NCBI RefSeq assembly: GCF_902459655.1
Contig: NZ_CABPSB010000015.1
Coordinates: 85,184 to 149,183, forward strand
Length of the DNA stretch: 64,000 nucleotides
Source: Pandoraea anhela
Lineage (GTDB): Bacteria > Pseudomonadota > Gammaproteobacteria > Burkholderiales > Burkholderiaceae
Reading direction: 5' to 3'
Part shown: piece after piece, positions 1 through 64,000 of the stretch
Numbering within the stretch: position 1 is the first letter of the stretch
How the letters are laid out: each line of letters starts with the position of its first letter
Notes under the pieces: generated by a model
What the model was told of the DNA's origin: nothing
What the model saw: only the letters and a program-made list of their open reading frames with translations
The model's database searches: none
Position numbers and translations under genes: made by a program

Positions 1-1376
1 ATGATCCACAGCGCCACGCCGAGAAGCAGGAAGCCGAAAAAGCGCTTCACCCCCTCCATCCATGCCCCCGCGCGCGGCAGCAACGCACCGCCACCGCCAG
101 CAAGAATCACGAGTGGCAGCCCCATGCCCAAGGACAGCGCGAAGAGCGTCGCGCCGCCGAAGAAGGCATCTCCGGTCTTGGCGATGAAAGCCAGCGCAGC
201 CGCCAGCGGTGCCGTCACGCATGGACTGACGATCAGCCCCGAGAGCACACCCATCATCGCAGCGCCGAGCCACTGACCGGATTTTTGCTGACGCGCGGCG
301 TTATCGATGCGCTCGCGCAATGCGGCAGGCAACTGAATTTCATACATGCCGAACATCGACAGCGAGAGAACTACCATCAGCAACGCAAACATCGCGAGGA
401 CCCACGGCGCTTGCAGGAACGCAATGAGACCCTGGCCCAGCAAGCCAGCCGCCACCCCAATGGCGGTGTTCACCATGGCCATACCGAGCACGTAGGCGAC
501 GGCCAGACGCACCGCCTTGCCTCGACTGGCCTCTTGCCCGGCCACAATCGACAACAGAATCGGCACCATCGGCAAGACACAAGGGGTAAAGGCCAGCCCG
601 ACGCCGAGCGCAAAAAAGATGCCCAACGCCAGCGCGAAGCTGCCTCCGGAAAGAATGCGTTCCGCCTCGCTGTAATCGTCGCGGGCCGATAACCATCCGC
701 CTGACGGGTTGGACGGCGCTGCCGGCACAGCCGCCGTTACGCCATTCGCACCATCATTCGCACCATTCGTTAGATTCGTGCCCTTCGCCGCTTGCGGGTT
801 ACCGCCCAACAACGCCTGAGTCGCGGCGCCCGCACCCAGCACCATGCTGGCACCTCCTGCACCACCGACCGCCGCCGAGATCTTCAGCGGTTTGTCCATG
901 GGCGGATAACACAGCCCTTTATCCGCGCAGCCCTGCATCGTGACGTTCAACACGAACGGGCCGCTTGCCTTGCTGACCGGAATACGCACGTCGATGGGCG
1001 CGCGGTACACCTCCATATCCTTCCCGAAGGTTTCGTCGTGCTTGATTTCGCCTTTCGGAAATTCCGGTGCACCAAGCGTTACCGCAGGATTATCCGCAGC
1101 AAACGCAAATCGCTCGCGATACAGGTAATAGCCCTTTGCCACTTCGAAATGGAGCAGTACCGCACCCGGTTGTTCCGTCTTCGACACCTTGAAGGCGACG
1201 TCCGGATCCAGAAAATCATTAGCGGCATTTGCACGCCCAAACCCGAGCGTCAGCGTAATCGCCAGTCCGATGAGCATCAGGGACCACAGCCGCAGAGCGC
1301 GACGTCCCATCGTCTCACCGGCAACGCTATGGACTCGCGCGATCCCCGGCGCTTCCACCGTCTTCATGTCAAACAT
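1..1376 (-). CDS. dsbD: Thiol:disulfide interchange protein DsbD (5' part, runs off window)
   Basis: The inner-membrane reductase DsbD passes electrons from cytoplasmic thioredoxin to periplasmic DsbC/CcmG-type proteins. About 458 N-terminal residues are visible. A signal peptide ends near an ANA motif. A periplasmic alpha domain follows, with the redox pair in QGCADKGLCYPP. The hydrophobic beta domain carries its two membrane cysteines in FTPCVLPM and IVSPCVTAPL. The C-terminal thioredoxin-like domain should lie beyond position 1. The ATG at 1376 overlaps the end of cutA by 8 bp. In-frame ATGs at 1367 and 1310 are alternatives, and the last sits directly before the signal peptide. The overlap suggests translational coupling to cutA. 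Confidence 0.93.
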   Translation of the reverse strand, partial: MFDMKTVEAPGIARVHSVAGETMGRRALRLWSLMLIGLAITLTLGFGRANAANDFLDPDVAFKVSKTEQPGAVLLHFEVAKGYYLYRERFAFAADNPAVTLGAPEFPKGEIKHDETFGKDMEVYRAPIDVRIPVSKASGPFVLNVTMQGCADKGLCYPPMDKPLKISAAVGGAGGASMVLGAGAATQALLGGNPQAAKGTNLTNGANDGANGVTAAVPAAPSNPSGGWLSARDDYSEAERILSGGSFALALGIFFALGVGLAFTPCVLPMVPILLSIVAGQEASRGKAVRLAVAYVLGMAMVNTAIGVAAGLLGQGLIAFLQAPWVLAMFALLMVVLSLSMFGMYEIQLPAALRERIDNAARQQKSGQWLGAAMMGVLSGLIVSPCVTAPLAAALAFIAKTGDAFFGGATLFALSLGMGLPLVILAGGGGALLPRAGAWMEGVKRFFGFLLLGVALWI

Positions 1377-1701
1377 GCAGTTCCCCCCGTGTCTCTCCCT
1401 CGACCCAGCGCACGTAGGCGGGCAACGCCGCACTCGCCGGCCACGCGACGATTTCCGGCACGTCGTAGGGATGATGTTCCTTGATGAACTGTTCCAACGC
1501 GCCGTAACGCGCAGCAGTTGTCTTGATCATGAGCGGCACCTCGATACTCGTCTCTCGCCGACCTTGCCAGCGGTAACTTGAGCGCACTGGCGCCAACTGC
1601 TGCACACACGCCGCCAGTCGTCCGGCCAGCATGCCATCGGTGGCGGCTTCTGCGCTGGCTTCATCGGGGAAGGTCGTCATGACGATAAGAAGGGCATCCA
1701 T
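1369..1701 (-). CDS. cutA: Divalent-cation tolerance protein CutA
   Basis: This 110-residue protein has the length and sequence of the trimeric CutA1 family, a ferredoxin-like fold linked to copper tolerance. Visible family features are the N-terminal strand LLIVMTTFPDE, the GRLAACVQQL helix with its conserved cysteine, the SSYRWQG segment and the HHPYDVPEIV motif. It lies directly upstream of dsbD and overlaps it by 8 bp. A link between metal tolerance and disulfide chemistry is plausible but inferred. It follows the terminator that closes the ribosomal-protein cluster, so it probably has its own promoter in 1702-1823, which I could not pinpoint. Confidence 0.93.
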   Translation of the reverse strand: MDALLIVMTTFPDEASAEAATDGMLAGRLAACVQQLAPVRSSYRWQGRRETSIEVPLMIKTTAARYGALEQFIKEHHPYDVPEIVAWPASAALPAYVRWVEGETRGELHV

Positions 1702-1823
1702 GATGTGCGGTAGACCGTTCAGGCGTAAGGTTGTTCACTGTACACCGACACTGCGAAACGTGTGTGCTTGCCCCATGATTTACGGAAGCGTCCGATCCTT
1801 CCTTCGGACAACACCTCGAAAAC

Positions 1824-1851
1824 GAAAAAAGCCAGGTCGATGACCTGGCTT
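1824..1851 (-). terminator. Rho-independent terminator after rplQ
   Basis: A perfect 10-bp stem (AAGCCAGGTC with GACCTGGCTT, 1829-1838 and 1842-1851) has a 3-nt loop and is followed on the minus strand by a run of T. It sits 45 bp after the rplQ stop and ends the long ribosomal-protein transcription unit. Confidence 0.9.
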
Positions 1852-1895
1852 CTCTTTACGGCTGACGACCTTGAACAGGCCGTTGCGTGAATCGC

Positions 1896-2288
1896 TTATT
1901 CAGCGACTTCGGGCGCTTCCGTGTCAACTTCCGGACGATCCAGCAGTTCGACGAAAGCCATCGGCGCATTGTCACCCACGCGGAAACCCATCTTCAGGAT
2001 ACGCAGGTAGCCACCCGGACGGTTGGCAAAACGCGGGCCGAGTTCGTTGAACAGCTTCGTGACCATTTCGCGATCGCGCAGGCGGTTGAAAGCCAGACGA
2101 CGGTTAGCCACGGAGTCCTTCTTGCCCAGCGTGATGAGGGGCTCCACGACCTTACGCAGTTCCTTGGCCTTCGGCAGCGTGGTCTTGATGGCTTCGTGCT
2201 GGAGCAGCGAGTTCGACATGTTACGCAGCATAGCCAGACGGTGGCTGCTGGTACGATTCAGTTTACGCAAACCATGACGGTGACGCAT
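1896..2288 (-). CDS. rplQ: 50S ribosomal protein L17
   Basis: L17 is a 50S subunit protein placed near the exit of the peptide tunnel. The 130-residue product starts with the canonical [16 protein letters not shown] block and has the AMLRNM and [13 protein letters not shown] segments of the family. The C-terminus carries a short acidic tail ([10 protein letters not shown]), as in related betaproteobacteria. It is the last gene of the alpha cluster, downstream of rpoA, and is followed by a strong terminator. The 150-bp gap to rpoA contains a GC-rich hairpin at 2412-2429 without a T run. Confidence 0.98.
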
Positions 2289-2442
2289 TTCAACTTTCCT
2301 TTAAACAGAGTTTTCGACCAAGCTCTTCTATCGGTGACGAACACCGCGGGCCGGTACCTTCGCATTCGGCCGTATCGGATTTACCGACGCGCCGCACTTA
2401 CGTAGCAACACGGCCGCCCGAGGGCGGCCATGTCATTACACT

Positions 2443-3420
2443 TTACTTCTCGAGACCAGCCGGCGGCCAGTTTTCGAGCTTCATGCCGAGCGTGAGACCA
2501 CGCGAGGCAAGCACTTCCTTGATCTCGTTGAGCGACTTGCGACCCAGGTTCGGGGTCTTGAGCAATTCGTTCTCGGTACGCTGGATCAGATCGCCGATGT
2601 AGTAGATGTTTTCGGCCTTCAAGCAGTTGGCCGAACGCACCGTCAGCTCGAGATCGTCCACCGGACGCAGCAGGATCGGATCGATCTGCGGCGCACGCGA
2701 CGGCGCTTCGCTGGTGGCTTCCGTGCCTTCCAGCGCAGCGAACACCGACAGCTGGTCGACGAGGATGCGAGCCGATTGACGGATCGCTTCTTCCGGCGAC
2801 ACCACACCGTTGGTTTCGATGTTCATCACGAGCTTGTCCAGGTCCGTACGCTGTTCCACACGGGCCGATTCGACCGCATAGCTCACACGCTTGACCGGCG
2901 AGAACGACGCGTCGAGGACGATACGACCGATCACCTTGGCCGATTCATCGCCGTAACGGCGCACGTTACCCGGGACATAACCACGACCCTTTTCGATCTT
3001 GATCTGAACGTCGAGCTTGCCGCCCTTGGCCAGATGCGCGATCACGTGATCGGGGTTGATCAGTTCCACATCGTGCGGCACTTCGATATCCGAAGCGCGC
3101 ACCACACCTTCACCATCCTTGCGCAGCGTAACGGTGACTTCGTCACGGTTATGCAGCTTGAACACCACACCCTTGAGGTTCAACAGGAAGTTGACGACAT
3201 CTTCCTGGACACCATCGATGGTGGAATATTCATGCACAACGCCGGCGATCGTCACTTCGGTCGGGGCATAACCCACCATCGACGACAACAGCACGCGGCG
3301 AAGCGCGTTGCCCAAGGTGTGGCCGTAGCCACGTTCGAACGGCTCCATCACGACTTTGGCGTGATGCTCACCGACCGGCTCAACCGCAATGATCTTGGGC
3401 TTCAACAAACTGGTTTGCAT
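2443..3420 (-). CDS. rpoA: RNA polymerase alpha subunit
   Basis: Alpha dimerises to nucleate RNA polymerase assembly, and its C-terminal domain contacts UP elements and activators. The protein has 325 residues. The N-terminal domain contains [17 protein letters not shown] and VEPFERG-like assembly surfaces, and the C-terminal domain contains [17 protein letters not shown] and the helix-hairpin-helix [12 protein letters not shown] chose the ATG at 3420 because AAGGAAACC lies just upstream and the protein begins MQTSLLKPK, as expected. An open frame extends further upstream to 3492 but lacks homology. It sits between rpsD and rplQ, with a possible promoter of its own. Confidence 0.98.
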
Positions 3421-3447
3421 AGGTTTCCTTTTCAATACCCTCGGCTC

Positions 3448-3476
3448 GTTACACCGATAAGGCTGATGGGTGACAA
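3448..3476 (-). promoter_or_regulatory. Candidate promoter for rpoA-rplQ
   Basis: On the minus strand TTGTCA (3471-3476) is separated by 17 bp from TGTAAC (3448-3453), 28 bp before the rpoA start. It has five and four matches to the sigma70 hexamers. It follows a terminator-like hairpin, so rpoA-rplQ may have an independent transcript. Prediction only. Confidence 0.4.
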
Positions 3477-3489
3477 CCTGCACGGAACG

Positions 3490-3511
3490 CAAAACGCGCC
3501 GTGAGGCGCGT
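3490..3511 (-). terminator. Weak terminator-like hairpin after rpsD
   Basis: ACGCGCC (3494-3500) pairs with GGCGCGT (3505-3511) around a 4-nt loop and is followed on the minus strand by TTTTG. It lies 15 bp after the rpsD stop. The short T run suggests partial termination or RNA processing. Confidence 0.4.
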
Positions 3512-3526
3512 CAAGCATCATACGGA

Positions 3527-4150
3527 TTAACGCGAATACAATTCGACGATCAGGCTTTCGTTGATGTCGCCCGCGATATCGCTACGTTCCGGCAGTGCCT
3601 TGAAAGTGCCTTCCATCTTCTTGGCGTCAACCGAAACCCAGATCGGGAAACCGACTTGCTCAGCCAGCGTCAGTGCTTCTTGAATACGCACTTGCTTCTT
3701 GGCCTTTTCACGCACGGCGATCACGTCGCCGGCCTTGACCTTGATCGACGGGATGTTCGACACGACACCGTTCACCACGATTGCCTTGTGGCCAACGAGT
3801 TGGCGCGCTTCAGCGCGCGTCGAGCCGAAGCCCATGCGGTACACGACGTTGTCCAGGCGCGACTCGAGCAATTGCAGCAGGTTCTCACCCGTGTTGCCCT
3901 TGACGCGGTCGGCTTCCGCGAAATAACGACGGAACTGACGCTCAAGCACGCCGTAAATACGCTTGACCTTCTGCTTTTCGCGCAGCTGGTTGCCGTAGTC
4001 CGACGTACGAGCACCCGACGTGCGGCCATGCTGACCCGGCTTGCTATCCAGCTTGCACTTGTCGGCGAGCGAGCGACGTGCGCTCTTCAGGAAAAGGTCA
4101 GTACCTTCACGACGGGAGAGTTTGGCCTTCGGGCCGATATAACGTGCCAC
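3527..4150 (-). CDS. rpsD: 30S ribosomal protein S4
   Basis: S4 is a primary 16S rRNA binding protein that nucleates 30S assembly and in many bacteria represses its own operon. The 207-residue product starts [16 protein letters not shown], and its S4 RNA-binding domain carries [24 protein letters not shown]. Like many proteobacterial S4 proteins it lacks a cysteine-type zinc site in the N-terminal part. It is separated from rpsK by 152 bp containing an extended -10 promoter and two perfect hairpins, unlike the tight spacing of neighbouring genes. Confidence 0.98.
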
Positions 4151-4202
4151 GGTTGTTCCTTTATCTCAAAATTTGACGTAGCGGACCTTGTCCACTACGC
4201 AA

Positions 4203-4268
4203 GTCCGGTACCAATGTACCGGACGGTGGTCTTAGAAATTACTACGCGCACGGCCGAGACCGTGCGCG
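4203..4268 (-). promoter_or_regulatory. Double-hairpin leader upstream of rpsD
   Basis: Two perfect inverted repeats lie in the rpsK-rpsD gap. One is CGCGCACGG paired with CCGTGCGCG (4245-4253 and 4260-4268, 6-nt loop). The other is GTCCGGTAC paired with GTACCGGAC (4203-4211 and 4216-4224, 4-nt loop). Neither is followed by a T run. They would form the start of a transcript from the predicted promoter at 4277-4285. A role as an S4-binding leader is inferred from position only. Confidence 0.5.
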
Positions 4269-4276
4269 AACCCGCG

Positions 4277-4285
4277 ATTATAGCA
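4277..4285 (-). promoter_or_regulatory. Extended -10 promoter for rpsD
   Basis: The minus strand reads TGCTATAAT, a perfect extended -10 element, starting 18 bp after the rpsK stop. No good -35 hexamer is seen at 16-18 bp, which extended -10 promoters tolerate. It would drive rpsD through the double-hairpin leader. Confidence 0.5.
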
Positions 4286-4302
4286 GGATTTTCTGAAGCG
4301 TC

Positions 4303-4707
4303 TTAGATACGACGACGCTTCGGCGGGCGGCAGCCGTTGTGCGGGACCGGCGTCACGTCCGAGATGGCCGTGATCTTGATGCCCAGCGCATTCAGCGCAC
4401 GAACCGCCGATTCGCGACCCGGGCCCGGGCCCTTGATGCGAACTTCGAGGTTCTTGACGCCGTATTCCAGTGCCACGCGGCCAGCCGACTCAGCAGCAAC
4501 CTGGGCAGCAAACGGGGTCGACTTACGCGAACCCTTAAAGCCCTGGCCACCCGACGTCGCCCATGCCAGCGCATTGCCCTGACGATCGGTGATCGTGATG
4601 ATGGTGTTGTTGAACGAAGCGTGGACGTGCACGACGCCTTCGGCAACGCTCTTCTTGACCTTCTTGCGAACGCGCTGCGAAGCGGCGTTGTTCTGTTGCT
4701 TAGCCAT
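4303..4707 (-). CDS. rpsK: 30S ribosomal protein S11
   Basis: S11 lies on the 30S platform and contacts the mRNA near the E site. The 134-residue product has the family core [22 protein letters not shown] and the C-terminal [17 protein letters not shown] motif. A short alanine- and lysine-rich N-terminal extension is usual in this group. It follows rpsM by 17 bp in the alpha cluster, and its 3' end abuts the predicted rpsD promoter. Confidence 0.98.
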
Positions 4708-4724
4708 GAGTTCCTATCCTCTGG

Positions 4725-5090
4725 TTACTTCTTCAGCGAGACGCCGGCCTTACGCGGGCCCTTACGGGTACGCGCATTGGTACGGGTGCGCTGACCGCGG
4801 AGCGGCAGGCCCTTGCGGTGACGCATACCGCGATAGCAGCCCAGATCCATCAGGCGCTTGATGCTCATGGTCACTTCACGACGCAGGTCGCCTTCGACCG
4901 TGAATTGACCAACCTGGTCACGCAGCTTTTCGAGATCGGCGTCGTCGAGGTCCTTGACCTTCTTCGAGTACGCCACGCCTGCGGCGTCGCAAATCTGACG
5001 AGCGCGCGTGCGACCGACACCGTAAATAGCCGTCAGGCCGATAGCGGTGTGCTGGTGGTTCGGGATGTTAACCCCTGCGATACGAGCCAT
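4725..5090 (-). CDS. rpsM: 30S ribosomal protein S13
   Basis: S13 sits in the 30S head and contacts the P-site tRNA and the 50S bridge B1. The 121-residue protein begins [14 protein letters not shown] and carries the GIGRTRA-like segment ([13 protein letters not shown]), a helix-two-turn-helix core, and a basic tail with [19 protein letters not shown]. It is the first long gene of the alpha cluster, after rpmJ, with no large gap. Confidence 0.98.
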
Positions 5091-5125
5091 TCGTAATTCC
5101 CCAACTAAATAGCGTTAAAGGCCGA

Positions 5126-5242
5126 TTAGCCCTGACGTTGCTTGTGGCGCGGATCCGAGCTGCAGATCACGCGCAGCACGCCTTTGCGCTTCACAAACTT
5201 GCAATTGCGGCAGATGCACTTAACAGATGCCAAAACTTTCAT
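5126..5242 (-). CDS. rpmJ: 50S ribosomal protein L36
   Basis: This 38-residue gene reads [14 protein letters not shown] at its start and ends PRHKQRQG, the invariant end of L36. The zinc-ribbon ligands are present: two cysteines in CICRNC, one in VICSS, and the histidine of PRHKQ, so this is the zinc-binding (C+) form. L36 sits at the base of the L7/L12 stalk. It lies between infA and rpsM, its usual place in betaproteobacteria. Confidence 0.97.
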
Positions 5243-5261
5243 GACAATTCCCTCTCTCTAA

Positions 5262-5480
5262 TCACTTCGCCCGGAAGACGATCCGCGCACGCGACAGATC
5301 GTAGGGCGTCAACTCTACCGTCACCTTATCCCCAGGAAGGATGCGGATGTAATGCATCCGCATCTTGCCGGAAATATGTCCGAGTACTACATGGCCATTT
5401 TCCAGCTTTACCCGGAAGGTGGCATTGGGGAGGTTTTCAAGGACCTCACCCTGCATTTGAATAACGTCGTCTTTCGACAT
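5262..5480 (-). CDS. infA: Translation initiation factor IF-1
   Basis: The 72-residue single OB-fold protein has the standard IF-1 sequence, including [27 protein letters not shown] and [13 protein letters not shown]-1 occupies the ribosomal A site during initiation. It lies 9 bp after secY, which places it in the spc transcript, a common arrangement in betaproteobacteria. Other infA copies may exist elsewhere in the genome, as in some Burkholderiaceae, but that cannot be judged here. Confidence 0.98.
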
Positions 5481-5489
5481 GATCCCGGA

Positions 5490-6827
5490 TCAGCGAAGCG
5501 TCATGTTATTGCCGCCCTTGAAATTCGCCTTGCGGAGCAGCGACTCATACTGTTGCGACATCACATACGACTGCACTTGCGCCATGAAGTCCATCGTCAC
5601 CACCACGATAATCAGCAGTGAGGTTCCACCGAAGTAGAACGGGACATTCCAACGCAACACCAGAAACTCAGGCAGCAGACACACCAGGGTGACGTAAGCT
5701 GCGCCGGCCAGTGTCAGGCGCGTCAGGATCTTGTCGATATACCGCGCCGTCTGGTCGCCCGGACGAATCCCCGGGACAAACGCTCCGCTCTTCTTCAGGT
5801 TCTCGGCGGTCTCCTTGCTGTTGAACACCAGAGCGGTGTAGAAGAAGCAGAAGAACACGATCGCCAGTGCGTAGAGCATCACGTAGATCGGCTGACCCGG
5901 CGACAGCTTCGCCGCGATGTCCTTGAGCCAGCGCGCGTTATCACCTGCGCCGAACCAGTTCGCGATCGTTGCCGGGAACAGGATGATCGACGATGCGAAG
6001 ATCGGCGGAATCACGCCTGCCATGTTCAGCTTGAGCGGCAGGTGCGAAGCCTGACCACCGTACACCTTGTTGCCGACCTGACGCTTGGCGTAATTCACAA
6101 GGATCTTGCGCTGACCACGTTCGACGAACACGACGAAGAACGTCACGAGTACCACGAGGGCACAGATCACGATCGCCGAGAACGGACCGATCGAACCGGT
6201 ACCGACGAGCTCGAACAAACCACCCACAGCGTTCGGCAAACCGGCCGCAATACCACCGAAGATGATGATCGAGATGCCGTTACCGAGGCCGCGTTCGGTG
6301 ATCTGCTCACCAAGCCACATCAGGAACATCGTGCCGGTCACGAGCGTGATCACCGTCGTCAGGCGGAACAGCATGCCCGGATCGACGACGAGCCCCGGCT
6401 CGCTCTCCAACGTCACCGCGATTGCAGCTGCCTGGAAGAGCGCGAGTACCACCGTGAAATACCGGGTGTACTGCGTGATCTTGCGCTGTCCGGCCTGGCC
6501 TTCCTTACGCAATGCTTCCAATTGCGGCGAAACCATCGCCAGCAACTGCATGATGATCGACGCCGAAATGTACGGCATGATCCCCAGCGCGAAGATCGTA
6601 AACCGCGACAACGCTCCGCCAGAGAACATGTTGAACATGCCCAGAATCCCGCCCGACTGGCGCTGGAACAACTGCGCCAGCTGATCGGGGTCGATGCCCG
6701 GCACCGGGATATGCGCACCAATACGGTAGACGATCAACGCCAGCAGCAGGAAAACCAGCCGCCGGCGCAGATCCGCATACTTCGGGCCCTGCGTACCAGG
6801 CTTAGCGAGATTAGGAGACTTGGCCAA
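5490..6827 (-). CDS. secY: Preprotein translocase subunit SecY
   Basis: SecY forms the protein-conducting channel of the SecYEG translocon. The 445-residue protein has about ten hydrophobic segments. The first membrane helix follows [15 protein letters not shown], the plug region contains the [20 protein letters not shown] block, and the cytoplasmic loop contains the PGQPIY and [12 protein letters not shown] segments. It ends in a basic tail ([10 protein letters not shown]). It is in the standard place after rplO. Its partner secE lies at 60004-60384. Confidence 0.98.
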
Positions 6828-6850
6828 TGCTGGCTCCGGGGTGTCCTAAC

Positions 6851-7285
6851 TTACTCAGCGACCGAACCGCCAGCCGCCTGAATTGCCGTGAGCGCACCCT
6901 TGGTGACGCCCAGACCCTTCACAACGACCTTGCGGGTGATCTCGCCCGAGGCGATGATCTTGGCCGACAGCGACAGCTCGCTCACCAGACCGGCCTGCTT
7001 CAGCACCAGCAGATCGATCTCGTCGACCGGCAGGCTGTTCAGATCGGACAGACGAACTTCGCCCACGAAACGACGCGTCAGCGACTTGAAGCCACGCTTC
7101 GGCAGACGACGTTGCAGCGGCATTTGACCGCCTTCGAAGCCCACCTTGTGGAAGCCGCCCGAACGCGACTTTTGACCCTTGTGACCACGGCCGGCGGTTT
7201 TACCCAGACCCGAACCGATGCCACGGCCAACGCGGCGCTTGGCGTGCTTGGCGCCTTCTGCCGGCTTAATCGAATTCAATTCCAT
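6851..7285 (-). CDS. rplO: 50S ribosomal protein L15
   Basis: L15 is a 23S rRNA binding protein of late 50S assembly. The 144-residue product begins [20 protein letters not shown], followed by the glycine-rich [20 protein letters not shown] and [17 protein letters not shown], all hallmarks of the family. It lies between rpmD and secY with short gaps. Confidence 0.98.
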
Positions 7286-7296
7286 TTTGCCCTCGC

Positions 7297-7479
7297 TCAG
7301 TCGACGATCTTCACAAGGTACGAGACCTTGTTGATCATGCCCCGCACAGCGGGCGTATCCTGCAACTCGCTGACCGAATTGAGGCGACGCAGGCCCAGAC
7401 CCTTGACGGTCGCGCGATGGTCTTCACGCGTACCGATCAGGCTCTTGACCAGCTTAACTTTCACAGTTTGCTGCGACAT
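7297..7479 (-). CDS. rpmD: 50S ribosomal protein L30
   Basis: The 60-residue L30 protein contains [28 protein letters not shown] and a [15 protein letters not shown] end. I chose the ATG at 7479, which follows AAGGGTGATCAAT. An in-frame GTG nine bases upstream would overlap the Shine-Dalgarno region and is less likely. It follows rpsE by 11 bp. Confidence 0.97.
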
Positions 7480-7490
7480 ATTGATCACCC

Positions 7491-8009
7491 TTAGCCGAGG
7501 ATCTCTTCCACCGACTTGCCACGCTTCGCGGCGATGTCAGCAGGAGTCGATTGTTTCTTCAGGCCGTCGAGCGTGGCGCGGACCAGGTTGTACGGGTTCG
7601 TCGAGCCAAGGCTCTTCGTCACCACGTTGGTCACGCCCATCACCTCGAACACCGCGCGCATCGGGCCACCGGCGATCACGCCAGTACCGTCCTTCGCCGG
7701 CGACATCAGGACGCGCGAGGCGCCATGCTGGCCGAGAACGTTGTGTTGCAGGGTGCCGTTCTTCAGGGGCACCTTGAACATGTTGCGGCGGGCTTGTTCC
7801 ATTGCCTTTTGAACGGCAACCGGGACTTCCTTCGCCTTGCCCTTGCCCATGCCGATGCGGCCATCGCCGTCACCAACCACGGTCAACGCGGCAAAACCGA
7901 GAATACGGCCACCCTTCACAACCTTCGTGACACGGTTGACCGCGATCATCTTCTCGCGAAGGCCGTCGTCGCGTTCGTCAGCCTGAACTTTCGCTTGCAT
8001 CTTTGCCAT
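7491..8009 (-). CDS. rpsE: 30S ribosomal protein S5
   Basis: S5 takes part in translational accuracy and mRNA helicase activity at the entry channel. The 172-residue product contains the N-terminal double-stranded RNA binding fold ([25 protein letters not shown]) and the C-terminal [10 protein letters not shown] segment. The spectinomycin loop around [12 protein letters not shown] looks unaltered. The 17-residue N-terminal extension ([17 protein letters not shown]) is usual in Burkholderiaceae. Confidence 0.98.
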
Positions 8010-8022
8010 GACGGATCCTTAC

Positions 8023-8388
8023 TTAGAACTTGAGGCCGGCTTCACGGGCAGCGTCGGCCAGAGCCTTGACGCGACCGTGATAGCGGAAGCCCGAGCGGTC
8101 GAAAGCCACGCTTTCGATGCCGGCAGCCTTCGCCTTTTCGGCGATACGACGACCGATCAACGCAGCAGCGGCGGCGTTGCCACCCTTGCCTTCCTTGTCG
8201 CCCAGTTCCTTGCGCACTTCGGCTTCCAGCGTCGAAGCGCTGGCCAACACTTGCGTGCCGTCTTCCGAGAAAACTTGCGCGTAAATGTGCACGTTGGTGC
8301 GATGCACGGAAAGGCGATGCACCTTTTGAGCTGCCAGCTTGATACGAGTCTGGCGAGCGCGGCGCACACGAGATTGTTTCTTGTCCAT
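8023..8388 (-). CDS. rplR: 50S ribosomal protein L18
   Basis: L18 binds 5S rRNA and joins it to the 50S central protuberance. The 121-residue product begins [15 protein letters not shown] and ends [17 protein letters not shown], the expected family ends. The chosen ATG follows AAGGGTG by eight bases, whereas an ATG nine bases further upstream overlaps that ribosome binding site. It lies between rplF and rpsE in the spc cluster. Confidence 0.97.
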
Positions 8389-8399
8389 GTTTCGCACCC

Positions 8400-8933
8400 T
8401 TACTTCTTCTTGGTTTCCTTGAGGATCACCACCTCGTCCGCATAGCGGACGCCCTTGCCCTTGTAGGGCTCGGGCGGACGGTAACCGCGAACTTCCGCAG
8501 CCACTTGTCCGATGCGTTGCTTATCAACGCCCTTGATGATGATCTCCGTCTGCGTCGGGGTCTCTGCCTTCACGCCTTCCGGCATGGCATGCACGACATC
8601 GTGCGAGAAACCCAGCTCGAGCTTCAGGTTGTTACCTTCAGCCTTGGCACGGTAACCCACGCCAACGAGTTGCAGCTTCTTTTCGAAACCCTTGCTCACA
8701 CCGGTCACCATGTTGTTGACCAGTGCACGTTCCGTACCATACAGCGCGTTCGCTTCACGGCTTTCGTCAGCCGGGGCGAAGGTGATGGTGCCGTCTTCGA
8801 TCTTGACGTTCACGAGGGCGTTCACGCCGCGGGTCAGCGAACCCAGGGCACCCTTGATCGTCAGCACATTGCCAGCCAGCGTTGCTTCAACGCCCTTCGG
8901 CAGTGCAATGGGACTCTTACCTACTCGAGACAT
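8400..8933 (-). CDS. rplF: 50S ribosomal protein L6
   Basis: L6 binds 23S rRNA near the sarcin-ricin loop and the factor binding site. The 177-residue protein has two repeated L6 folds, begins [16 protein letters not shown] and carries the C-terminal signature [14 protein letters not shown]. It is 15 bp after rpsH and ends 11 bp before the rplR start. Confidence 0.98.
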
Positions 8934-8948
8934 TTCAACTCTCCTCGG

Positions 8949-9344
8949 TTAGGCCACGTAGCAGATGACTTCGCCGCCCACGCCGGTGGCGCGTGCCTTG
9001 CGATCCGTCATCACGCCCTTCGGGGTCGAGACGATTGCAACGCCCAGGCCGTTCATGACCTGCGGGATGTCGTTGCGGCTCTTGTACACACGCAGACCCG
9101 GGCGCGAGACGCGCTCAAGGCGCTCGATCACCGGACGGCCAGCGTAGTACTTCAGTGCGATGTTCAGCACCGGCTTGGTTTCTTCTGCTTCAACCGCGAA
9201 ATCTTCGATGTAGCCTTCGTCCTTCAGGACCTTGGCGATCGAGACCTTCAGCTTGGACGAGGGCATCTTCACCGATGCCTTCTCAACCATCTGAGCGTTG
9301 CGGATGCGAGTCAGCATATCGGCGATAGGATCGCTCATGCTCAT
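8949..9344 (-). CDS. rpsH: 30S ribosomal protein S8
   Basis: S8 is a primary binder of the 16S central domain and the spc-operon repressor in E. coli. The 131-residue product begins [18 protein letters not shown] and ends with [16 protein letters not shown]. The first of two close ATGs is preceded by GGAG at seven bases, so I used it. Whether S8 represses this operon cannot be read from the sequence. Confidence 0.98.
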
Positions 9345-9357
9345 GGTGCTTCTCCTA

Positions 9358-9663
9358 TTACCAGCTTGCTTTGGTCACGCCCGGGATTTCGCCACGGAAG
9401 GCGATTTCACGGATCTTGTTACGGGCCAGGCCGAATTTGCGGAAGGTACCGCGCGGACGACCGGTCAGCTCGCAACGATTGCGTTGACGCGTCGGATTGG
9501 CGTTACGCGGCAGCTGTTGCAGCGCCAGGCGTGCTTCATAACGCTCGTCTTCCGACTTGCTGGTGTCTTCGATGATCGCTTTGAGGTCAGCACGCTTGCC
9601 AGCGTACTTCGCCGCCAGACGGGCGCGCTTCTTTTCGCGTTCGATAAGTGCCAGTTTAGCCAC
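9358..9663 (-). CDS. rpsN: 30S ribosomal protein S14
   Basis: S14 belongs to the 30S head. At 101 residues this is the long, zinc-free (C-) form; the CXXC pairs of the short form are absent. The C-terminal half contains [22 protein letters not shown] and [18 protein letters not shown]. It pairs with a zinc-type L36 in the same cluster, so the cluster mixes zinc and zinc-free forms. It sits between rplE and rpsH. Confidence 0.98.
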
Positions 9664-9670
9664 GATTACC

Positions 9671-10210
9671 TCAGTTACGGAACGGGAATTTGAACGCCGA
9701 CAGAAGAGCCTTGGCTTCTTCGTCAGTCTTCGCAGTCGTGGTGATGCTGATGTTCAGACCACGCAGTGCGTCGATTTTGTCGTACTCGATTTCGGGGAAG
9801 ATGATCTGTTCCTTCACACCGATGTTGTAGTTGCCACGACCGTCGAACGCACGACCCGAAATACCACGGAAGTCACGCACGCGCGGCAGAGCCACGGTGA
9901 TGAAACGATCCAGGAATTCGAACATACGCTCGCCGCGCAGCGTCACCATCGTACCGATCGGGTAACCTTCGCGGATCTTGAAACCGGCGATAGCCTTGCG
10001 AGCCTTCGTCACCACCGGCTTCTGGCCGGCGATCTTCGTCAGGTCGCCAACGGCGTGCTCAATGATCTTCTTGTCAGCGACGGCTTGACCAAGGCCCATG
10101 TTCAGGGTGATCTTGGTGATGCGCGGCACTTCCATGACGGACTTGTAACCGAACTGCTTCGTGAGCTCGGCGACAATCTTGTCCTTATAGAATTCTTGCA
10201 AACGGGCCAT
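9671..10210 (-). CDS. rplE: 50S ribosomal protein L5
   Basis: L5 binds 5S rRNA and forms bridge B1b to the 30S head. The 179-residue product begins [16 protein letters not shown] and includes [16 protein letters not shown], the family signature, and [18 protein letters not shown]. It lies between rplX and rpsN with short gaps. Confidence 0.98.
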
Positions 10211-10229
10211 TATCTATACTCCCTGCGAC

Positions 10230-10538
10230 TTAGGCACCGACGACCGCACCGGTCGTCTTGAGGAAGCGGACCTTCTTGCCGTCTTCGACCTTGATGCCCA
10301 CGCGCGACGGCTTGCCATTGGCATCCACCAGCGCCACGTTCGAAACGTGGATCGGCATCGTCTTGTCGACCACGCCACCTTGCGTGCCCTTCATCGGGTT
10401 CGGCTTCACGTGCTTCTTGGCAACGTTCACGCCCTCGACGACCAGCTTGTCACCATCAACGGCCAGAACCGTGCCACGCTTGGCCTTGTCCTTACCCGTC
10501 AGAACGATGACTTGGTCACCCTTGCGAATCTTGTTCAT
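10230..10538 (-). CDS. rplX: 50S ribosomal protein L24
   Basis: L24 initiates 50S assembly. The 102-residue protein has the KOW motif ([19 protein letters not shown]) at its N-terminus and [11 protein letters not shown] in the middle. It is preceded by rplN with a 12-bp gap and is the second gene of the spc cluster. Confidence 0.98.
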
Positions 10539-10549
10539 GTGTCGGCTCC

Positions 10550-10918
10550 TTACAGCACTTCCGGGGCCAGCGACACGATCTTCATGAAGCGTTCGGTACG
10601 CAGTTCACGCGTAACCGGCCCGAAGATACGGGTGCCGATCGGCTCGAGCTTGGTGTTAAGCAGCACGGCGGCGTTGCCGTCGAATTTGACCAGCGAGCCG
10701 TCCTGGCGACGCACGCCCTTGGCGGTGCGCACGACCACTGCGTTGTAGATTTCGCCCTTCTTGACGCGACCACGCGGGGCAGCATCCTTCACGCTGACCT
10801 TGATGATGTCGCCAATGCCGGCGTAGCGACGCTTGGAGCCGCCCAGCACCTTGATGCACATCACTTCGCGCGCACCGGTGTTGTCGGCTACTTCGAGCCG
10901 GGTTTCAGTTTGAATCAT
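10550..10918 (-). CDS. rplN: 50S ribosomal protein L14
   Basis: L14 sits at the subunit interface in bridge B5. The 122-residue product begins [18 protein letters not shown], and the ATG at 10918 matches the family start. The open frame extends 21 codons further upstream without homology. It contains [13 protein letters not shown]-like and [13 protein letters not shown] segments. It is the first gene after a 265-bp gap that carries a strong promoter, as in the E. coli spc operon. Confidence 0.98.
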
Positions 10919-11121
10919 GGTGTTATCTTCCCAACTTAATCCGACACATAAGCGTCGGTCAGTCTTGGTCCCCGTCAGCACCGAATAGTGCCGTTTGGGT
11001 TGAGTCGTTCAAAAGTGGACAACCTTGCTACCTCGTCCAGACCCGTAGAGGATACGAATCGGCTTCGGAAGCCATCCACTCCCTTGCGAAACCAAAGACC
11101 GGTTTTGGCGAAAGAAGCGGA

Positions 11122-11155
11122 AAGTCCGGAATTATACAATGATAATTCCGGACTT
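11122..11155. repeat. 14-bp perfect inverted repeat in the rpsQ-rplN gap
   Basis: AAGTCCGGAATTAT (11122-11135) and ATAATTCCGGACTT (11142-11155) form a perfect 14-bp repeat around a 6-nt loop. There is no T run after it on either strand, so it is not a typical terminator. The -10 of the predicted spc promoter lies inside it. Confidence 0.85.
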
Positions 11156-11159
11156 GCAA
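11131..11159 (-). promoter_or_regulatory. spc promoter upstream of rplN
   Basis: The minus strand has TTGCAA (11154-11159), a 17-bp spacer and a perfect TATAAT (11131-11136). A second possible -35, TTGACT, lies five bases upstream. It is about 210 bp before rplN, in the longest gap of this cluster, and corresponds to the place of the E. coli spc promoter. An inverted repeat covers the spacer and the -10. Confidence 0.75.
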
Positions 11160-11183
11160 GTCAAGCCTTCGCTTCAGACTGCC

Positions 11184-11456
11184 TTAGATGATACGGGCAG
11201 CTTCCACGAGACGGGCAACCGTCCAGGCCTTGGTCTTCGACAGCGGACGGGATTCTTGAATCTCGACCAGGTCGCCTTCCTTGTACTGGTTGGTTTCGTC
11301 GTGCGCGTGATACTTCTTCGAGCGCACGATGTACTTGCCGTAGAGCGGGTGCTTCATTTGACGCTCGATCAGCACGGTAACCGTCTTGTCCATCTTATCG
11401 CTGACGACGCGACCAACGAGGGTACGCTTCAGCGAAGTCTTAGCGGTATCGTTCAT
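11184..11456 (-). CDS. rpsQ: 30S ribosomal protein S17
   Basis: S17 is a primary 16S binder with an OB fold. The 90-residue product contains [20 protein letters not shown] and [19 protein letters not shown]. It overlaps rpmC by 4 bp (ATGA), so the two are coupled. It is the last S10-cluster gene before the spc promoter. Confidence 0.98.
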
Positions 11457-11647
11457 TTCTGGCTCGCCTTCTCAGTCAACACGGTACGCACACGCGCGAT
11501 GTCCTTGCGCACCTTCTTCAGCTGGCTGGTGTTGCTCAGCTGTTGGGTGCCCGCTTGCATGCGAAGACCGAATTGGGCCTTCAACAGATCCGACAGTTCC
11601 TTGTTCAGGCCGTCGACATCCTTGGCACGAAGTTCGGATGCTTTCAT
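11453..11647 (-). CDS. rpmC: 50S ribosomal protein L29
   Basis: L29 is a two-helix protein at the tunnel exit, near L23, where trigger factor and SRP dock. The 64-residue product begins [18 protein letters not shown] and has [25 protein letters not shown]. It lies between rplP (14 bp) and rpsQ (4-bp overlap). Confidence 0.98.
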
Positions 11648-11661
11648 TTCAAATTCTCCCT

Positions 11662-12078
11662 TCAGGCGCCAAGGCGACGTACGAAGAACGTCGTCTGAAT
11701 CGGCAGCTTGGCTGCGGCCAGGCGGAACGCCTCGCGCGCCAGCGCTTCATCCACACCGTCCATTTCGTACAGCATCTTGCCCGGCTGAATCTCGGCGACG
11801 TAGTACTCCGGGTTACCCTTACCGTTACCCATACGCACTTCTGCCGGCTTTTGCGAGATCGGCTTGTCCGGGAAGATACGGATCCAGATACGGCCGCCAC
11901 GCTTGATGTGGCGAGTCATGGCACGACGAGCAGCTTCGATTTGACGAGCCGTCAGACGACCACGACCGACCGCCTTCAGGCCGAATTCGCCGAACGACAC
12001 TTCGTTGCCACGGGTGGCGACGCCAGTGTTACGGCCCTTCTGCTCTTTGCGATACTTTCTGCGTTTCGGTTGCAGCAT
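11662..12078 (-). CDS. rplP: 50S ribosomal protein L16
   Basis: L16 helps position A- and P-site tRNA in the 50S subunit. The 138-residue product begins [17 protein letters not shown] and contains [23 protein letters not shown], a family signature, and the KLPIQTTF segment. It follows rpsC after 2 bp. Confidence 0.98.
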
Positions 12079-12080
12079 GA

Positions 12081-12884
12081 TTATTCTCCAGTCTTGGCGT
12101 CGCCTTCAGGCTTGCCAGCCGGACGGCGTGCACCACCGCGCTTCGCACCGGCCTTGTCGCCAGCATCGTCACGACGGGGGCGACGGTCGCCCGGACGCGC
12201 GTTGCGGCGCGGACGCTTTTCTTCGGCCGGCTCTTCAGCCACCGGTGCGTCGTTGCGGCCCAGCGTGTCACCCTTGTACACCCACACCTTGATACCGATG
12301 ATGCCGTACGTCGTCTTCGCTTCCGAGGTTGCGTAGTCGATGTCAGCGCGCAGGGTGTGCAGAGGCACACGACCTTCACGGTACCACTCGGTACGAGCGA
12401 TTTCGATGCCGTTCAGACGGCCAGCGCTCATGATCTTGATGCCCTGGGCACCCAGACGCATCGCGTTCTGCATCGCGCGCTTCATTGCGCGACGGAACAT
12501 GATACGGCGCTCGAGCTGCTGAGCGATCGAGTCGGCGATCAGCTGCGCATCGGTTTCCGGCTTGCGGATTTCTTCGATGTTCACGTGCACGGGCACGCCC
12601 ATGCGCTTTTGCAGCTCAGCCTTGAGGATTTCGATGTCCTCGCCCTTCTTGCCGATCACAACGCCCGGACGCGAGCTGAAAATCGTGATACGGGCATTCT
12701 TGGCCGGACGCTCGATGACCACACGGCCAACCGAAGCGTTCTTCAGCTTCTTCTTCAGGTAATCGCGAACGCCGATATCTTCCTGCAGCATTTTCGCGAA
12801 ATCCTGGTTGTTCGCGTACCAACGCGAAGCCCAGTTACGGCTGACAGCCAGACGGAAGCCAGTCGGATGAATTTTCTGTCCCAT
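12081..12884 (-). CDS. rpsC: 30S ribosomal protein S3
   Basis: S3 lines the mRNA entry channel. The core (about residues 1-210) begins [12 protein letters not shown] and includes a KH domain ([14 protein letters not shown]) and the S3 C-terminal domain with [20 protein letters not shown]. At 267 residues it is longer than the 233 of E. coli. The extra tail is rich in Arg, Pro, Gly and Asp (for example [15 protein letters not shown]) and probably disordered. Such tails are common in Burkholderiaceae. Confidence 0.98.
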
Positions 12885-12893
12885 CGTGACCCC

Positions 12894-13223
12894 TTAGTTG
12901 CCCAGCGTCACAGTGATGTGACAGGTTTGCTTCTCGATGCGGTTACCACGGCCCTTGGCGCGCGCGGTGAAACGCTTGAGCGAGGTCGCCTTGTCAACGT
13001 AGATGCCCTTAACGCGCAGCTCGTCGATGTCAGCACCTTCGTTGTGCTCGGCGTTGGCGATAGCCGACTCGAGCACCTTCTTGATGATGACCGCGGCCTT
13101 CTTCGGCGAGAAGGTCAGAACATTGAGTGCACGCTCCAGCGGCAGGCCGCGGATCTGGTCAGCGACCAGACGCGTCTTTTGCGCCGAGATGCGAGCACCG
13201 CGATGAATTGCTTTCACTTCCAT
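12894..13223 (-). CDS. rplV: 50S ribosomal protein L22
   Basis: L22 lines the peptide exit tunnel, and changes in its beta hairpin give macrolide resistance. The 109-residue product begins [20 protein letters not shown] and ends [11 protein letters not shown]. The ATG at 13223 matches the family start; an open frame upstream to 13295 has no homology. The hairpin region looks ordinary ([12 protein letters not shown]). Confidence 0.98.
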
Positions 13224-13233
13224 GATCGGCCCC

Positions 13234-13509
13234 TTATTTCTTCGCCTTCTTGTCGGCCGCATGGCCCTTGAAGGTACGGGTAAGTGCGAACTCACCCAGC
13301 TTGTGGCCGACCATGTTTTCCGTCACGTACACCGGCACGTGTTGACGGCCATTGTGTACGGCGATCGTCAGGCCGATGAAATCGGGCAGGACGGTCGAAC
13401 GACGCGACCAGGTCTTGATCGGCTTCTTGTCACGCGATGCGGCTGCTGCTTCCACCTTCTTCAGCAGATGAGCGTCGCAAAACGGACCTTTTTTAACAGA
13501 ACGAGTCAT
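13234..13509 (-). CDS. rpsS: 30S ribosomal protein S19
   Basis: S19 pairs with S13 in the 30S head. The 91-residue product begins [18 protein letters not shown] and carries [21 protein letters not shown] and [15 protein letters not shown], the S19 signature. It lies between rplB and rplV with 10- to 13-bp gaps. Confidence 0.98.
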
Positions 13510-13522
13510 TTGCTAGCTCCAA

Positions 13523-14350
13523 TTAACGCTTCTTGCGACGCTGAACGATCATGCTGTCGGTGCGCTTGGTCGAGCGGGTACGCTTACCCTTGGTATGCTG
13601 ACCCCACGGGCTGACCGGATGACGACCAGCAGCCGTACGACCTTCACCACCACCGTGCGGGTGATCCACCGGGTTCATCGCCACACCGCGAACGGTCGGG
13701 CGAATACCGCGCCAACGCTTCGCACCGGCCTTGCCCAGTTGGCGCAGGCTGTGCTCTTCGTTACCGACTTCACCGATGGTCGCGCGGCACTCGATGTGCA
13801 CACGACGCACTTCACCCGAACGCAGACGCACTTGAGCGTACGTGCCTTCGCGTGCCAGCAGCATTGCCGACGTACCGGCGGCGCGGGCGATTTGCGCGCC
13901 CTTGCCCGGCAGCAGTTCGATGCCGTGGATCGTCGTACCGACCGGAATGTTACGGATCGGCAGCGTGTTGCCAGCCTTGATCGGAGCTTCCGAGCCGCTC
14001 ACCACTTGCTGGCCGACGGTCATGCCCTTCGGTGCAAGGATGTAACGACGCTCGCCGTCGGCGTAGCACAGCAGGGCGATGTTCGCGCTGCGGTTCGGGT
14101 CATACTCAAGACGCTCGACCTTCGCCGTGATGCCGTCCTTGTTACGACGGAAATCGACGATACGGTAGTGCTGCTTGTGACCGCCACCCATGTGACGGGT
14201 GGTGATGTGACCGTTGTTGTTACGGCCAGCGGTCTTGCTCTTGGTATCGAGCAACGGGGCGAACGGCTTGCCCTTATGCAGATCCTTGTTGACGACCTTG
14301 ACCAGCGAACGGCGGCCCGGCGACGTCGGTTTCGTTTTGACGAGTGCCAT
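13523..14350 (-). CDS. rplB: 50S ribosomal protein L2
   Basis: L2 is needed for subunit joining and peptidyl transferase activity. The 275-residue product has [21 protein letters not shown] in the N-terminal RNA-binding domain. The conserved histidine signature [13 protein letters not shown] lies near the C-terminus. It follows rplW directly. Confidence 0.98.
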
Positions 14351-14352
14351 GA

Positions 14353-14667
14353 TTACTTGGCCTCCGCTTCAAAATTGATTTCCTGACCCGGCTTCAAGCT
14401 CACGTAAGCCTTCTTCTCGTGGTCGCGACGACCCATGAAGCGGCCAAAGCGCTTTTGCTTGCCCTTACGGTTCAGGATTTGCACCGACTCGACTTCAACC
14501 TTGAAGAGAAGCTCAACCGCAGCCTTCACTTCTTGCTTGTTCGCGTCGCGTGCAACTTGGAACACCACTTGTTCATTCTTGTCAGCCACCAGCGTCGCCT
14601 TCTCAGAGATCACCGGCGCGAGCAAGACCTGGTACAGACGATGGTCGTTTTTACGCACGTCGCTCAT
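14353..14667 (-). CDS. rplW: 50S ribosomal protein L23
   Basis: L23 is the tunnel-exit docking site for trigger factor, SRP and SecY. The 104-residue product contains [39 protein letters not shown] and [13 protein letters not shown]. It overlaps the end of rplD by 4 bp (ATGA), consistent with coupling. Confidence 0.98.
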
Positions 14668-15284
14668 GACAGCATCTCCTCAATCTTGGCGATCGCGCCC
14701 TTCGTCAGCAGCACCTTCTTGAAGTAGATGAGCGACAGCGGGTCGGCGAAACGCGGCTCGGTGACGGCGACGTGAGCCAGATTGCGCGAGGCCAGGAACA
14801 GGTTCTCGTCCACGCTATCCGTGATCAGCAGCACCGACTCAAGACCCATGGCCTTGATCTTTTCAGCGAGCAGTTTGGTCTTCGGGGCATCAAGCTTGAT
14901 GTCTTCGACGACCGACAGACGACCTTCACGGGCGAGCTGCGACAGAATCGAGCACACACCGGCGCGGTACATCTTCTTGTTGACCTTGTGGGTGAAGTTC
15001 TCTTCCGGCGAATTCGGGAAGATACGGCCACCGCCGCGCCACAGCGGGCTCGACGACATACCGGCACGAGCGCGGCCCGTACCCTTCTGACGCCACGGCT
15101 TCTTCGTCGTGTGCTTGACCTGTTCACGGTCCTTCTGCGCACGGTTGCCGCTGCGGGCGTTGGCTTGATAAGCCACCACGACCTGATGGATCAGCGCTTC
15201 GTTGTAGTCACGGCCGAACACGACGTCCGACGCGTTGACAGCAGCGCCTTCCTGACCTTGCTCATTCAGGAGCTTCAGTTCCAT
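14664..15284 (-). CDS. rplD: 50S ribosomal protein L4
   Basis: L4 reaches into the peptide tunnel and in gammaproteobacteria represses the S10 operon. The 206-residue product contains [26 protein letters not shown], the tunnel-loop signature, and [15 protein letters not shown]. Whether L4 controls the hairpin leader before rplC is unknown. It lies between rplC and rplW. Confidence 0.98.
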
Positions 15285-15286
15285 TG

Positions 15287-15943
15287 TTACGCTCCCTTCG
15301 CGAGTTTGGCTTTGACGGCCGAGGTCACGAAAACCTTGCCTTCGTTAGCGCCCGGAACGGCGCCCTTCACGAAGATCAGGCCACGTTCAGCGTCAATGCG
15401 CGCGATTTCGAGATTCTGCACCGTCGTGGTGACATCACCCAGGTGACCCGTCATGCGCTTACCCGGGAACACACGGCCCGGATCCTGCGCCATACCGATC
15501 GAACCCGGCACGTTGTGCGAACGCGAGTTACCGTGCGATGCGCGGCCCGAAGCGAAGTTGTAACGCTTGATGGTACCGGCGTAGCCCTTACCGATCGAGA
15601 TGCCTTGCACGTCGACCTTCTGGCCCACTTGGAACAGATCGACGCCAACGACTGCGCCCGGCTGCAGTTCAGCAGCTTTAGCAGCGTCAACGCGGAATTC
15701 CTTGAGGATTTCACCGGCTTCGACACCCGCTTTCGCGAAGTGACCGGCGGCGGCTTTGACCACGCGCGTGGCGCGGCGATTGCCGAAAGTGACTTGAACG
15801 GCGGTGTAGCCGTCCGTTTCATCCGTCTTGATTTGCGTCACACGGTTGTTAGACACGTCGAGCACGGTGACGGGAATCGAATCACCGTCATCCGTGAAAA
15901 TACGCGTCATGCCAACCTTGCGACCGACAAGGCCAAGGCTCAT
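15287..15943 (-). CDS. rplC: 50S ribosomal protein L3
   Basis: L3 binds the 3' end of 23S rRNA and approaches the peptidyl transferase centre. The 218-residue product begins [16 protein letters not shown] and contains [20 protein letters not shown] and [19 protein letters not shown]. The ATG at 15943 follows GGAG at six bases; an open frame upstream lacks homology. It is the first gene after a promoter and hairpin that separate it from rpsJ. Confidence 0.98.
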
Positions 15944-15986
15944 GATTTTCTCCATTCCCGACTGCGATTGGCCGGGGCTAAATGAC

Positions 15987-16018
15987 AAAAGGATGGTCCA
16001 CGGACGTGGGCCATCTTT
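15987..16018 (-). promoter_or_regulatory. Leader hairpin, possible attenuator, before rplC
   Basis: On the minus strand AAAGATGGCCCACG pairs with CGTGGACCATCCTTT, with one bulge and one mismatch, and is followed by a T-rich stretch (TTTTGTCATTT). It lies between the predicted promoter (16042-16070) and rplC. A stem followed by T suggests an attenuator, but the ligand is unknown. Confidence 0.5.
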
Positions 16019-16041
16019 TCAAAACTACACTTGAGCCCGCC

Positions 16042-16070
16042 ATTATAGGCGGACTTTTATCGCTTGACAA
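16042..16070 (-). promoter_or_regulatory. Strong promoter between rpsJ and rplC
   Basis: The minus strand has TTGTCA (16065-16070), a 17-bp spacer and a perfect TATAAT (16042-16047). It starts about 80 bp after the rpsJ stop and 25 bp after the hairpin at 16092-16125. It would start a transcript for rplC and downstream S10 genes separately from rpsJ. Confidence 0.75.
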
Positions 16071-16087
16071 GTGTTGCTAAATCACAT

Positions 16088-16125
16088 AACAAAAGCCCCG
16101 CCGGGTCCAGCATTGGCGGGGCTTT
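16088..16125 (-). terminator. Terminator after rpsJ
   Basis: AAAGCCCCGCC (16092-16102) pairs perfectly with GGCGGGGCTTT (16115-16125) around a 12-nt loop, and the minus strand continues TTGTTATG. The stem is strong; the T run is interrupted. It would close the tuf-rpsJ transcript. Confidence 0.7.
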
Positions 16126-16149
16126 CGAGAGCGAAACCGCTCGCAAGCC

Positions 16150-16461
16150 TTACTGCAGCTTGATTTCAACGTCGACGCCGGCCGGCAGGTCCAGCTTCAT
16201 CAGCGCGTCGACGGTCTTGTCCGTCGGATCGACGATGTCCATCAGGCGCTGGTGCGTACGGATTTCGAGCTGGTCGCGCGACGTCTTGTTCACGTGCGGC
16301 GAACGCAGGATGTCGAAACGCTCGATGCGCGTCGGCAGGGGCACCGGGCCCTTGACGATTGCGCCGGTGCGCTTGGCGGTTTCGACGATTTCGGCTGCCG
16401 ACTGGTCGATCAGGCGATAGTCGAAAGCCTTCAGGCGGATGCGAATCTTTTGGTTTTGCAT
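16150..16461 (-). CDS. rpsJ: 30S ribosomal protein S10
   Basis: S10 is both a 30S head protein and NusE, the NusB partner in antitermination. The 103-residue product begins [19 protein letters not shown] and contains the family signature [23 protein letters not shown]. It follows tuf by 120 bp. A terminator and a new promoter follow, so here it belongs to the str transcript rather than leading the S10 cluster. Confidence 0.98.
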
Positions 16462-16580
16462 GGAAATTCTCCAAAGAGCGTGGCAACCCTCGTTCGGGCG
16501 CCGGGTAAATCACAAAGAGCGAAAAAACCTGTCGGAAACGGGCGCCGGCGAACCGGCATCCCGTTTCGTCGAATCCTCGA

Positions 16581-17789
<1,209 letters not shown>

Positions 17790-17870
17790 TTCCGAATCCT
17801 CAGATACTGAATAGACGATTAAACAGTGAGTTAGGCGCCGCACCGAACGATGCGGCACCTTTCAAATCAA

Positions 17871-19973
17871 TTACTTGCTCTTGCTGCTGATGATGGCTTC
17901 GCTCACGTTCTTCGGAGCTTCAGCGTAGTGCTTGAACTCCATCGAGTACGTGGCGCGACCTTGCGTCAGCGAACGCAGCGACGTCGAGTAGCCGAACATT
18001 TCCGACAGCGGAACTTCAGCGCGCACGATCTTGCCGCCGCCGACCATGTCGTCCATGCCCTGCACGATACCGCGACGGCTCGACAAGTCGCCCATCACGT
18101 TACCCATGTAGTCTTCCGGCGTTTCCACTTCCACGGCCATCATCGGCTCGAGAATGACCGGGCTTGCGCGGCGCATGGCTTCCTTGAAAGCCATCGAACC
18201 GGCCATGCGGAACGCGTTTTCGTTCGAGTCCACATCGTGGTACGAACCGAACGTCAGGTGAACCGTGACGTCGACCACCGGGAAGCCGGCGAGAACACCG
18301 CTCTTGAGGGTGTCTTGAATACCCTTGTCGACGGCCGGGATGAATTCACGCGGAATCACACCACCCTTGATCTCGTCCAGGAACTTGTAGCCAGCGCCCT
18401 GCTCGCTCGGCTCAAGCGTAATGACAGCGTGACCGAACTGGCCGCGACCGCCCGACTGCTTGACGAACTTGCCTTCGACGTCCGCTGCCGACTTGCGAAT
18501 GGTTTCGCGGTAGGCAACCTGCGGTGCGCCGATGTTGGCTTCCACGCCGAATTCGCGCTTCATACGGTCCACCAGAATTTCGAGGTGGAGCTCGCCCATA
18601 CCCGAAATGATGGTCTGACCCGATTCTTCATCGGTATGCACGCGGAACGACGGATCTTCCTGCGCCAGGCGGTTCAGGGCGAGGCCCATCTTTTCCTGGT
18701 CGGCCTTGGTCTTCGGCTCGACAGCCTGCGAAATCACCGGCTCCGGGAACACCATGCGCTCGAGCACGATCGGTGCCGACGGATCGCACAGCGTGTCGCC
18801 CGTGGTGGCGTCCTTCAGACCGACGGCAGCGGCGATGTCACCAGCGCGCACTTCCTCGATTTCTTCACGCTGGTTCGCGTGCATCTGCACGATACGGCCC
18901 AGGCGTTCCTTCTTGCCCTTGACCGAGTTCAGCAGCGTGTCGCCCTTGTTCACGACGCCCGAATAGACGCGGAAGAAGATCAGCTGACCGACGAACGGGT
19001 CCGTCATGATCTTGAACGCCAGCGACGAGAACTTCTCGTCGTCCGAAGCCTTACGCTCGGCCGGCTGTTCCTTCTCGTCCGTACCCTTGACCGGCGGAAT
19101 GTCGACCGGCGACGGCAGGAAGTCGATCACGGCGTCCAGCATACGCTGCACACCCTTGTTCTTGAACGCGGTACCGCACAGCATCGGCTGGATTTCGCAA
19201 GCGATGGTACGCAGGCGAATGCCTTCGATGATGTCAGCCTCGGAGAGGTCGCCCTCTTCCAGGTACTTGTTCATCATCTCTTCGCTCGACTCGGCAGCGG
19301 CCTCGACCATGCCTTCGCGCCACTTCTTGGCTTCTTCTTGCAGCTCGGCCGGAATGTCGACGTAGTCGAACTTCATGCCTTGCGAAGCTTCGTCCCAAAT
19401 GATCGCCTTCATCTTGATGAGGTCGACCACGCCCTTGAAGTTTTCTTCGGCGCCGATCGGCACCACCACCGGCACCGGGTTTGCCTTCAGGCGAGTCTTC
19501 AGCTGGTCGTAGACCTTGAAGAAGTTCGCGCCGGTACGGTCCATCTTGTTGACGAACGCCAGACGCGGCACGCCGTACTTGTTGGCCTGACGCCAAACGG
19601 TTTCCGACTGGGGCTGCACGCCACCCACGGCGCAATACACCATGCAGGCGCCATCGAGAACACGCATCGAGCGCTCGACTTCAATCGTGAAGTCGACGTG
19701 ACCCGGGGTATCGATGATGTTGATGCGGTGCTTTTGATAGTTGTTCGCCATGCCGGACCAGAAGCAGGTCGTGGCAGCCGACGTAATCGTAATGCCACGC
19801 TCTTGTTCCTGCTCCATCCAGTCCATCGTCGCCGCGCCATCGTGCACTTCACCGATTTTGTGGTTCACACCGGTGTAGAACAAAATGCGCTCGGTCGTCG
19901 TGGTTTTACCTGCGTCGATGTGAGCGCTAATACCGATGTTGCGGTAGCGCTCGATAGGGGTTGTACGAGCCAC
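17871..19973 (-). CDS. fusA: Elongation factor G
   Basis: EF-G drives translocation and, with RRF, ribosome recycling. The 700-residue product begins [20 protein letters not shown]. It has GTPase motifs [10 protein letters not shown] (G1), DTPGHVDF (G3) and NKMDRTGA (G4), then domains II-V, including the domain [14 protein letters not shown] block. Length and motifs fit the ordinary bacterial type. It lies between rpsG and tuf in a standard str cluster. Confidence 0.98.
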
Positions 19974-20090
19974 TTTAAGCCTCTTTCAATGTAGCCGCCA
20001 TTTTTGAGGGGGCTACTAACACAAACGGGCGAGGCGCAATTTCTCATGCGCACCCGCCCCGGTTTCTGCTCTAGGTACTGCTTGCCAGCG

Positions 20091-20561
20091 TCAGAAGCGG
20101 AAGTGCGAGAATGCCTTGTTGGCTTCGGCCATGCGGTGAACTTCGTCACGCTTCTTCATGGCGCCGCCACGGCCTTCCGAGGCTTCGATCAGCTCGCCTG
20201 CGAGGCGCAGGGCCATCGACTTCTCGCTACGCTTTTTCGCGGCCTCACGCAACCAACGCATCGCCAATGCCATACGACGCGACGGACGCACTTCGACCGG
20301 AACCTGATAGTTTGCACCGCCAACACGGCGGCTCTTGACTTCCACCACCGGCTTCACGTTACCGAGAGCGGTGTTGAAGACTTCCAGCGGATCCTTGCCC
20401 GCCTTGGTTTGGATCTGCTCGAAAGCACCATAAACGATGCGCTCTGCCACCGACTTCTTGCCGGCAAGCATGAGCACGTTCATGAATTTAGCGACATCAA
20501 CGTTGCCGAACTTCGGATCGGGCAACACTTCGCGCTTGGGGACTTCGCGACGACGCGGCAT
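20091..20561 (-). CDS. rpsG: 30S ribosomal protein S7
   Basis: S7 nucleates assembly of the 30S head and is the str-operon regulator in E. coli. The 156-residue product begins [19 protein letters not shown] and contains the signature [20 protein letters not shown], ending [11 protein letters not shown]. The ATG at 20561 follows GGAAG at four to five bases; an open frame upstream to 20606 has no homology. It lies 126 bp after rpsL and 118 bp before fusA. Confidence 0.98.
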
Positions 20562-20687
20562 GATTTCTTCCTTAATAAATTCAGTCGGAGCCTGGCTCCA
20601 GGCCACCTACTAGCCGATTTTCGGCCGAGTGACCACTTACTCAGTGACGATGTACCACCATCACCGAACGTATATCCGCTAAGCCGC

Positions 20688-21062
20688 TTAGGCCTTCGGA
20701 CGCTTCGCGCCGTACTTCGAACGGGCTTGCTTACGGTCCTTGACGCCTTGCGTGTCGAGGCTACCGCGCACCATGTGGTAACGCACACCCGGCAAGTCCT
20801 TCACACGACCGCCGCGAATCAGCACGACCGAGTGTTCCTGCAGGTTGTGGCCTTCACCGCCGATGTACGAAATGACTTCGAAACCGTTCGTCAGGCGCAC
20901 CTTGGCAACCTTACGCAGAGCGGAGTTCGGCTTCTTCGGCGTCGTGGTGTACACACGGGTGCACACGCCGCGACGCTGCGGGCAGTCCTGCAGTGCCGGG
21001 CTCTTGCTCTTGATTTGAGCAGAGGTGCGCGGCTTGCGGACCAATTGGTTAATCGTTGGCAT
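20688..21062 (-). CDS. rpsL: 30S ribosomal protein S12
   Basis: S12 sits at the decoding centre and controls accuracy. The 124-residue product contains [15 protein letters not shown] and [12 protein letters not shown]. Lys43 and Lys88, the common streptomycin-resistance sites, are both the wild-type lysine, so no classical rpsL resistance change is present. It is the first gene of the str cluster, with a strong promoter 165 bp upstream. Confidence 0.98.
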
Positions 21063-21227
21063 TGTGATTTCCTAAACGTGTCAAAAGCATGAAAGCCAAG
21101 GCGGGCCGACATGCGACTTTACTGCGTACTCTCCAGCAGACCTTGCGGATTCTCCGCATCTAAACGCTTGATGCATAAGCATTTTGCATTAGGCACGGGC
21201 ATACCGCCGGAAAAACCGGAGCCTGCG

Positions 21228-21256
21228 ACTATACCTGCACCCTACGCAAGTGTCAA
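21228..21256 (-). promoter_or_regulatory. str-cluster promoter upstream of rpsL
   Basis: On the minus strand a consensus TTGACA (21251-21256) is followed after 17 bp by TATAGT (21228-21233), five of six matches. It is the best promoter in the rpsL-mocR divergent region (21063-21439) and leaves a leader of about 160 nt before rpsL. Confidence 0.85.
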
Positions 21257-21358
21257 CGTGGTTGCGCGCAAATTTCCCGCGTAAGTCGTTGATTGTTAAC
21301 GTCTGAACATCGATTCAGGCACCCGCCCAAGATGCGGCGCCCCCCTCAAATTCAAGAC

Positions 21359-21394
21359 TTGCGACGCATATGTATGCAAACTACACTGCATACA
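21359..21394 (+). promoter_or_regulatory. Promoter and operator-like palindrome before the MocR gene
   Basis: TTGCGA (21359-21364), a 17-bp spacer and TACACT (21382-21387) form a fair sigma70 promoter. TGTATGCA (21371-21378) and TGCATACA (21387-21394) form a perfect 8-bp inverted repeat with an 8-bp centre. It covers the spacer, the -10 and the start region. A repressor bound here would block the promoter. Autoregulation by the MocR protein is the simplest guess. Confidence 0.6.
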
Positions 21395-21439
21395 CCGTGT
21401 TTTTTCACTCAGATATCCATACATAATCCCGACATCGCT

Positions 21440-22834
21440 ATGGAAATGTCCCACGACACGCTGCGCGCCACGTTCTGGAAACCCGCTCTGACCGTGGGCA
21501 AGGGCCCGCGATATCTGCGTTTGGCCAGCTTTATCGAGCAATCCGTCTCCGACGGTCGTCTGCGTCCCGGCGACCGGCTGCCTGCGCAACGCGAACTCGC
21601 CTCGTGGCTGGGCATCGATTTCACGACGGTCACGCGGGCTTACAACCGGGCGCGCGATCGCCATGCCATCGAGGGCCGCGGCCCGCTCGGCACCTTCGTG
21701 AGCACGCCGCGCGTGGCGCTCGATCAGGTGCTGGATCTGGGGATGAATATTCCGCCCGCGCCGGCAGGCCTGTTTCTCGGCGAATTGCTGCAAAAGGGAG
21801 TCGACGAGGTGCTGCGGCACACCGACGCCTCGATGCTCATGGCATACCAGTTGGGTGACGGCGGTGTTGCGGACCGTCAGGCCGGTGCGCTCTGGCTCGC
21901 CCCGATGCTCGGTCAGCTCGATCCGGCGGAGGTGCTCGTCTGCCCCGGCGCGCAAGCCACGCTCGCCGCGCTGCTGCTGATGGACTCGGCCCGCGACGAG
22001 ACTATCCTGTGCGAACCGATCATCTACCCTGGGGTGCGCAGCGCGACGCGCTCGCTCGGTCGTCAGCTGGCGAGCGTCGACGTGGACGACGACGGCATGC
22101 TGCCCGACGCGCTGGCGGCTGCGGCCCGCCAGCACGGCGCACGCCTCGTCTACCTGAATCCAACACTCCAGAATCCGACGACCCGCACCATGCCGGAGCG
22201 CCGCCGCCGCGAGCTGATCGCGGTCGCCGACACGCTCGACCTGACGTTGATCGAAGACGATCCGTACTGGCGCCTCACGCCGGACGCCCCCCCGCCGCTC
22301 GCGCGACTGGCCCCGCATCGCGTGCACTATATCTCCACGCTCTCGAAGTGCCTCACGCCGGGTTTGCGCACCGCCTATGTCCGGCTGGCGGACGGGCGTC
22401 AGCGCGACGTCTTCCTGAGCACGCTTCACTCCTTCGCGCTGATGGCGCCTCCGTTGATGGCGGGGCTGGCGACACAATGGATCCACGACGGCACGGCGGA
22501 CCGCATCATGGACGGCGTCAAGCGAGCCGCCGCGCAACGTCAGGCCATCGCGGCCGACATTCTGGGCGACGGTCAAACGACACCGGTGCCGGGCATCCAC
22601 CTGTGGCACGCACTGCCTTCGCCCTGGACGGCCCGCGAACTGACGATCGCCGCCCGCGCCGAAGGGCTGGCCGTCACGCCTGCGGATGCGTTCTGCCTGA
22701 CGCCCGACGCCCCCAACGCCATCCGCGTTTCGCTCGGCGGCGTGCGCGATCCGGAGCGCCTCGCCAGCGCGCTCAAGCGCCTGCGGTCGTTGTTGCGCGA
22801 AGCGCCGCCGAGTCTGCGCGCCGCCATCGTCTGA
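21440..22834 (+). CDS. MocR-type PLP-dependent transcriptional regulator
   Basis: The protein (464 residues from the ATG at 21440) joins a GntR-type winged helix (about residues 25-85, with GDRLPAQRELASWLGIDFTT) to an aminotransferase-like domain. That domain has LIEDDPYWRL and the PLP-lysine segment YISTLSKCLTPGLR near residue 303. MocR proteins usually sense PLP or an amino-group ligand and act close to their own gene. The gene diverges from rpsL and has a palindrome over its own promoter. Its target is unclear, as no transporter or PLP enzyme is adjacent. An in-frame ATG two codons later and a longer upstream frame to 21293 are alternative starts. Confidence 0.9.
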   Translation: MEMSHDTLRATFWKPALTVGKGPRYLRLASFIEQSVSDGRLRPGDRLPAQRELASWLGIDFTTVTRAYNRARDRHAIEGRGPLGTFVSTPRVALDQVLDLGMNIPPAPAGLFLGELLQKGVDEVLRHTDASMLMAYQLGDGGVADRQAGALWLAPMLGQLDPAEVLVCPGAQATLAALLLMDSARDETILCEPIIYPGVRSATRSLGRQLASVDVDDDGMLPDALAAAARQHGARLVYLNPTLQNPTTRTMPERRRRELIAVADTLDLTLIEDDPYWRLTPDAPPPLARLAPHRVHYISTLSKCLTPGLRTAYVRLADGRQRDVFLSTLHSFALMAPPLMAGLATQWIHDGTADRIMDGVKRAAAQRQAIAADILGDGQTTPVPGIHLWHALPSPWTARELTIAARAEGLAVTPADAFCLTPDAPNAIRVSLGGVRDPERLASALKRLRSLLREAPPSLRAAIV

Positions 22835-23071
22835 CAGGATCCGGTCGCCTCCGGCGGCGCCGGACAACGTGCGCTAATGTGCGCCAACGTCCCGCCACCT
22901 CCAACCACGTCCGCCGGCAGGGCGGCATGATCGTCGTCACCGCGATCGTCGGCACTGCCAGACGTCGGGATTGCAAACGCACGCGTCCCGACGCGACAAC
23001 CCGAATCCGCGCAGCGGCAATACTCCGGCCAGGACGGGAACGGTCCCGTGACCTCAACCGGAGTTACCACG

Positions 23072-24343
23072 ATGCTCTATGCTTTCGGCGAATGGGTGAC
23101 AGGCGCACTCGCCCTGACCCACGGATGGAACGGATTGTCGTCTCAGCAGACTCACGTCCATGAGTTGCCCGCGACGCTCACGCGGGCAACCGCCGCGCCG
23201 ATCCCCTTCAGTACAAGCCCCGCAGCGCTGTCCGGTCCGATGCAATCGGCCACGCCGGCCACCTCGTCCGTCGACGCTGCGCACACGCCCATCACGCGCG
23301 CCCGGGTGTTCGCAGAGCGGCTGACCGACGTGCGACCGGTGTGTGTGGTGGGTCGTCACGACGACCGCGAGAATTGCCTGCTCGATCTTCCGCCCGGGGT
23401 ACACCTCGACGTCAGCGCGAGCCACATCATGCTGGCGGGCTGCGAGGCGTCGCTCCCCATCGATTTGCGCATGTCTCTCGAGGAGGAAGGACGCAGCGCC
23501 CGCGCGCTGGACCGCGCCTTCGCGAACGCGCGCGCCGCCGAGTCCCGGGGACCGTACGCCATTCCGACGCTGGAGCGTCGTCTGACCAAACGCTTCAACC
23601 AGATGGCCCCCGGCATGCTCCGCTTGCTGAACCACACCGACGCGTACATCGAAGTCCCGCAACTCACCTTTCTGCGGACCATCACCACCCCACAGGAAGC
23701 CCGTCGACACGGCATCCAGGTCCCGTTCACCGACCGGGTGCTTCACATTCCCTCGGGCGAGCCGAGCGTGCACGACGCCATGCTCGGCGCCTACGTCCGG
23801 ATTCCGCTCGACGGCGAGACGCACACGTTGCTCGTGTCGCCGATGTCCCCGCTCACGATCGAGTGGATCCGGCAGACGCCGAGTGCGCACGTTCGCGAGC
23901 AGCGGCACCTGATGTTCGGCGACATCCCTGCGCATTTGCAGACGACGAATCTGAAAATGCGCCGCCTCGCGCACGACGGCGACATTGCACGCGCGCTCGC
24001 CGAACATTTGCACGACGGGCACCGGCGCTATGGCGAATTCGCGTATGGCGCGTCTCGCGAGGCGCTCGCCCCGACGTCGCACGCGCACGTCCGGCAGCCA
24101 ATTTGCCCGTCGCCCGCGCCGACGGCTGCGCAATCACCGGCACCGCAGAGCACGGCGGCGAACGATGCCGATACGGCGGCGTCCGCAGCGCAAAACGCGC
24201 CCGCCGCCCCCGATGCGCCGCGCCGCCGTCGGCTGTCGCGTCAGCACAAGCTTTCGGTGGAAGCGTTGGCGCAGGCGATTGCCGAACTCGAGAGGCTCGA
24301 CAAGCAGTACAAGTCGCAGGCGCGCCCGCGTTTCGGGAGATAA
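23072..24343 (+). CDS. Unrecognised 423-residue protein
   Basis: I do not recognise this family. The ATG at 23072 follows GGAG at eight bases. A hydrophobic start (MLYAFGEWVTGALALTHGW) is followed by a Ser/Thr/Pro/Ala-rich stretch to about residue 80. The globular-looking middle (about 85-330) contains TDVRPVCVVGRHDDREN, LERRLTKRFNQMAPGML and VREQRHLMFG. A low-complexity Ala/Pro/Asp segment leads to a basic C-terminal helix (RRRRLSRQHKLS, then EALAQAIAELERLDKQ). The modular layout with disordered ends resembles secreted or effector proteins, but that is a guess. Base composition is like its neighbours. It stands alone between the MocR gene and the HAD gene. Confidence 0.75.
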   Translation: MLYAFGEWVTGALALTHGWNGLSSQQTHVHELPATLTRATAAPIPFSTSPAALSGPMQSATPATSSVDAAHTPITRARVFAERLTDVRPVCVVGRHDDRENCLLDLPPGVHLDVSASHIMLAGCEASLPIDLRMSLEEEGRSARALDRAFANARAAESRGPYAIPTLERRLTKRFNQMAPGMLRLLNHTDAYIEVPQLTFLRTITTPQEARRHGIQVPFTDRVLHIPSGEPSVHDAMLGAYVRIPLDGETHTLLVSPMSPLTIEWIRQTPSAHVREQRHLMFGDIPAHLQTTNLKMRRLAHDGDIARALAEHLHDGHRRYGEFAYGASREALAPTSHAHVRQPICPSPAPTAAQSPAPQSTAANDADTAASAAQNAPAAPDAPRRRRLSRQHKLSVEALAQAIAELERLDKQYKSQARPRFGR

Positions 24344-24573
24344 CGGCCCTCGACTCCGCCGGCCATGGCGCACCGCGCGGCAAGCCCCCTCCCGCGCAGC
24401 GCACGCCGGACGTCAAGCTATCAAATCCCGCAGGCATTTCTGTCGCCTCGCGCGTAGCCACTGTCACTCGCCACGTTTTACTTACCGCGACGAATTCGTA
24501 CACTCCCACATTTCGGCGGCCGCGTTTGCGCCGCCCGCGCTGACACGAGTCCCGACAAAAGTCCCCATTCGCC

Positions 24574-25296
24574 ATGCAGGCAAGTTTTGAGAAAGACAGT
24601 ATTCTGGTGCTCGACGTCGACGGCACGCTGACCGATTCGATTCGCATCCATCAACGCGCCTTGCTCGGCGCCATGGAATCGCTGGCGTTTGAAGATCTGA
24701 ACACCGACTGGGGCAGCTACCCCCATCACACGGACACCGGCATCCTGATTCACGCGCATGCGGAGAACGGGCGTGCGCTGCCGCAACCGCACGACCTCGC
24801 CCGCTTCGAGCACGAGATCGACGAGCGCTTCACCGCCCTGCTCAATGCGCACGGTCTGGCCGAGATCCCCGGCGCACGTGCCTTCGTCGAAGCGGCGCAT
24901 CGCTCGCGCTGGGGCGTGGTGTTCGCCACCGGCGGCATCCGGCAGGTCAGCCACCGCAAGCTGCGCTCGGTCGCGATCGATTACACGGACGCGATGCTCA
25001 TTACGGCGTCCGAATACAGTTCGCGCGAGCAACTCGTGAGCGAGGCGATCAAGCGCGCGCAGGCCGGATACGGCATCTCGCGCCCGCGTGCCGTCGTGTC
25101 CATCGGCGACGGCATGTGGGACCTGAAGGTCGCCCGCCAGTTGGGCATCGATTTCATCGGCATCGGCTCGAAGCGCCAGCGCTCGCCGCTACTCAACGAA
25201 GGCGTGCCGGTCTACGACGACATGTGGGACGCCATGCACTGGCTCAATCCGGGCCGCGGGCGCGCGTCAGGTACTCGCTTGGCGTCACGCCCATAA
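24574..25296 (+). CDS. HAD-superfamily hydrolase (phosphatase-like)
   Basis: The 240-residue protein has the HAD nucleophile motif DVDGTLTD (Asp14 and Asp16), a motif II threonine or glycine region at FATGG, and motif IV GDGMWD. A helical cap lies between motifs I and II, as in phosphoglycolate-phosphatase-type enzymes. The substrate cannot be assigned. Its last 53 bp overlap, tail to tail, the end of the AraC-type gene on the other strand. The upstream 230 bp hold no gene, and I see no strong ribosome binding site, so the exact start is uncertain. Confidence 0.88.
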   Translation: MQASFEKDSILVLDVDGTLTDSIRIHQRALLGAMESLAFEDLNTDWGSYPHHTDTGILIHAHAENGRALPQPHDLARFEHEIDERFTALLNAHGLAEIPGARAFVEAAHRSRWGVVFATGGIRQVSHRKLRSVAIDYTDAMLITASEYSSREQLVSEAIKRAQAGYGISRPRAVVSIGDGMWDLKVARQLGIDFIGIGSKRQRSPLLNEGVPVYDDMWDAMHWLNPGRGRASGTRLASRP

Positions 25297-26035
25297 ACCG
25301 GCGGAACATGGTGGAAAACGCGCTCGGCGTGTCGTAGCCGACTTCGAGCGCGACTTGTGTGATGGGGCACCCGGCGCCCAGCAGCGGCAGCGCGCCCAGC
25401 AATCGCATCTGCTGACGCCAATCTCTGAACGGCAATCCGAACTCCGTCATGAAGCGCCGCTCGAGCGTGCGGCTCGACGCCCCCACCTCGACCGCCCAGT
25501 CCTGAAGGCTGCGGGTGTCGGCGGGCATCGTCAGATAGGTGTCGAATATCTTGCGCAGACGCACGTCGCGCGGCACCTGCAAGTGCAGTGGCGAATCGCT
25601 TTTCCACTCGACTTCCTGGAGCAGCAACGCGACGACCAGCGCATCCTTGCCATGCGGCGACCAGTCCGGCGGAAGCGTCATTGCCCGCAAAATCAGCTCG
25701 CGCAGCAGCGCGGAGACACGGATGACCACGGGGGTGTCGGGTGCCGACATACCGCAACGTACGACGTCGATGTATACCGTGCGCATCTCCACCTTGCCGC
25801 GCATTCGCACTTCATGCGTGATTTCCGCGGGAATCCACAGCGCGCGCTGCGGCGGAATCACCCAAAACGACGTATCCGTGCGAACTTCGAGAATGCCCGC
25901 GCTGGCATACATCAACTGCGCGCGCCGATGGCTGTGCGGACGCACCACGTGACCATCCGGATAATCCTTCGCCAACACAGCGACTGGGCGGTCGTGAGCC
26001 TGAAACTCCAGAGGAGTCGCACTGGTGATCGGCAT
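25244..26035 (-). CDS. AraC-family regulator with cupin sensor domain
   Basis: The product has 263 residues from the ATG at 26035; an in-frame TTG eight codons upstream is less likely. The N-terminal half is a cupin-like ligand domain with HSHRRAQLMYASAG and IPPQRALWIPAEITHEV. The C-terminal 100 residues hold two AraC helix-turn-helix motifs (WAVEVGASSRTLERRF and VALEVGYDTPSAFSTMFRR). Such AraC proteins often control a neighbouring efflux or metabolic gene. The nearest candidates are the HAD gene it overlaps and the membrane protein at 26164. Confidence 0.93.
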   Translation of the reverse strand: MPITSATPLEFQAHDRPVAVLAKDYPDGHVVRPHSHRRAQLMYASAGILEVRTDTSFWVIPPQRALWIPAEITHEVRMRGKVEMRTVYIDVVRCGMSAPDTPVVIRVSALLRELILRAMTLPPDWSPHGKDALVVALLLQEVEWKSDSPLHLQVPRDVRLRKIFDTYLTMPADTRSLQDWAVEVGASSRTLERRFMTEFGLPFRDWRQQMRLLGALPLLGAGCPITQVALEVGYDTPSAFSTMFRRFMGVTPSEYLTRARGPD

Positions 26036-26163
26036 TGGGACCCGGCCTCGAAAGGGCAAAAAGCGGAGATTGGGACGTACTTTTCGGTGTCATCAGCGTA
26101 ACACCGCGCCCTCGCGCATACCAACCCGAATCCCTTACCGGGTCATTGCAAGCCGCGCACCGC

Positions 26164-26562
26164 TCAGAACGGTTTGACGATGACAAGCGCGACGATCGCG
26201 ACCATCGACATCAGTGTGGCGGGCGCGGCGTACCGAAACCATGCCGGAGGAGGTCGACTCCCATCGCGCTCGAGACGCCGCAACGTAGCCGACAGGCGTC
26301 CGTGCAATGCAGAAATGACGAGCACGAAAACCAGCTTCGCCATCAACCATGGGGCGTGCCACGCGTTCGCCATGACGGCGAGCACCGGGCCGGTGATCCA
26401 CACCACGGCCAGCGCAGGCGACGCCAGTGCGTAATCTGCCCGGCGCACAGCACGACGCCACTCGGGCTGTGCCAGACGCCCGCCCACCGCCATCGTCACC
26501 AGTCCGGCGACGAACGTGATCACCGCCATCAGATGAACCGCCTTGACCCACAGATAGAGCAT
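26164..26562 (-). CDS. HemJ/CopD-like four-helix membrane protein
   Basis: The 132-residue protein begins MLYLWVKAVHLMAVITFVAG, like HemJ (protoporphyrinogen oxidase) and CopD-type proteins. It has about four hydrophobic segments and the HAPWLMAKLVFVLVISALHG region typical of the superfamily. The ATG at 26562 follows AGGAG by seven bases. It is shorter than many HemJ proteins and lacks an obvious HxP.W motif in the first loop, so a different role from haem synthesis is possible. It stands alone on the minus strand, 128 bp upstream of the AraC gene. Confidence 0.7.
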   Translation of the reverse strand: MLYLWVKAVHLMAVITFVAGLVTMAVGGRLAQPEWRRAVRRADYALASPALAVVWITGPVLAVMANAWHAPWLMAKLVFVLVISALHGRLSATLRRLERDGSRPPPAWFRYAAPATLMSMVAIVALVIVKPF

Positions 26563-26713
26563 CGGTCGTCTCCTTCGGGTTTCGCGCAATTATTTCCTTC
26601 TAAGCAATAGTGGCTTGTAATAAGTCGCCTTTATCGCAAAGCGTCGCATTAATACACTTCAACTGTCGACGATGAATTGAACATCGCCCCCTTCAAAAGA
26701 CAGGAGAATCATC

Positions 26714-27022
26714 ATGAAGCGCACCCTTATTACCTCGGCTTTGGTTTCCGCGATGCTGGCTGTGTCGGCCGGTTCGGCTTTCGCCAGCGACGCCTTCGAC
26801 GGTCCCTCGGAATTCTCGTGGGTTCCCCAAACCAGCGCCCTGAGCCGTGCTCAGGTGCGTGAGGAACTGGTTCAGGCGCAACACGCCGGTCTCGTGGTGC
26901 AACACGACACCGTGTACCCGAAGGCAGCCCCGAGCGCACAACCGGCCACGGCCAGCGCCCCGGTCTCGATCGGTTCGGTGGGTGGCCTGCAACGCGCCGG
27001 CACGACCTACTTCGGTTCGTAA
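26714..27022 (+). CDS. DUF4148 small exported protein
   Basis: The 102-residue product has a clear signal peptide cut after SAFAS. It then has the DUF4148 core SRAQVREELVQAQHAGLVVQHD, which is frequent in Burkholderiaceae, often in many copies. The function is unknown; a periplasmic location is expected. The ribosome binding site AGGAG lies seven bases before the ATG. The gene is monocistronic and followed by a large hairpin and a terminator. Confidence 0.9.
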   Translation: MKRTLITSALVSAMLAVSAGSAFASDAFDGPSEFSWVPQTSALSRAQVREELVQAQHAGLVVQHDTVYPKAAPSAQPATASAPVSIGSVGGLQRAGTTYFGS

Positions 27023-27029
27023 TGTAACT

Positions 27030-27074
27030 CGCCGCGCCGCGCACCTCCTTTGACGAGAGGTGCGTGGCGCGGCG
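27030..27074. repeat. 18-bp GC-rich hairpin after the DUF4148 gene
   Basis: CGCCGCGCCGCGCACCTC (27030-27047) pairs with GAGGTGCGTGGCGCGGCG (27057-27074) with a single wobble and a 9-nt loop. No T run follows, so it may protect the 3' end rather than terminate. Confidence 0.6.
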
Positions 27075-27186
27075 CGCGTTCTGCGCATAACGACGCACCG
27101 GGGTCCCGGTGCACCAGTGTGATCTCCGGTCTTCTTCGACCTAAGACTCCTGTCGCTGTGCGTAGCGGTTCGACGCACAGGACTTT

Positions 27187-27214
27187 GCCCGTCGCTTCGG
27201 CGACGGGCTTTTTT
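27187..27214 (+). terminator. Terminator with UUCG loop
   Basis: GCCCGTCGC (27187-27195) and GCGACGGGC (27200-27208) form a perfect stem closed by a TTCG tetraloop and followed by six T. It ends rightward transcription from the DUF4148 gene. Confidence 0.9.
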
Positions 27215-27290
27215 AGCCGGATAGACTCCGAAGGCCCCGAACGGCGTCATTTACCGACGTTCGTCACAAAGCCACCGCCCCGATCCGGTA

Positions 27291-27329
27291 CAAAAACGAA
27301 GAAGCCCGCCAAAAGCGGGCTTCTTCGTT
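27291..27329 (-). terminator. Terminator after the dienelactone hydrolase gene
   Basis: AACGAAGAAGCCCGC (27295-27309) pairs perfectly with GCGGGCTTCTTCGTT (27315-27329), and the minus strand continues with TTT. It lies 46 bp after the stop of the gene at 27376. Confidence 0.88.
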
Positions 27330-27375
27330 ATGCGCCGCCCGAAGCGACGCGTCTGCATGGGGTTGCGACGACCGA

Positions 27376-28086
27376 TTACTTTGCGAACGACTTCGCGAGG
27401 AATTCGAGCGCGCGACCGTGGGCCAGCGCGGCCGACGGCTGATCGTACGACGCGCGCGCCCAGCAGTTGAACCCGTGGTCGGCGTTCGGATACACGAACA
27501 CTTCGGTGTTCGGACGCGATTTCACCGCATCGCTCACCTGCGTGACGATATCCGGCGTGATGTGCGAATCGAGCGCCCCGTAGTGGAACTGCGTCGGCAC
27601 GTTCAGATTGGCCGCTTCGTTCAGATAATTGTGAATACCGCCGCCGTAGTAAGGCACGGCGGCGTCGACATGACCGCGCGCGGCGCTCAGGTACGACAGC
27701 AGGCCGCCGAAGCAATAGCCGATGGCGGCGACCTTGGCCCCGGCGTCGAGTTTGCCGCGCAACGCCTTCACCGTCGCCTCGACGTCCTTCACGGCCTTCT
27801 CGACGTCCACCGCCTTGCGCAGTTCCAACGCGCGGCCCCAGTCGTCGCCCGCGTACCCGAGTTCCACCCGCGGGGCCGAGCGCCAGAAAATGTCAGGCGC
27901 CAGCACCACGTAACCGTCCATCGCATACTGATCCGCCACGCCGCGAATGTGTTCGTTCACGCCGAAAATTTCCTGCACCAGCACTACGCCCTGGGCATTC
28001 GTCGTGTTACCTGTCGGCGGCAATGCGAGATAGGCGTCGAAAGTGCCATCCACGGTTTCGACTTTGATCCATTGACTGTTCGACAC
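27376..28086 (-). CDS. Dienelactone hydrolase family protein
   Basis: This 236-residue alpha/beta-hydrolase has the Cys-Asp-His triad of dienelactone hydrolases: Cys125 in GYCFGG, Asp173 in GALDSHI and His204 in NADHGFNC. The family hydrolyses dienelactone in modified ortho-cleavage pathways, but many homologues are general carboxymethylenebutenolidases with unknown substrates. No chlorocatechol genes are adjacent. It is monocistronic, flanked by a terminator and a 356-bp gap. Confidence 0.92.
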   Translation of the reverse strand: MSNSQWIKVETVDGTFDAYLALPPTGNTTNAQGVVLVQEIFGVNEHIRGVADQYAMDGYVVLAPDIFWRSAPRVELGYAGDDWGRALELRKAVDVEKAVKDVEATVKALRGKLDAGAKVAAIGYCFGGLLSYLSAARGHVDAAVPYYGGGIHNYLNEAANLNVPTQFHYGALDSHITPDIVTQVSDAVKSRPNTEVFVYPNADHGFNCWARASYDQPSAALAHGRALEFLAKSFAK

Positions 28087-28442
28087 GGAAGTTGCTCCAT
28101 CAAAAAGGGGGGAAATGCCTGCGCCCTGACATCACGTCATGCCCTGCGGATTGGAGCGAGGACCGCCCTGCAAGGCCGGACGCAGTGAAACCGAACCAGT
28201 ATAGGGATTTTTCCCTCCGCGCACAGTCGTCGAAGACGCCCGCCGGATAAGGCGCTACAGGGGCGCGACAGCGCACCGCATGGCAAACACGTCCGGATCG
28301 CCCGGGAATTCGTCGGGTGTCGCGCCTCACGTCCTTCGCATTGTTTCGACGATCGAACCCGCTTGCGATCGTTGCAGCAGAATGGATCGACGGCGACGCG
28401 GCCGTCTGCGCCCGCATCTGCAAAACCAATTTGCAAAATCAA
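28087..28442. other. Intergenic stretch without a convincing gene
   Basis: Between the dienelactone hydrolase start and the DUF302 stop I see no ORF with family features, no hairpin with a T run and no RNA gene. A promoter for the dienelactone hydrolase gene is expected here but I found no good hexamer pair. Confidence 0.5.
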
Positions 28443-28910
28443 TTACGCAGCGAGCGCAGACTCCAGCAGTTTCACCACGCCGCCGAAACCGGCGACCTGC
28501 GCCGAATCGATGCCGTACAGCGCGCTGAGCGATGGCCCGGGATTGAGGAAGTCCACGCGCACGTCGTCGGCAGATGCTGCCCACACCATCACCTTCAACG
28601 GCAGTTCGAGACCGGCATGCGGATTCGCGTTCATGACCGGCGTGCCGCCCTTCGGGTTGCCGAAGAGCACCAGTCGTGTCGGGCGCAGGGACGTTCCCGC
28701 CGAGGCGGCCGCTGCGCTCTGATCGATGTCCGCGAAGATCGTCATGCCATGCTGCCTGAGCGCGTCGATCACTCGCGTGAGTGTGGCGTAGAAATCCACC
28801 GGGCTTCGCAACGACGTGACGGTAGCGGGACGCGCGAACTCGGTGCGTTGGGACGTCGGTTCGGGCTTCGGTTCAGGCATCGGGCGCGTTTGGCTTGCAT
28901 CGGTTGTCAT
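28443..28910 (-). CDS. DUF302 domain protein
   Basis: The 155-residue product is a DUF302 protein. After a Thr/Pro/Glu-rich start (to about residue 32) comes a domain with VDFYATLTRVIDALRQHGMTIF, RLVLFGNPKGGTPVM and LPLKVMVWAASADDVRVDFLNP. This matches the family (single-stranded, small beta-alpha domain of unknown function). No signal peptide is seen with the chosen ATG, which follows AGGAG by five bases. An open frame continues 66 codons upstream without homology. Confidence 0.85.
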   Translation of the reverse strand: MTTDASQTRPMPEPKPEPTSQRTEFARPATVTSLRSPVDFYATLTRVIDALRQHGMTIFADIDQSAAAASAGTSLRPTRLVLFGNPKGGTPVMNANPHAGLELPLKVMVWAASADDVRVDFLNPGPSLSALYGIDSAQVAGFGGVVKLLESALAA

Positions 28911-29107
28911 GGAGGCTCCTTGAACGCGGCGGCAGCACCGACACGAAGACGCGATGCCGCCTAAGCTGCGCCCGGATCGTGCCCGGATCGCACCCATGCA
29001 CGGGTGCGGCAGTCCCGTCAGTGTACCGCTGCCTGCGACCGCTGTTGTCGCGATTCGGCCGCGCGCCCTCGACACCGCTGCCACCCCTTTTCCTCGATCC
29101 CTCCACA

Positions 29108-29143
29108 CCTTTCACGCCTTTCACGCCTTTCGCGCCTTTCACG
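29108..29143. repeat. 9-bp tandem repeat, four copies
   Basis: CCTTTCACG is repeated four times head to tail, with one copy changed to CCTTTCGCG, in the 333-bp gap between the DUF302 gene and the exported protein gene. Slippage could change copy number. No gene is seen in that gap, which should hold promoters for both neighbours. Confidence 0.9.
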
Positions 29144-29243
29144 CCTTACAAGCCGTTACCGCCTCCCTGACGCCGATTCGTTGCGCGTTACGCTTGGCCC
29201 CGTCGTTCGATACTTCAGCGAACGCATTTGCTACGGAGTCCAT

Positions 29244-29756
29244 ATGATTAAGTTTTCCATGCGCCGTGCCGCGGGCGCACTTTCCCTGACGCTCGCGCTC
29301 ACGGCCCTTGGCGCCGCAGGCATGAACGCGCGCGCCGCGACCGCCGACACGCTGCCGCCCGCGCGCGTGCAATGCGCAGTGCAAACTGCGGAGCTGCGCA
29401 GTACCGGCGAGCTGCCGCCCCCGCCGCCGGACGCCGGTCCGCACGGTCCGGGGCCGCTGGGCCCATTGAGTCCGATGATCCCCGGCGGCCCCGGTTTCGC
29501 CACCGCACGCACTGTCGAGGCAATTGCACATCTGTACCGCGTGGGGGGGCATCCGGAGAAAGTCCTGCCGTTCTACCGCGAGACGCTCACGCAGGCGCGC
29601 GATCCGATCCTGCGCCGCCATCTGCGCGAGGCCATCGCGCGCGAGACGCTTCAGCCTGCCGAGCCTGCCGATACGACGGCGGCCATCGCAACGCTGCGTG
29701 CGCAACTGAACGAGGATCTCGCGGCGTCGCCCACGTCCGACGCCCAACGTCGTTAA
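29244..29756 (+). CDS. Hypothetical proline-rich exported protein
   Basis: The 170-residue protein starts at the ATG preceded by GGAG at five bases. It has a signal peptide (MRRAAGALSLTLALTALGAAG, then ARA). A Pro/Gly-rich linker follows (PPPPPDAGPHGPGPLGPLSP), and then a helical C-terminal half (VEAIAHLYRVGGHPEKVLPF, DPILRRHLREAIARE, and LRAQLNEDL). I do not recognise a family. It ends 49 bp from the convergent autotransporter gene, and both products would be exported, so a link is possible but unproven. Confidence 0.75.
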   Translation: MIKFSMRRAAGALSLTLALTALGAAGMNARAATADTLPPARVQCAVQTAELRSTGELPPPPPDAGPHGPGPLGPLSPMIPGGPGFATARTVEAIAHLYRVGGHPEKVLPFYRETLTQARDPILRRHLREAIARETLQPAEPADTTAAIATLRAQLNEDLAASPTSDAQRR

Positions 29757-29804
29757 GCGTGATCCGGCGTCGACACCGGTCCGGATGCCGACGCCCGCCT
29801 CCCA

Positions 29805-32800
29805 TCAGAAGAGATATTTCGCACCGACATTGACAAGCACACCGCGCATACCGGCGGTGCCGAAGCTCTTCTGATACGACACCCGGCCATACAGCGAGAA
29901 GTTGTCGGATTGTGCGCTGTTCACACCGAGCGAGAACAACATCGAATCGCCGTATTTCCCCGTCTGGAACAGGGACTCGCCGACTTGCACTCCGGTCCCG
30001 CCGACGAACGCATGGATGACATCGACTCCGAAATACGGCGTCACGCGCCCGGTGTCGATCTCGAAGGGCCGTGTCAGTCGCACCCCCAGCCGTCCCGTGA
30101 CCTGATTCTGCGCACCGATGTTCACGACGAGTCCGTCGCCGTCGGTCATATTGCCGAAGGCAAGATGCTGGCCGATGAATTGCATTTGCGGTTCCAGATG
30201 CATCCCGTACGGCAGCGCCAGCGGGAACCCGCCTTCGATGGACGCCGCGTAGCTGTTGCCGCGCATCGGCGCCACTTCGCCGCGGGCGTCGGTCGTGGTG
30301 CGACCGTTGAACCAGCCGACCGACACGATACCGTCCACATACCAGCCCTTCTGACTCTGGTACGTGCCGTAGCCATAGAGACGGTAAGTGCTGGCGCGCG
30401 TGGAACTCGGCCCGTCGATGGCGTTCGGCTCGTAATGCAGCCAGCCCATCGATCCGGCGGCGCCGAAGCGCCATGTGCCGTCCTCGGTGAAGTGCTTGAG
30501 CAGGTTGCCACCGACCTGAATCGCCCCGTAGTCGGCGTTCATGTCGTAGCCGTACGTCTGAAAGCTCTGATTCGAGCGGTATTTGAAGCCACCGCCGTAA
30601 CCGCGCATGAACATCTCACCGGGGCCGCGATCCCGTCCGAGTTCACGATCGTCGCGCACTTCGCCCAGACGTCGATGCAGGGAATCCATATCGACCCAGC
30701 CCGCTTGCAGGAACGCTGCCGGCGCACTCAGATAGGACGCGACCTGCGGCGCAACTTCACGACGTGCGTCGGGCGGGACCGGCGCTTCGATCTCGCCGCC
30801 GGGCGTGCCCGGCTCCTCCGGATCAACCGGGCCTTCAGGCGACACATAGGCGCTTTGCAGCCGGTAATCCCAGTACCCCGCACCGGTGCTCACGAGGTTC
30901 TGCGCAGCATCGGCCGTGCCGTGCACCGACCCCGGCCCGTAGGCGTACAACCGGTACTCGTACGGTGAGTTCGGCGCCACGACGTATCCGCCGGCGAGCC
31001 GGAAAGCGTCGAACGTGGACGCGCCCGCTACCTGCACCACCGAGATCCCTTCGTCATTGGTAATCACGCCACTGGGCGACGTCAGCCGGCCGGGACTGCC
31101 CGACGTCGGCTTGATTTGCAGCACCGTACTGCCGCTCGCCCCGCCCTGAATCAGCAGACGATCGCTGTATTGATTCGACAGCGCGCCGCCTTCGTTCAGA
31201 TACGTGTTGAGCGCCACCGTGCCGCCATTGCCCACATAGTTGTTGCCGATCGTCACGTTGCGATACGACCCCTGACTGGTTGGCGCGGCGGTGAGCAACG
31301 ATGTCACCGGGAAGTCGAGCAGGCTGTTCGTATTGTTCAACTCGGTGACGTTGGAGGTCGCCGTCACATGCCAGACACTGTTGTTGCTCAGATTGACGAC
31401 GGATGTGCTGTTGGCATCCGTATAAATACGGCCGGTCAGCGTCGAATGGCTGGCGTCGAGATTCAGGTTCGCACCGATTCCCGAGCGCGTCGTCGCGTTG
31501 ATCGCGCCACCGCCGCCGTTGAGTGCGGAATTCGCGAGATTGACGTTCGCGATCCCGCCGTACCCCCATAACGCGACGCCGCTGTCCGACGTGACGGTCG
31601 TGTCCTGCAACGTCATGTTGTACCCCCCGGCGCGCACCGGGGCGATGTGCGCCCCCGGCAGCGGTCCGGCCGCAAGGGCGACGAGGTCGCTGCCGAGGTC
31701 GGTCGGGGCGGCAGGCACCGGTGTGACGATGGCAAGCGGCGGCGGCGGATCGCTCGACGACAGCAGCGGCGTCGTCGCGGGCAAGGTCGGCAGGCCCGGC
31801 GTAGGGGCCGATACCGTCACGCCGGTGATGGTCTGTGGCGCATCGAACACGATCGCCGCAGTGCCTGCCCCCGAGGCCCGGATCGATGCGCCGGTCGCGT
31901 TGAAGAGACCGCCGTTCTGAATCCGCACCGCGTAGGCATTGGTGCCGGTCGTCGTTATCGAGGTGCCGGCGCCCGTCGCGCTGCTGCGCAATAGGTTCAC
32001 CGTACCGGCGTTGGCGTAAATGCCATAGGTACTCGCCTGATCCGTCGTGATCGAGCCGCCCGCGAAATTCGTCGTGCTGCCGGTCCATCCGTAGATGCCG
32101 TGAGCTTGCGTACCATGCGTCGCGATGGCGAAGTCGGACAGGTTCACCGTTGCCGCCCCGCTCCCCGAGAGCAGACCGTACGCCGTCTGTCCTTGCGTGG
32201 TAATCGAGCCGCCGTTGAGCGTAGCTGTCGTGCTCCCGGAGATCCACATGCCGTAGGCCGACGTCCCGGACGTATTGATCGCAATCTGCGAACCGGTCAC
32301 GGTCGACGTGCCGTTCACCAGCAAACCGTAGGTGGCGTTCTGCGTGGTCGACAGACGCAACCGGTTGAGGTTGCCGAAGGCCGTGCCGATGCGCACCGCG
32401 TGACTGCCCGCACCGGTGGTGCTGACCGTGACGGTGCCCGCCGTGCCGGGATCGGTATTCGTATTGAGCGTGCCTCCGGACTCGGCATTCAATCCGAGAT
32501 TGCCGTTCACGCCGGTGGTGATCGTCGAATCGCCGTTGAGGGTCGCGACGGAGCCGTTATAGACCAGCACGCCGCCAGCACCCGAGACCTTCGTGCCGTT
32601 GGCCGCGATCGACGAATTCGTCAGCGTGATGTTGCTGCCGCCCCATGAGCGCACGCCCCAACTGTCCTGACCGTTGACGGTGATCGACGTGTCGCGGAGG
32701 TTGATCGTCGATGTCGCGCCGTAAGGCCGCATGCCGTCGGCCGTCGTGCCGTTCGTGACGATGGTCACGTTGGCGCCGGTCAGCAACGAATTGCCGGCAG

Positions 32801-33251
32801 ACGATTCCGGCATGTAGACGCCTTGCACCGACGTGCCGTTTCCCGTGAGCAGCACGCCCGCGGCACTCGCCACGATGTTCACCGTGCCGTTGGCGATATA
32901 GAGGGCGTCGTTGGGGGCGCCGGCGCGAAAGTCCGACGTCACCGACACCTGTCCCGGGATGCCGAGATTCGGGTTGATCGTGACGTTGGCGCCCCGAAAC
33001 ACCGCGATTCCCGCACCACCGAGTTGGGGTGGGTAGGGCGGCACCGGGTGGATGGTGACACTGCCCTGAATCTCGCCCACGGGAACGACGCTGCCGTCGT
33101 AATACTGTTCGTAAGGGAGTACGGTGCCCGACGTGATGACGGGCAACGGGTAGGTCTGCGCCCGGGCTGCACCGATGGACACAAACACCAGAGCGACCGC
33201 CATCGCGAGAGGACGACGACGCGGCATACGTTCGCGCATTGCATGGGTCAC
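29805..33251 (-). CDS. Type V autotransporter with beta-helix passenger
   Basis: The 1148-residue protein has a signal peptide ending near ARA-Q (about residue 32). A long passenger follows (about 33-800), rich in short Ser/Thr/Gly/Asn repeats such as TTGVNGNLGLNAESGG and TVNLLRSSATG, typical of a pertactin-like beta-helix. A Pro/Glu-rich linker (PEEPGTPGGEIEAPVPPD) leads to an autotransporter beta-barrel (about 870-1148) ending in GAKYLF with a terminal aromatic residue. I chose the GTG at 33251 because AAGGAG lies six bases upstream; ATGs at 33239 or 33227 are alternatives. It probably acts as an adhesin or surface protein. It is monocistronic, with 296 bp upstream. Confidence 0.9.
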   Translation of the reverse strand: MTHAMRERMPRRRPLAMAVALVFVSIGAARAQTYPLPVITSGTVLPYEQYYDGSVVPVGEIQGSVTIHPVPPYPPQLGGAGIAVFRGANVTINPNLGIPGQVSVTSDFRAGAPNDALYIANGTVNIVASAAGVLLTGNGTSVQGVYMPESSAGNSLLTGANVTIVTNGTTADGMRPYGATSTINLRDTSITVNGQDSWGVRSWGGSNITLTNSSIAANGTKVSGAGGVLVYNGSVATLNGDSTITTGVNGNLGLNAESGGTLNTNTDPGTAGTVTVSTTGAGSHAVRIGTAFGNLNRLRLSTTQNATYGLLVNGTSTVTGSQIAINTSGTSAYGMWISGSTTATLNGGSITTQGQTAYGLLSGSGAATVNLSDFAIATHGTQAHGIYGWTGSTTNFAGGSITTDQASTYGIYANAGTVNLLRSSATGAGTSITTTGTNAYAVRIQNGGLFNATGASIRASGAGTAAIVFDAPQTITGVTVSAPTPGLPTLPATTPLLSSSDPPPPLAIVTPVPAAPTDLGSDLVALAAGPLPGAHIAPVRAGGYNMTLQDTTVTSDSGVALWGYGGIANVNLANSALNGGGGAINATTRSGIGANLNLDASHSTLTGRIYTDANSTSVVNLSNNSVWHVTATSNVTELNNTNSLLDFPVTSLLTAAPTSQGSYRNVTIGNNYVGNGGTVALNTYLNEGGALSNQYSDRLLIQGGASGSTVLQIKPTSGSPGRLTSPSGVITNDEGISVVQVAGASTFDAFRLAGGYVVAPNSPYEYRLYAYGPGSVHGTADAAQNLVSTGAGYWDYRLQSAYVSPEGPVDPEEPGTPGGEIEAPVPPDARREVAPQVASYLSAPAAFLQAGWVDMDSLHRRLGEVRDDRELGRDRGPGEMFMRGYGGGFKYRSNQSFQTYGYDMNADYGAIQVGGNLLKHFTEDGTWRFGAAGSMGWLHYEPNAIDGPSSTRASTYRLYGYGTYQSQKGWYVDGIVSVGWFNGRTTTDARGEVAPMRGNSYAASIEGGFPLALPYGMHLEPQMQFIGQHLAFGNMTDGDGLVVNIGAQNQVTGRLGVRLTRPFEIDTGRVTPYFGVDVIHAFVGGTGVQVGESLFQTGKYGDSMLFSLGVNSAQSDNFSLYGRVSYQKSFGTAGMRGVLVNVGAKYLF

Positions 33252-33547
33252 TTTAACTCCTTGGGGGATGGAGACAAGCAGACACATCGGAGGCAATACT
33301 CAATAGTACGAATCAATACACGCAGACAAGCGTCGCGTCATTGGCATCTTCGTTGGCAAACACTAAACCAATCGCACGGAAAACTACAGTGTGGCGGCAC
33401 CTCGAAATGCCGTCATCGCATCGCTTATCGTGAATCGGTCATTTATATTTTCGTTTCGGCGTACTTATCGTAATTTTAATTACCGAACTGTTGCTTTCTC
33501 GCTGCGACGTCGCACCGAACCGCGCGATCTCCGGCACGCCGCGCACG

Positions 33548-34480
33548 CTATTCCCGCGAAACCTTCATGATCGTCTCGTTCCACTGCGGCAGCCACGTCA
33601 GCAGAAATTCCGCGAAGCCTTGCGCCGCAGGCGATGCGGCGCGAGACATTGGACGATACACACAGACCTGACGAATCGTCTCCGGCGCGATCACCCGACG
33701 CATCACCAGCCCGAACGATGGCGCAAGCGCCGCCACATACCCTGGCGTCAGCGTGGCCGCCAGCCCCTGCGAGGCGATGCCGAGCGCCGTCGTCACGTTG
33801 TCTACGACATCGATGGAGGTAATGCGCGCGTCCGGGGGCGCCGACAAACGCATTTGCGCGACGCTGCGCTCGTGATCGCGCCCGGCGGCAACGAGCGGCG
33901 TGTCGCGCAGGTCGGTCCATCGCACCCGGCGACGTCGGGCGAGCGGGTGCGCCGGCGCGCACCACAACACCCACGGACTGTCGAACGCCGGGGCCCCGGT
34001 CACATGCACGCCCGTCGCGCGATTGGGGCCGATGGCGATGTCGATATCCCCGTTGGTCACGTGATCGATGAGTGCATCGACCGGCGTATCGACGACCCGC
34101 ACCACCACTTTCGGACGCGACGCCGTGTACTCGCGAATCGCCGCCGGCAACGCCATGCTCGCCAGCACCAGCGGCGCGCCCACACGCACGATGCCGGCGG
34201 CGCGATTGCGCAGGTCGTCGGCCGTTTTCTCGGCGGCCTGCACGTGCCGCAGCACCGACTCCGCCGACGCCAGAAAATCGCGTCCCGCACTCGAGAGCGC
34301 AACACGCCGCGTGGTGCGGTCGAAGATGCGAAAGCCGATCACCGACTCAAGCTCGGCGACCAACTGACTTACGGCGGACGAGGTGAGTCCCAGACGATTG
34401 CCCGCTTCGGCAAAGCTGTGCAATTCGGCGATGGCGACCAGGGCTTCGAACTGGCGCAGCGTGACACGGGTCAGGGGCAT
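33548..34480 (-). CDS. LysR-family regulator of the aromatic aminotransferase/hpa genes
   Basis: The 310-residue protein has the LysR winged helix (TLRQFEALVAIAELHSFAEAG, then GLTSSAVSQLVAELE) and a two-lobed effector domain from about residue 90. It is transcribed divergently from the aminotransferase gene. A 39-bp element in the shared gap (34497-34535) recurs upstream of hpaH at 43726-43764 in the same orientation. From this I infer that the protein binds both sites and controls both units. The effector is unknown; an aromatic pathway intermediate is likely. Confidence 0.93.
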   Translation of the reverse strand: MPLTRVTLRQFEALVAIAELHSFAEAGNRLGLTSSAVSQLVAELESVIGFRIFDRTTRRVALSSAGRDFLASAESVLRHVQAAEKTADDLRNRAAGIVRVGAPLVLASMALPAAIREYTASRPKVVVRVVDTPVDALIDHVTNGDIDIAIGPNRATGVHVTGAPAFDSPWVLWCAPAHPLARRRRVRWTDLRDTPLVAAGRDHERSVAQMRLSAPPDARITSIDVVDNVTTALGIASQGLAATLTPGYVAALAPSFGLVMRRVIAPETIRQVCVYRPMSRAASPAAQGFAEFLLTWLPQWNETIMKVSRE

Positions 34481-34496
34481 GAGGTTTCGATTATCA

Positions 34497-34535
34497 AGTT
34501 TCGCTTACGAATGGACCAGAATCGATTGATTGTTC
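34497..34535 (+). promoter_or_regulatory. Shared 39-bp regulator site upstream of the aminotransferase
   Basis: AGTTTCGCTTACGAATGGA followed by the 20-mer CCAGAATCGATTGATTGTTC is 33 of 39 identical to 43726-43764 (minus strand, upstream of hpaH). The last 20 bases are identical. It lies 106 bp before the aminotransferase start and just upstream of the lysR start. A half-site like ACAATCGATT occurs again at 34554-34563. The site is a candidate LysR-type binding site. Confidence 0.7.
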
Positions 34536-34641
34536 CGCAAAGGGGCGTCGCCCACAATCGATTTTCAAAATTCCCCAAGGCATTGTCCGACGGACCTTAC
34601 CTGCTGAGTTCATCCAGCATCGAGACGGAGCGAGATCCCCC

Positions 34642-35850
34642 ATGTTTTCCCACGTCGACGCCTATCCCGGCGATCCCATTCTCAGCCTGAACGAAGCCTT
34701 CGGCCACGACCCGCGCCAGCACAAGGTGAATCTGTCGATCGGCATCTATTTCGACGACGACGGTCGTCTGCCGGTCATGCAGGCCGTGCGCGAGGCGGAA
34801 TCGGCCATGCTCGCGGACATCGGGCCCCGGCCCTATCTGCCGATGGCGGGCTCGCCGGCGTATCGGGACGCGGTGCAGGCACTCGTGTTCGGCGAGGACA
34901 GCGCCGCTCGTCGCGAACGGCGCATCGCGACCTTGCAGACCCTGGGCGGCGGCGGCGCATTGCGGGTGGGCGCCGACTTCCTCAAGCGCTACTTTCCGCA
35001 CAGCACCCTCTGGATCAGCGATCCGAGCTGGGACAACCATCGGGTGGTCTTCGAGGGCGCGGGCTTCGCCGTGCAGTCTTATACGTACTACGACGACACC
35101 ACGGGCGGTCTGCGCTTCGACGCCATGATGGACACCCTCGGCGCGTTGCCGCCGCACAGCATCGTGCTGCTGCACGCGTGTTGCCATAACCCGACCGGCG
35201 TCGATCTGTCTCCGGCGCAATGGCAGGCGCTGGTACCGGTGCTGCGCGAGCGCGGCCTGATCGCGTTCGTCGACATGGCCTATCAGGGCTTCGGCGACGG
35301 GCTCGATGCCGACGCCTTCGCCGTACGCGCGCTGACGGACGCCGGCGTGCCGACCGTCGTCGCCAATTCGTTCTCGAAGAACTTCTCGCTGTACGGCGAG
35401 CGCTGCGGCGCGTTGTCCGTGGTTTGTTCGACGGCGGACGAAGCGTCACGCGTGTTCGGTCAACTGACGGGCACGGTCCGGGCGAACTACAGCAATCCGC
35501 CCACGCATGGCGCACGGCTCGTCGCACAAGTGCTGACGACACCGTCGTTGCGGCGCGCATGGGAGGTCGAACTCGACAGCATGCGCACCCGCATCGCCAC
35601 GATGCGCTCGCAGATTCACACGCGCCTCGCCCCCCATATGAGCGGCGAGACGCTGTCGCGTTACCTGTCGCGTTACGTCGCGCAGCGCGGCATGTTCACC
35701 TACACGGGGTTATCGGCGGCTCAGGCGGACACCTTGCGTGAGACGCACGGCGTCTACCTGCTTCGCTCCGGACGCATGTGCGTGGCCGGACTCAATACGC
35801 GCAACGTCGACACCGTGGCGCAGGCCATCGCAAGTGTGCTGACGCAGTGA
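34642..35850 (+). CDS. Aromatic amino acid aminotransferase
   Basis: This class I PLP aminotransferase (402 residues) resembles TyrB/AspC-type enzymes. It has SPAYRDAVQALVFG, the CCHNPTGVDL segment and the PLP lysine in SFSKNFSLYGER (Lys246). Such enzymes interconvert tyrosine or phenylalanine and the arylpyruvate with 2-oxoglutarate. Next to an hpa operon and an MFS carrier, a catabolic role on tyrosine-like amino acids is likely. The Shine-Dalgarno GGAG lies 11 bases before the ATG. The gene is divergent from lysR. Confidence 0.93.
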   Translation: MFSHVDAYPGDPILSLNEAFGHDPRQHKVNLSIGIYFDDDGRLPVMQAVREAESAMLADIGPRPYLPMAGSPAYRDAVQALVFGEDSAARRERRIATLQTLGGGGALRVGADFLKRYFPHSTLWISDPSWDNHRVVFEGAGFAVQSYTYYDDTTGGLRFDAMMDTLGALPPHSIVLLHACCHNPTGVDLSPAQWQALVPVLRERGLIAFVDMAYQGFGDGLDADAFAVRALTDAGVPTVVANSFSKNFSLYGERCGALSVVCSTADEASRVFGQLTGTVRANYSNPPTHGARLVAQVLTTPSLRRAWEVELDSMRTRIATMRSQIHTRLAPHMSGETLSRYLSRYVAQRGMFTYTGLSAAQADTLRETHGVYLLRSGRMCVAGLNTRNVDTVAQAIASVLTQ

Positions 35851-35903
35851 TCCACCGCGCAACGCACGCCGTGCACGCCCGCCACAAGCGCGCATCCAGG
35901 ACG

Positions 35904-35940
35904 CAAGCGTGTGCCGTGGCATGACCACGGCACACGCTTG
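35904..35940. repeat. 16-bp perfect inverted repeat between aminotransferase and MFS genes
   Basis: CAAGCGTGTGCCGTGG (35904-35919) pairs perfectly with CCACGGCACACGCTTG (35925-35940) around a 5-nt loop. It lacks a T run, so it may be a partial terminator or an mRNA-stability hairpin that sets the ratio of the two products. Confidence 0.65.
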
Positions 35941-36006
35941 GCATAGCCGCACCTCACCTAACCTCACATCACAAAAAGCTCGTCAAAAAACAAGACAGGA
36001 GACAAC

Positions 36007-37293
36007 ATGAACACGGCCTCGGCTACGGGCGTCCACCTCGACCTTGACGCCCCCTCTCACACCTGGCGCGCGGTGATATCCGCGTCTATCGGCAACGCGC
36101 TGGAATGGTTCGATCTCGTCGTGTACGGCTTCTTCGCCGTCACGATCGCCAAGCTGTTCTTCCCCACGCACGACGACACGACATCGTTGCTGCTCACGCT
36201 CGGCACGTTCGGCGTGTCGTTCTTCATGCGGCCGCTGGGCGCCATCGTCATCGGCGTGTATGCCGATCGACGCGGACGCCGCGAAGCACTCACGCTCACC
36301 ATCCTGTTGATGATGGCGGGCACGGCGATCATCGCATTCATGCCGACGTACGAGACCATCGGCGTGCTCGCGCCGATGGGCATCGTGCTCGCGCGCATGA
36401 TCCAGGGCTTTTCGGCGGGCGGCGAGTTCGGCAGTGCGACCGCGTTTCTGGCCGAGCATGCCCCGCAACGACGCGGCTTCTTCGCGAGTTTTCAGGTCGC
36501 GAGTCAGGGCTTGACGACGCTCCTGGCGGCTGGCTTCGGTGCCGCGCTCACGAGCACGCTGTCGCCGGAGCAGATGCAGAGCTGGGGCTGGCGCGTGCCG
36601 TTCCTGTTCGGTTTGCTGATCGGTCCGGTGGCGTATTACATCCGTCGTCATGTCAGCGAGACGCCCGAGTTTCTGGCGGCGGCGCCGACGCAGACGCCGT
36701 TGCGCGACACGCTGGAGCATCAGAAGGTGCGTTTGCTGCTGGCCGTCGGTGCCGTGGTCGTCGCCACGGTGTCGACGTATCTCGTGTTGTACATGCCGAC
36801 GTACGCGATCAGGCAGTTGGGCTTGCCGGCGTCGGTGGCGTTCGCGGCGACGGTGGCCACGGGCATCGTGCAGATGTTCCTGTCGCCGGTGGTAGGCGCG
36901 TGGTCGGATCGCGCAGGCCGCACGAAGCCGATGATGATCGCGGCAGCCTTATTGCTGGTGTCGATCTGGCCGATGTTCTGGTTACTCTCCACGTATCCGA
37001 GCTTCGGCATGATGCTCGCGTTGCAAACGCTGCTGGGCGTGCTGATGACGATCTACTTCGCGCCGCTGCCGGCATTGGCTTCGGAAATCTTTCCGGTGAA
37101 GACCCGCACGACGGGCCTGTCGCTGTCGTACAACCTGTCGGTCACGTGCTTCGGCGGTTTCGCCCCCTTCATCCTGACGTGGCTCATCAATGCGACGGGC
37201 AGCAAACTGGCCCCAAGCTTCTACATGATGGCCGCCGCCGCTGCCGGGTTGGTCGCCCTGAGTCAGGTGTACCGACACACCGGCGTACGCTGA
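36007..37293 (+). CDS. MFS transporter, metabolite:H+ symporter type
   Basis: The 428-residue protein has about 12 membrane segments and matches the MHS subfamily (alpha-ketoglutarate, proline/betaine and aromatic acid symporters). It shows NALEWFDLVVYGFFAVT in helix 1, DRRGRREALT in the 2-3 loop and GFSAGGEFGSATAFLAEHA in helix 4. The ATG follows AGGAG by five bases. It lies in one direction with the aminotransferase gene and is closed by a strong terminator, suggesting uptake of an aromatic acid or amino acid. Confidence 0.93.
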   Translation: MNTASATGVHLDLDAPSHTWRAVISASIGNALEWFDLVVYGFFAVTIAKLFFPTHDDTTSLLLTLGTFGVSFFMRPLGAIVIGVYADRRGRREALTLTILLMMAGTAIIAFMPTYETIGVLAPMGIVLARMIQGFSAGGEFGSATAFLAEHAPQRRGFFASFQVASQGLTTLLAAGFGAALTSTLSPEQMQSWGWRVPFLFGLLIGPVAYYIRRHVSETPEFLAAAPTQTPLRDTLEHQKVRLLLAVGAVVVATVSTYLVLYMPTYAIRQLGLPASVAFAATVATGIVQMFLSPVVGAWSDRAGRTKPMMIAAALLLVSIWPMFWLLSTYPSFGMMLALQTLLGVLMTIYFAPLPALASEIFPVKTRTTGLSLSYNLSVTCFGGFAPFILTWLINATGSKLAPSFYMMAAAAAGLVALSQVYRHTGVR

Positions 37294-37304
37294 TCGAAAG
37301 CCTG

Positions 37305-37336
37305 AAGGGGCACCGCCGAGGTGCCCCTTCTTTTTT
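37305..37336 (+). terminator. Terminator after the MFS gene
   Basis: AAGGGGCACC (37305-37314) pairs with GGTGCCCCTT (37320-37329) around 5 nt and is followed by CTTTTTT. It closes rightward transcription 12 bp after the stop. Confidence 0.92.
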
Positions 37337-37367
37337 GCGTTGTCGCTGCGCCACCGATTACCGCGAG

Positions 37368-38357
37368 TTACTGCGGATACAACCCGTGCGTGCGTCCGAA
37401 GAGGCGAGTGAGTCCGAGCAGCACGTCGATGTTCGGCGTCGGCACGGCCACGCGCCGGCCGATCTCCCGGACCACGCTCACCAGTGCGTCGAGTTCGATG
37501 GGGCGATTCGCTTCCACGTCCTGCAACATCGACGTCTTGAACGCTCCCAATTTCGCCGTCACCTCATGCCGATCTTCCGGCGACTGGTCGATCACGCAGC
37601 CGATCTTCGCGCCGATCTCCGCCGCCTCGCGCATCGCCGCCGAACAGAATTCGCGCACCAGCGGATCGCCAAGCAGACGGTCGATGGTCGCGCCCGTGAT
37701 CGCCGAGACCGGATTCATCGTCAGGTTGCCCCAGAGCTTGTACCAGATATCCCGTCTCACGTTCTCCGACACCGTCGCCTCGAACCCGGCACGCGTCAGC
37801 AATCCCGCCAGACGCTGCACGCGCTCGCTGCCGCCCCCACCCGGCTCCCCGATGATGAGCCCACGACCCATCTTGTGATCGACCAGCCCCGGCTCCGGCG
37901 TCGAGGCGCTCGCATGCACCACGCACCCGATCACGCTGGCCAGCGGTATCGTCTCACCGATCGCCCCGTCCGGATCGACGCTCGTCAACGGCGCATCGCC
38001 GAACGGCGCTACGCCTTTGCAGAACCACCACGGCACGCCGTTCATCGCCGGCAGCACGAGCGTGTGCGCGCCGAGCAACGGCTTGGCCGAAGCCGTTACC
38101 TGCGCCAGCGCAGGCCCCTTCACCGCAATCACCACCAGATCCTGCTCACCGAGCTTCGCGGCATCGTCGAGCGCGTGCGCCGCCGCGACCGGTGTGGTCG
38201 TAACTGACTCTCCCTGCCTCACGCGCCAGCCCCGCTCTCGCAGCGCCGCCAGCGTCGCACCGCGGGCGAGCGCGCTCACCTGCGCCTCGCCGGTCGCGGC
38301 AAGCTTCTGCCCGATCAAGCCACCGATGGCGCCTGCGCCAATGATCGTCACCTTCAT
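37368..38357 (-). CDS. Ketopantoate reductase (PanE/ApbA) family protein in the hpa operon
   Basis: The 329-residue protein has an N-terminal Rossmann motif (MKVTIIGAGAIGGLIGQKLA) and the C-terminal helical PanE domain with RDIWYKLWGNLTMNP, including the conserved lysine. PanE converts ketopantoate to pantoate with NADPH, but relatives reduce other 2-keto acids. It is the last gene of the hpa operon, 4 bp after the FAH gene, so a catabolic role on a pathway 2-oxo acid is plausible. It ends 31 bp from the MFS terminator, tail to tail. Confidence 0.92.
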   Translation of the reverse strand: MKVTIIGAGAIGGLIGQKLAATGEAQVSALARGATLAALRERGWRVRQGESVTTTPVAAAHALDDAAKLGEQDLVVIAVKGPALAQVTASAKPLLGAHTLVLPAMNGVPWWFCKGVAPFGDAPLTSVDPDGAIGETIPLASVIGCVVHASASTPEPGLVDHKMGRGLIIGEPGGGGSERVQRLAGLLTRAGFEATVSENVRRDIWYKLWGNLTMNPVSAITGATIDRLLGDPLVREFCSAAMREAAEIGAKIGCVIDQSPEDRHEVTAKLGAFKTSMLQDVEANRPIELDALVSVVREIGRRVAVPTPNIDVLLGLTRLFGRTHGLYPQ

Positions 38358-38361
38358 CCGT

Positions 38362-39324
38362 TCACTCCTGTTGCTGTGCCGCGAGACGATAGTTCTCCTT
38401 GAATCGCTCCGGTACACGTTCGTCGAAACCCAGCGCCACACGGCGCACTTCGGGACTGTCGCCCGGCGGATGCCCGACCCCGAGCGCCGCCGCCCGCGGC
38501 GCATCGATCTGCACCACACGGCCCGACAGACGTCCCAGCCCGGTGATCTCGCATTCGACGAGATCGCCCGCATCCACCGAGCGGGAATGGCACGGCGTGC
38601 CCATCAGGATCACGTCGCCCGGCGCCAGCGTGATGTGCCGCGCAATGTCCGCGATCACGTAGTGCGGTCCCCAGATCGTCTCGTCGCCAATATGCGCTTC
38701 CTGCACGACGCGTCCATTGCGATACGTGCGCAACGTCTGCTCGAACAGATTCACGCCTCGCACGATCCCCGGCCCGATGGGCAGCAATGTGTCCGCGCCC
38801 TTCACCCGCAACATCGATCCCTGATCGGTGTCGCGAAAGTCTTGCAATCCCATGTCCAGCGCCGCACAAAAGCCCTCGATGTAATCCCACGCTTCGTCCG
38901 GCAGGACATTGCGGCAGGTCCGCCCGATCACCACGGCGTACTCGCTTTCATAGTTCAGATACCGGCAATCGGCCGGTTTGAGGATCTGACCACCATGACC
39001 GTTGAGCGACGTCGGCGGTTTGGTGAAATACGTTGGCGTGTCCGTCGGCTTGGGCTTGTTGCGCGTCTCCATGCTACGCGAGCGATACGAGATATGCACC
39101 GCGATAATTTTCGACGGGGACACCGGGGGCAGATGCGTCACCGTCTGCGGATCGACGAGACGGCCGTCGTCGAGCCGCAGCATGCCCGGTCGCTCGCCCT
39201 GCGCGTCGTCCGCCTCGACGATCGTGCCCCAGAATGCGCTGCCCCCCAGCAGAATACGACGCCGCTCGACGCGCGGCCCGCGCATCACGGCGGGCAATTC
39301 CTGAAACGGAAACTCGAAGTCCAT
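38362..39324 (-). CDS. Fumarylacetoacetate hydrolase family protein (HpaG-like)
   Basis: The 320-residue protein is of the FAH fold, with the acidic metal site in LNYESEYAVVIG, FCAALDMGLQDFRDTDQG, and MGTPCHSRSVDAGD near the end. In this operon it should act as the decarboxylase of 5-oxopent-3-ene-1,2,5-tricarboxylate in the homoprotocatechuate route. E. coli HpaG has two FAH domains (isomerase plus decarboxylase); here there is one domain, and the isomerase is not seen. The isomerase may lie elsewhere or be done by this enzyme. Confidence 0.85.
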   Translation of the reverse strand: MDFEFPFQELPAVMRGPRVERRRILLGGSAFWGTIVEADDAQGERPGMLRLDDGRLVDPQTVTHLPPVSPSKIIAVHISYRSRSMETRNKPKPTDTPTYFTKPPTSLNGHGGQILKPADCRYLNYESEYAVVIGRTCRNVLPDEAWDYIEGFCAALDMGLQDFRDTDQGSMLRVKGADTLLPIGPGIVRGVNLFEQTLRTYRNGRVVQEAHIGDETIWGPHYVIADIARHITLAPGDVILMGTPCHSRSVDAGDLVECEITGLGRLSGRVVQIDAPRAAALGVGHPPGDSPEVRRVALGFDERVPERFKENYRLAAQQQE

Positions 39325-39336
39325 CGTCTTGCCTCG

Positions 39337-40200
39337 TCAAACGGTATCGAACCAGATATGCACATTGCCCGTGCCGCGGGCGTTCTCGTAATCGGAGAGC
39401 ACCGTTCCTGCACTGCGGCATTCGGCGCCACCGAGCGCCCCGACCATCTGCAAGTAGTGAGCCCCATGCGCCTCCCACGGCCGCTTCCGGTAATCCGTAT
39501 CCCAGTCCGCCAGAATCCGGTCGTGACGTCCCTCGCGAAACGCCTCGATCGCGCGCTTGTCGCTCTCGATGTTCTCCGGACGCGACACGTTGCTCTCGTG
39601 AAAAATGCGCGGATGATTCGGCTTCCAGTCGATACCGTTGAATTTATGGCTCAACGCGCCGGACGCCAGCATCACCACGCGCAGATCGCTGCGGCGAATC
39701 GCTTCGCCGATCACCTCGCCCGATTGCAGGAAGTGATGCGTCTCGCAGTTCTGGCAGGAACTGACCGTCACGATGGGCCACGCGTCGAGTCGCATCTGCT
39801 TGATGACGTTGATCGTCGGGTAATGGCGAGGCAGATCGGGATGCTGCACTGCCCGAGCCCGCACGCCGCGCTCGCGCGCCACCTCGTCGACAGCCAGCGC
39901 CAGCGCCGGATGCCCGCGATAGTCGTACGGCACGCCGTGCAGATACCACGGCATTTCGTCAGAGACATACATGCCCGAGTAGTGCGCGCCGCCGTCGATC
40001 AGGTGATAGCCGGTGGTGAACCAGTGCGAATCGAAGATCATGACGACATCCGGACGCACCGCCGCGATACGTTCCCGCACCCGTGCATAACCGGGGATCA
40101 GATCCGAATCCGCTCCCGCGCCCTGCAACACACGAAACTCCTCACACTGCATCAGGCCGGGGTGATGCGACACCAACGCCGCGCCGACGATCTGTCCCAT
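39337..40200 (-). CDS. hpaD: Class III extradiol dioxygenase (HpaD-type)
   Basis: The 287-residue protein is a LigB-type dioxygenase, with iron-ligand histidines in ALVSHHPGL and an acidic/histidine segment MIFDSHWFTTGYHLID. The length fits homoprotocatechuate 2,3-dioxygenase of the E. coli class III type. It cleaves 3,4-dihydroxyphenylacetate with Fe(II) and O2 to 5-carboxymethyl-2-hydroxymuconate semialdehyde. It is 12 bp before the FAH gene and 78 bp after hpaE in transcription order. Confidence 0.9.
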   Translation of the reverse strand: MGQIVGAALVSHHPGLMQCEEFRVLQGAGADSDLIPGYARVRERIAAVRPDVVMIFDSHWFTTGYHLIDGGAHYSGMYVSDEMPWYLHGVPYDYRGHPALALAVDEVARERGVRARAVQHPDLPRHYPTINVIKQMRLDAWPIVTVSSCQNCETHHFLQSGEVIGEAIRRSDLRVVMLASGALSHKFNGIDWKPNHPRIFHESNVSRPENIESDKRAIEAFREGRHDRILADWDTDYRKRPWEAHGAHYLQMVGALGGAECRSAGTVLSDYENARGTGNVHIWFDTV

Positions 40201-40278
40201 AGTGTTCTCCTCTCATCCTGTGGTAACGAGGGCCGCCGCGCGCCGGCGTCGGCCCGATGGAAGCTCGATGCCGGGCGT

Positions 40279-41754
40279 TCAGCGATGGCTGAAGCTGGCT
40301 TTGAACGGTTGTTTCGGCACGACGATATCCTTCACGTCGCAGAAAAATTCGAAGCTCCAGCCGCCGCCTTCACGACCGACGCCCGAACGTTTGATCCCGC
40401 CGAACGGCGCGGCCAGATCGCGAATGCCGAAGCTGTTGATCCAGAGGAACCCGGTGCGAACGCGCTCGGCAATCGCGATGGCGTGCGCTTCGTCGCCGTA
40501 GCAAACGCCACCGAGCCCGTAGTCGGTGCCATTGGCCAGATCGACGACTTCCTCGTCGCTCGTAAACGTCTGCAACGTGAGCACCGGACCGAAGACTTCC
40601 TGCTGCACGATTTCGTCTTGCTGACGCAGGTCGGTGAGCAGCGTCGGCGCGAAGTATTGCGCACCGAAAGGGTGAGCCGTGCCGCCCCACAGCACGCGCG
40701 CCCCGCCGGCCACGGCACGGTCGACGAAGGCCTGCACGCGTTCGAGCTGGCGCGGGTGGATGATCGGGCCGACCTCGGTCGCCGCGTCGCGCGGATCGCC
40801 CACGACGAGATGCGTCACCACGTCGCGCAACTTCGCGGTGAACGCCGGCGCGATGTCCGCATGGACGAGCAGCCGCGTGCCCGCGAGGCATACCTGACCG
40901 GCATTGCGATACATCAGCGCGGCGGTGGCGGCGGCGGCATCGAGATCGGCGTCGGCCAGCACGATGAATGCCGACTTGCCGCCTAGTTCCAGACTGCAAG
41001 GCACGAGGTTCTCGGCGGCCGTCTTCGCGATCCATTTCGCGGTCGCGACCGACCCCGTGAACGAGATGCGTGCGAGTCGCGCATCGCTCACCAACGCCGC
41101 CCCGGTCACGGCGCCCTCCCCCTGCAACAGATTGAAGACGCCGGGCGGCAGTCCCGCTTCGTGTGCACAATCCGCGAGCAGCGATGACGTGAGCGGCGCC
41201 CACTCCGGCGCTTTGAGCACCACGGTATTGCCCGAGGCCAGCGCCGGACCGATCTTCCACGTCGCAAGCATCAAGGGCGAATTCCAGGGCGTGATCACGG
41301 CCACCACACCCGCCGGATCGTGACGCACGAGATGGCGCGCCTGTGGCGTCTCGATCACCCGCTCCTGCAACGTGAGTGCGTGCTCGGCGAACCAATCGAT
41401 GTTCTGCATCGCACGCGGCACCACGCCGTGCGCCATGCGCGAGCGCAGCACACCGGCGTCGGCGCTCTCGAGCGCGGCGAACGCGTCGGCACGACGGCCG
41501 ATGGCCTCGGCCAGGCGCCGGAGATACGGCCGACGTTGTGCCGCACCGAGCGCCGCCCACGCGGGGAAGGCGTCCGACGCCGACGTCACCGCCGCATCCA
41601 CATGCGCCGGATGACCGCGCGCGATGTCGCCAAGGGGCGACTGGTCGATGGGGGATACGCACACGAATGTCTCGTCGGACGCCACACGACGCCCGTCGAT
41701 GTAGTGATCCGGCGACACCGATACGCCGGCTACCTGGATAGGGAGAGAGCTCAT
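40279..41754 (-). CDS. hpaE: 5-carboxymethyl-2-hydroxymuconate semialdehyde dehydrogenase
   Basis: This 491-residue NAD-dependent aldehyde dehydrogenase has the Glu motif LELGGKSA and the catalytic Cys in NAGQVCLAGTR, with ITPWNSPL and FGGIKRSGVGREGG near the ends. By operon context it oxidises the ring-cleavage semialdehyde to the diacid. The ATG at 41754 is preceded by a GAGA-type ribosome binding site; the open frame continues to 41943 but carries no homology. Confidence 0.92.
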   Translation of the reverse strand: MSSLPIQVAGVSVSPDHYIDGRRVASDETFVCVSPIDQSPLGDIARGHPAHVDAAVTSASDAFPAWAALGAAQRRPYLRRLAEAIGRRADAFAALESADAGVLRSRMAHGVVPRAMQNIDWFAEHALTLQERVIETPQARHLVRHDPAGVVAVITPWNSPLMLATWKIGPALASGNTVVLKAPEWAPLTSSLLADCAHEAGLPPGVFNLLQGEGAVTGAALVSDARLARISFTGSVATAKWIAKTAAENLVPCSLELGGKSAFIVLADADLDAAAATAALMYRNAGQVCLAGTRLLVHADIAPAFTAKLRDVVTHLVVGDPRDAATEVGPIIHPRQLERVQAFVDRAVAGGARVLWGGTAHPFGAQYFAPTLLTDLRQQDEIVQQEVFGPVLTLQTFTSDEEVVDLANGTDYGLGGVCYGDEAHAIAIAERVRTGFLWINSFGIRDLAAPFGGIKRSGVGREGGGWSFEFFCDVKDIVVPKQPFKASFSHR

Positions 41755-41810
41755 GCCATGTCTCTTTGCGAAGGATCTCTGGGAAGCGGATGACGCACAC
41801 GCTCGCATCG

Positions 41811-41850
41811 CGCCGAATTGTGCGAAATTGCGCGGAATCTCGCGGAATTG
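41811..41850. repeat. 10-bp imperfect repeat, four copies, between hpaI and hpaE
   Basis: The segment reads as CGCCGAATTG, TGCGAAATTG, CGCGGAATCT and CGCGGAATTG, i.e. four related 10-mers. It lies in the 100-bp gap between the end of hpaI and the start of hpaE. Confidence 0.7.
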
Positions 41851-41854
41851 CACG

Positions 41855-42640
41855 CTAAGCGCTCGCGCCGTCGGGGCCGGCAAACTTCGCGGCCAGTGTC
41901 CGGCTCGCATTCGCGAGCAACGTCGTGTCGACGCCCACCGCAATGAACGTCACCCCAAGGGCGAGGTAGTGACGGGCCAGCGTCTCATCGACACACAGAA
42001 TCCCCGCAGCCTTGCCTGCATGACGGATACGGGCAATGCCATCCTCGATCGCCTTGCGCACCTCTGGATGCGTTGCCTGACCGAGGTGTCCCATCGAGGC
42101 CGCGAGGTCGGCCGGCCCGATGAACACGCCGTGCACGCCGTCAACGGCGGCGATCTCGTTGACCTGCGCCAGCGCATCGGCCGTCTCCACCTGCACGAGC
42201 AGACACGTCGTGTCGTTCGCGGCATGCAGATAGTCCTCGTAACGATTCCACCGTGACGAGCGCGCCAGACCGCTGCCCACGCCGCGTGTGCCTTGCGGCG
42301 GATAACGCGTGGCGCTCGCCAGATCGCGTGCCATGGCGGCAGACTCGACCATCGGCACGAGCAACGTCGTCGCGCCGATTTCCAGCACCTGCTTGATGAG
42401 CGCCGCATCGCCATGCGGCAAACGCACCACCGGATGCGTCGGATAAGGAGCGACGGCCTGCAACGTCGCGAGCATGGTGCGCAGATCGTTGGGCGCGTGT
42501 TCGCCGTCGATCACCAGCCAGTCAAAGCCGCTGCCTGCGCAGAGCTCGGCGGCATAAGGCGTTGCGAGCCCCATCCATAAGCCGATCCGACGCTTGCCTT
42601 GTGCCAGCGCCTGTTTGAACGCATTCGGAGGTGTTTTCAT
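41855..42640 (-). CDS. hpaI: 4-hydroxy-2-oxo-heptane-1,7-dioate aldolase
   Basis: This 261-residue class II (metal-dependent) aldolase of the HpcH/HpaI family has [11 protein letters not shown] and [15 protein letters not shown] with its metal-binding glutamate, and [17 protein letters not shown]. It splits the last six- or seven-carbon intermediate to pyruvate and succinic semialdehyde. The ATG at 42640 follows GGAG by eight bases. An in-frame open region upstream translates repeats and is not part of the gene. Confidence 0.92.
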
Positions 42641-42674
42641 GGGATTAGCTCCATTGCACTCGCAGTGCTTGATG

Positions 42675-42790
42675 TGATCGCTTGGTTCGATTGGCTTGAT
42701 CGGCTCGATCGGTTCGGGTGGCGGATTGGCCCCGGTCGGCCCCGGTCGGCCCCGGTTGGCCCCGGTTGGCCCCGGTTGGCCCCGGTCGGC
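42675..42790. repeat. Two tandem repeat arrays between hpaH and hpaI
   Basis: The gap of 208 bp holds 42675-42719, five imperfect 9-bp units such as GATCGCTTG and GCTCGATCG, and 42731-42790, six 10-bp units CCCGGTCGGC or CCCGGTTGGC. The second array is nearly perfect with C/T change at one base. Such arrays can vary in copy number and could alter hpaI mRNA leader structure. Confidence 0.92.
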
Positions 42791-42848
42791 GCGATTGCGT
42801 CGATGCATCGATGCAGTGGGCCGGCAACGATCCGGCCACGAACCGCCG

Positions 42849-43658
42849 TCAGACGAAGCGCACGCCGATCGCGCCGAGCGGGCCGTAGTCGGCGTGGAAG
42901 ACATCGCCCGCCGCGCACGCCACGGGTCGCGTGAACGACCCGGCCAGCACGATCTCGCCGGCTTGCAACCCTTCGTCGAAGGCGCCGAGCTTGTTCGCGA
43001 GCCAGGCGATGCCGTTGCCAGGATGATTCAGCACGGCCGCGCTCAGGCCCGACTCTTCGATCACGCCGTTGCGATAGAGCAGCGCGCCCGCCCAGCGCAG
43101 GTCGATGGCGTCGGGCCTGACAGGGCGCCCGCCGAGAACGATGGCCGCATTCGCGGCGTTGTCGGCAATGGTGTCGAAGACTTTGCGCGGCGCTTTGGTG
43201 TCGCGGTCGAACAATTCGATGCGCCCGTCGATGAGTTCGAGCGCCGGCGTAACCCACGCGGTGGCGTCGAGCACATCGAACAGCGTAACGCCCGGCCCCT
43301 TGAGCGGCTTGGCGAGAATGAACGCCAGTTCCACCTCCAGACTCGGCACGATGAAACGCGACGCCGCCAGCGTCGCGCCGTCGGCGACGAGCATGTCGTC
43401 GAGCAGCGTGCCGTGATCCGGTTCGGTGATCTGCGCCGCGACCTGCATCGCGCGCGAGGTCAGCCCGATCTTGTGACCGATCACGCGACGCCCCTCGGCG
43501 AACTTCAGCGCCAGCCACGCCTGAGAAATCGCGTAGCTGTCGGCAATCGTCATTTCGGGGTAGCGGCGCGAGAACTGCATCACGGGCGTGCGCGTGCGCT
43601 CGGCCTCGTGCAACTCGCGGGCAAGGGCCTGATGGGTCGAGGCGTCGAGCTTGGGCAT
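42849..43658 (-). CDS. hpaH: 2-oxo-hepta-3-ene-1,7-dioate hydratase
   Basis: The 269-residue protein is a FAH-fold hydratase like HpaH/MhpD, with [14 protein letters not shown], the acidic motif [16 protein letters not shown] and [11 protein letters not shown]. It hydrates the dienoate formed after decarboxylation. As the first gene of the operon it lies next to the predicted regulator site at 43726-43764, 67 bp upstream. The Shine-Dalgarno GGAG lies eight bases from the ATG. Confidence 0.92.
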
Positions 43659-43725
43659 CTCGGTGTCTCCGGTTATCGTGGTGCGTCGTCTGAGAGACGC
43701 TTATTCTTGCGGTCTGCCACGCCGT

Positions 43726-43764
43726 GAACAATCAATCGATTCTGGGCGATTGATAAGTAAAACT
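43726..43764 (-). promoter_or_regulatory. Shared 39-bp regulator site upstream of hpaH
   Basis: On the minus strand it reads AGTTTTACTTATCAATCGC followed by CCAGAATCGATTGATTGTTC, 33 of 39 identical to 34497-34535. It contains a perfect dyad, ATCAATCG and CGATTGAT separated by 8 bp (43731-43738 and 43747-43754). A further dyad ATCGGTTT/AAACCGAT lies at 43839-43846 and 43865-43872. Otherwise the 484-bp gap (43659-44142) has no gene; a 76-codon frame at 43732-43962 is not convincing. Confidence 0.7.
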
Positions 43765-44006
43765 GGATAATCCGTCGCCCACCGTCGACGCCCCTGCCTC
43801 CCGCGACACGCCAACTGTCGCATCGCCGCCACAGATCAATCGGTTTAATGAATCAGGATCGATAAAACCGATCATTGGCACTTCCTCCGACTTTTCCCAA
43901 TTTTCGAGGCCTTTTGCGCTATAACATCGCGCTTTCTCGGCAGTGACCTGCCTTGCAGCCACTTTTTACGCGCAATCGCTACCATCGCTCGCTTATCCCC
44001 ATCAAA

Positions 44007-44031
44007 AATGAGAGTGATTTGCATTTATAAT
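44007..44031 (+). promoter_or_regulatory. Fur-box-like site overlapping the TonB receptor promoter
   Basis: TGAGAGTGATTTGCA (44009-44023) matches the Fur 7-1-7 consensus at 10 of 14 bases. It is directly followed by a perfect TATAAT (44026-44031). No strong -35 is seen, as the site lies where it should be. It implies repression when iron is plentiful. Confidence 0.6.
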
Positions 44032-44142
44032 CCGCGACGCATTATTACAACGTATTACTCGAAACGATTCGACTGCCGCTGCCTCGCGTCTCTAACAGCG
44101 GTGCCGCACGCCACACATTTGCAGTTACGAAGGTCAGCCAAG

Positions 44143-46317
44143 ATGAAGATGTCCGTAAGTCGCCGTGCTCGAGCGGCCGCCGATGCCGCCAGCGTCCAAG
44201 GTATTCACCGCTTCGCTTCCCATCCCCGTCTTCCCCGCACCACCGCCTGCGCCGCAGCGCTGCTCATGGCAACGCTCGGCGCGGCTCACGCGCAGCAGGC
44301 AGAGAGCGCCGCCGAAGCGAAGGCCGATGTCGAGCTCGGCGCCGTCAACGTGTCGGGCGACTGGCTCGGCACGGGGCTGGACAACAGCGCCAAGACGTTC
44401 CCCGGCGCGCGCACGGTCGTGAAGAAGGAGCAGATCGAGGCGTCAGGCGCGGCGAGCATCGGCGACGTTATGCGCCGCATTCCCGGGGTGCAGGCGACGG
44501 ACAACTCCAGTTCCGCCGGCAGCGCGATCTCGCTGAACATCGGCGTTCGCGGTCTCGCGGGCCGTTTCAGCCCGCGCTCGACGGTATTGCTCGACGGCAT
44601 TCCGCTGGCCGTGGCCCCTTACGGCCAGCCGCAACTGTCCTTCGCGCCGGTGAGCCTTTTCAACATCGAGAGCATCGACGTGGTTCGCAGCGGGGGCGCG
44701 GTGCGCTATGGTCCGCAAAACGTCGGTGGCGTGATCAACTTCAAGACACGCTCGATTCCGAGCACGTCGGGTTTGACGGCGGACGCCACCGTTCGCGAGA
44801 ACATTTATACGACCGGCGGCGGCGCCAACACGCAGTACGGACTGTTCCTCGGCACGCAAATGGATAACGGTCTGGGCCTCGCCCTGCTGTATTCCGGCAT
44901 GGTCGGCCGCGACTGGCGCACGGGCAGCAATGAAAATGTGAACGACGTGGCGTTGAAATGGCGATACGACATCACGCCGAGCCAGCAGGTGTACGGCAAG
45001 ATTTCGTACTACGACGCCAAGTCGAAGACCCCCGGCGGCCTGAGCGTTGCGCAGTACAACGCCGATCCGTTCCAGAACACGCGTCCGAACGACTACTGGA
45101 GCGGCAACCGCACCGGTCTCGACTTCGGCTACCTGAATACGATCTCCGACACGCAGGAATTCGAGATCCGCACGTTCTACAACGAAAGCTACCGCCAGAG
45201 TTCGCTCACCAACCTGTCGGTGCTGCCGCTCGTCACGATTCACCAGCCGCGCAACTACCAGACGTTCGGTATCGAACCGCGCTACACCCAGCGCCTGTTC
45301 TTCGGCCCCACGGCACATGACGTCACGGTGGGCTATCGCTTCATTCGCGAACGTGGCGACGACAACAACTTCAACGTCAATGTCGCGAACGGCAAGACGT
45401 CGACGACAACCACGTTCTACAACTACACGAGCGCCAACGCCTTCTACATCGACGACCGTATGGCATGGGGCAATTGGCGCTTCACGCCCGGCGTGCGTTA
45501 CGAATTCATCGCGTCGCAGCGCGTCGACAAAGCCTCCGGCAACACCTTCCGCACGGATAACAACAAGCCGCTGCCCTCGGTGAATCTGTCGTACCTGGTC
45601 AATAGCGCATGGACCATCTTCGCGGACTACAGCACGTCGTTCGGGCCAGTGCAGAACACGCAACTGAACTCGATGTCGGCAACGAACCCGCTACAGCCGG
45701 AAGTCGCCCGGACCTATGAAATCGGCACGCGCTGGACGGATGCCCGCTGGAAGGCCGAGCTTACGGCCTTCAAGATGAAGTTCGACAACCAGATTCTCCA
45801 GGTGCCGAACGTCAGCCCGGCGACCTTCCAGAACATCGGCGCGACGAATCACGACGGTATCGAAACCGCGCTCGATTACACCTTCGACCGGGACAGCGTG
45901 CTGCGCGGCCTGAACCTTTACGCGAACTTCACGTACGTGCGCGCTATCCAGAAGTCGGGGGCGACTGCGGGTCTCGACGTGCCGTTCTATTCGCGCTTTA
46001 CCGACACGCTCGGCGCGCGCTACGCGATCGGTCAGTGGACGTTCAACGTCTCGACGACGCACCAAAGCTCGCAATACGCCGACCTCGCGAACACCGAGGC
46101 ACAATCGGCGGACGGTACCAACGGCAAGGTGCCGGGCTACCGCGTGTGGAATTTGCAGGCGATGTACAAGTTACCGTTCTACAAGAACGCCGATATCACG
46201 GTGGGGCTGAACAACGTGTTCGACAAGCGCTTCTATACGCGCAACACCGACCAGAATGGCGGCATCATGGTGGGCGCGCCGCGCATGGTCTATGTGCAAG
46301 GGCACTTCGGGTTCTGA
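44143..46317 (+). CDS. TonB-dependent outer-membrane receptor (siderophore type)
   Basis: The 724-residue product has a signal region (MATLGAAHAQQ), a plug domain (GAASIGDVMRRIPGVQATDN, SLNIGVRGL and VVRSGGAVRYGPQNVGGVINF) and a 22-strand-type barrel ending VQGHFGF with a terminal Phe. It resembles FecA-like iron-chelate receptors. Ligand unknown. The ATG at 44143 follows AAGG at nine bases. A Fur-like box overlaps the promoter. It is divergent from the hpa operon, so a role with catechol iron chelates is an interesting but unproven idea. No TonB/ExbBD or FecIR genes are adjacent. Confidence 0.92.
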   Translation: MKMSVSRRARAAADAASVQGIHRFASHPRLPRTTACAAALLMATLGAAHAQQAESAAEAKADVELGAVNVSGDWLGTGLDNSAKTFPGARTVVKKEQIEASGAASIGDVMRRIPGVQATDNSSSAGSAISLNIGVRGLAGRFSPRSTVLLDGIPLAVAPYGQPQLSFAPVSLFNIESIDVVRSGGAVRYGPQNVGGVINFKTRSIPSTSGLTADATVRENIYTTGGGANTQYGLFLGTQMDNGLGLALLYSGMVGRDWRTGSNENVNDVALKWRYDITPSQQVYGKISYYDAKSKTPGGLSVAQYNADPFQNTRPNDYWSGNRTGLDFGYLNTISDTQEFEIRTFYNESYRQSSLTNLSVLPLVTIHQPRNYQTFGIEPRYTQRLFFGPTAHDVTVGYRFIRERGDDNNFNVNVANGKTSTTTTFYNYTSANAFYIDDRMAWGNWRFTPGVRYEFIASQRVDKASGNTFRTDNNKPLPSVNLSYLVNSAWTIFADYSTSFGPVQNTQLNSMSATNPLQPEVARTYEIGTRWTDARWKAELTAFKMKFDNQILQVPNVSPATFQNIGATNHDGIETALDYTFDRDSVLRGLNLYANFTYVRAIQKSGATAGLDVPFYSRFTDTLGARYAIGQWTFNVSTTHQSSQYADLANTEAQSADGTNGKVPGYRVWNLQAMYKLPFYKNADITVGLNNVFDKRFYTRNTDQNGGIMVGAPRMVYVQGHFGF

Positions 46318-46341
46318 GCCGGATCGATCATGCGGTAAACA

Positions 46342-46376
46342 GGAAACGGCTCACATTGCGTGAGCCGTTTTCCTTT
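46342..46376 (+). terminator. Terminator after the TonB receptor gene
   Basis: AAACGGCTCAC (46344-46354) pairs with GTGAGCCGTTT (46360-46370) around 5 nt, with T and C bases after. It lies 25 bp after the stop. Confidence 0.8.
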
Positions 46377-46411
46377 GATGGGAAGATGCGAACGATGCCG
46401 CCGCCGCAGAC

Positions 46412-47836
46412 TTACTTCGTGCGGCCGTAGTCATCCTGGAAGCGCACGATGTCGTCCTCGCCAAGATACGCCCCGGACTGGACCTCGATCAGCTCCAGCG
46501 GCACTTTCCCCGGGTTTTCCAGACGGTGCGTCGTGCCCACCGGGATATACGTCGACTGATTCTCCGTGAGCAGAATCGTGGTGTCGCCGTTCACCACCCG
46601 CGCCGTGCCCTTGACCACCACCCAATGCTCGGAGCGGTGGAAGTGCATCTGCAAGCTCAGCGATGCGCCCGGCTTCACGACGATCTTCTTCACCTGGAAG
46701 CGATCGCCCACACAAATGCCTTCGTAGTCGCCCCACGGACGGAACACGCGCTGGTGGAACACCGACTCTGAGCGACCGTCGGCGATGAGTTGCTCGACCA
46801 CGCGCTTGACGTCCTGCACATGGTCCTTCGAGGTGACCATCACGACATCGGGCGTCTCGACGATCACGAGGTTCTCCACCCCGATCGCGGCAACCATGCG
46901 GCTCTCGCCGCGCACGTAACTGTTCTTGACGCCGTGCACCACGACATCGCCGATCAGGCTATTGCCGTGCGCGTCCTGCTCGGCAATCTCCGCGACCGCC
47001 GACCACGACCCGATGTCGTTCCATCCCAGCCCTTCGGCATCGACTACGGCCGCATGTCGCGCCTTCTCCATGACAGCGTAATCGATCGAGTCCGACGGAC
47101 AGGCTTCCAGGCTCGCCTTGTCCAGACGGAAGAAATCGATATCGACCGCGCCATTGTCCACTGCGGCGGTAACTTGCTTGAGCATTTCCGGCGCGAGACG
47201 TTCGAGTTCGCCCAGATAGGACGACGCCTTGAACATGAACATGCCGCTGTTCCAGTAGCAGTTGCCGGCAGCGATCAGCCCCGCCGCCTTGGTGGCATCG
47301 GGTTTCTCAACAAACTGGTCAATCTGGAAACCGCTCGCACACACCTGGGTGGCGGCGCCCCGGCGAATGTAACCGTAGCCGGTATGCGGCGACGTCGGCG
47401 GGATACCGAAGGTGACGAGATACCCCTCGTCGGCAAGCGTTTTGGCGGCACGCACGGCGTCGTGGAACTTCGCTTCGTGCGCGATGGCATGATCGGACGG
47501 CAACACGAGCAGCGTGGCGTGCGCATCCTGACGCAGCGCGATCAGCGCAGCTGCCGCCACCGCAGGCGCGGTGTTGCGCGCGACGGGTTCGAGCACGATG
47601 GCGCTCGGCGTCGTTGCGATCGCGCGCAACTGTTCGGCCACGAGAAAGCGCTGCTCGTTGTTGGAGATGATCAGCGGTGCGGCGACGCCACCGAGCGCGC
47701 CGATGCGTTTGACCGTCTGCTGGAGCAATGTGTCGGAACCGGCAAGCGCGAGATACTGCTTGGGATAGCTGGCCCGCGACAAAGGCCACAACCGAGTACC
47801 GCTACCGCCGCACAGGATGACAGGAGTGATTGCCAT
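46412..47836 (-). CDS. manC: Mannose-1-phosphate guanylyltransferase/mannose-6-phosphate isomerase
   Basis: The 474-residue bifunctional enzyme makes GDP-mannose for polysaccharides. The N-terminal nucleotidyltransferase carries CGGSGTRLWPLSRASYPKQYL and FVEKPD. The C-terminal type II phosphomannose isomerase cupin has FRPWGDYEGI, SLQMHFHRSEHWVVVKGTA and IPVGTTHRLENPG. A TATAAT on the minus strand (47894-47899) is a possible -10 without a clear -35. It stands alone here, without other capsule or LPS genes. Confidence 0.95.
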   Translation of the reverse strand: MAITPVILCGGSGTRLWPLSRASYPKQYLALAGSDTLLQQTVKRIGALGGVAAPLIISNNEQRFLVAEQLRAIATTPSAIVLEPVARNTAPAVAAAALIALRQDAHATLLVLPSDHAIAHEAKFHDAVRAAKTLADEGYLVTFGIPPTSPHTGYGYIRRGAATQVCASGFQIDQFVEKPDATKAAGLIAAGNCYWNSGMFMFKASSYLGELERLAPEMLKQVTAAVDNGAVDIDFFRLDKASLEACPSDSIDYAVMEKARHAAVVDAEGLGWNDIGSWSAVAEIAEQDAHGNSLIGDVVVHGVKNSYVRGESRMVAAIGVENLVIVETPDVVMVTSKDHVQDVKRVVEQLIADGRSESVFHQRVFRPWGDYEGICVGDRFQVKKIVVKPGASLSLQMHFHRSEHWVVVKGTARVVNGDTTILLTENQSTYIPVGTTHRLENPGKVPLELIEVQSGAYLGEDDIVRFQDDYGRTK

Positions 47837-47961
47837 GTTCCGAATCGTAGAAAGTCGTTGAAACCGACGACACCTCGCTTTGAGGAAGCGAAAATTATAT
47901 CGTTACTTCAAGCACTTAAAATAACATTGCGATGACATCGAGCGCCGTTTTACCGTCGCTC

Positions 47962-47995
47962 AAAAGAAAAACGGCACCCCGCAAAGGGTGCCGTT
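47962..47995 (-). terminator. Terminator after rpoC
   Basis: AACGGCACCC (47970-47979) pairs perfectly with GGGTGCCGTT (47986-47995); on the minus strand it is followed by TTTCTTTTG. It lies 75 bp after rpoC and closes the rpoBC transcript, so the accessory genes are transcriptionally separate. Confidence 0.92.
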
Positions 47996-48069
47996 CTTCG
48001 TGAAGCTTCGTCTCGGTCCGGCAGCCCCCGCTTTCGCGAGCGCCGCCGTCCCGGGGACCGCGGTCCTGC

Positions 48070-52281
<4,212 letters not shown>

Positions 52282-52308
52282 TGCTTTCTCCTATTTGCCT
52301 GAACGCGA

Positions 52309-56415
<4,107 letters not shown>

Positions 56416-56865
56416 TACGATCTCCGAATCACTACGCTGACGACGACGGCAGGCATCGTCAACGGGTGTTCATCGACTGAGACCAGACGTCCCCCACGGC
56501 GGGCTTGCCGTGGAGCAACGAGCTTGGTGGTTGGCCGCTACCAACCGCTGGCTGACGGCGACGGATGCCTGTGTTGCCCGTCGCCCGACCAAACTTGCCT
56601 TCTGCAGTCGCTTCAGAAGACAAAGAGAAAACCGTCACGGCGCGTTTTCCGCGTTCCGTCGCGATTTTTTCTTTGGCCTCTCGGTCGCCGCGTCGCCGCA
56701 ACGGACCTCACTTGTTCGCACACCCCGCTCACGGGACACGCGTTTGAAACATCGCCAACTCTTCGTTGAGGGCGAAATTGCCTAACTTTCAACGACTTGG
56801 CGCAAGATCACGCCGACTTTCGAATTTGAATTCCCGATTTTGGGATTTGCATCTCCTGAAAGCAC
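56416..56865. other. rplL-rpoB intergenic leader region
   Basis: About 450 bp without a gene separate the hairpin at 56866-56897 from rpoB. I see no strong sigma70 hexamer pair, no second T-tailed hairpin and no coding features. The equivalent E. coli gap includes the rplL attenuator and RNase III sites. Confidence 0.5.
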
Positions 56866-56897
56866 AAAAAGGCTGACGACATTTCGTCGCCAGCCTT
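56866..56897 (-). terminator. Attenuator between rplL and rpoB
   Basis: On the minus strand AAGGCTGGCGAC pairs with GTCGTCAGCCTT, with one mismatch and a 5-nt loop, and is followed by TTTTT. It is 20 bp after the rplL stop. Partial termination would give more L7/L12 than RNA polymerase, as known for E. coli at the same place. Confidence 0.85.
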
Positions 56898-56916
56898 CCC
56901 TACGCGCAGAGCCGAA

Positions 56917-57294
56917 TTACTTAACTTCGACCTTGGCGCCGGCTTCTTCCAGCTTCTTCTTGGCTTCGTCAGCAGCAGCCTTGTCGACGCCTTCCTTGAC
57001 AGCCTTCGGAGCGCCATCAACCAGATCCTTGGCTTCCTTCAGGCCCAGGCCGGTGATTTCGCGAACGGCCTTAATGACGCCGACCTTGTTCGCACCGACT
57101 TCTGCCAGGATGACGTTGAATTCGGTTTGCTCTTCAGCAGCAGCAGCACCGCCGCCAGCACCTGCCGGGCCAGCCACTGCCAGGGCAGCAGCCGACACGC
57201 CGAACTTCTCTTCGAACGCCTTGACCAGGTCGTTCAGTTCCATAACCGACATCGCGCCTACGGCTTCGATGATTTCGTCTTTCGTGATTGCCAT
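56917..57294 (-). CDS. rplL: 50S ribosomal protein L7/L12
   Basis: L7/L12 forms the multi-copy stalk that recruits translation factors. The 125-residue product has the N-terminal dimerisation helix ([20 protein letters not shown]), an Ala/Gly hinge and the globular domain EKTEFNVIL-type sequence ([20 protein letters not shown]) ending KVEVK. It is 60 bp after rplJ. Confidence 0.98.
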
Positions 57295-57354
57295 TTGTAA
57301 AACTCCTAGATTGTGTTCGGACCGAAGTCAGCGATCGTGTAACCGAAGCGAGAA

Positions 57355-57852
57355 TTAAGCAGCTTCCGCTTGCTTCTTCTCTGCCACGGCAGCCAGGACG
57401 CGAGCAAAGCCGGAAACCGGCGCTTGCATGACACCCAGCAACTTCGCGAGCAGTTCGTCGCGGCTCGGGATCGAGGCCAGCGCTTGCACGCCTGCCTTGT
57501 CCATCACCTTGCCGTCGTACGAGCCGGCCTTCAAGATCAACTTGTCGTTGCCCTTCGAAAAGTCGTTCAGGACTTTCGCAGCGGCTACGGGATCCGTCGA
57601 GATACCGTAGATCAGAGGACCGGTCATCTGCTCAGCCAGGTCAGCAAACGGGGTGTTTTCCACCGCGCGGCGTGCCAGCGTGTTCTTCAGAACGCGCAGG
57701 TAGACGCCTTGCTGACGCGCATTGGCGCGAAGCTTCGTCAGATCGCCAACCGTGATTCCGCGATATTCAGCCACAACGATGGTCGAAGCACCGGCGACTT
57801 GCGCCGAAACTTCTGCCACGACGGCTTTCTTATCATCAAGATTGAGTGCCAC
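57355..57852 (-). CDS. rplJ: 50S ribosomal protein L10
   Basis: L10 is the base on which the L7/L12 dimers sit. The 165-residue product begins [16 protein letters not shown] with a GTG start preceded by GGAGG at eight bases. It contains [19 protein letters not shown] and ends in an Ala/Glu-rich L12-binding helix ([14 protein letters not shown]). It is preceded by a 320-nt leader. Confidence 0.98.
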
Positions 57853-58173
57853 GGTTAACCTCCAAAATTGACATCACCTCATGGTGATGCCGTTCCACTA
57901 ACGGCTTACCGACATGTCTGGAGTTTCAACCGCCACACCCGGTTACCCGTGTGCGACGGCGTGACTGCATAACTTGTTCGGGTTCGCCATCTGCGTTGGC
58001 TGGCGTATTAAGGGAGTGTCAGTGAATGCCCATTCCCGCCAACGGTCTTTGATAACCGGAAGCGACTTCCGAAGAATCCGCTTCCGCCCAAAGTCTTTTG
58101 CTACAGGCTTTCGATCTCGAGGATCTCAGCCATCGCAGGGGACGCCATCACCCTGCGATTGCGATTTTGTCGC
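57853..58173 (-). ncRNA. L10 leader (autoregulatory 5' region of rplJ)
   Basis: The 320-nt gap between rplA and rplJ has no gene but contains several stems. They are ATCGCAGGG with CCCTGCGAT (58133-58141 and 58152-58160), GCCGTT with AACGGC near 57890-57910, and GGCATCACC-type with GGTGATG near 57872-57889. In many proteobacteria the L10-(L7/L12)4 complex binds this leader to repress rplJL translation. The class is inferred from position and length; I did not match a covariance model. Confidence 0.5.
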
Positions 58174-58869
58174 TTAGGCGGACAGGCTGGCCTGATCCAC
58201 ACGCACGCCAACGCCCATCGTGCTCGACAGGGCGATCTTGCGCAGGTAGACACCCTTGCTCGAAGCCGGCTTCGACTTCGTCAGGGCTTCGAGCAGCGCC
58301 GAAAGGTTCTGCTGCAGCGCTGCCGGTTCGAACGAGGCGCGACCGATCGTGGCGTGGATGATACCGGCCTTGTCGACGCGGAACTGCACCTGACCAGCCT
58401 TGGCGTTCTTCACTGCCGTGGCCACGTCCGGGGTCACCGTGCCAACCTTCGGGTTCGGCATCAGGCCGCGCGGGCCGAGAATCTGACCCAGCGTACCGAC
58501 GATACGCATCGTGTCCGGCGAAGCGATCACGATGTCGAAGTCCATGTTGCCGGCCTTGATCTGCTCGGCCAGGTCTTCCATACCGACGATTTCGGCGCCG
58601 GCAGCCTTGGCTTGCTCGGCCTTTTCGCCTTGGGCGAAAACCGCCACGCGAACCGACTTACCGGTACCGGCCGGCAGAACGACCGAACCGCGGACCACTT
58701 GGTCCGACTTCTTCGCGTCCACGCCCAGTTGAACGGCGACGTCGATCGACTCGTCGAACTTGGCGCTTGCGCATTCCTTGACCAGGGCCAGAGCGTCGCC
58801 GACCGGGTAAAGCTTGTTGCGGTCGACCTTGGCGGCCAGTGCTTGTTGACGCTTCGAGATCTTAGCCAT
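58174..58869 (-). CDS. rplA: 50S ribosomal protein L1
   Basis: L1 forms the mobile stalk near the E site and in many bacteria represses rplK-rplA. The 231-residue product begins [18 protein letters not shown] and contains the family motif [19 protein letters not shown]. Start and stop with rplK share one base. It is followed by the L10 leader. Confidence 0.98.
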
Positions 58870-59300
58870 TACAGACCCTCCACCGTGATGCCCATCGAAC
58901 GTGCGCTGCCAGCGATGGTGCGAACCGCTGCGTCCAGATCGGCGGCGGTAAGGTCAGGCATCTTGGTCTTCGCGATTTCTTCCGCTTGTGCGCGGGTGAT
59001 CTTGCCCACCTTGTCGGTGTGCGGCTTGCTCGAACCCTTTTGCAGGTTGGCAGCCTTCTTGATCAGCACCGTCGCCGGCGGGGTCTTCAGGACGAACGTG
59101 AAGCTCTTGTCCGCAAAAGCGGTGATCACCACCGGAATCGGCAGACCCGGCTCGAGGCTCTGCGTTTGCGCGTTGAACGCCTTGCAGAACTCCATGATGT
59201 TCAGGCCACGCTGACCCAGGGCCGGGCCCACGGGGGGCGACGGGTTGGCTTTACCTGCAGGAATCTGCAGCTTGATAAAGCCGATGATTTTCTTTGCCAT
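58869..59300 (-). CDS. rplK: 50S ribosomal protein L11
   Basis: L11 shapes the GTPase-associated centre and is needed for RelA activation. The 143-residue product begins [25 protein letters not shown] and carries [18 protein letters not shown] and the C-terminal signature [18 protein letters not shown]. It is preceded by a short hairpin and the nusG terminator. Confidence 0.98.
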
Positions 59301-59315
59301 GGTTTACTCCGGAAC

Positions 59316-59334
59316 GAATATGTGGCGCATATTC
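59316..59334 (-). promoter_or_regulatory. Hairpin in the rplK leader
   Basis: GAATATG (59316-59322) and CATATTC (59328-59334) pair perfectly around 5 nt, 16 bp upstream of the rplK start. L1 represses rplK-rplA in E. coli through a leader structure at the same place, so this may be an L1 site. Inference by position. Confidence 0.35.
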
Positions 59335-59407
59335 GGGGTTGAGTCATAGCGCGCTTTCACCGGAAAACTGGCTACTGACGCTCCTCGGCGACGGGTGTCA
59401 CCAACGC

Positions 59408-59440
59408 AAAAACGCGCCGGACGTCGCGCCGGCGCATTTT
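59408..59440 (-). terminator. Terminator after nusG
   Basis: The minus strand has TGCGCCGG paired with CCGGCGCG (one wobble, 8-nt loop), followed by five T. It lies 8 bp after the nusG stop and separates secE-nusG from rplKA. Confidence 0.85.
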
Positions 59441-59444
59441 ATTC

Positions 59445-60002
59445 TTAGATCTTTTCGACTTGTCCGAACTCCAGTTCTACCGGAGTTGCCCGTCCAAAGA
59501 TGGTGACGGAAACACGGAGGCGGGATTTTTCGTAGTTCACTTCTTCCACCGAGCCATTGAAGTCCGTGAAAGGACCATCCTTGACTCGAACCAACTCGCC
59601 CACCTCGAACAACGTCTTGGGACGCGGCTTTTCCACCCCGTCCTTGATTTGCGACATGATTTTGTCGACTTCTGCCTGACGAATCGGCATCGGGCGGTTA
59701 CCGGTACCACCGATAAAGCCCGTGACCTTGGGGGTATTCTTCACCAAGTGCCACGATTCGTCCGTCATTTCCATTTCGCACAGCACGTAGCCGGGAAAGA
59801 AACGACGCTCGGTGACCTTCTTATGGCCAGCCGTGGTTTCAACAACTTCTTCCGTCGGCACAAGAATCTGGCCGAAGTAGTCTTGCATGCCCTGACGCGT
59901 AATGCGCTCTTGCAGCTGCTTGGCTACGCTTTTCTCCATGCCGGAGTAGGCATGAATGACGTACCAGCGCTTCTTGCTCGGTGCAGCTCCGGTATCAGAC
60001 AT
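59445..60002 (-). CDS. nusG: Transcription termination/antitermination factor NusG
   Basis: NusG couples RNA polymerase to Rho or to the ribosome. The 185-residue product has an N-terminal NGN domain ([22 protein letters not shown]) and a C-terminal KOW domain with [31 protein letters not shown]. It follows secE by one base, the standard arrangement. Confidence 0.98.
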
Positions 60003-60003
60003 A

Positions 60004-60384
60004 TCACTTCCAGCCCAGAATCAAAGAGAACACTGCCCACTCGATCGTCTTGTCGCTAATCCAAAGATACAGCGCCATGACGATGACGAACGCGAAGACA
60101 ATCGCGGTCGTTTGGGCGGCCTCTTTACGGGTCGGCCAAACGACCTTACCCACTTCGCGATACGCATCCTTGGCAAAGGCCATGAAGCCTTTACCCGTTT
60201 GCGACATCAATGCCACAAAAGCTGCGATGACCAGAACGACGACGATGGCCGCAACGCGCACGTACAGTGCCTGTTGCTCCAAGGCGTAGAACGCCACGAC
60301 GCCCGCAATCACCAGCAGCCCGGCCAGTGCCAGCAGCAGCTTGTCGCCAGTCGTATGTACAGTTTCTACGGGAGAATTCGCCAT
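60004..60384 (-). CDS. secE: Preprotein translocase subunit SecE
   Basis: SecE stabilises SecY. The 126-residue product has three hydrophobic segments, as in E. coli, rather than the single helix of many bacteria. The conserved cytoplasmic stretch [16 protein letters not shown] is present. It follows tRNA-Trp by 22 bp and precedes nusG. Confidence 0.97.
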
Positions 60385-60406
60385 TTCCAGCTTGCAGACA
60401 GTTGTT

Positions 60407-60482
60407 TGGCAGGGGCAGAGGGAATCGAACCCCCAACCTTCGGTTTTGGAGACCGACGCTCTGCCAGTTGAGCTATACCCCT
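60407..60482 (-). tRNA. tRNA-Trp (CCA)
   Basis: The 76-nt sequence begins AGGGGTATAGCTCA, has anticodon loop CTCCAAA with CCA, TpsiC arm GGTTCGATTCC and an encoded CCA end. It lies between tuf and secE, the usual betaproteobacterial place. Confidence 0.97.
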
Positions 60483-60546
60483 AAAACAGCAGAGGGGCCA
60501 GCCGCCAAAAGCTGACCCCGTAAGCGCGGACCGTTAAGGTACCGGC

Positions 60547-61737
<1,191 letters not shown>

Positions 61738-61809
61738 TTCAGACTCCTAACGGGTTATCTATTGCCGAGGTTGCTCGGCATGTTGATTGCCGCGCTTCAC
61801 ACTATCTTT

Positions 61810-61884
<75 letters not shown>

Positions 61885-61918
61885 GAATCCTGTACTGCTA
61901 CTTCGTCTGCGCGTCACC

Positions 61919-61992
61919 TGGAGCGGGTGAAGGGAATCGAACCCTCGTCATAAGCTTGGAAGGCTTCTGCTCTACCATTGAGCTACACCCGC
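61919..61992 (-). tRNA. tRNA-Gly (TCC)
   Basis: The 74-nt sequence begins GCGGGTGTAGCTCA and has an anticodon loop CTTCCAA with TCC, arm GGTTCGATTCC and encoded CCA. It is the middle of the three tRNA genes before tuf. Confidence 0.97.
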
Positions 61993-62066
61993 TTGGATTT
62001 CGACTCTCGCCACTTGGTAACAAGCGCCGAAAACACTGGTTTCCGGCGCTCATTACTTCCGCATTC

Positions 62067-62152
62067 TGGTGGAGGAGGTTGGATTCGAACCAACGTAGGC
62101 GTAAGCCAACAGATTTACAGTCTGCCCCCTTTAGCCACTCGGGCACCCCTCC
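62067..62152 (-). tRNA. tRNA-Tyr (GTA)
   Basis: The 86-nt class II tRNA begins GGAGGGGTGCCCGAG, has anticodon loop CTGTAAA with GTA, a long variable arm and encoded CCA. It is the first gene of the tRNA-tuf transcript. Confidence 0.97.
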
Positions 62153-62166
62153 GCAGAGAATTTGCA

Positions 62167-62195
62167 ATTATGGAGATGTCCCCTCGCCTTGTCAA
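62167..62195 (-). promoter_or_regulatory. Promoter of the tRNA-Tyr-Gly-Thr-tuf unit
   Basis: The minus strand has a consensus TTGACA (62190-62195), a 17-bp spacer and CATAAT (62167-62172), five of six matches. It is 15 bp before tRNA-Tyr and can serve the whole cluster. Confidence 0.88.
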
Positions 62196-62313
62196 CACCT
62201 TCCACGCATTAAATATGCAGTTTTTGTGCCTGCGCCTCATCAAATTTTCGATGCATGCGGCAAGTTATTGATTTCTCTGAAAATACGCAGCGCGGGAAGA
62301 AGCTCCTTTCACA

Positions 62314-63078
62314 TCAGCGCGCACGGGCAAACAAGCGCCTGCGCCATACATCCACATAACGATTGAGACTGTCCCGGCCCATGTGAAACTCGCGACGCAG
62401 TTTTTGTGCAAGCGATCGTTTCGCCTTCCGACGCCCCGTGATCGTCGTGCCAAGGTCATGCCCTCGATCCATCACGATATCGGGGAACATGGAGATCATC
62501 CGAACACCGTGCTCCCAGTTGCGATTGATCATGTCGTCTACGGGGTGCACCATGCGCCTGCCGTAATCCAATAGCGTGAGCGCGGCGCTCCGCCGGATCA
62601 GATAACCCTGCGTGCCGCTCGGTTGTTTGCGATGATCGTGGAGCAGACTTCCGTCCGGCAGTTCGCCAACCTTCCAACGGCCGGCCGACCTGCTATCCCC
62701 TAATCGCATGATGCCCCAATGCACGGAGACGTTCAGCGCCATGACAATACGATTGGCGAAATCAGGGGCCAGGGCAATGTCATCCTCCAATACGCACCAG
62801 ATGTCGTCGTTCGAGCGAGCGAGGTCTTCCCAAATACGATAGTGGCTGTCGTAACAACCCACTTCTCCGAGTGTCAGGTGGCTCGAATAAGTTTTCAGTC
62901 GCGTAGTCAGGTCATATGCCGGCGGATAGTCTGTGAGACGCTCTGCGTCGAAAAACCGGAATGGAACGCCAGCTCTCTTCAACTCCACAGCCATGTGTGC
63001 ACGCCGATCGTGGCTATCAACGAGCGACACGACGATGACGGGAGGAAGCTTCACCGACGGATTGGACAACTGGTTCAT
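62314..63078 (-). CDS. Glycosyltransferase family 25 (LPS-type) protein
   Basis: The 254-residue protein (start at 63078; an ATG at 63156 gives 280 residues) matches family 25 LPS galactosyl/glucosyltransferases. It has VIVVSLVDSHDRRAHM at the start, FRFFDAERL, LGEVGCYDSHYRIWEDL and the acidic motif CVLEDDIALAPDF. The C-terminus is basic. It is a probable LPS-modification enzyme at the upstream edge of the tRNA-tuf cluster; no partner genes are seen. Neither candidate start has a strong ribosome binding site. Confidence 0.85.
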   Translation of the reverse strand: MNQLSNPSVKLPPVIVVSLVDSHDRRAHMAVELKRAGVPFRFFDAERLTDYPPAYDLTTRLKTYSSHLTLGEVGCYDSHYRIWEDLARSNDDIWCVLEDDIALAPDFANRIVMALNVSVHWGIMRLGDSRSAGRWKVGELPDGSLLHDHRKQPSGTQGYLIRRSAALTLLDYGRRMVHPVDDMINRNWEHGVRMISMFPDIVMDRGHDLGTTITGRRKAKRSLAQKLRREFHMGRDSLNRYVDVWRRRLFARAR

Positions 63079-63156
63079 CGTTCTGTTTGCCTGACCGGCG
63101 GGCTTGCACCGACTGAGATTGCCATATGAAACGGCAGGAGCATACGCATCAAACAT

Positions 63157-64000
63157 GTCACTTAATGCGGTTATCCATCAGCCTCAAGTGGGTATTGGCC
63201 GCGCCACGGATGTTTGTCGGCACCGTCAATCACCTTGATTACCAGACTCGCCAATCACGGAAAACGCCTTGAAAAGCTTGCCCACATGGGCGGCCCCATG
63301 CACGCCGAGCACCTTTTCAGGGAAAGTACGACACATGGCCATGTCGACGCAAAACGATAGCGTTGAACGCATTGAGTCATCTCAATGAATTGCCTGAGGG
63401 CTTTGCGCAGCATGGCGAAACCAATAAATCGCCCGCACTGGAGGGGCGATCGTATGCGAGCCGACGTCGATCCGGTCATGACTTCAATGGATACGTTAGC
63501 GCTCAGACAGTGTGTCTGGAAGGCATCTTTGTCGCCCCATCGATGATGGCGTGCGGACATTGCGGGAGCGCCATGCGAGCGAGTCGTGCGATTGCGATTC
63601 GAGGGTGAGCGGAGCGTTTCCTCCGACACTGCGGCCGTCGAAGCCGATGCCTAGACGCTCCCTTGAACTTCCAGGAGGGGACACTGATCACGCCGCCTTC
63701 ACTCAGAGGACGAGCAACGCCAAATTAGCTCAACGCTTGAACCAAACGAAAACAAAGGGGGAGAAACCGGAGAACATCACGAGACGATGAAGGTGCAACC
63801 CCGCGCGAGCGCATCATTCGCGCCACATTAGGTCAGCAATCGATCCCGTCAAAGAGCAACGCACAGTCGCCGGCGTTGTCGAGCCAACGTAAGAAGCGCA
63901 ACGCCCCGACGGCGCAGACGCTCAGTGACATGCCCCCTTCAATCGGGCCAATGGGCTTCTAGCAAAGTCCCTTTAAACCAACTCCTGGAAAGCGGTAGGA
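63157..64000. other. 844-bp stretch without a recognisable gene
   Basis: Both strands contain only short frames. One minus-strand fragment (roughly 63235-63380) reads FPEKVLGVHGAAHVGKLFKA and looks protein-like but is broken up by stops and frame changes, so a decayed gene is possible. I see no inverted terminal repeats, tRNA gene or T-tailed hairpin. The GC content is lower than in the neighbouring genes by eye. Confidence 0.4.

Follow-up and report, generated by a model that had tools for sequence, protein, structure and literature searches.

A conserved 47-bp element suggests control of two aromatic-degradation units by one LysR-type regulator in Pandoraea

Two aromatic-degradation units of Pandoraea anhela carry the same 47-bp element upstream of the aminotransferase gene and of hpaH, and its conservation in related bacteria points to control of both by the neighbouring LysR-type protein. 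From sequence comparison, we estimate a probability of roughly 85% that the element is the operator together with the -35 region of promoters activated by this protein. Two units that lie 9 kb apart and share one switch are a new example of a well-known type of gene control. The defined operator, the regulator and the two target promoters form a directly testable set, and the hpa-like operons of Pandoraea and of other genera gain a proposed regulator.

The shared element and its candidate promoters

The window, a stretch of 64,000 nucleotides of the P. anhela genome, contains two stretches (34497-34535 of the forward strand and 43764-43726 of the reverse strand) that are identical at 33 of 39 bases, with a longest identical run of 20. 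A preliminary description had reported this match but understated its length: it continues upstream to 47 bp, with 40 identical bases (Table 1). The distances given there between the 39-bp stretches and the downstream genes are correct: the aminotransferase ATG (34642) follows after 106 bp and that of hpaH (43658) after 67 bp. The best other 39-mer on either strand of the window reaches 22/39 identities with the first copy as query and 23/39 with the second. A chance repeat had been regarded as very unlikely. With up to three mismatches allowed, a 19-bp core occurs twice in the window, whereas 100 shuffles contained it 0.01 times on average.

Both copies end in the -35-like hexamer TTGTTC, followed by a -10-like hexamer. 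Across 43 aligned sites, G at element position 40 and TTGT at positions 42-45 are invariant, and the spacer between the two hexamers is 17 bp in 39 sites and 18 bp in the remaining four. The copy next to lysR also overlaps a possible -10 of lysR itself (complement of 34490-34495, read by eye).

Table 1. Features of the regulator gene, the two elements and the two gene units in the window.
Feature	Position	Strand	Remarks
LysR-type regulator, proposed binder of both elements	33548..34480	-	HTH_1 62.5 bits (cut-off 26.6), LysR_substrate 109.1 bits (cut-off 28), Pfam
Full 47-bp element, lysR/aminotransferase gap, toward aminotransferase	34489..34535	+	40/47 identity with hpaH copy; intact in 23/27 LysR-bearing Pandoraea genomes
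Candidate primary recognition site: interrupted dyad spanning element positions 2-24 and centred on 13 (about -64 of aminotransferase promoter)	34490..34512	+	Best dyad centre in 23 outgroup sites
Candidate activation contact CGATTGATTGTTC over -35-like hexamer TTGTTC (34530-34535)	34523..34535	+	
-10-like hexamer CACAAT, aminotransferase promoter	34553..34558	+	17 bp from TTGTTC
TyrB-type aromatic amino acid aminotransferase, candidate regulon member	34642..35850	+	NF006719 563.6 bits (cut-off 377); best solved match 4wd2 TyrB
MFS metabolite/H+ symporter, following the aminotransferase	36007..37293	+	MFS_1 above cut-off; TcuC 380.5 bits, below cut-off of 445
PanE-like reductase, last gene of unit (start by reading)	37368..38357	-	
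HpaG-like single-domain FAA hydrolase	38362..39324	-	PF01557 above cut-off; TIGR02303 166.6 bits, below 276.4
HpaD-like LigB extradiol dioxygenase	39337..40200	-	TIGR02298 134.8 bits, below 315.95; best solved match 8iq8
hpaE-like aldehyde dehydrogenase (start by reading)	40279..41754	-	TIGR02299 472.5 bits, below 638.35
hpaI aldolase (start at MKTPP methionine, ORF reading)	41855..42640	-	TIGR02311 384 bits (cut-off 368.8)
hpaH, 2-oxohept-4-ene-1,7-dioate hydratase, first gene of second unit	42849..43658	-	TIGR02312 430.5 bits (cut-off 351.5)
-10-like hexamer AAGAAT, hpaH promoter	43703..43708	-	17 bp from TTGTTC
Candidate activation contact with -35-like TTGTTC (43731-43726), hpaH promoter	43726..43738	-	
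Full 47-bp element, upstream of hpaH, toward hpaH	43726..43772	-	Intact in 27/27 LysR-bearing Pandoraea genomes
8-8-8 dyad, centre at element position 30.5 (about -46.5)	43731..43754	-	Strongest dyad centre in Pandoraea sites
Position 2-24 stretch at hpaH promoter	43749..43771	-	Sequence conserved, position-13 dyad weak

Distribution of the element within Pandoraea and in other genera

With up to three mismatches, the core occurs in the 6,046,012-base genome only as the two window copies, and a profile search of the 6.05 Mb genome likewise returned two good sites; many unrelated copies, which the preliminary description had named as speaking against its reading, were not seen. Strong sites number 50 across 32 Pandoraea genomes, 23 of which carry a pair and four a single site; the five without an orthologue of this LysR (1e-60, judged on the best 37 candidates scored per genome) carry none. 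As the genomes are related, these counts are not independent. Third sites in G010, G011 and G027 are 24-base partial matches with E values of about 0.24 and were taken as chance; the one in G027 (L138) is flanked by ORFs that read as a DEAD-box helicase and a LysR protein.

In the window, lysR is divergent from the aminotransferase gene, and hpaH is not adjacent to lysR. In 20 of the 27 loci from other genera, lysR and an hpaH belonging to this type of operon are direct divergent neighbours. A matrix was built from the 50 Pandoraea sites, excluding the lysR-side sites of G004, G020, G023 and G028, and applied to 25 of these loci (L133, with a partial LysR match and no hpa match, and L136, with 30% identity, were left out; for L113, L123, L125, L126 and L131 the scored stretch was the 220 bp upstream of lysR instead of the lysR-hpaH gap). 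The element ranked first over the whole locus in 21 loci and second in two, and the scores in these 23 loci were reached by 0 of 200 shuffles; L126 and L131 have no site beside lysR with the Pandoraea matrix.

A profile (R1) combines the 23 outgroup sites with 20 of the 44 distinct 70-mers from Pandoraea, so that matches on these are by construction. All genome scans with R1 scored the best 150 candidates of a first pass. Of seven genomes scanned with it, five had contributed a site to R1 and two (G061 and G062) had not. In these two genomes, sites were found upstream of three hpaH genes: one (L158) is about 9 kb from lysR within one cluster, and two (L163 and L168) are on other contigs with no lysR match within 1.5 kb. 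The other two of the five matches below 1e-3 are not before hpaH, namely L159 (before a LigB-like gene) and L162 (beside a second LysR homologue).

A different regulator, such as a MarR repressor of the HpaR type or a second LysR, may still bind the element and leave the neighbouring lysR a bystander, but we regard this as improbable. The genome does encode a MarR protein above the HpaR cut-off (C21) and a 51% LysR paralogue (C14), and HpaR has been proposed for the hpa cluster of LB400 and reported for E. coli strain C (available part of PMC3053370). However, strong sites are found in the 27 genomes that have this LysR and in none of the five that lack it, and the element sits in the lysR-hpaH gap of other genera; the HpaR-like gene adjoins apparent ABC transporter genes (3.4 kb read), and there is no profile match with E<=10 near the paralogue (C14:33815) and none by eye in its upstream DNA. 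The paralogue was also rejected as a co-user of the site, as by reading it has no upstream element and different neighbours.

Loss of the aminotransferase and decay of the lysR-side site

Of the 27 LysR-bearing Pandoraea genomes, 22 have the cluster aminotransferase, whereas all 27 loci from other genera are without it; its absence from five genomes requires three changes on the tree. In these five genomes, the lysR-side site has a score of 29-37 in three, is gone in one (-75) and is intact in one, with intact sites scoring at least 79. The hpaH site is intact in 27/27 genomes, regardless of aminotransferase loss. The genomes offer a natural series in which the operator is kept, decayed or deleted together with the gene it serves. 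The intact site in an aminotransferase-less genome (G002) lies beside what reads as an aminotransferase remnant.

These data bear on the type of control. Since the element at the lysR end overlaps the possible lysR -10, negative autoregulation, which is usual in the LysR family (available part of PMC4834489), is likely. That the LysR is mainly a repressor or autoregulator at both sites and not an activator of two units is, however, even less probable than binding by another regulator: the constant spacing between the contact overlapping the -35 and the -10 fits activation, a consensus promoter scanner detected no promoter at either -10-like position (a result that also counts against the main reading), and four of the five aminotransferase-less genomes keep lysR but have a decayed or deleted site beside it. 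Because the site decays while lysR stays, autoregulation alone seems not to maintain it. The genome-wide copy number of two rules out a dispersed repeat and, with the hpaH copy being an island of conservation within a diverged gap and the element being present in other genera, a recent duplication without regulatory function, which two similar copies 9 kb apart might suggest, can practically be dismissed.

Control of both units by this LysR had been proposed in the preliminary description, and comparison supports the proposal well: the co-occurrence within the genus, the divergent lysR-hpaH pairs with the same element elsewhere, the sites before hpaH in two genomes outside the profile and the decay of the lysR-side site in four of five aminotransferase-less genomes all favour it.

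Dyads within the element

The perfect 8-8-8 dyad that had been noted in the hpaH copy is present, strong within Pandoraea and weak outside: the fraction of conserved pairs is 0.93 across the 27 hpaH sites of Pandoraea, 0.66 across its 23 lysR-side sites and 0.36 across the 23 sites from outgroups. As a general recognition site it is unsupported outside Pandoraea, though it is the strongest centre within the genus. In the outgroups the best centre is position 13, with pairs 5-11/15-21 kept at 0.51, versus 0.45 in Pandoraea lysR-side and 0.34 in hpaH-side sites; sorted by the base at position 8, the outgroup values are 0.66 for A (14 sites) and 0.21 for C (6 sites). The weakness of this dyad in Pandoraea itself slightly lowers our confidence in the main reading. 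The LysR may recognise a dyad centred at -64 in the outgroups, provided that the -10 is placed at -12 to -7, and at about -46.5 in Pandoraea, both positions depending on the proposed -10. The T-N11-A motif is absent at the position-13 centre, since both window copies have C at position 7 and A at position 19. By eye, there is a T-N11-A at positions 11/23, off centre.

In the LysR-type activator systems PnpM and ThnR, the recognition site lies around -65 and the activation site around -35 (available parts of PMC5603801 and PMC4834489), a layout that the outgroup dyad centre would fit if the -10 is placed as above. Compared with what these sources describe, the system here is alike in its divergent regulator gene, in the extent of the element (about -76 to -30), in the conserved -35 stretch and in having more than one promoter per regulator. 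It differs in the absence of T-N11-A at the position-13 centre, in the best Pandoraea dyad near -46.5, in the well-conserved candidate -35 contact and in its targets.

Regulator and gene content of the two units

The regulator has an N-terminal HTH_1 and a C-terminal LysR_substrate domain, both above cut-off, which identifies it as a LysR-type protein. Its NCBIfam matches (best 25 of 49) are all far below their cut-offs; the nearest named LysR proteins are GltC (122.3 bits), PsrA (106.5 bits) and the hydrogen peroxide-inducible genes activator 6g4r (70.4 bits), which share family and domain layout.

Of the enzymes of the homoprotocatechuate pathway, HpaH and HpaI are above their cut-offs and HpaD, HpaE and HpaG below. 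The HpaD-like gene is the only TIGR02298 match in the genome. HpaF (PF02962) has no match in the genome, and control genomes likewise gave none; HpaB (TIGR02309) has one match, on another contig, with 357 bits versus a cut-off of 480.2. According to the available part of PMC3053370, the hpa cluster of Burkholderia xenovorans LB400 is hpaG1G2EDFHI, next to a putative HpaR gene, and that of E. coli W is hpaGEDFHI. The Pandoraea unit resembles these clusters in HpaH and HpaI above equivalog cut-offs and in related HpaD, HpaE and HpaG proteins; it differs in an HpaG with one FAA-hydrolase domain, in the PanE-like gene, in HpaD, HpaE and HpaG below cut-off and, from LB400, in having a LysR gene in place of the adjacent HpaR.

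The two units may make one regulon for an aromatic amino acid, as the preliminary description had it: the aminotransferase is TyrB-like, but among the loci examined it accompanies the cluster only in Pandoraea, and HpaD, HpaE and HpaG fall below their cut-offs. No firm substrate assignment came from the genes next to the cluster in relatives, which encode TctC-type binding proteins, a GlcD-like FAD oxidase and aldehyde dehydrogenases. Meta-cleavage of 4-hydroxyphenylacetate has been suggested in Pandoraea from a protein expressed on lignin, and the available part of the same paper mentions a LysR gene that belongs to another cluster, for protocatechuate (PMC5987411). Among the open-licence papers listed, judged by titles and the beginnings of abstracts, we found no publication on such a LysR-hpa regulon.

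Possible mechanism and evolution

A LysR tetramer would sit on the upstream half of the element and touch ATTGnTTGT, which covers the -35 hexamer. On binding a small inducer it would shift this contact, and RNA polymerase would then initiate from the -10 hexamer, 17 bp downstream. One LysR would thereby drive both the hpaH-hpaI-hpaE-hpaD-hpaG-panE operon and, in Pandoraea, the separate aromatic aminotransferase-MFS unit.

The divergent lysR-hpaH pair with one element between the genes is probably the older arrangement, because it is the commonest layout outside Pandoraea. The best reading is that the activator box was duplicated in Pandoraea, which would have joined the aromatic aminotransferase and the transporter to an hpa-like regulon. 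A more specific scenario, to which we give slightly less than even odds, is that the LysR regulon of many Burkholderiales and of one Thalassobaculum runs a non-canonical (not homoprotocatechuate) meta-cleavage pathway, that in Pandoraea the operator duplication recruited a transporter and a dedicated paralogue of the aromatic aminotransferase, so that the pathway would begin further upstream with an aromatic amino acid or its keto acid, and that several species later lost this extension with decay of the operator. In L121, a homologue of the PanE-like gene carries its own weak element (E 0.096).

The shared element and its gene setting

The match between the lysR/aminotransferase gap and the region upstream of hpaH, reported as 39 bp in the preliminary description, was borne out (33/39 identical, 20 consecutive); the runner-up 39-mer within the window has 22/39 or 23/39 identities, according to the query copy. 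The element is longer than first noted, with 47 bp, and a -10-like hexamer follows 17 bp past each copy (CACAAT and AAGAAT). When as many as three mismatches are allowed, its 19-bp core has a chance expectation of 0.01 per window and is found only at the two known places of the 6,046,012-base genome. The search for further sites that the preliminary description had proposed was run genome-wide with R1, a sequence profile of 70 positions that combines 20 of the 44 distinct Pandoraea sites with 23 sites of non-Pandoraea loci, the outgroup (43 in total): both sites were recovered (1.1e-16 and 2.4e-15), with nothing better than 0.4 beyond them.

Features of the cluster and the two copies of the element
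Feature	Position	Strand	Remarks
LysR-type regulator	33548-34480	-	LysR family assignment
TyrB-type aromatic aminotransferase	divergent from lysR		563.6 bits (cut-off 377); best solved match 4wd2
MFS symporter	with the aminotransferase, divergent from lysR
hpaH-hpaI-hpaE-hpaD-hpaG-panE	beyond the MFS symporter, listed in reading direction	-
Element, lysR side	34489-34535	+	40/47 identity to hpaH copy
Element, hpaH side	43772-43726	-	40/47 identity to lysR-side copy

The best 25 of the 49 NCBIfam matches of LysR are all far under their own cut-offs. HpaH and HpaI exceed their cut-offs; HpaD (134.8 vs 315.95), HpaE (472.5 vs 638.35) and HpaG (166.6 vs 276.4) are below. Judged by sequence, the hpaH-panE unit is an hpa-like meta-cleavage operon, a designation that falls short of proving the homoprotocatechuate pathway. 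The cluster of B. xenovorans LB400 is given in an excerpt of PMC3053370 as hpaG1G2EDFHI with an adjoining putative HpaR gene. A MarR gene of the Pandoraea anhela genome that exceeds the HpaR cut-off (145.4 vs 121.2 bits; G000:C21:5598-5984, locus L178) is distant from the hpa operon, next to genes read as branched-chain-type ABC transporter genes.

Between hpaI and hpaH there is a tandem array (42728-42790) with 6.3 copies of GGCCCCGGTC. Divergent from hpaH is a FecA-like TonB-dependent receptor (44008-46317, plus strand; under the FecA cut-off, over the TonB siderophore receptor cut-off), which neighbours hpaH at 12 of the 17 loci with a Pandoraea name; some of the rest end before reaching it. 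Downstream of lysR lies a large ORF that reads as autotransporter-like (29805-33296, minus strand), with a match in 6 of these 17 loci.

Distribution within Pandoraea

All 17 named loci with a LysR of 88-95% are from Pandoraea. Across the genus, a LysR orthologue at 1e-60 is present in 27 of 32 genomes (scoring covered the 37 best candidates of each), and these 27 are also the ones that have hpaH at 92% or more; genomes G024, G025 and G029 have an hpaH of 61-62% only and G003 and G015 none at 1e-60. The hpaH element is a conserved island in a gap that has otherwise diverged. R1 finds 50 strong sites (E ≤8e-15) in the 32 genomes, two per genome in 23 and a single one in G004, G020, G023 and G028; as the building sites match R1 by construction, the informative part is the co-occurrence with LysR and the lack of other sites. 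The five genomes without LysR have zero strong sites (top matches 0.07 to 0.38).

Among the 27 LysR genomes, 22 encode the cluster aminotransferase (86-100% identical). The five that lack it are G002, G004, G020, G023 and G028, where the sole 1e-170 match is a 68-70% copy located elsewhere. On the tree of lysR and hpaH these absences need three changes, and we infer that they are losses. All 22 genomes with the cluster aminotransferase have an intact lysR-side site (≥79.0 with a scoring matrix made from the 50 Pandoraea sites only); of the five others, G004 (36.6), G020 (29.0) and G028 (35.7) have a decayed site and G023 no longer has one (-75.1). In G002 the site is intact despite the absence of the aminotransferase, of which a remnant can be read in the sequence. 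The association between the aminotransferase and an intact lysR-side site has a Fisher p of 0.0003, with genomes counted as independent though related. The hpaH site is intact in 27/27. It therefore seems that the lysR-side element is retained to serve the aminotransferase unit. The hpaH element is retained along with lysR, in genomes with and without that unit.

Anatomy of the element

Invariant in the 43 aligned sites are ATT (2-4), G40, TTGT (42-45) and two A of the -10 hexamer. Spacers are 17 bp long in 39 sites and 18 bp in four. A consensus promoter scanner finds no promoter at either copy, and conservation and spacing are therefore the grounds for the -35/-10 assignment. Across the 23 outgroup sites, the six top-scoring dyad windows overlap and have their common centre at position 13 (-64, provided the -10 hexamer is placed at -12 to -7); no T-N11-A is found at this centre. 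Among outgroup sites, the 14 that have A at position 8 show this dyad clearly (0.66 of pairs), unlike the six with C (0.21); in Pandoraea it is weak (0.45 lysR side, 0.34 hpaH side). Both Pandoraea sites have their top dyad centre at position 30.5 (about -46.5), which is the 8-8-8 dyad first described in the hpaH copy: it is strongest in Pandoraea (0.93 hpaH, 0.66 lysR) and weak in the outgroups (0.36). In published LysR systems, the recognition site lies near -65 and the activation site near -35 (excerpts of PMC5603801 and PMC4834489), and the overall extent and -35 overlap of the element fit what these excerpts describe. At 34548-34568, overlapping the proposed -10, lies CGCCCACAATCGATTTTCAAA, a stretch similar to a portion of the main element and largely kept across 23 intact lysR/aminotransferase gaps.

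The element and LysR probably define a LysR regulon with the customary layout. We found no description of such a regulon among the listed titles and abstract starts of open-licence papers, nor in an excerpt of PMC5987411. Most likely, LysR would activate both the aminotransferase-MFS unit and the hpa-like operon upon a pathway-derived inducer and would repress its own promoter; in this proposed mechanism we infer the binding itself, the inducer and whether control is positive or negative. An aromatic amino acid is a plausible candidate substrate in Pandoraea because of the TyrB-type enzyme; the core operon is also found in relatives without this enzyme.

Other genera

In 20 of 27 non-Pandoraea loci, all found via LysR, lysR is directly divergent from hpaH of a like operon, and in one from hpaE. 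None of the 27, several of them short, has an aminotransferase or MFS match at 1e-15. When 25 of these loci were scored with the Pandoraea matrix, the site upstream of lysR outscored every other position of the locus, on both strands, in 21 cases and ranked second in two (L121, L130). In each of these 23 loci 0/200 shuffles equalled its score.

At L126 and L131 the matrix shows no site adjoining lysR; their genomes (G062 and G061, both outside R1) were searched with R1. G061, a Rubrivivax MAG, has a site before the hpaH of the lysR cluster, ~9 kb away from lysR (L158, 1.0e-6), one before another hpaH on a different contig (L168, 1.3e-4) and a match beside a second LysR homologue (63%; L162, 6.1e-6). 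The L162 match is flanked on the other side by an ORF in which a metallo-beta-lactamase-like HxHxDH motif can be read. G062 has a partial site before a LigB-like dioxygenase gene 5.5 kb from lysR (L159, 1.7e-6) and a site before hpaH on a different contig (L163, 5.8e-4). Neither L163 nor L168 has a lysR match inside 1.5 kb. The L159 dioxygenase is 27% identical to HpaD, and a weaker similar site lies on a different contig of G062 (L169, E 0.0088); some regulons may thus include a second dioxygenase. At L121, panE is on the far side of lysR and has its own weak element (E 0.096; outside R1).
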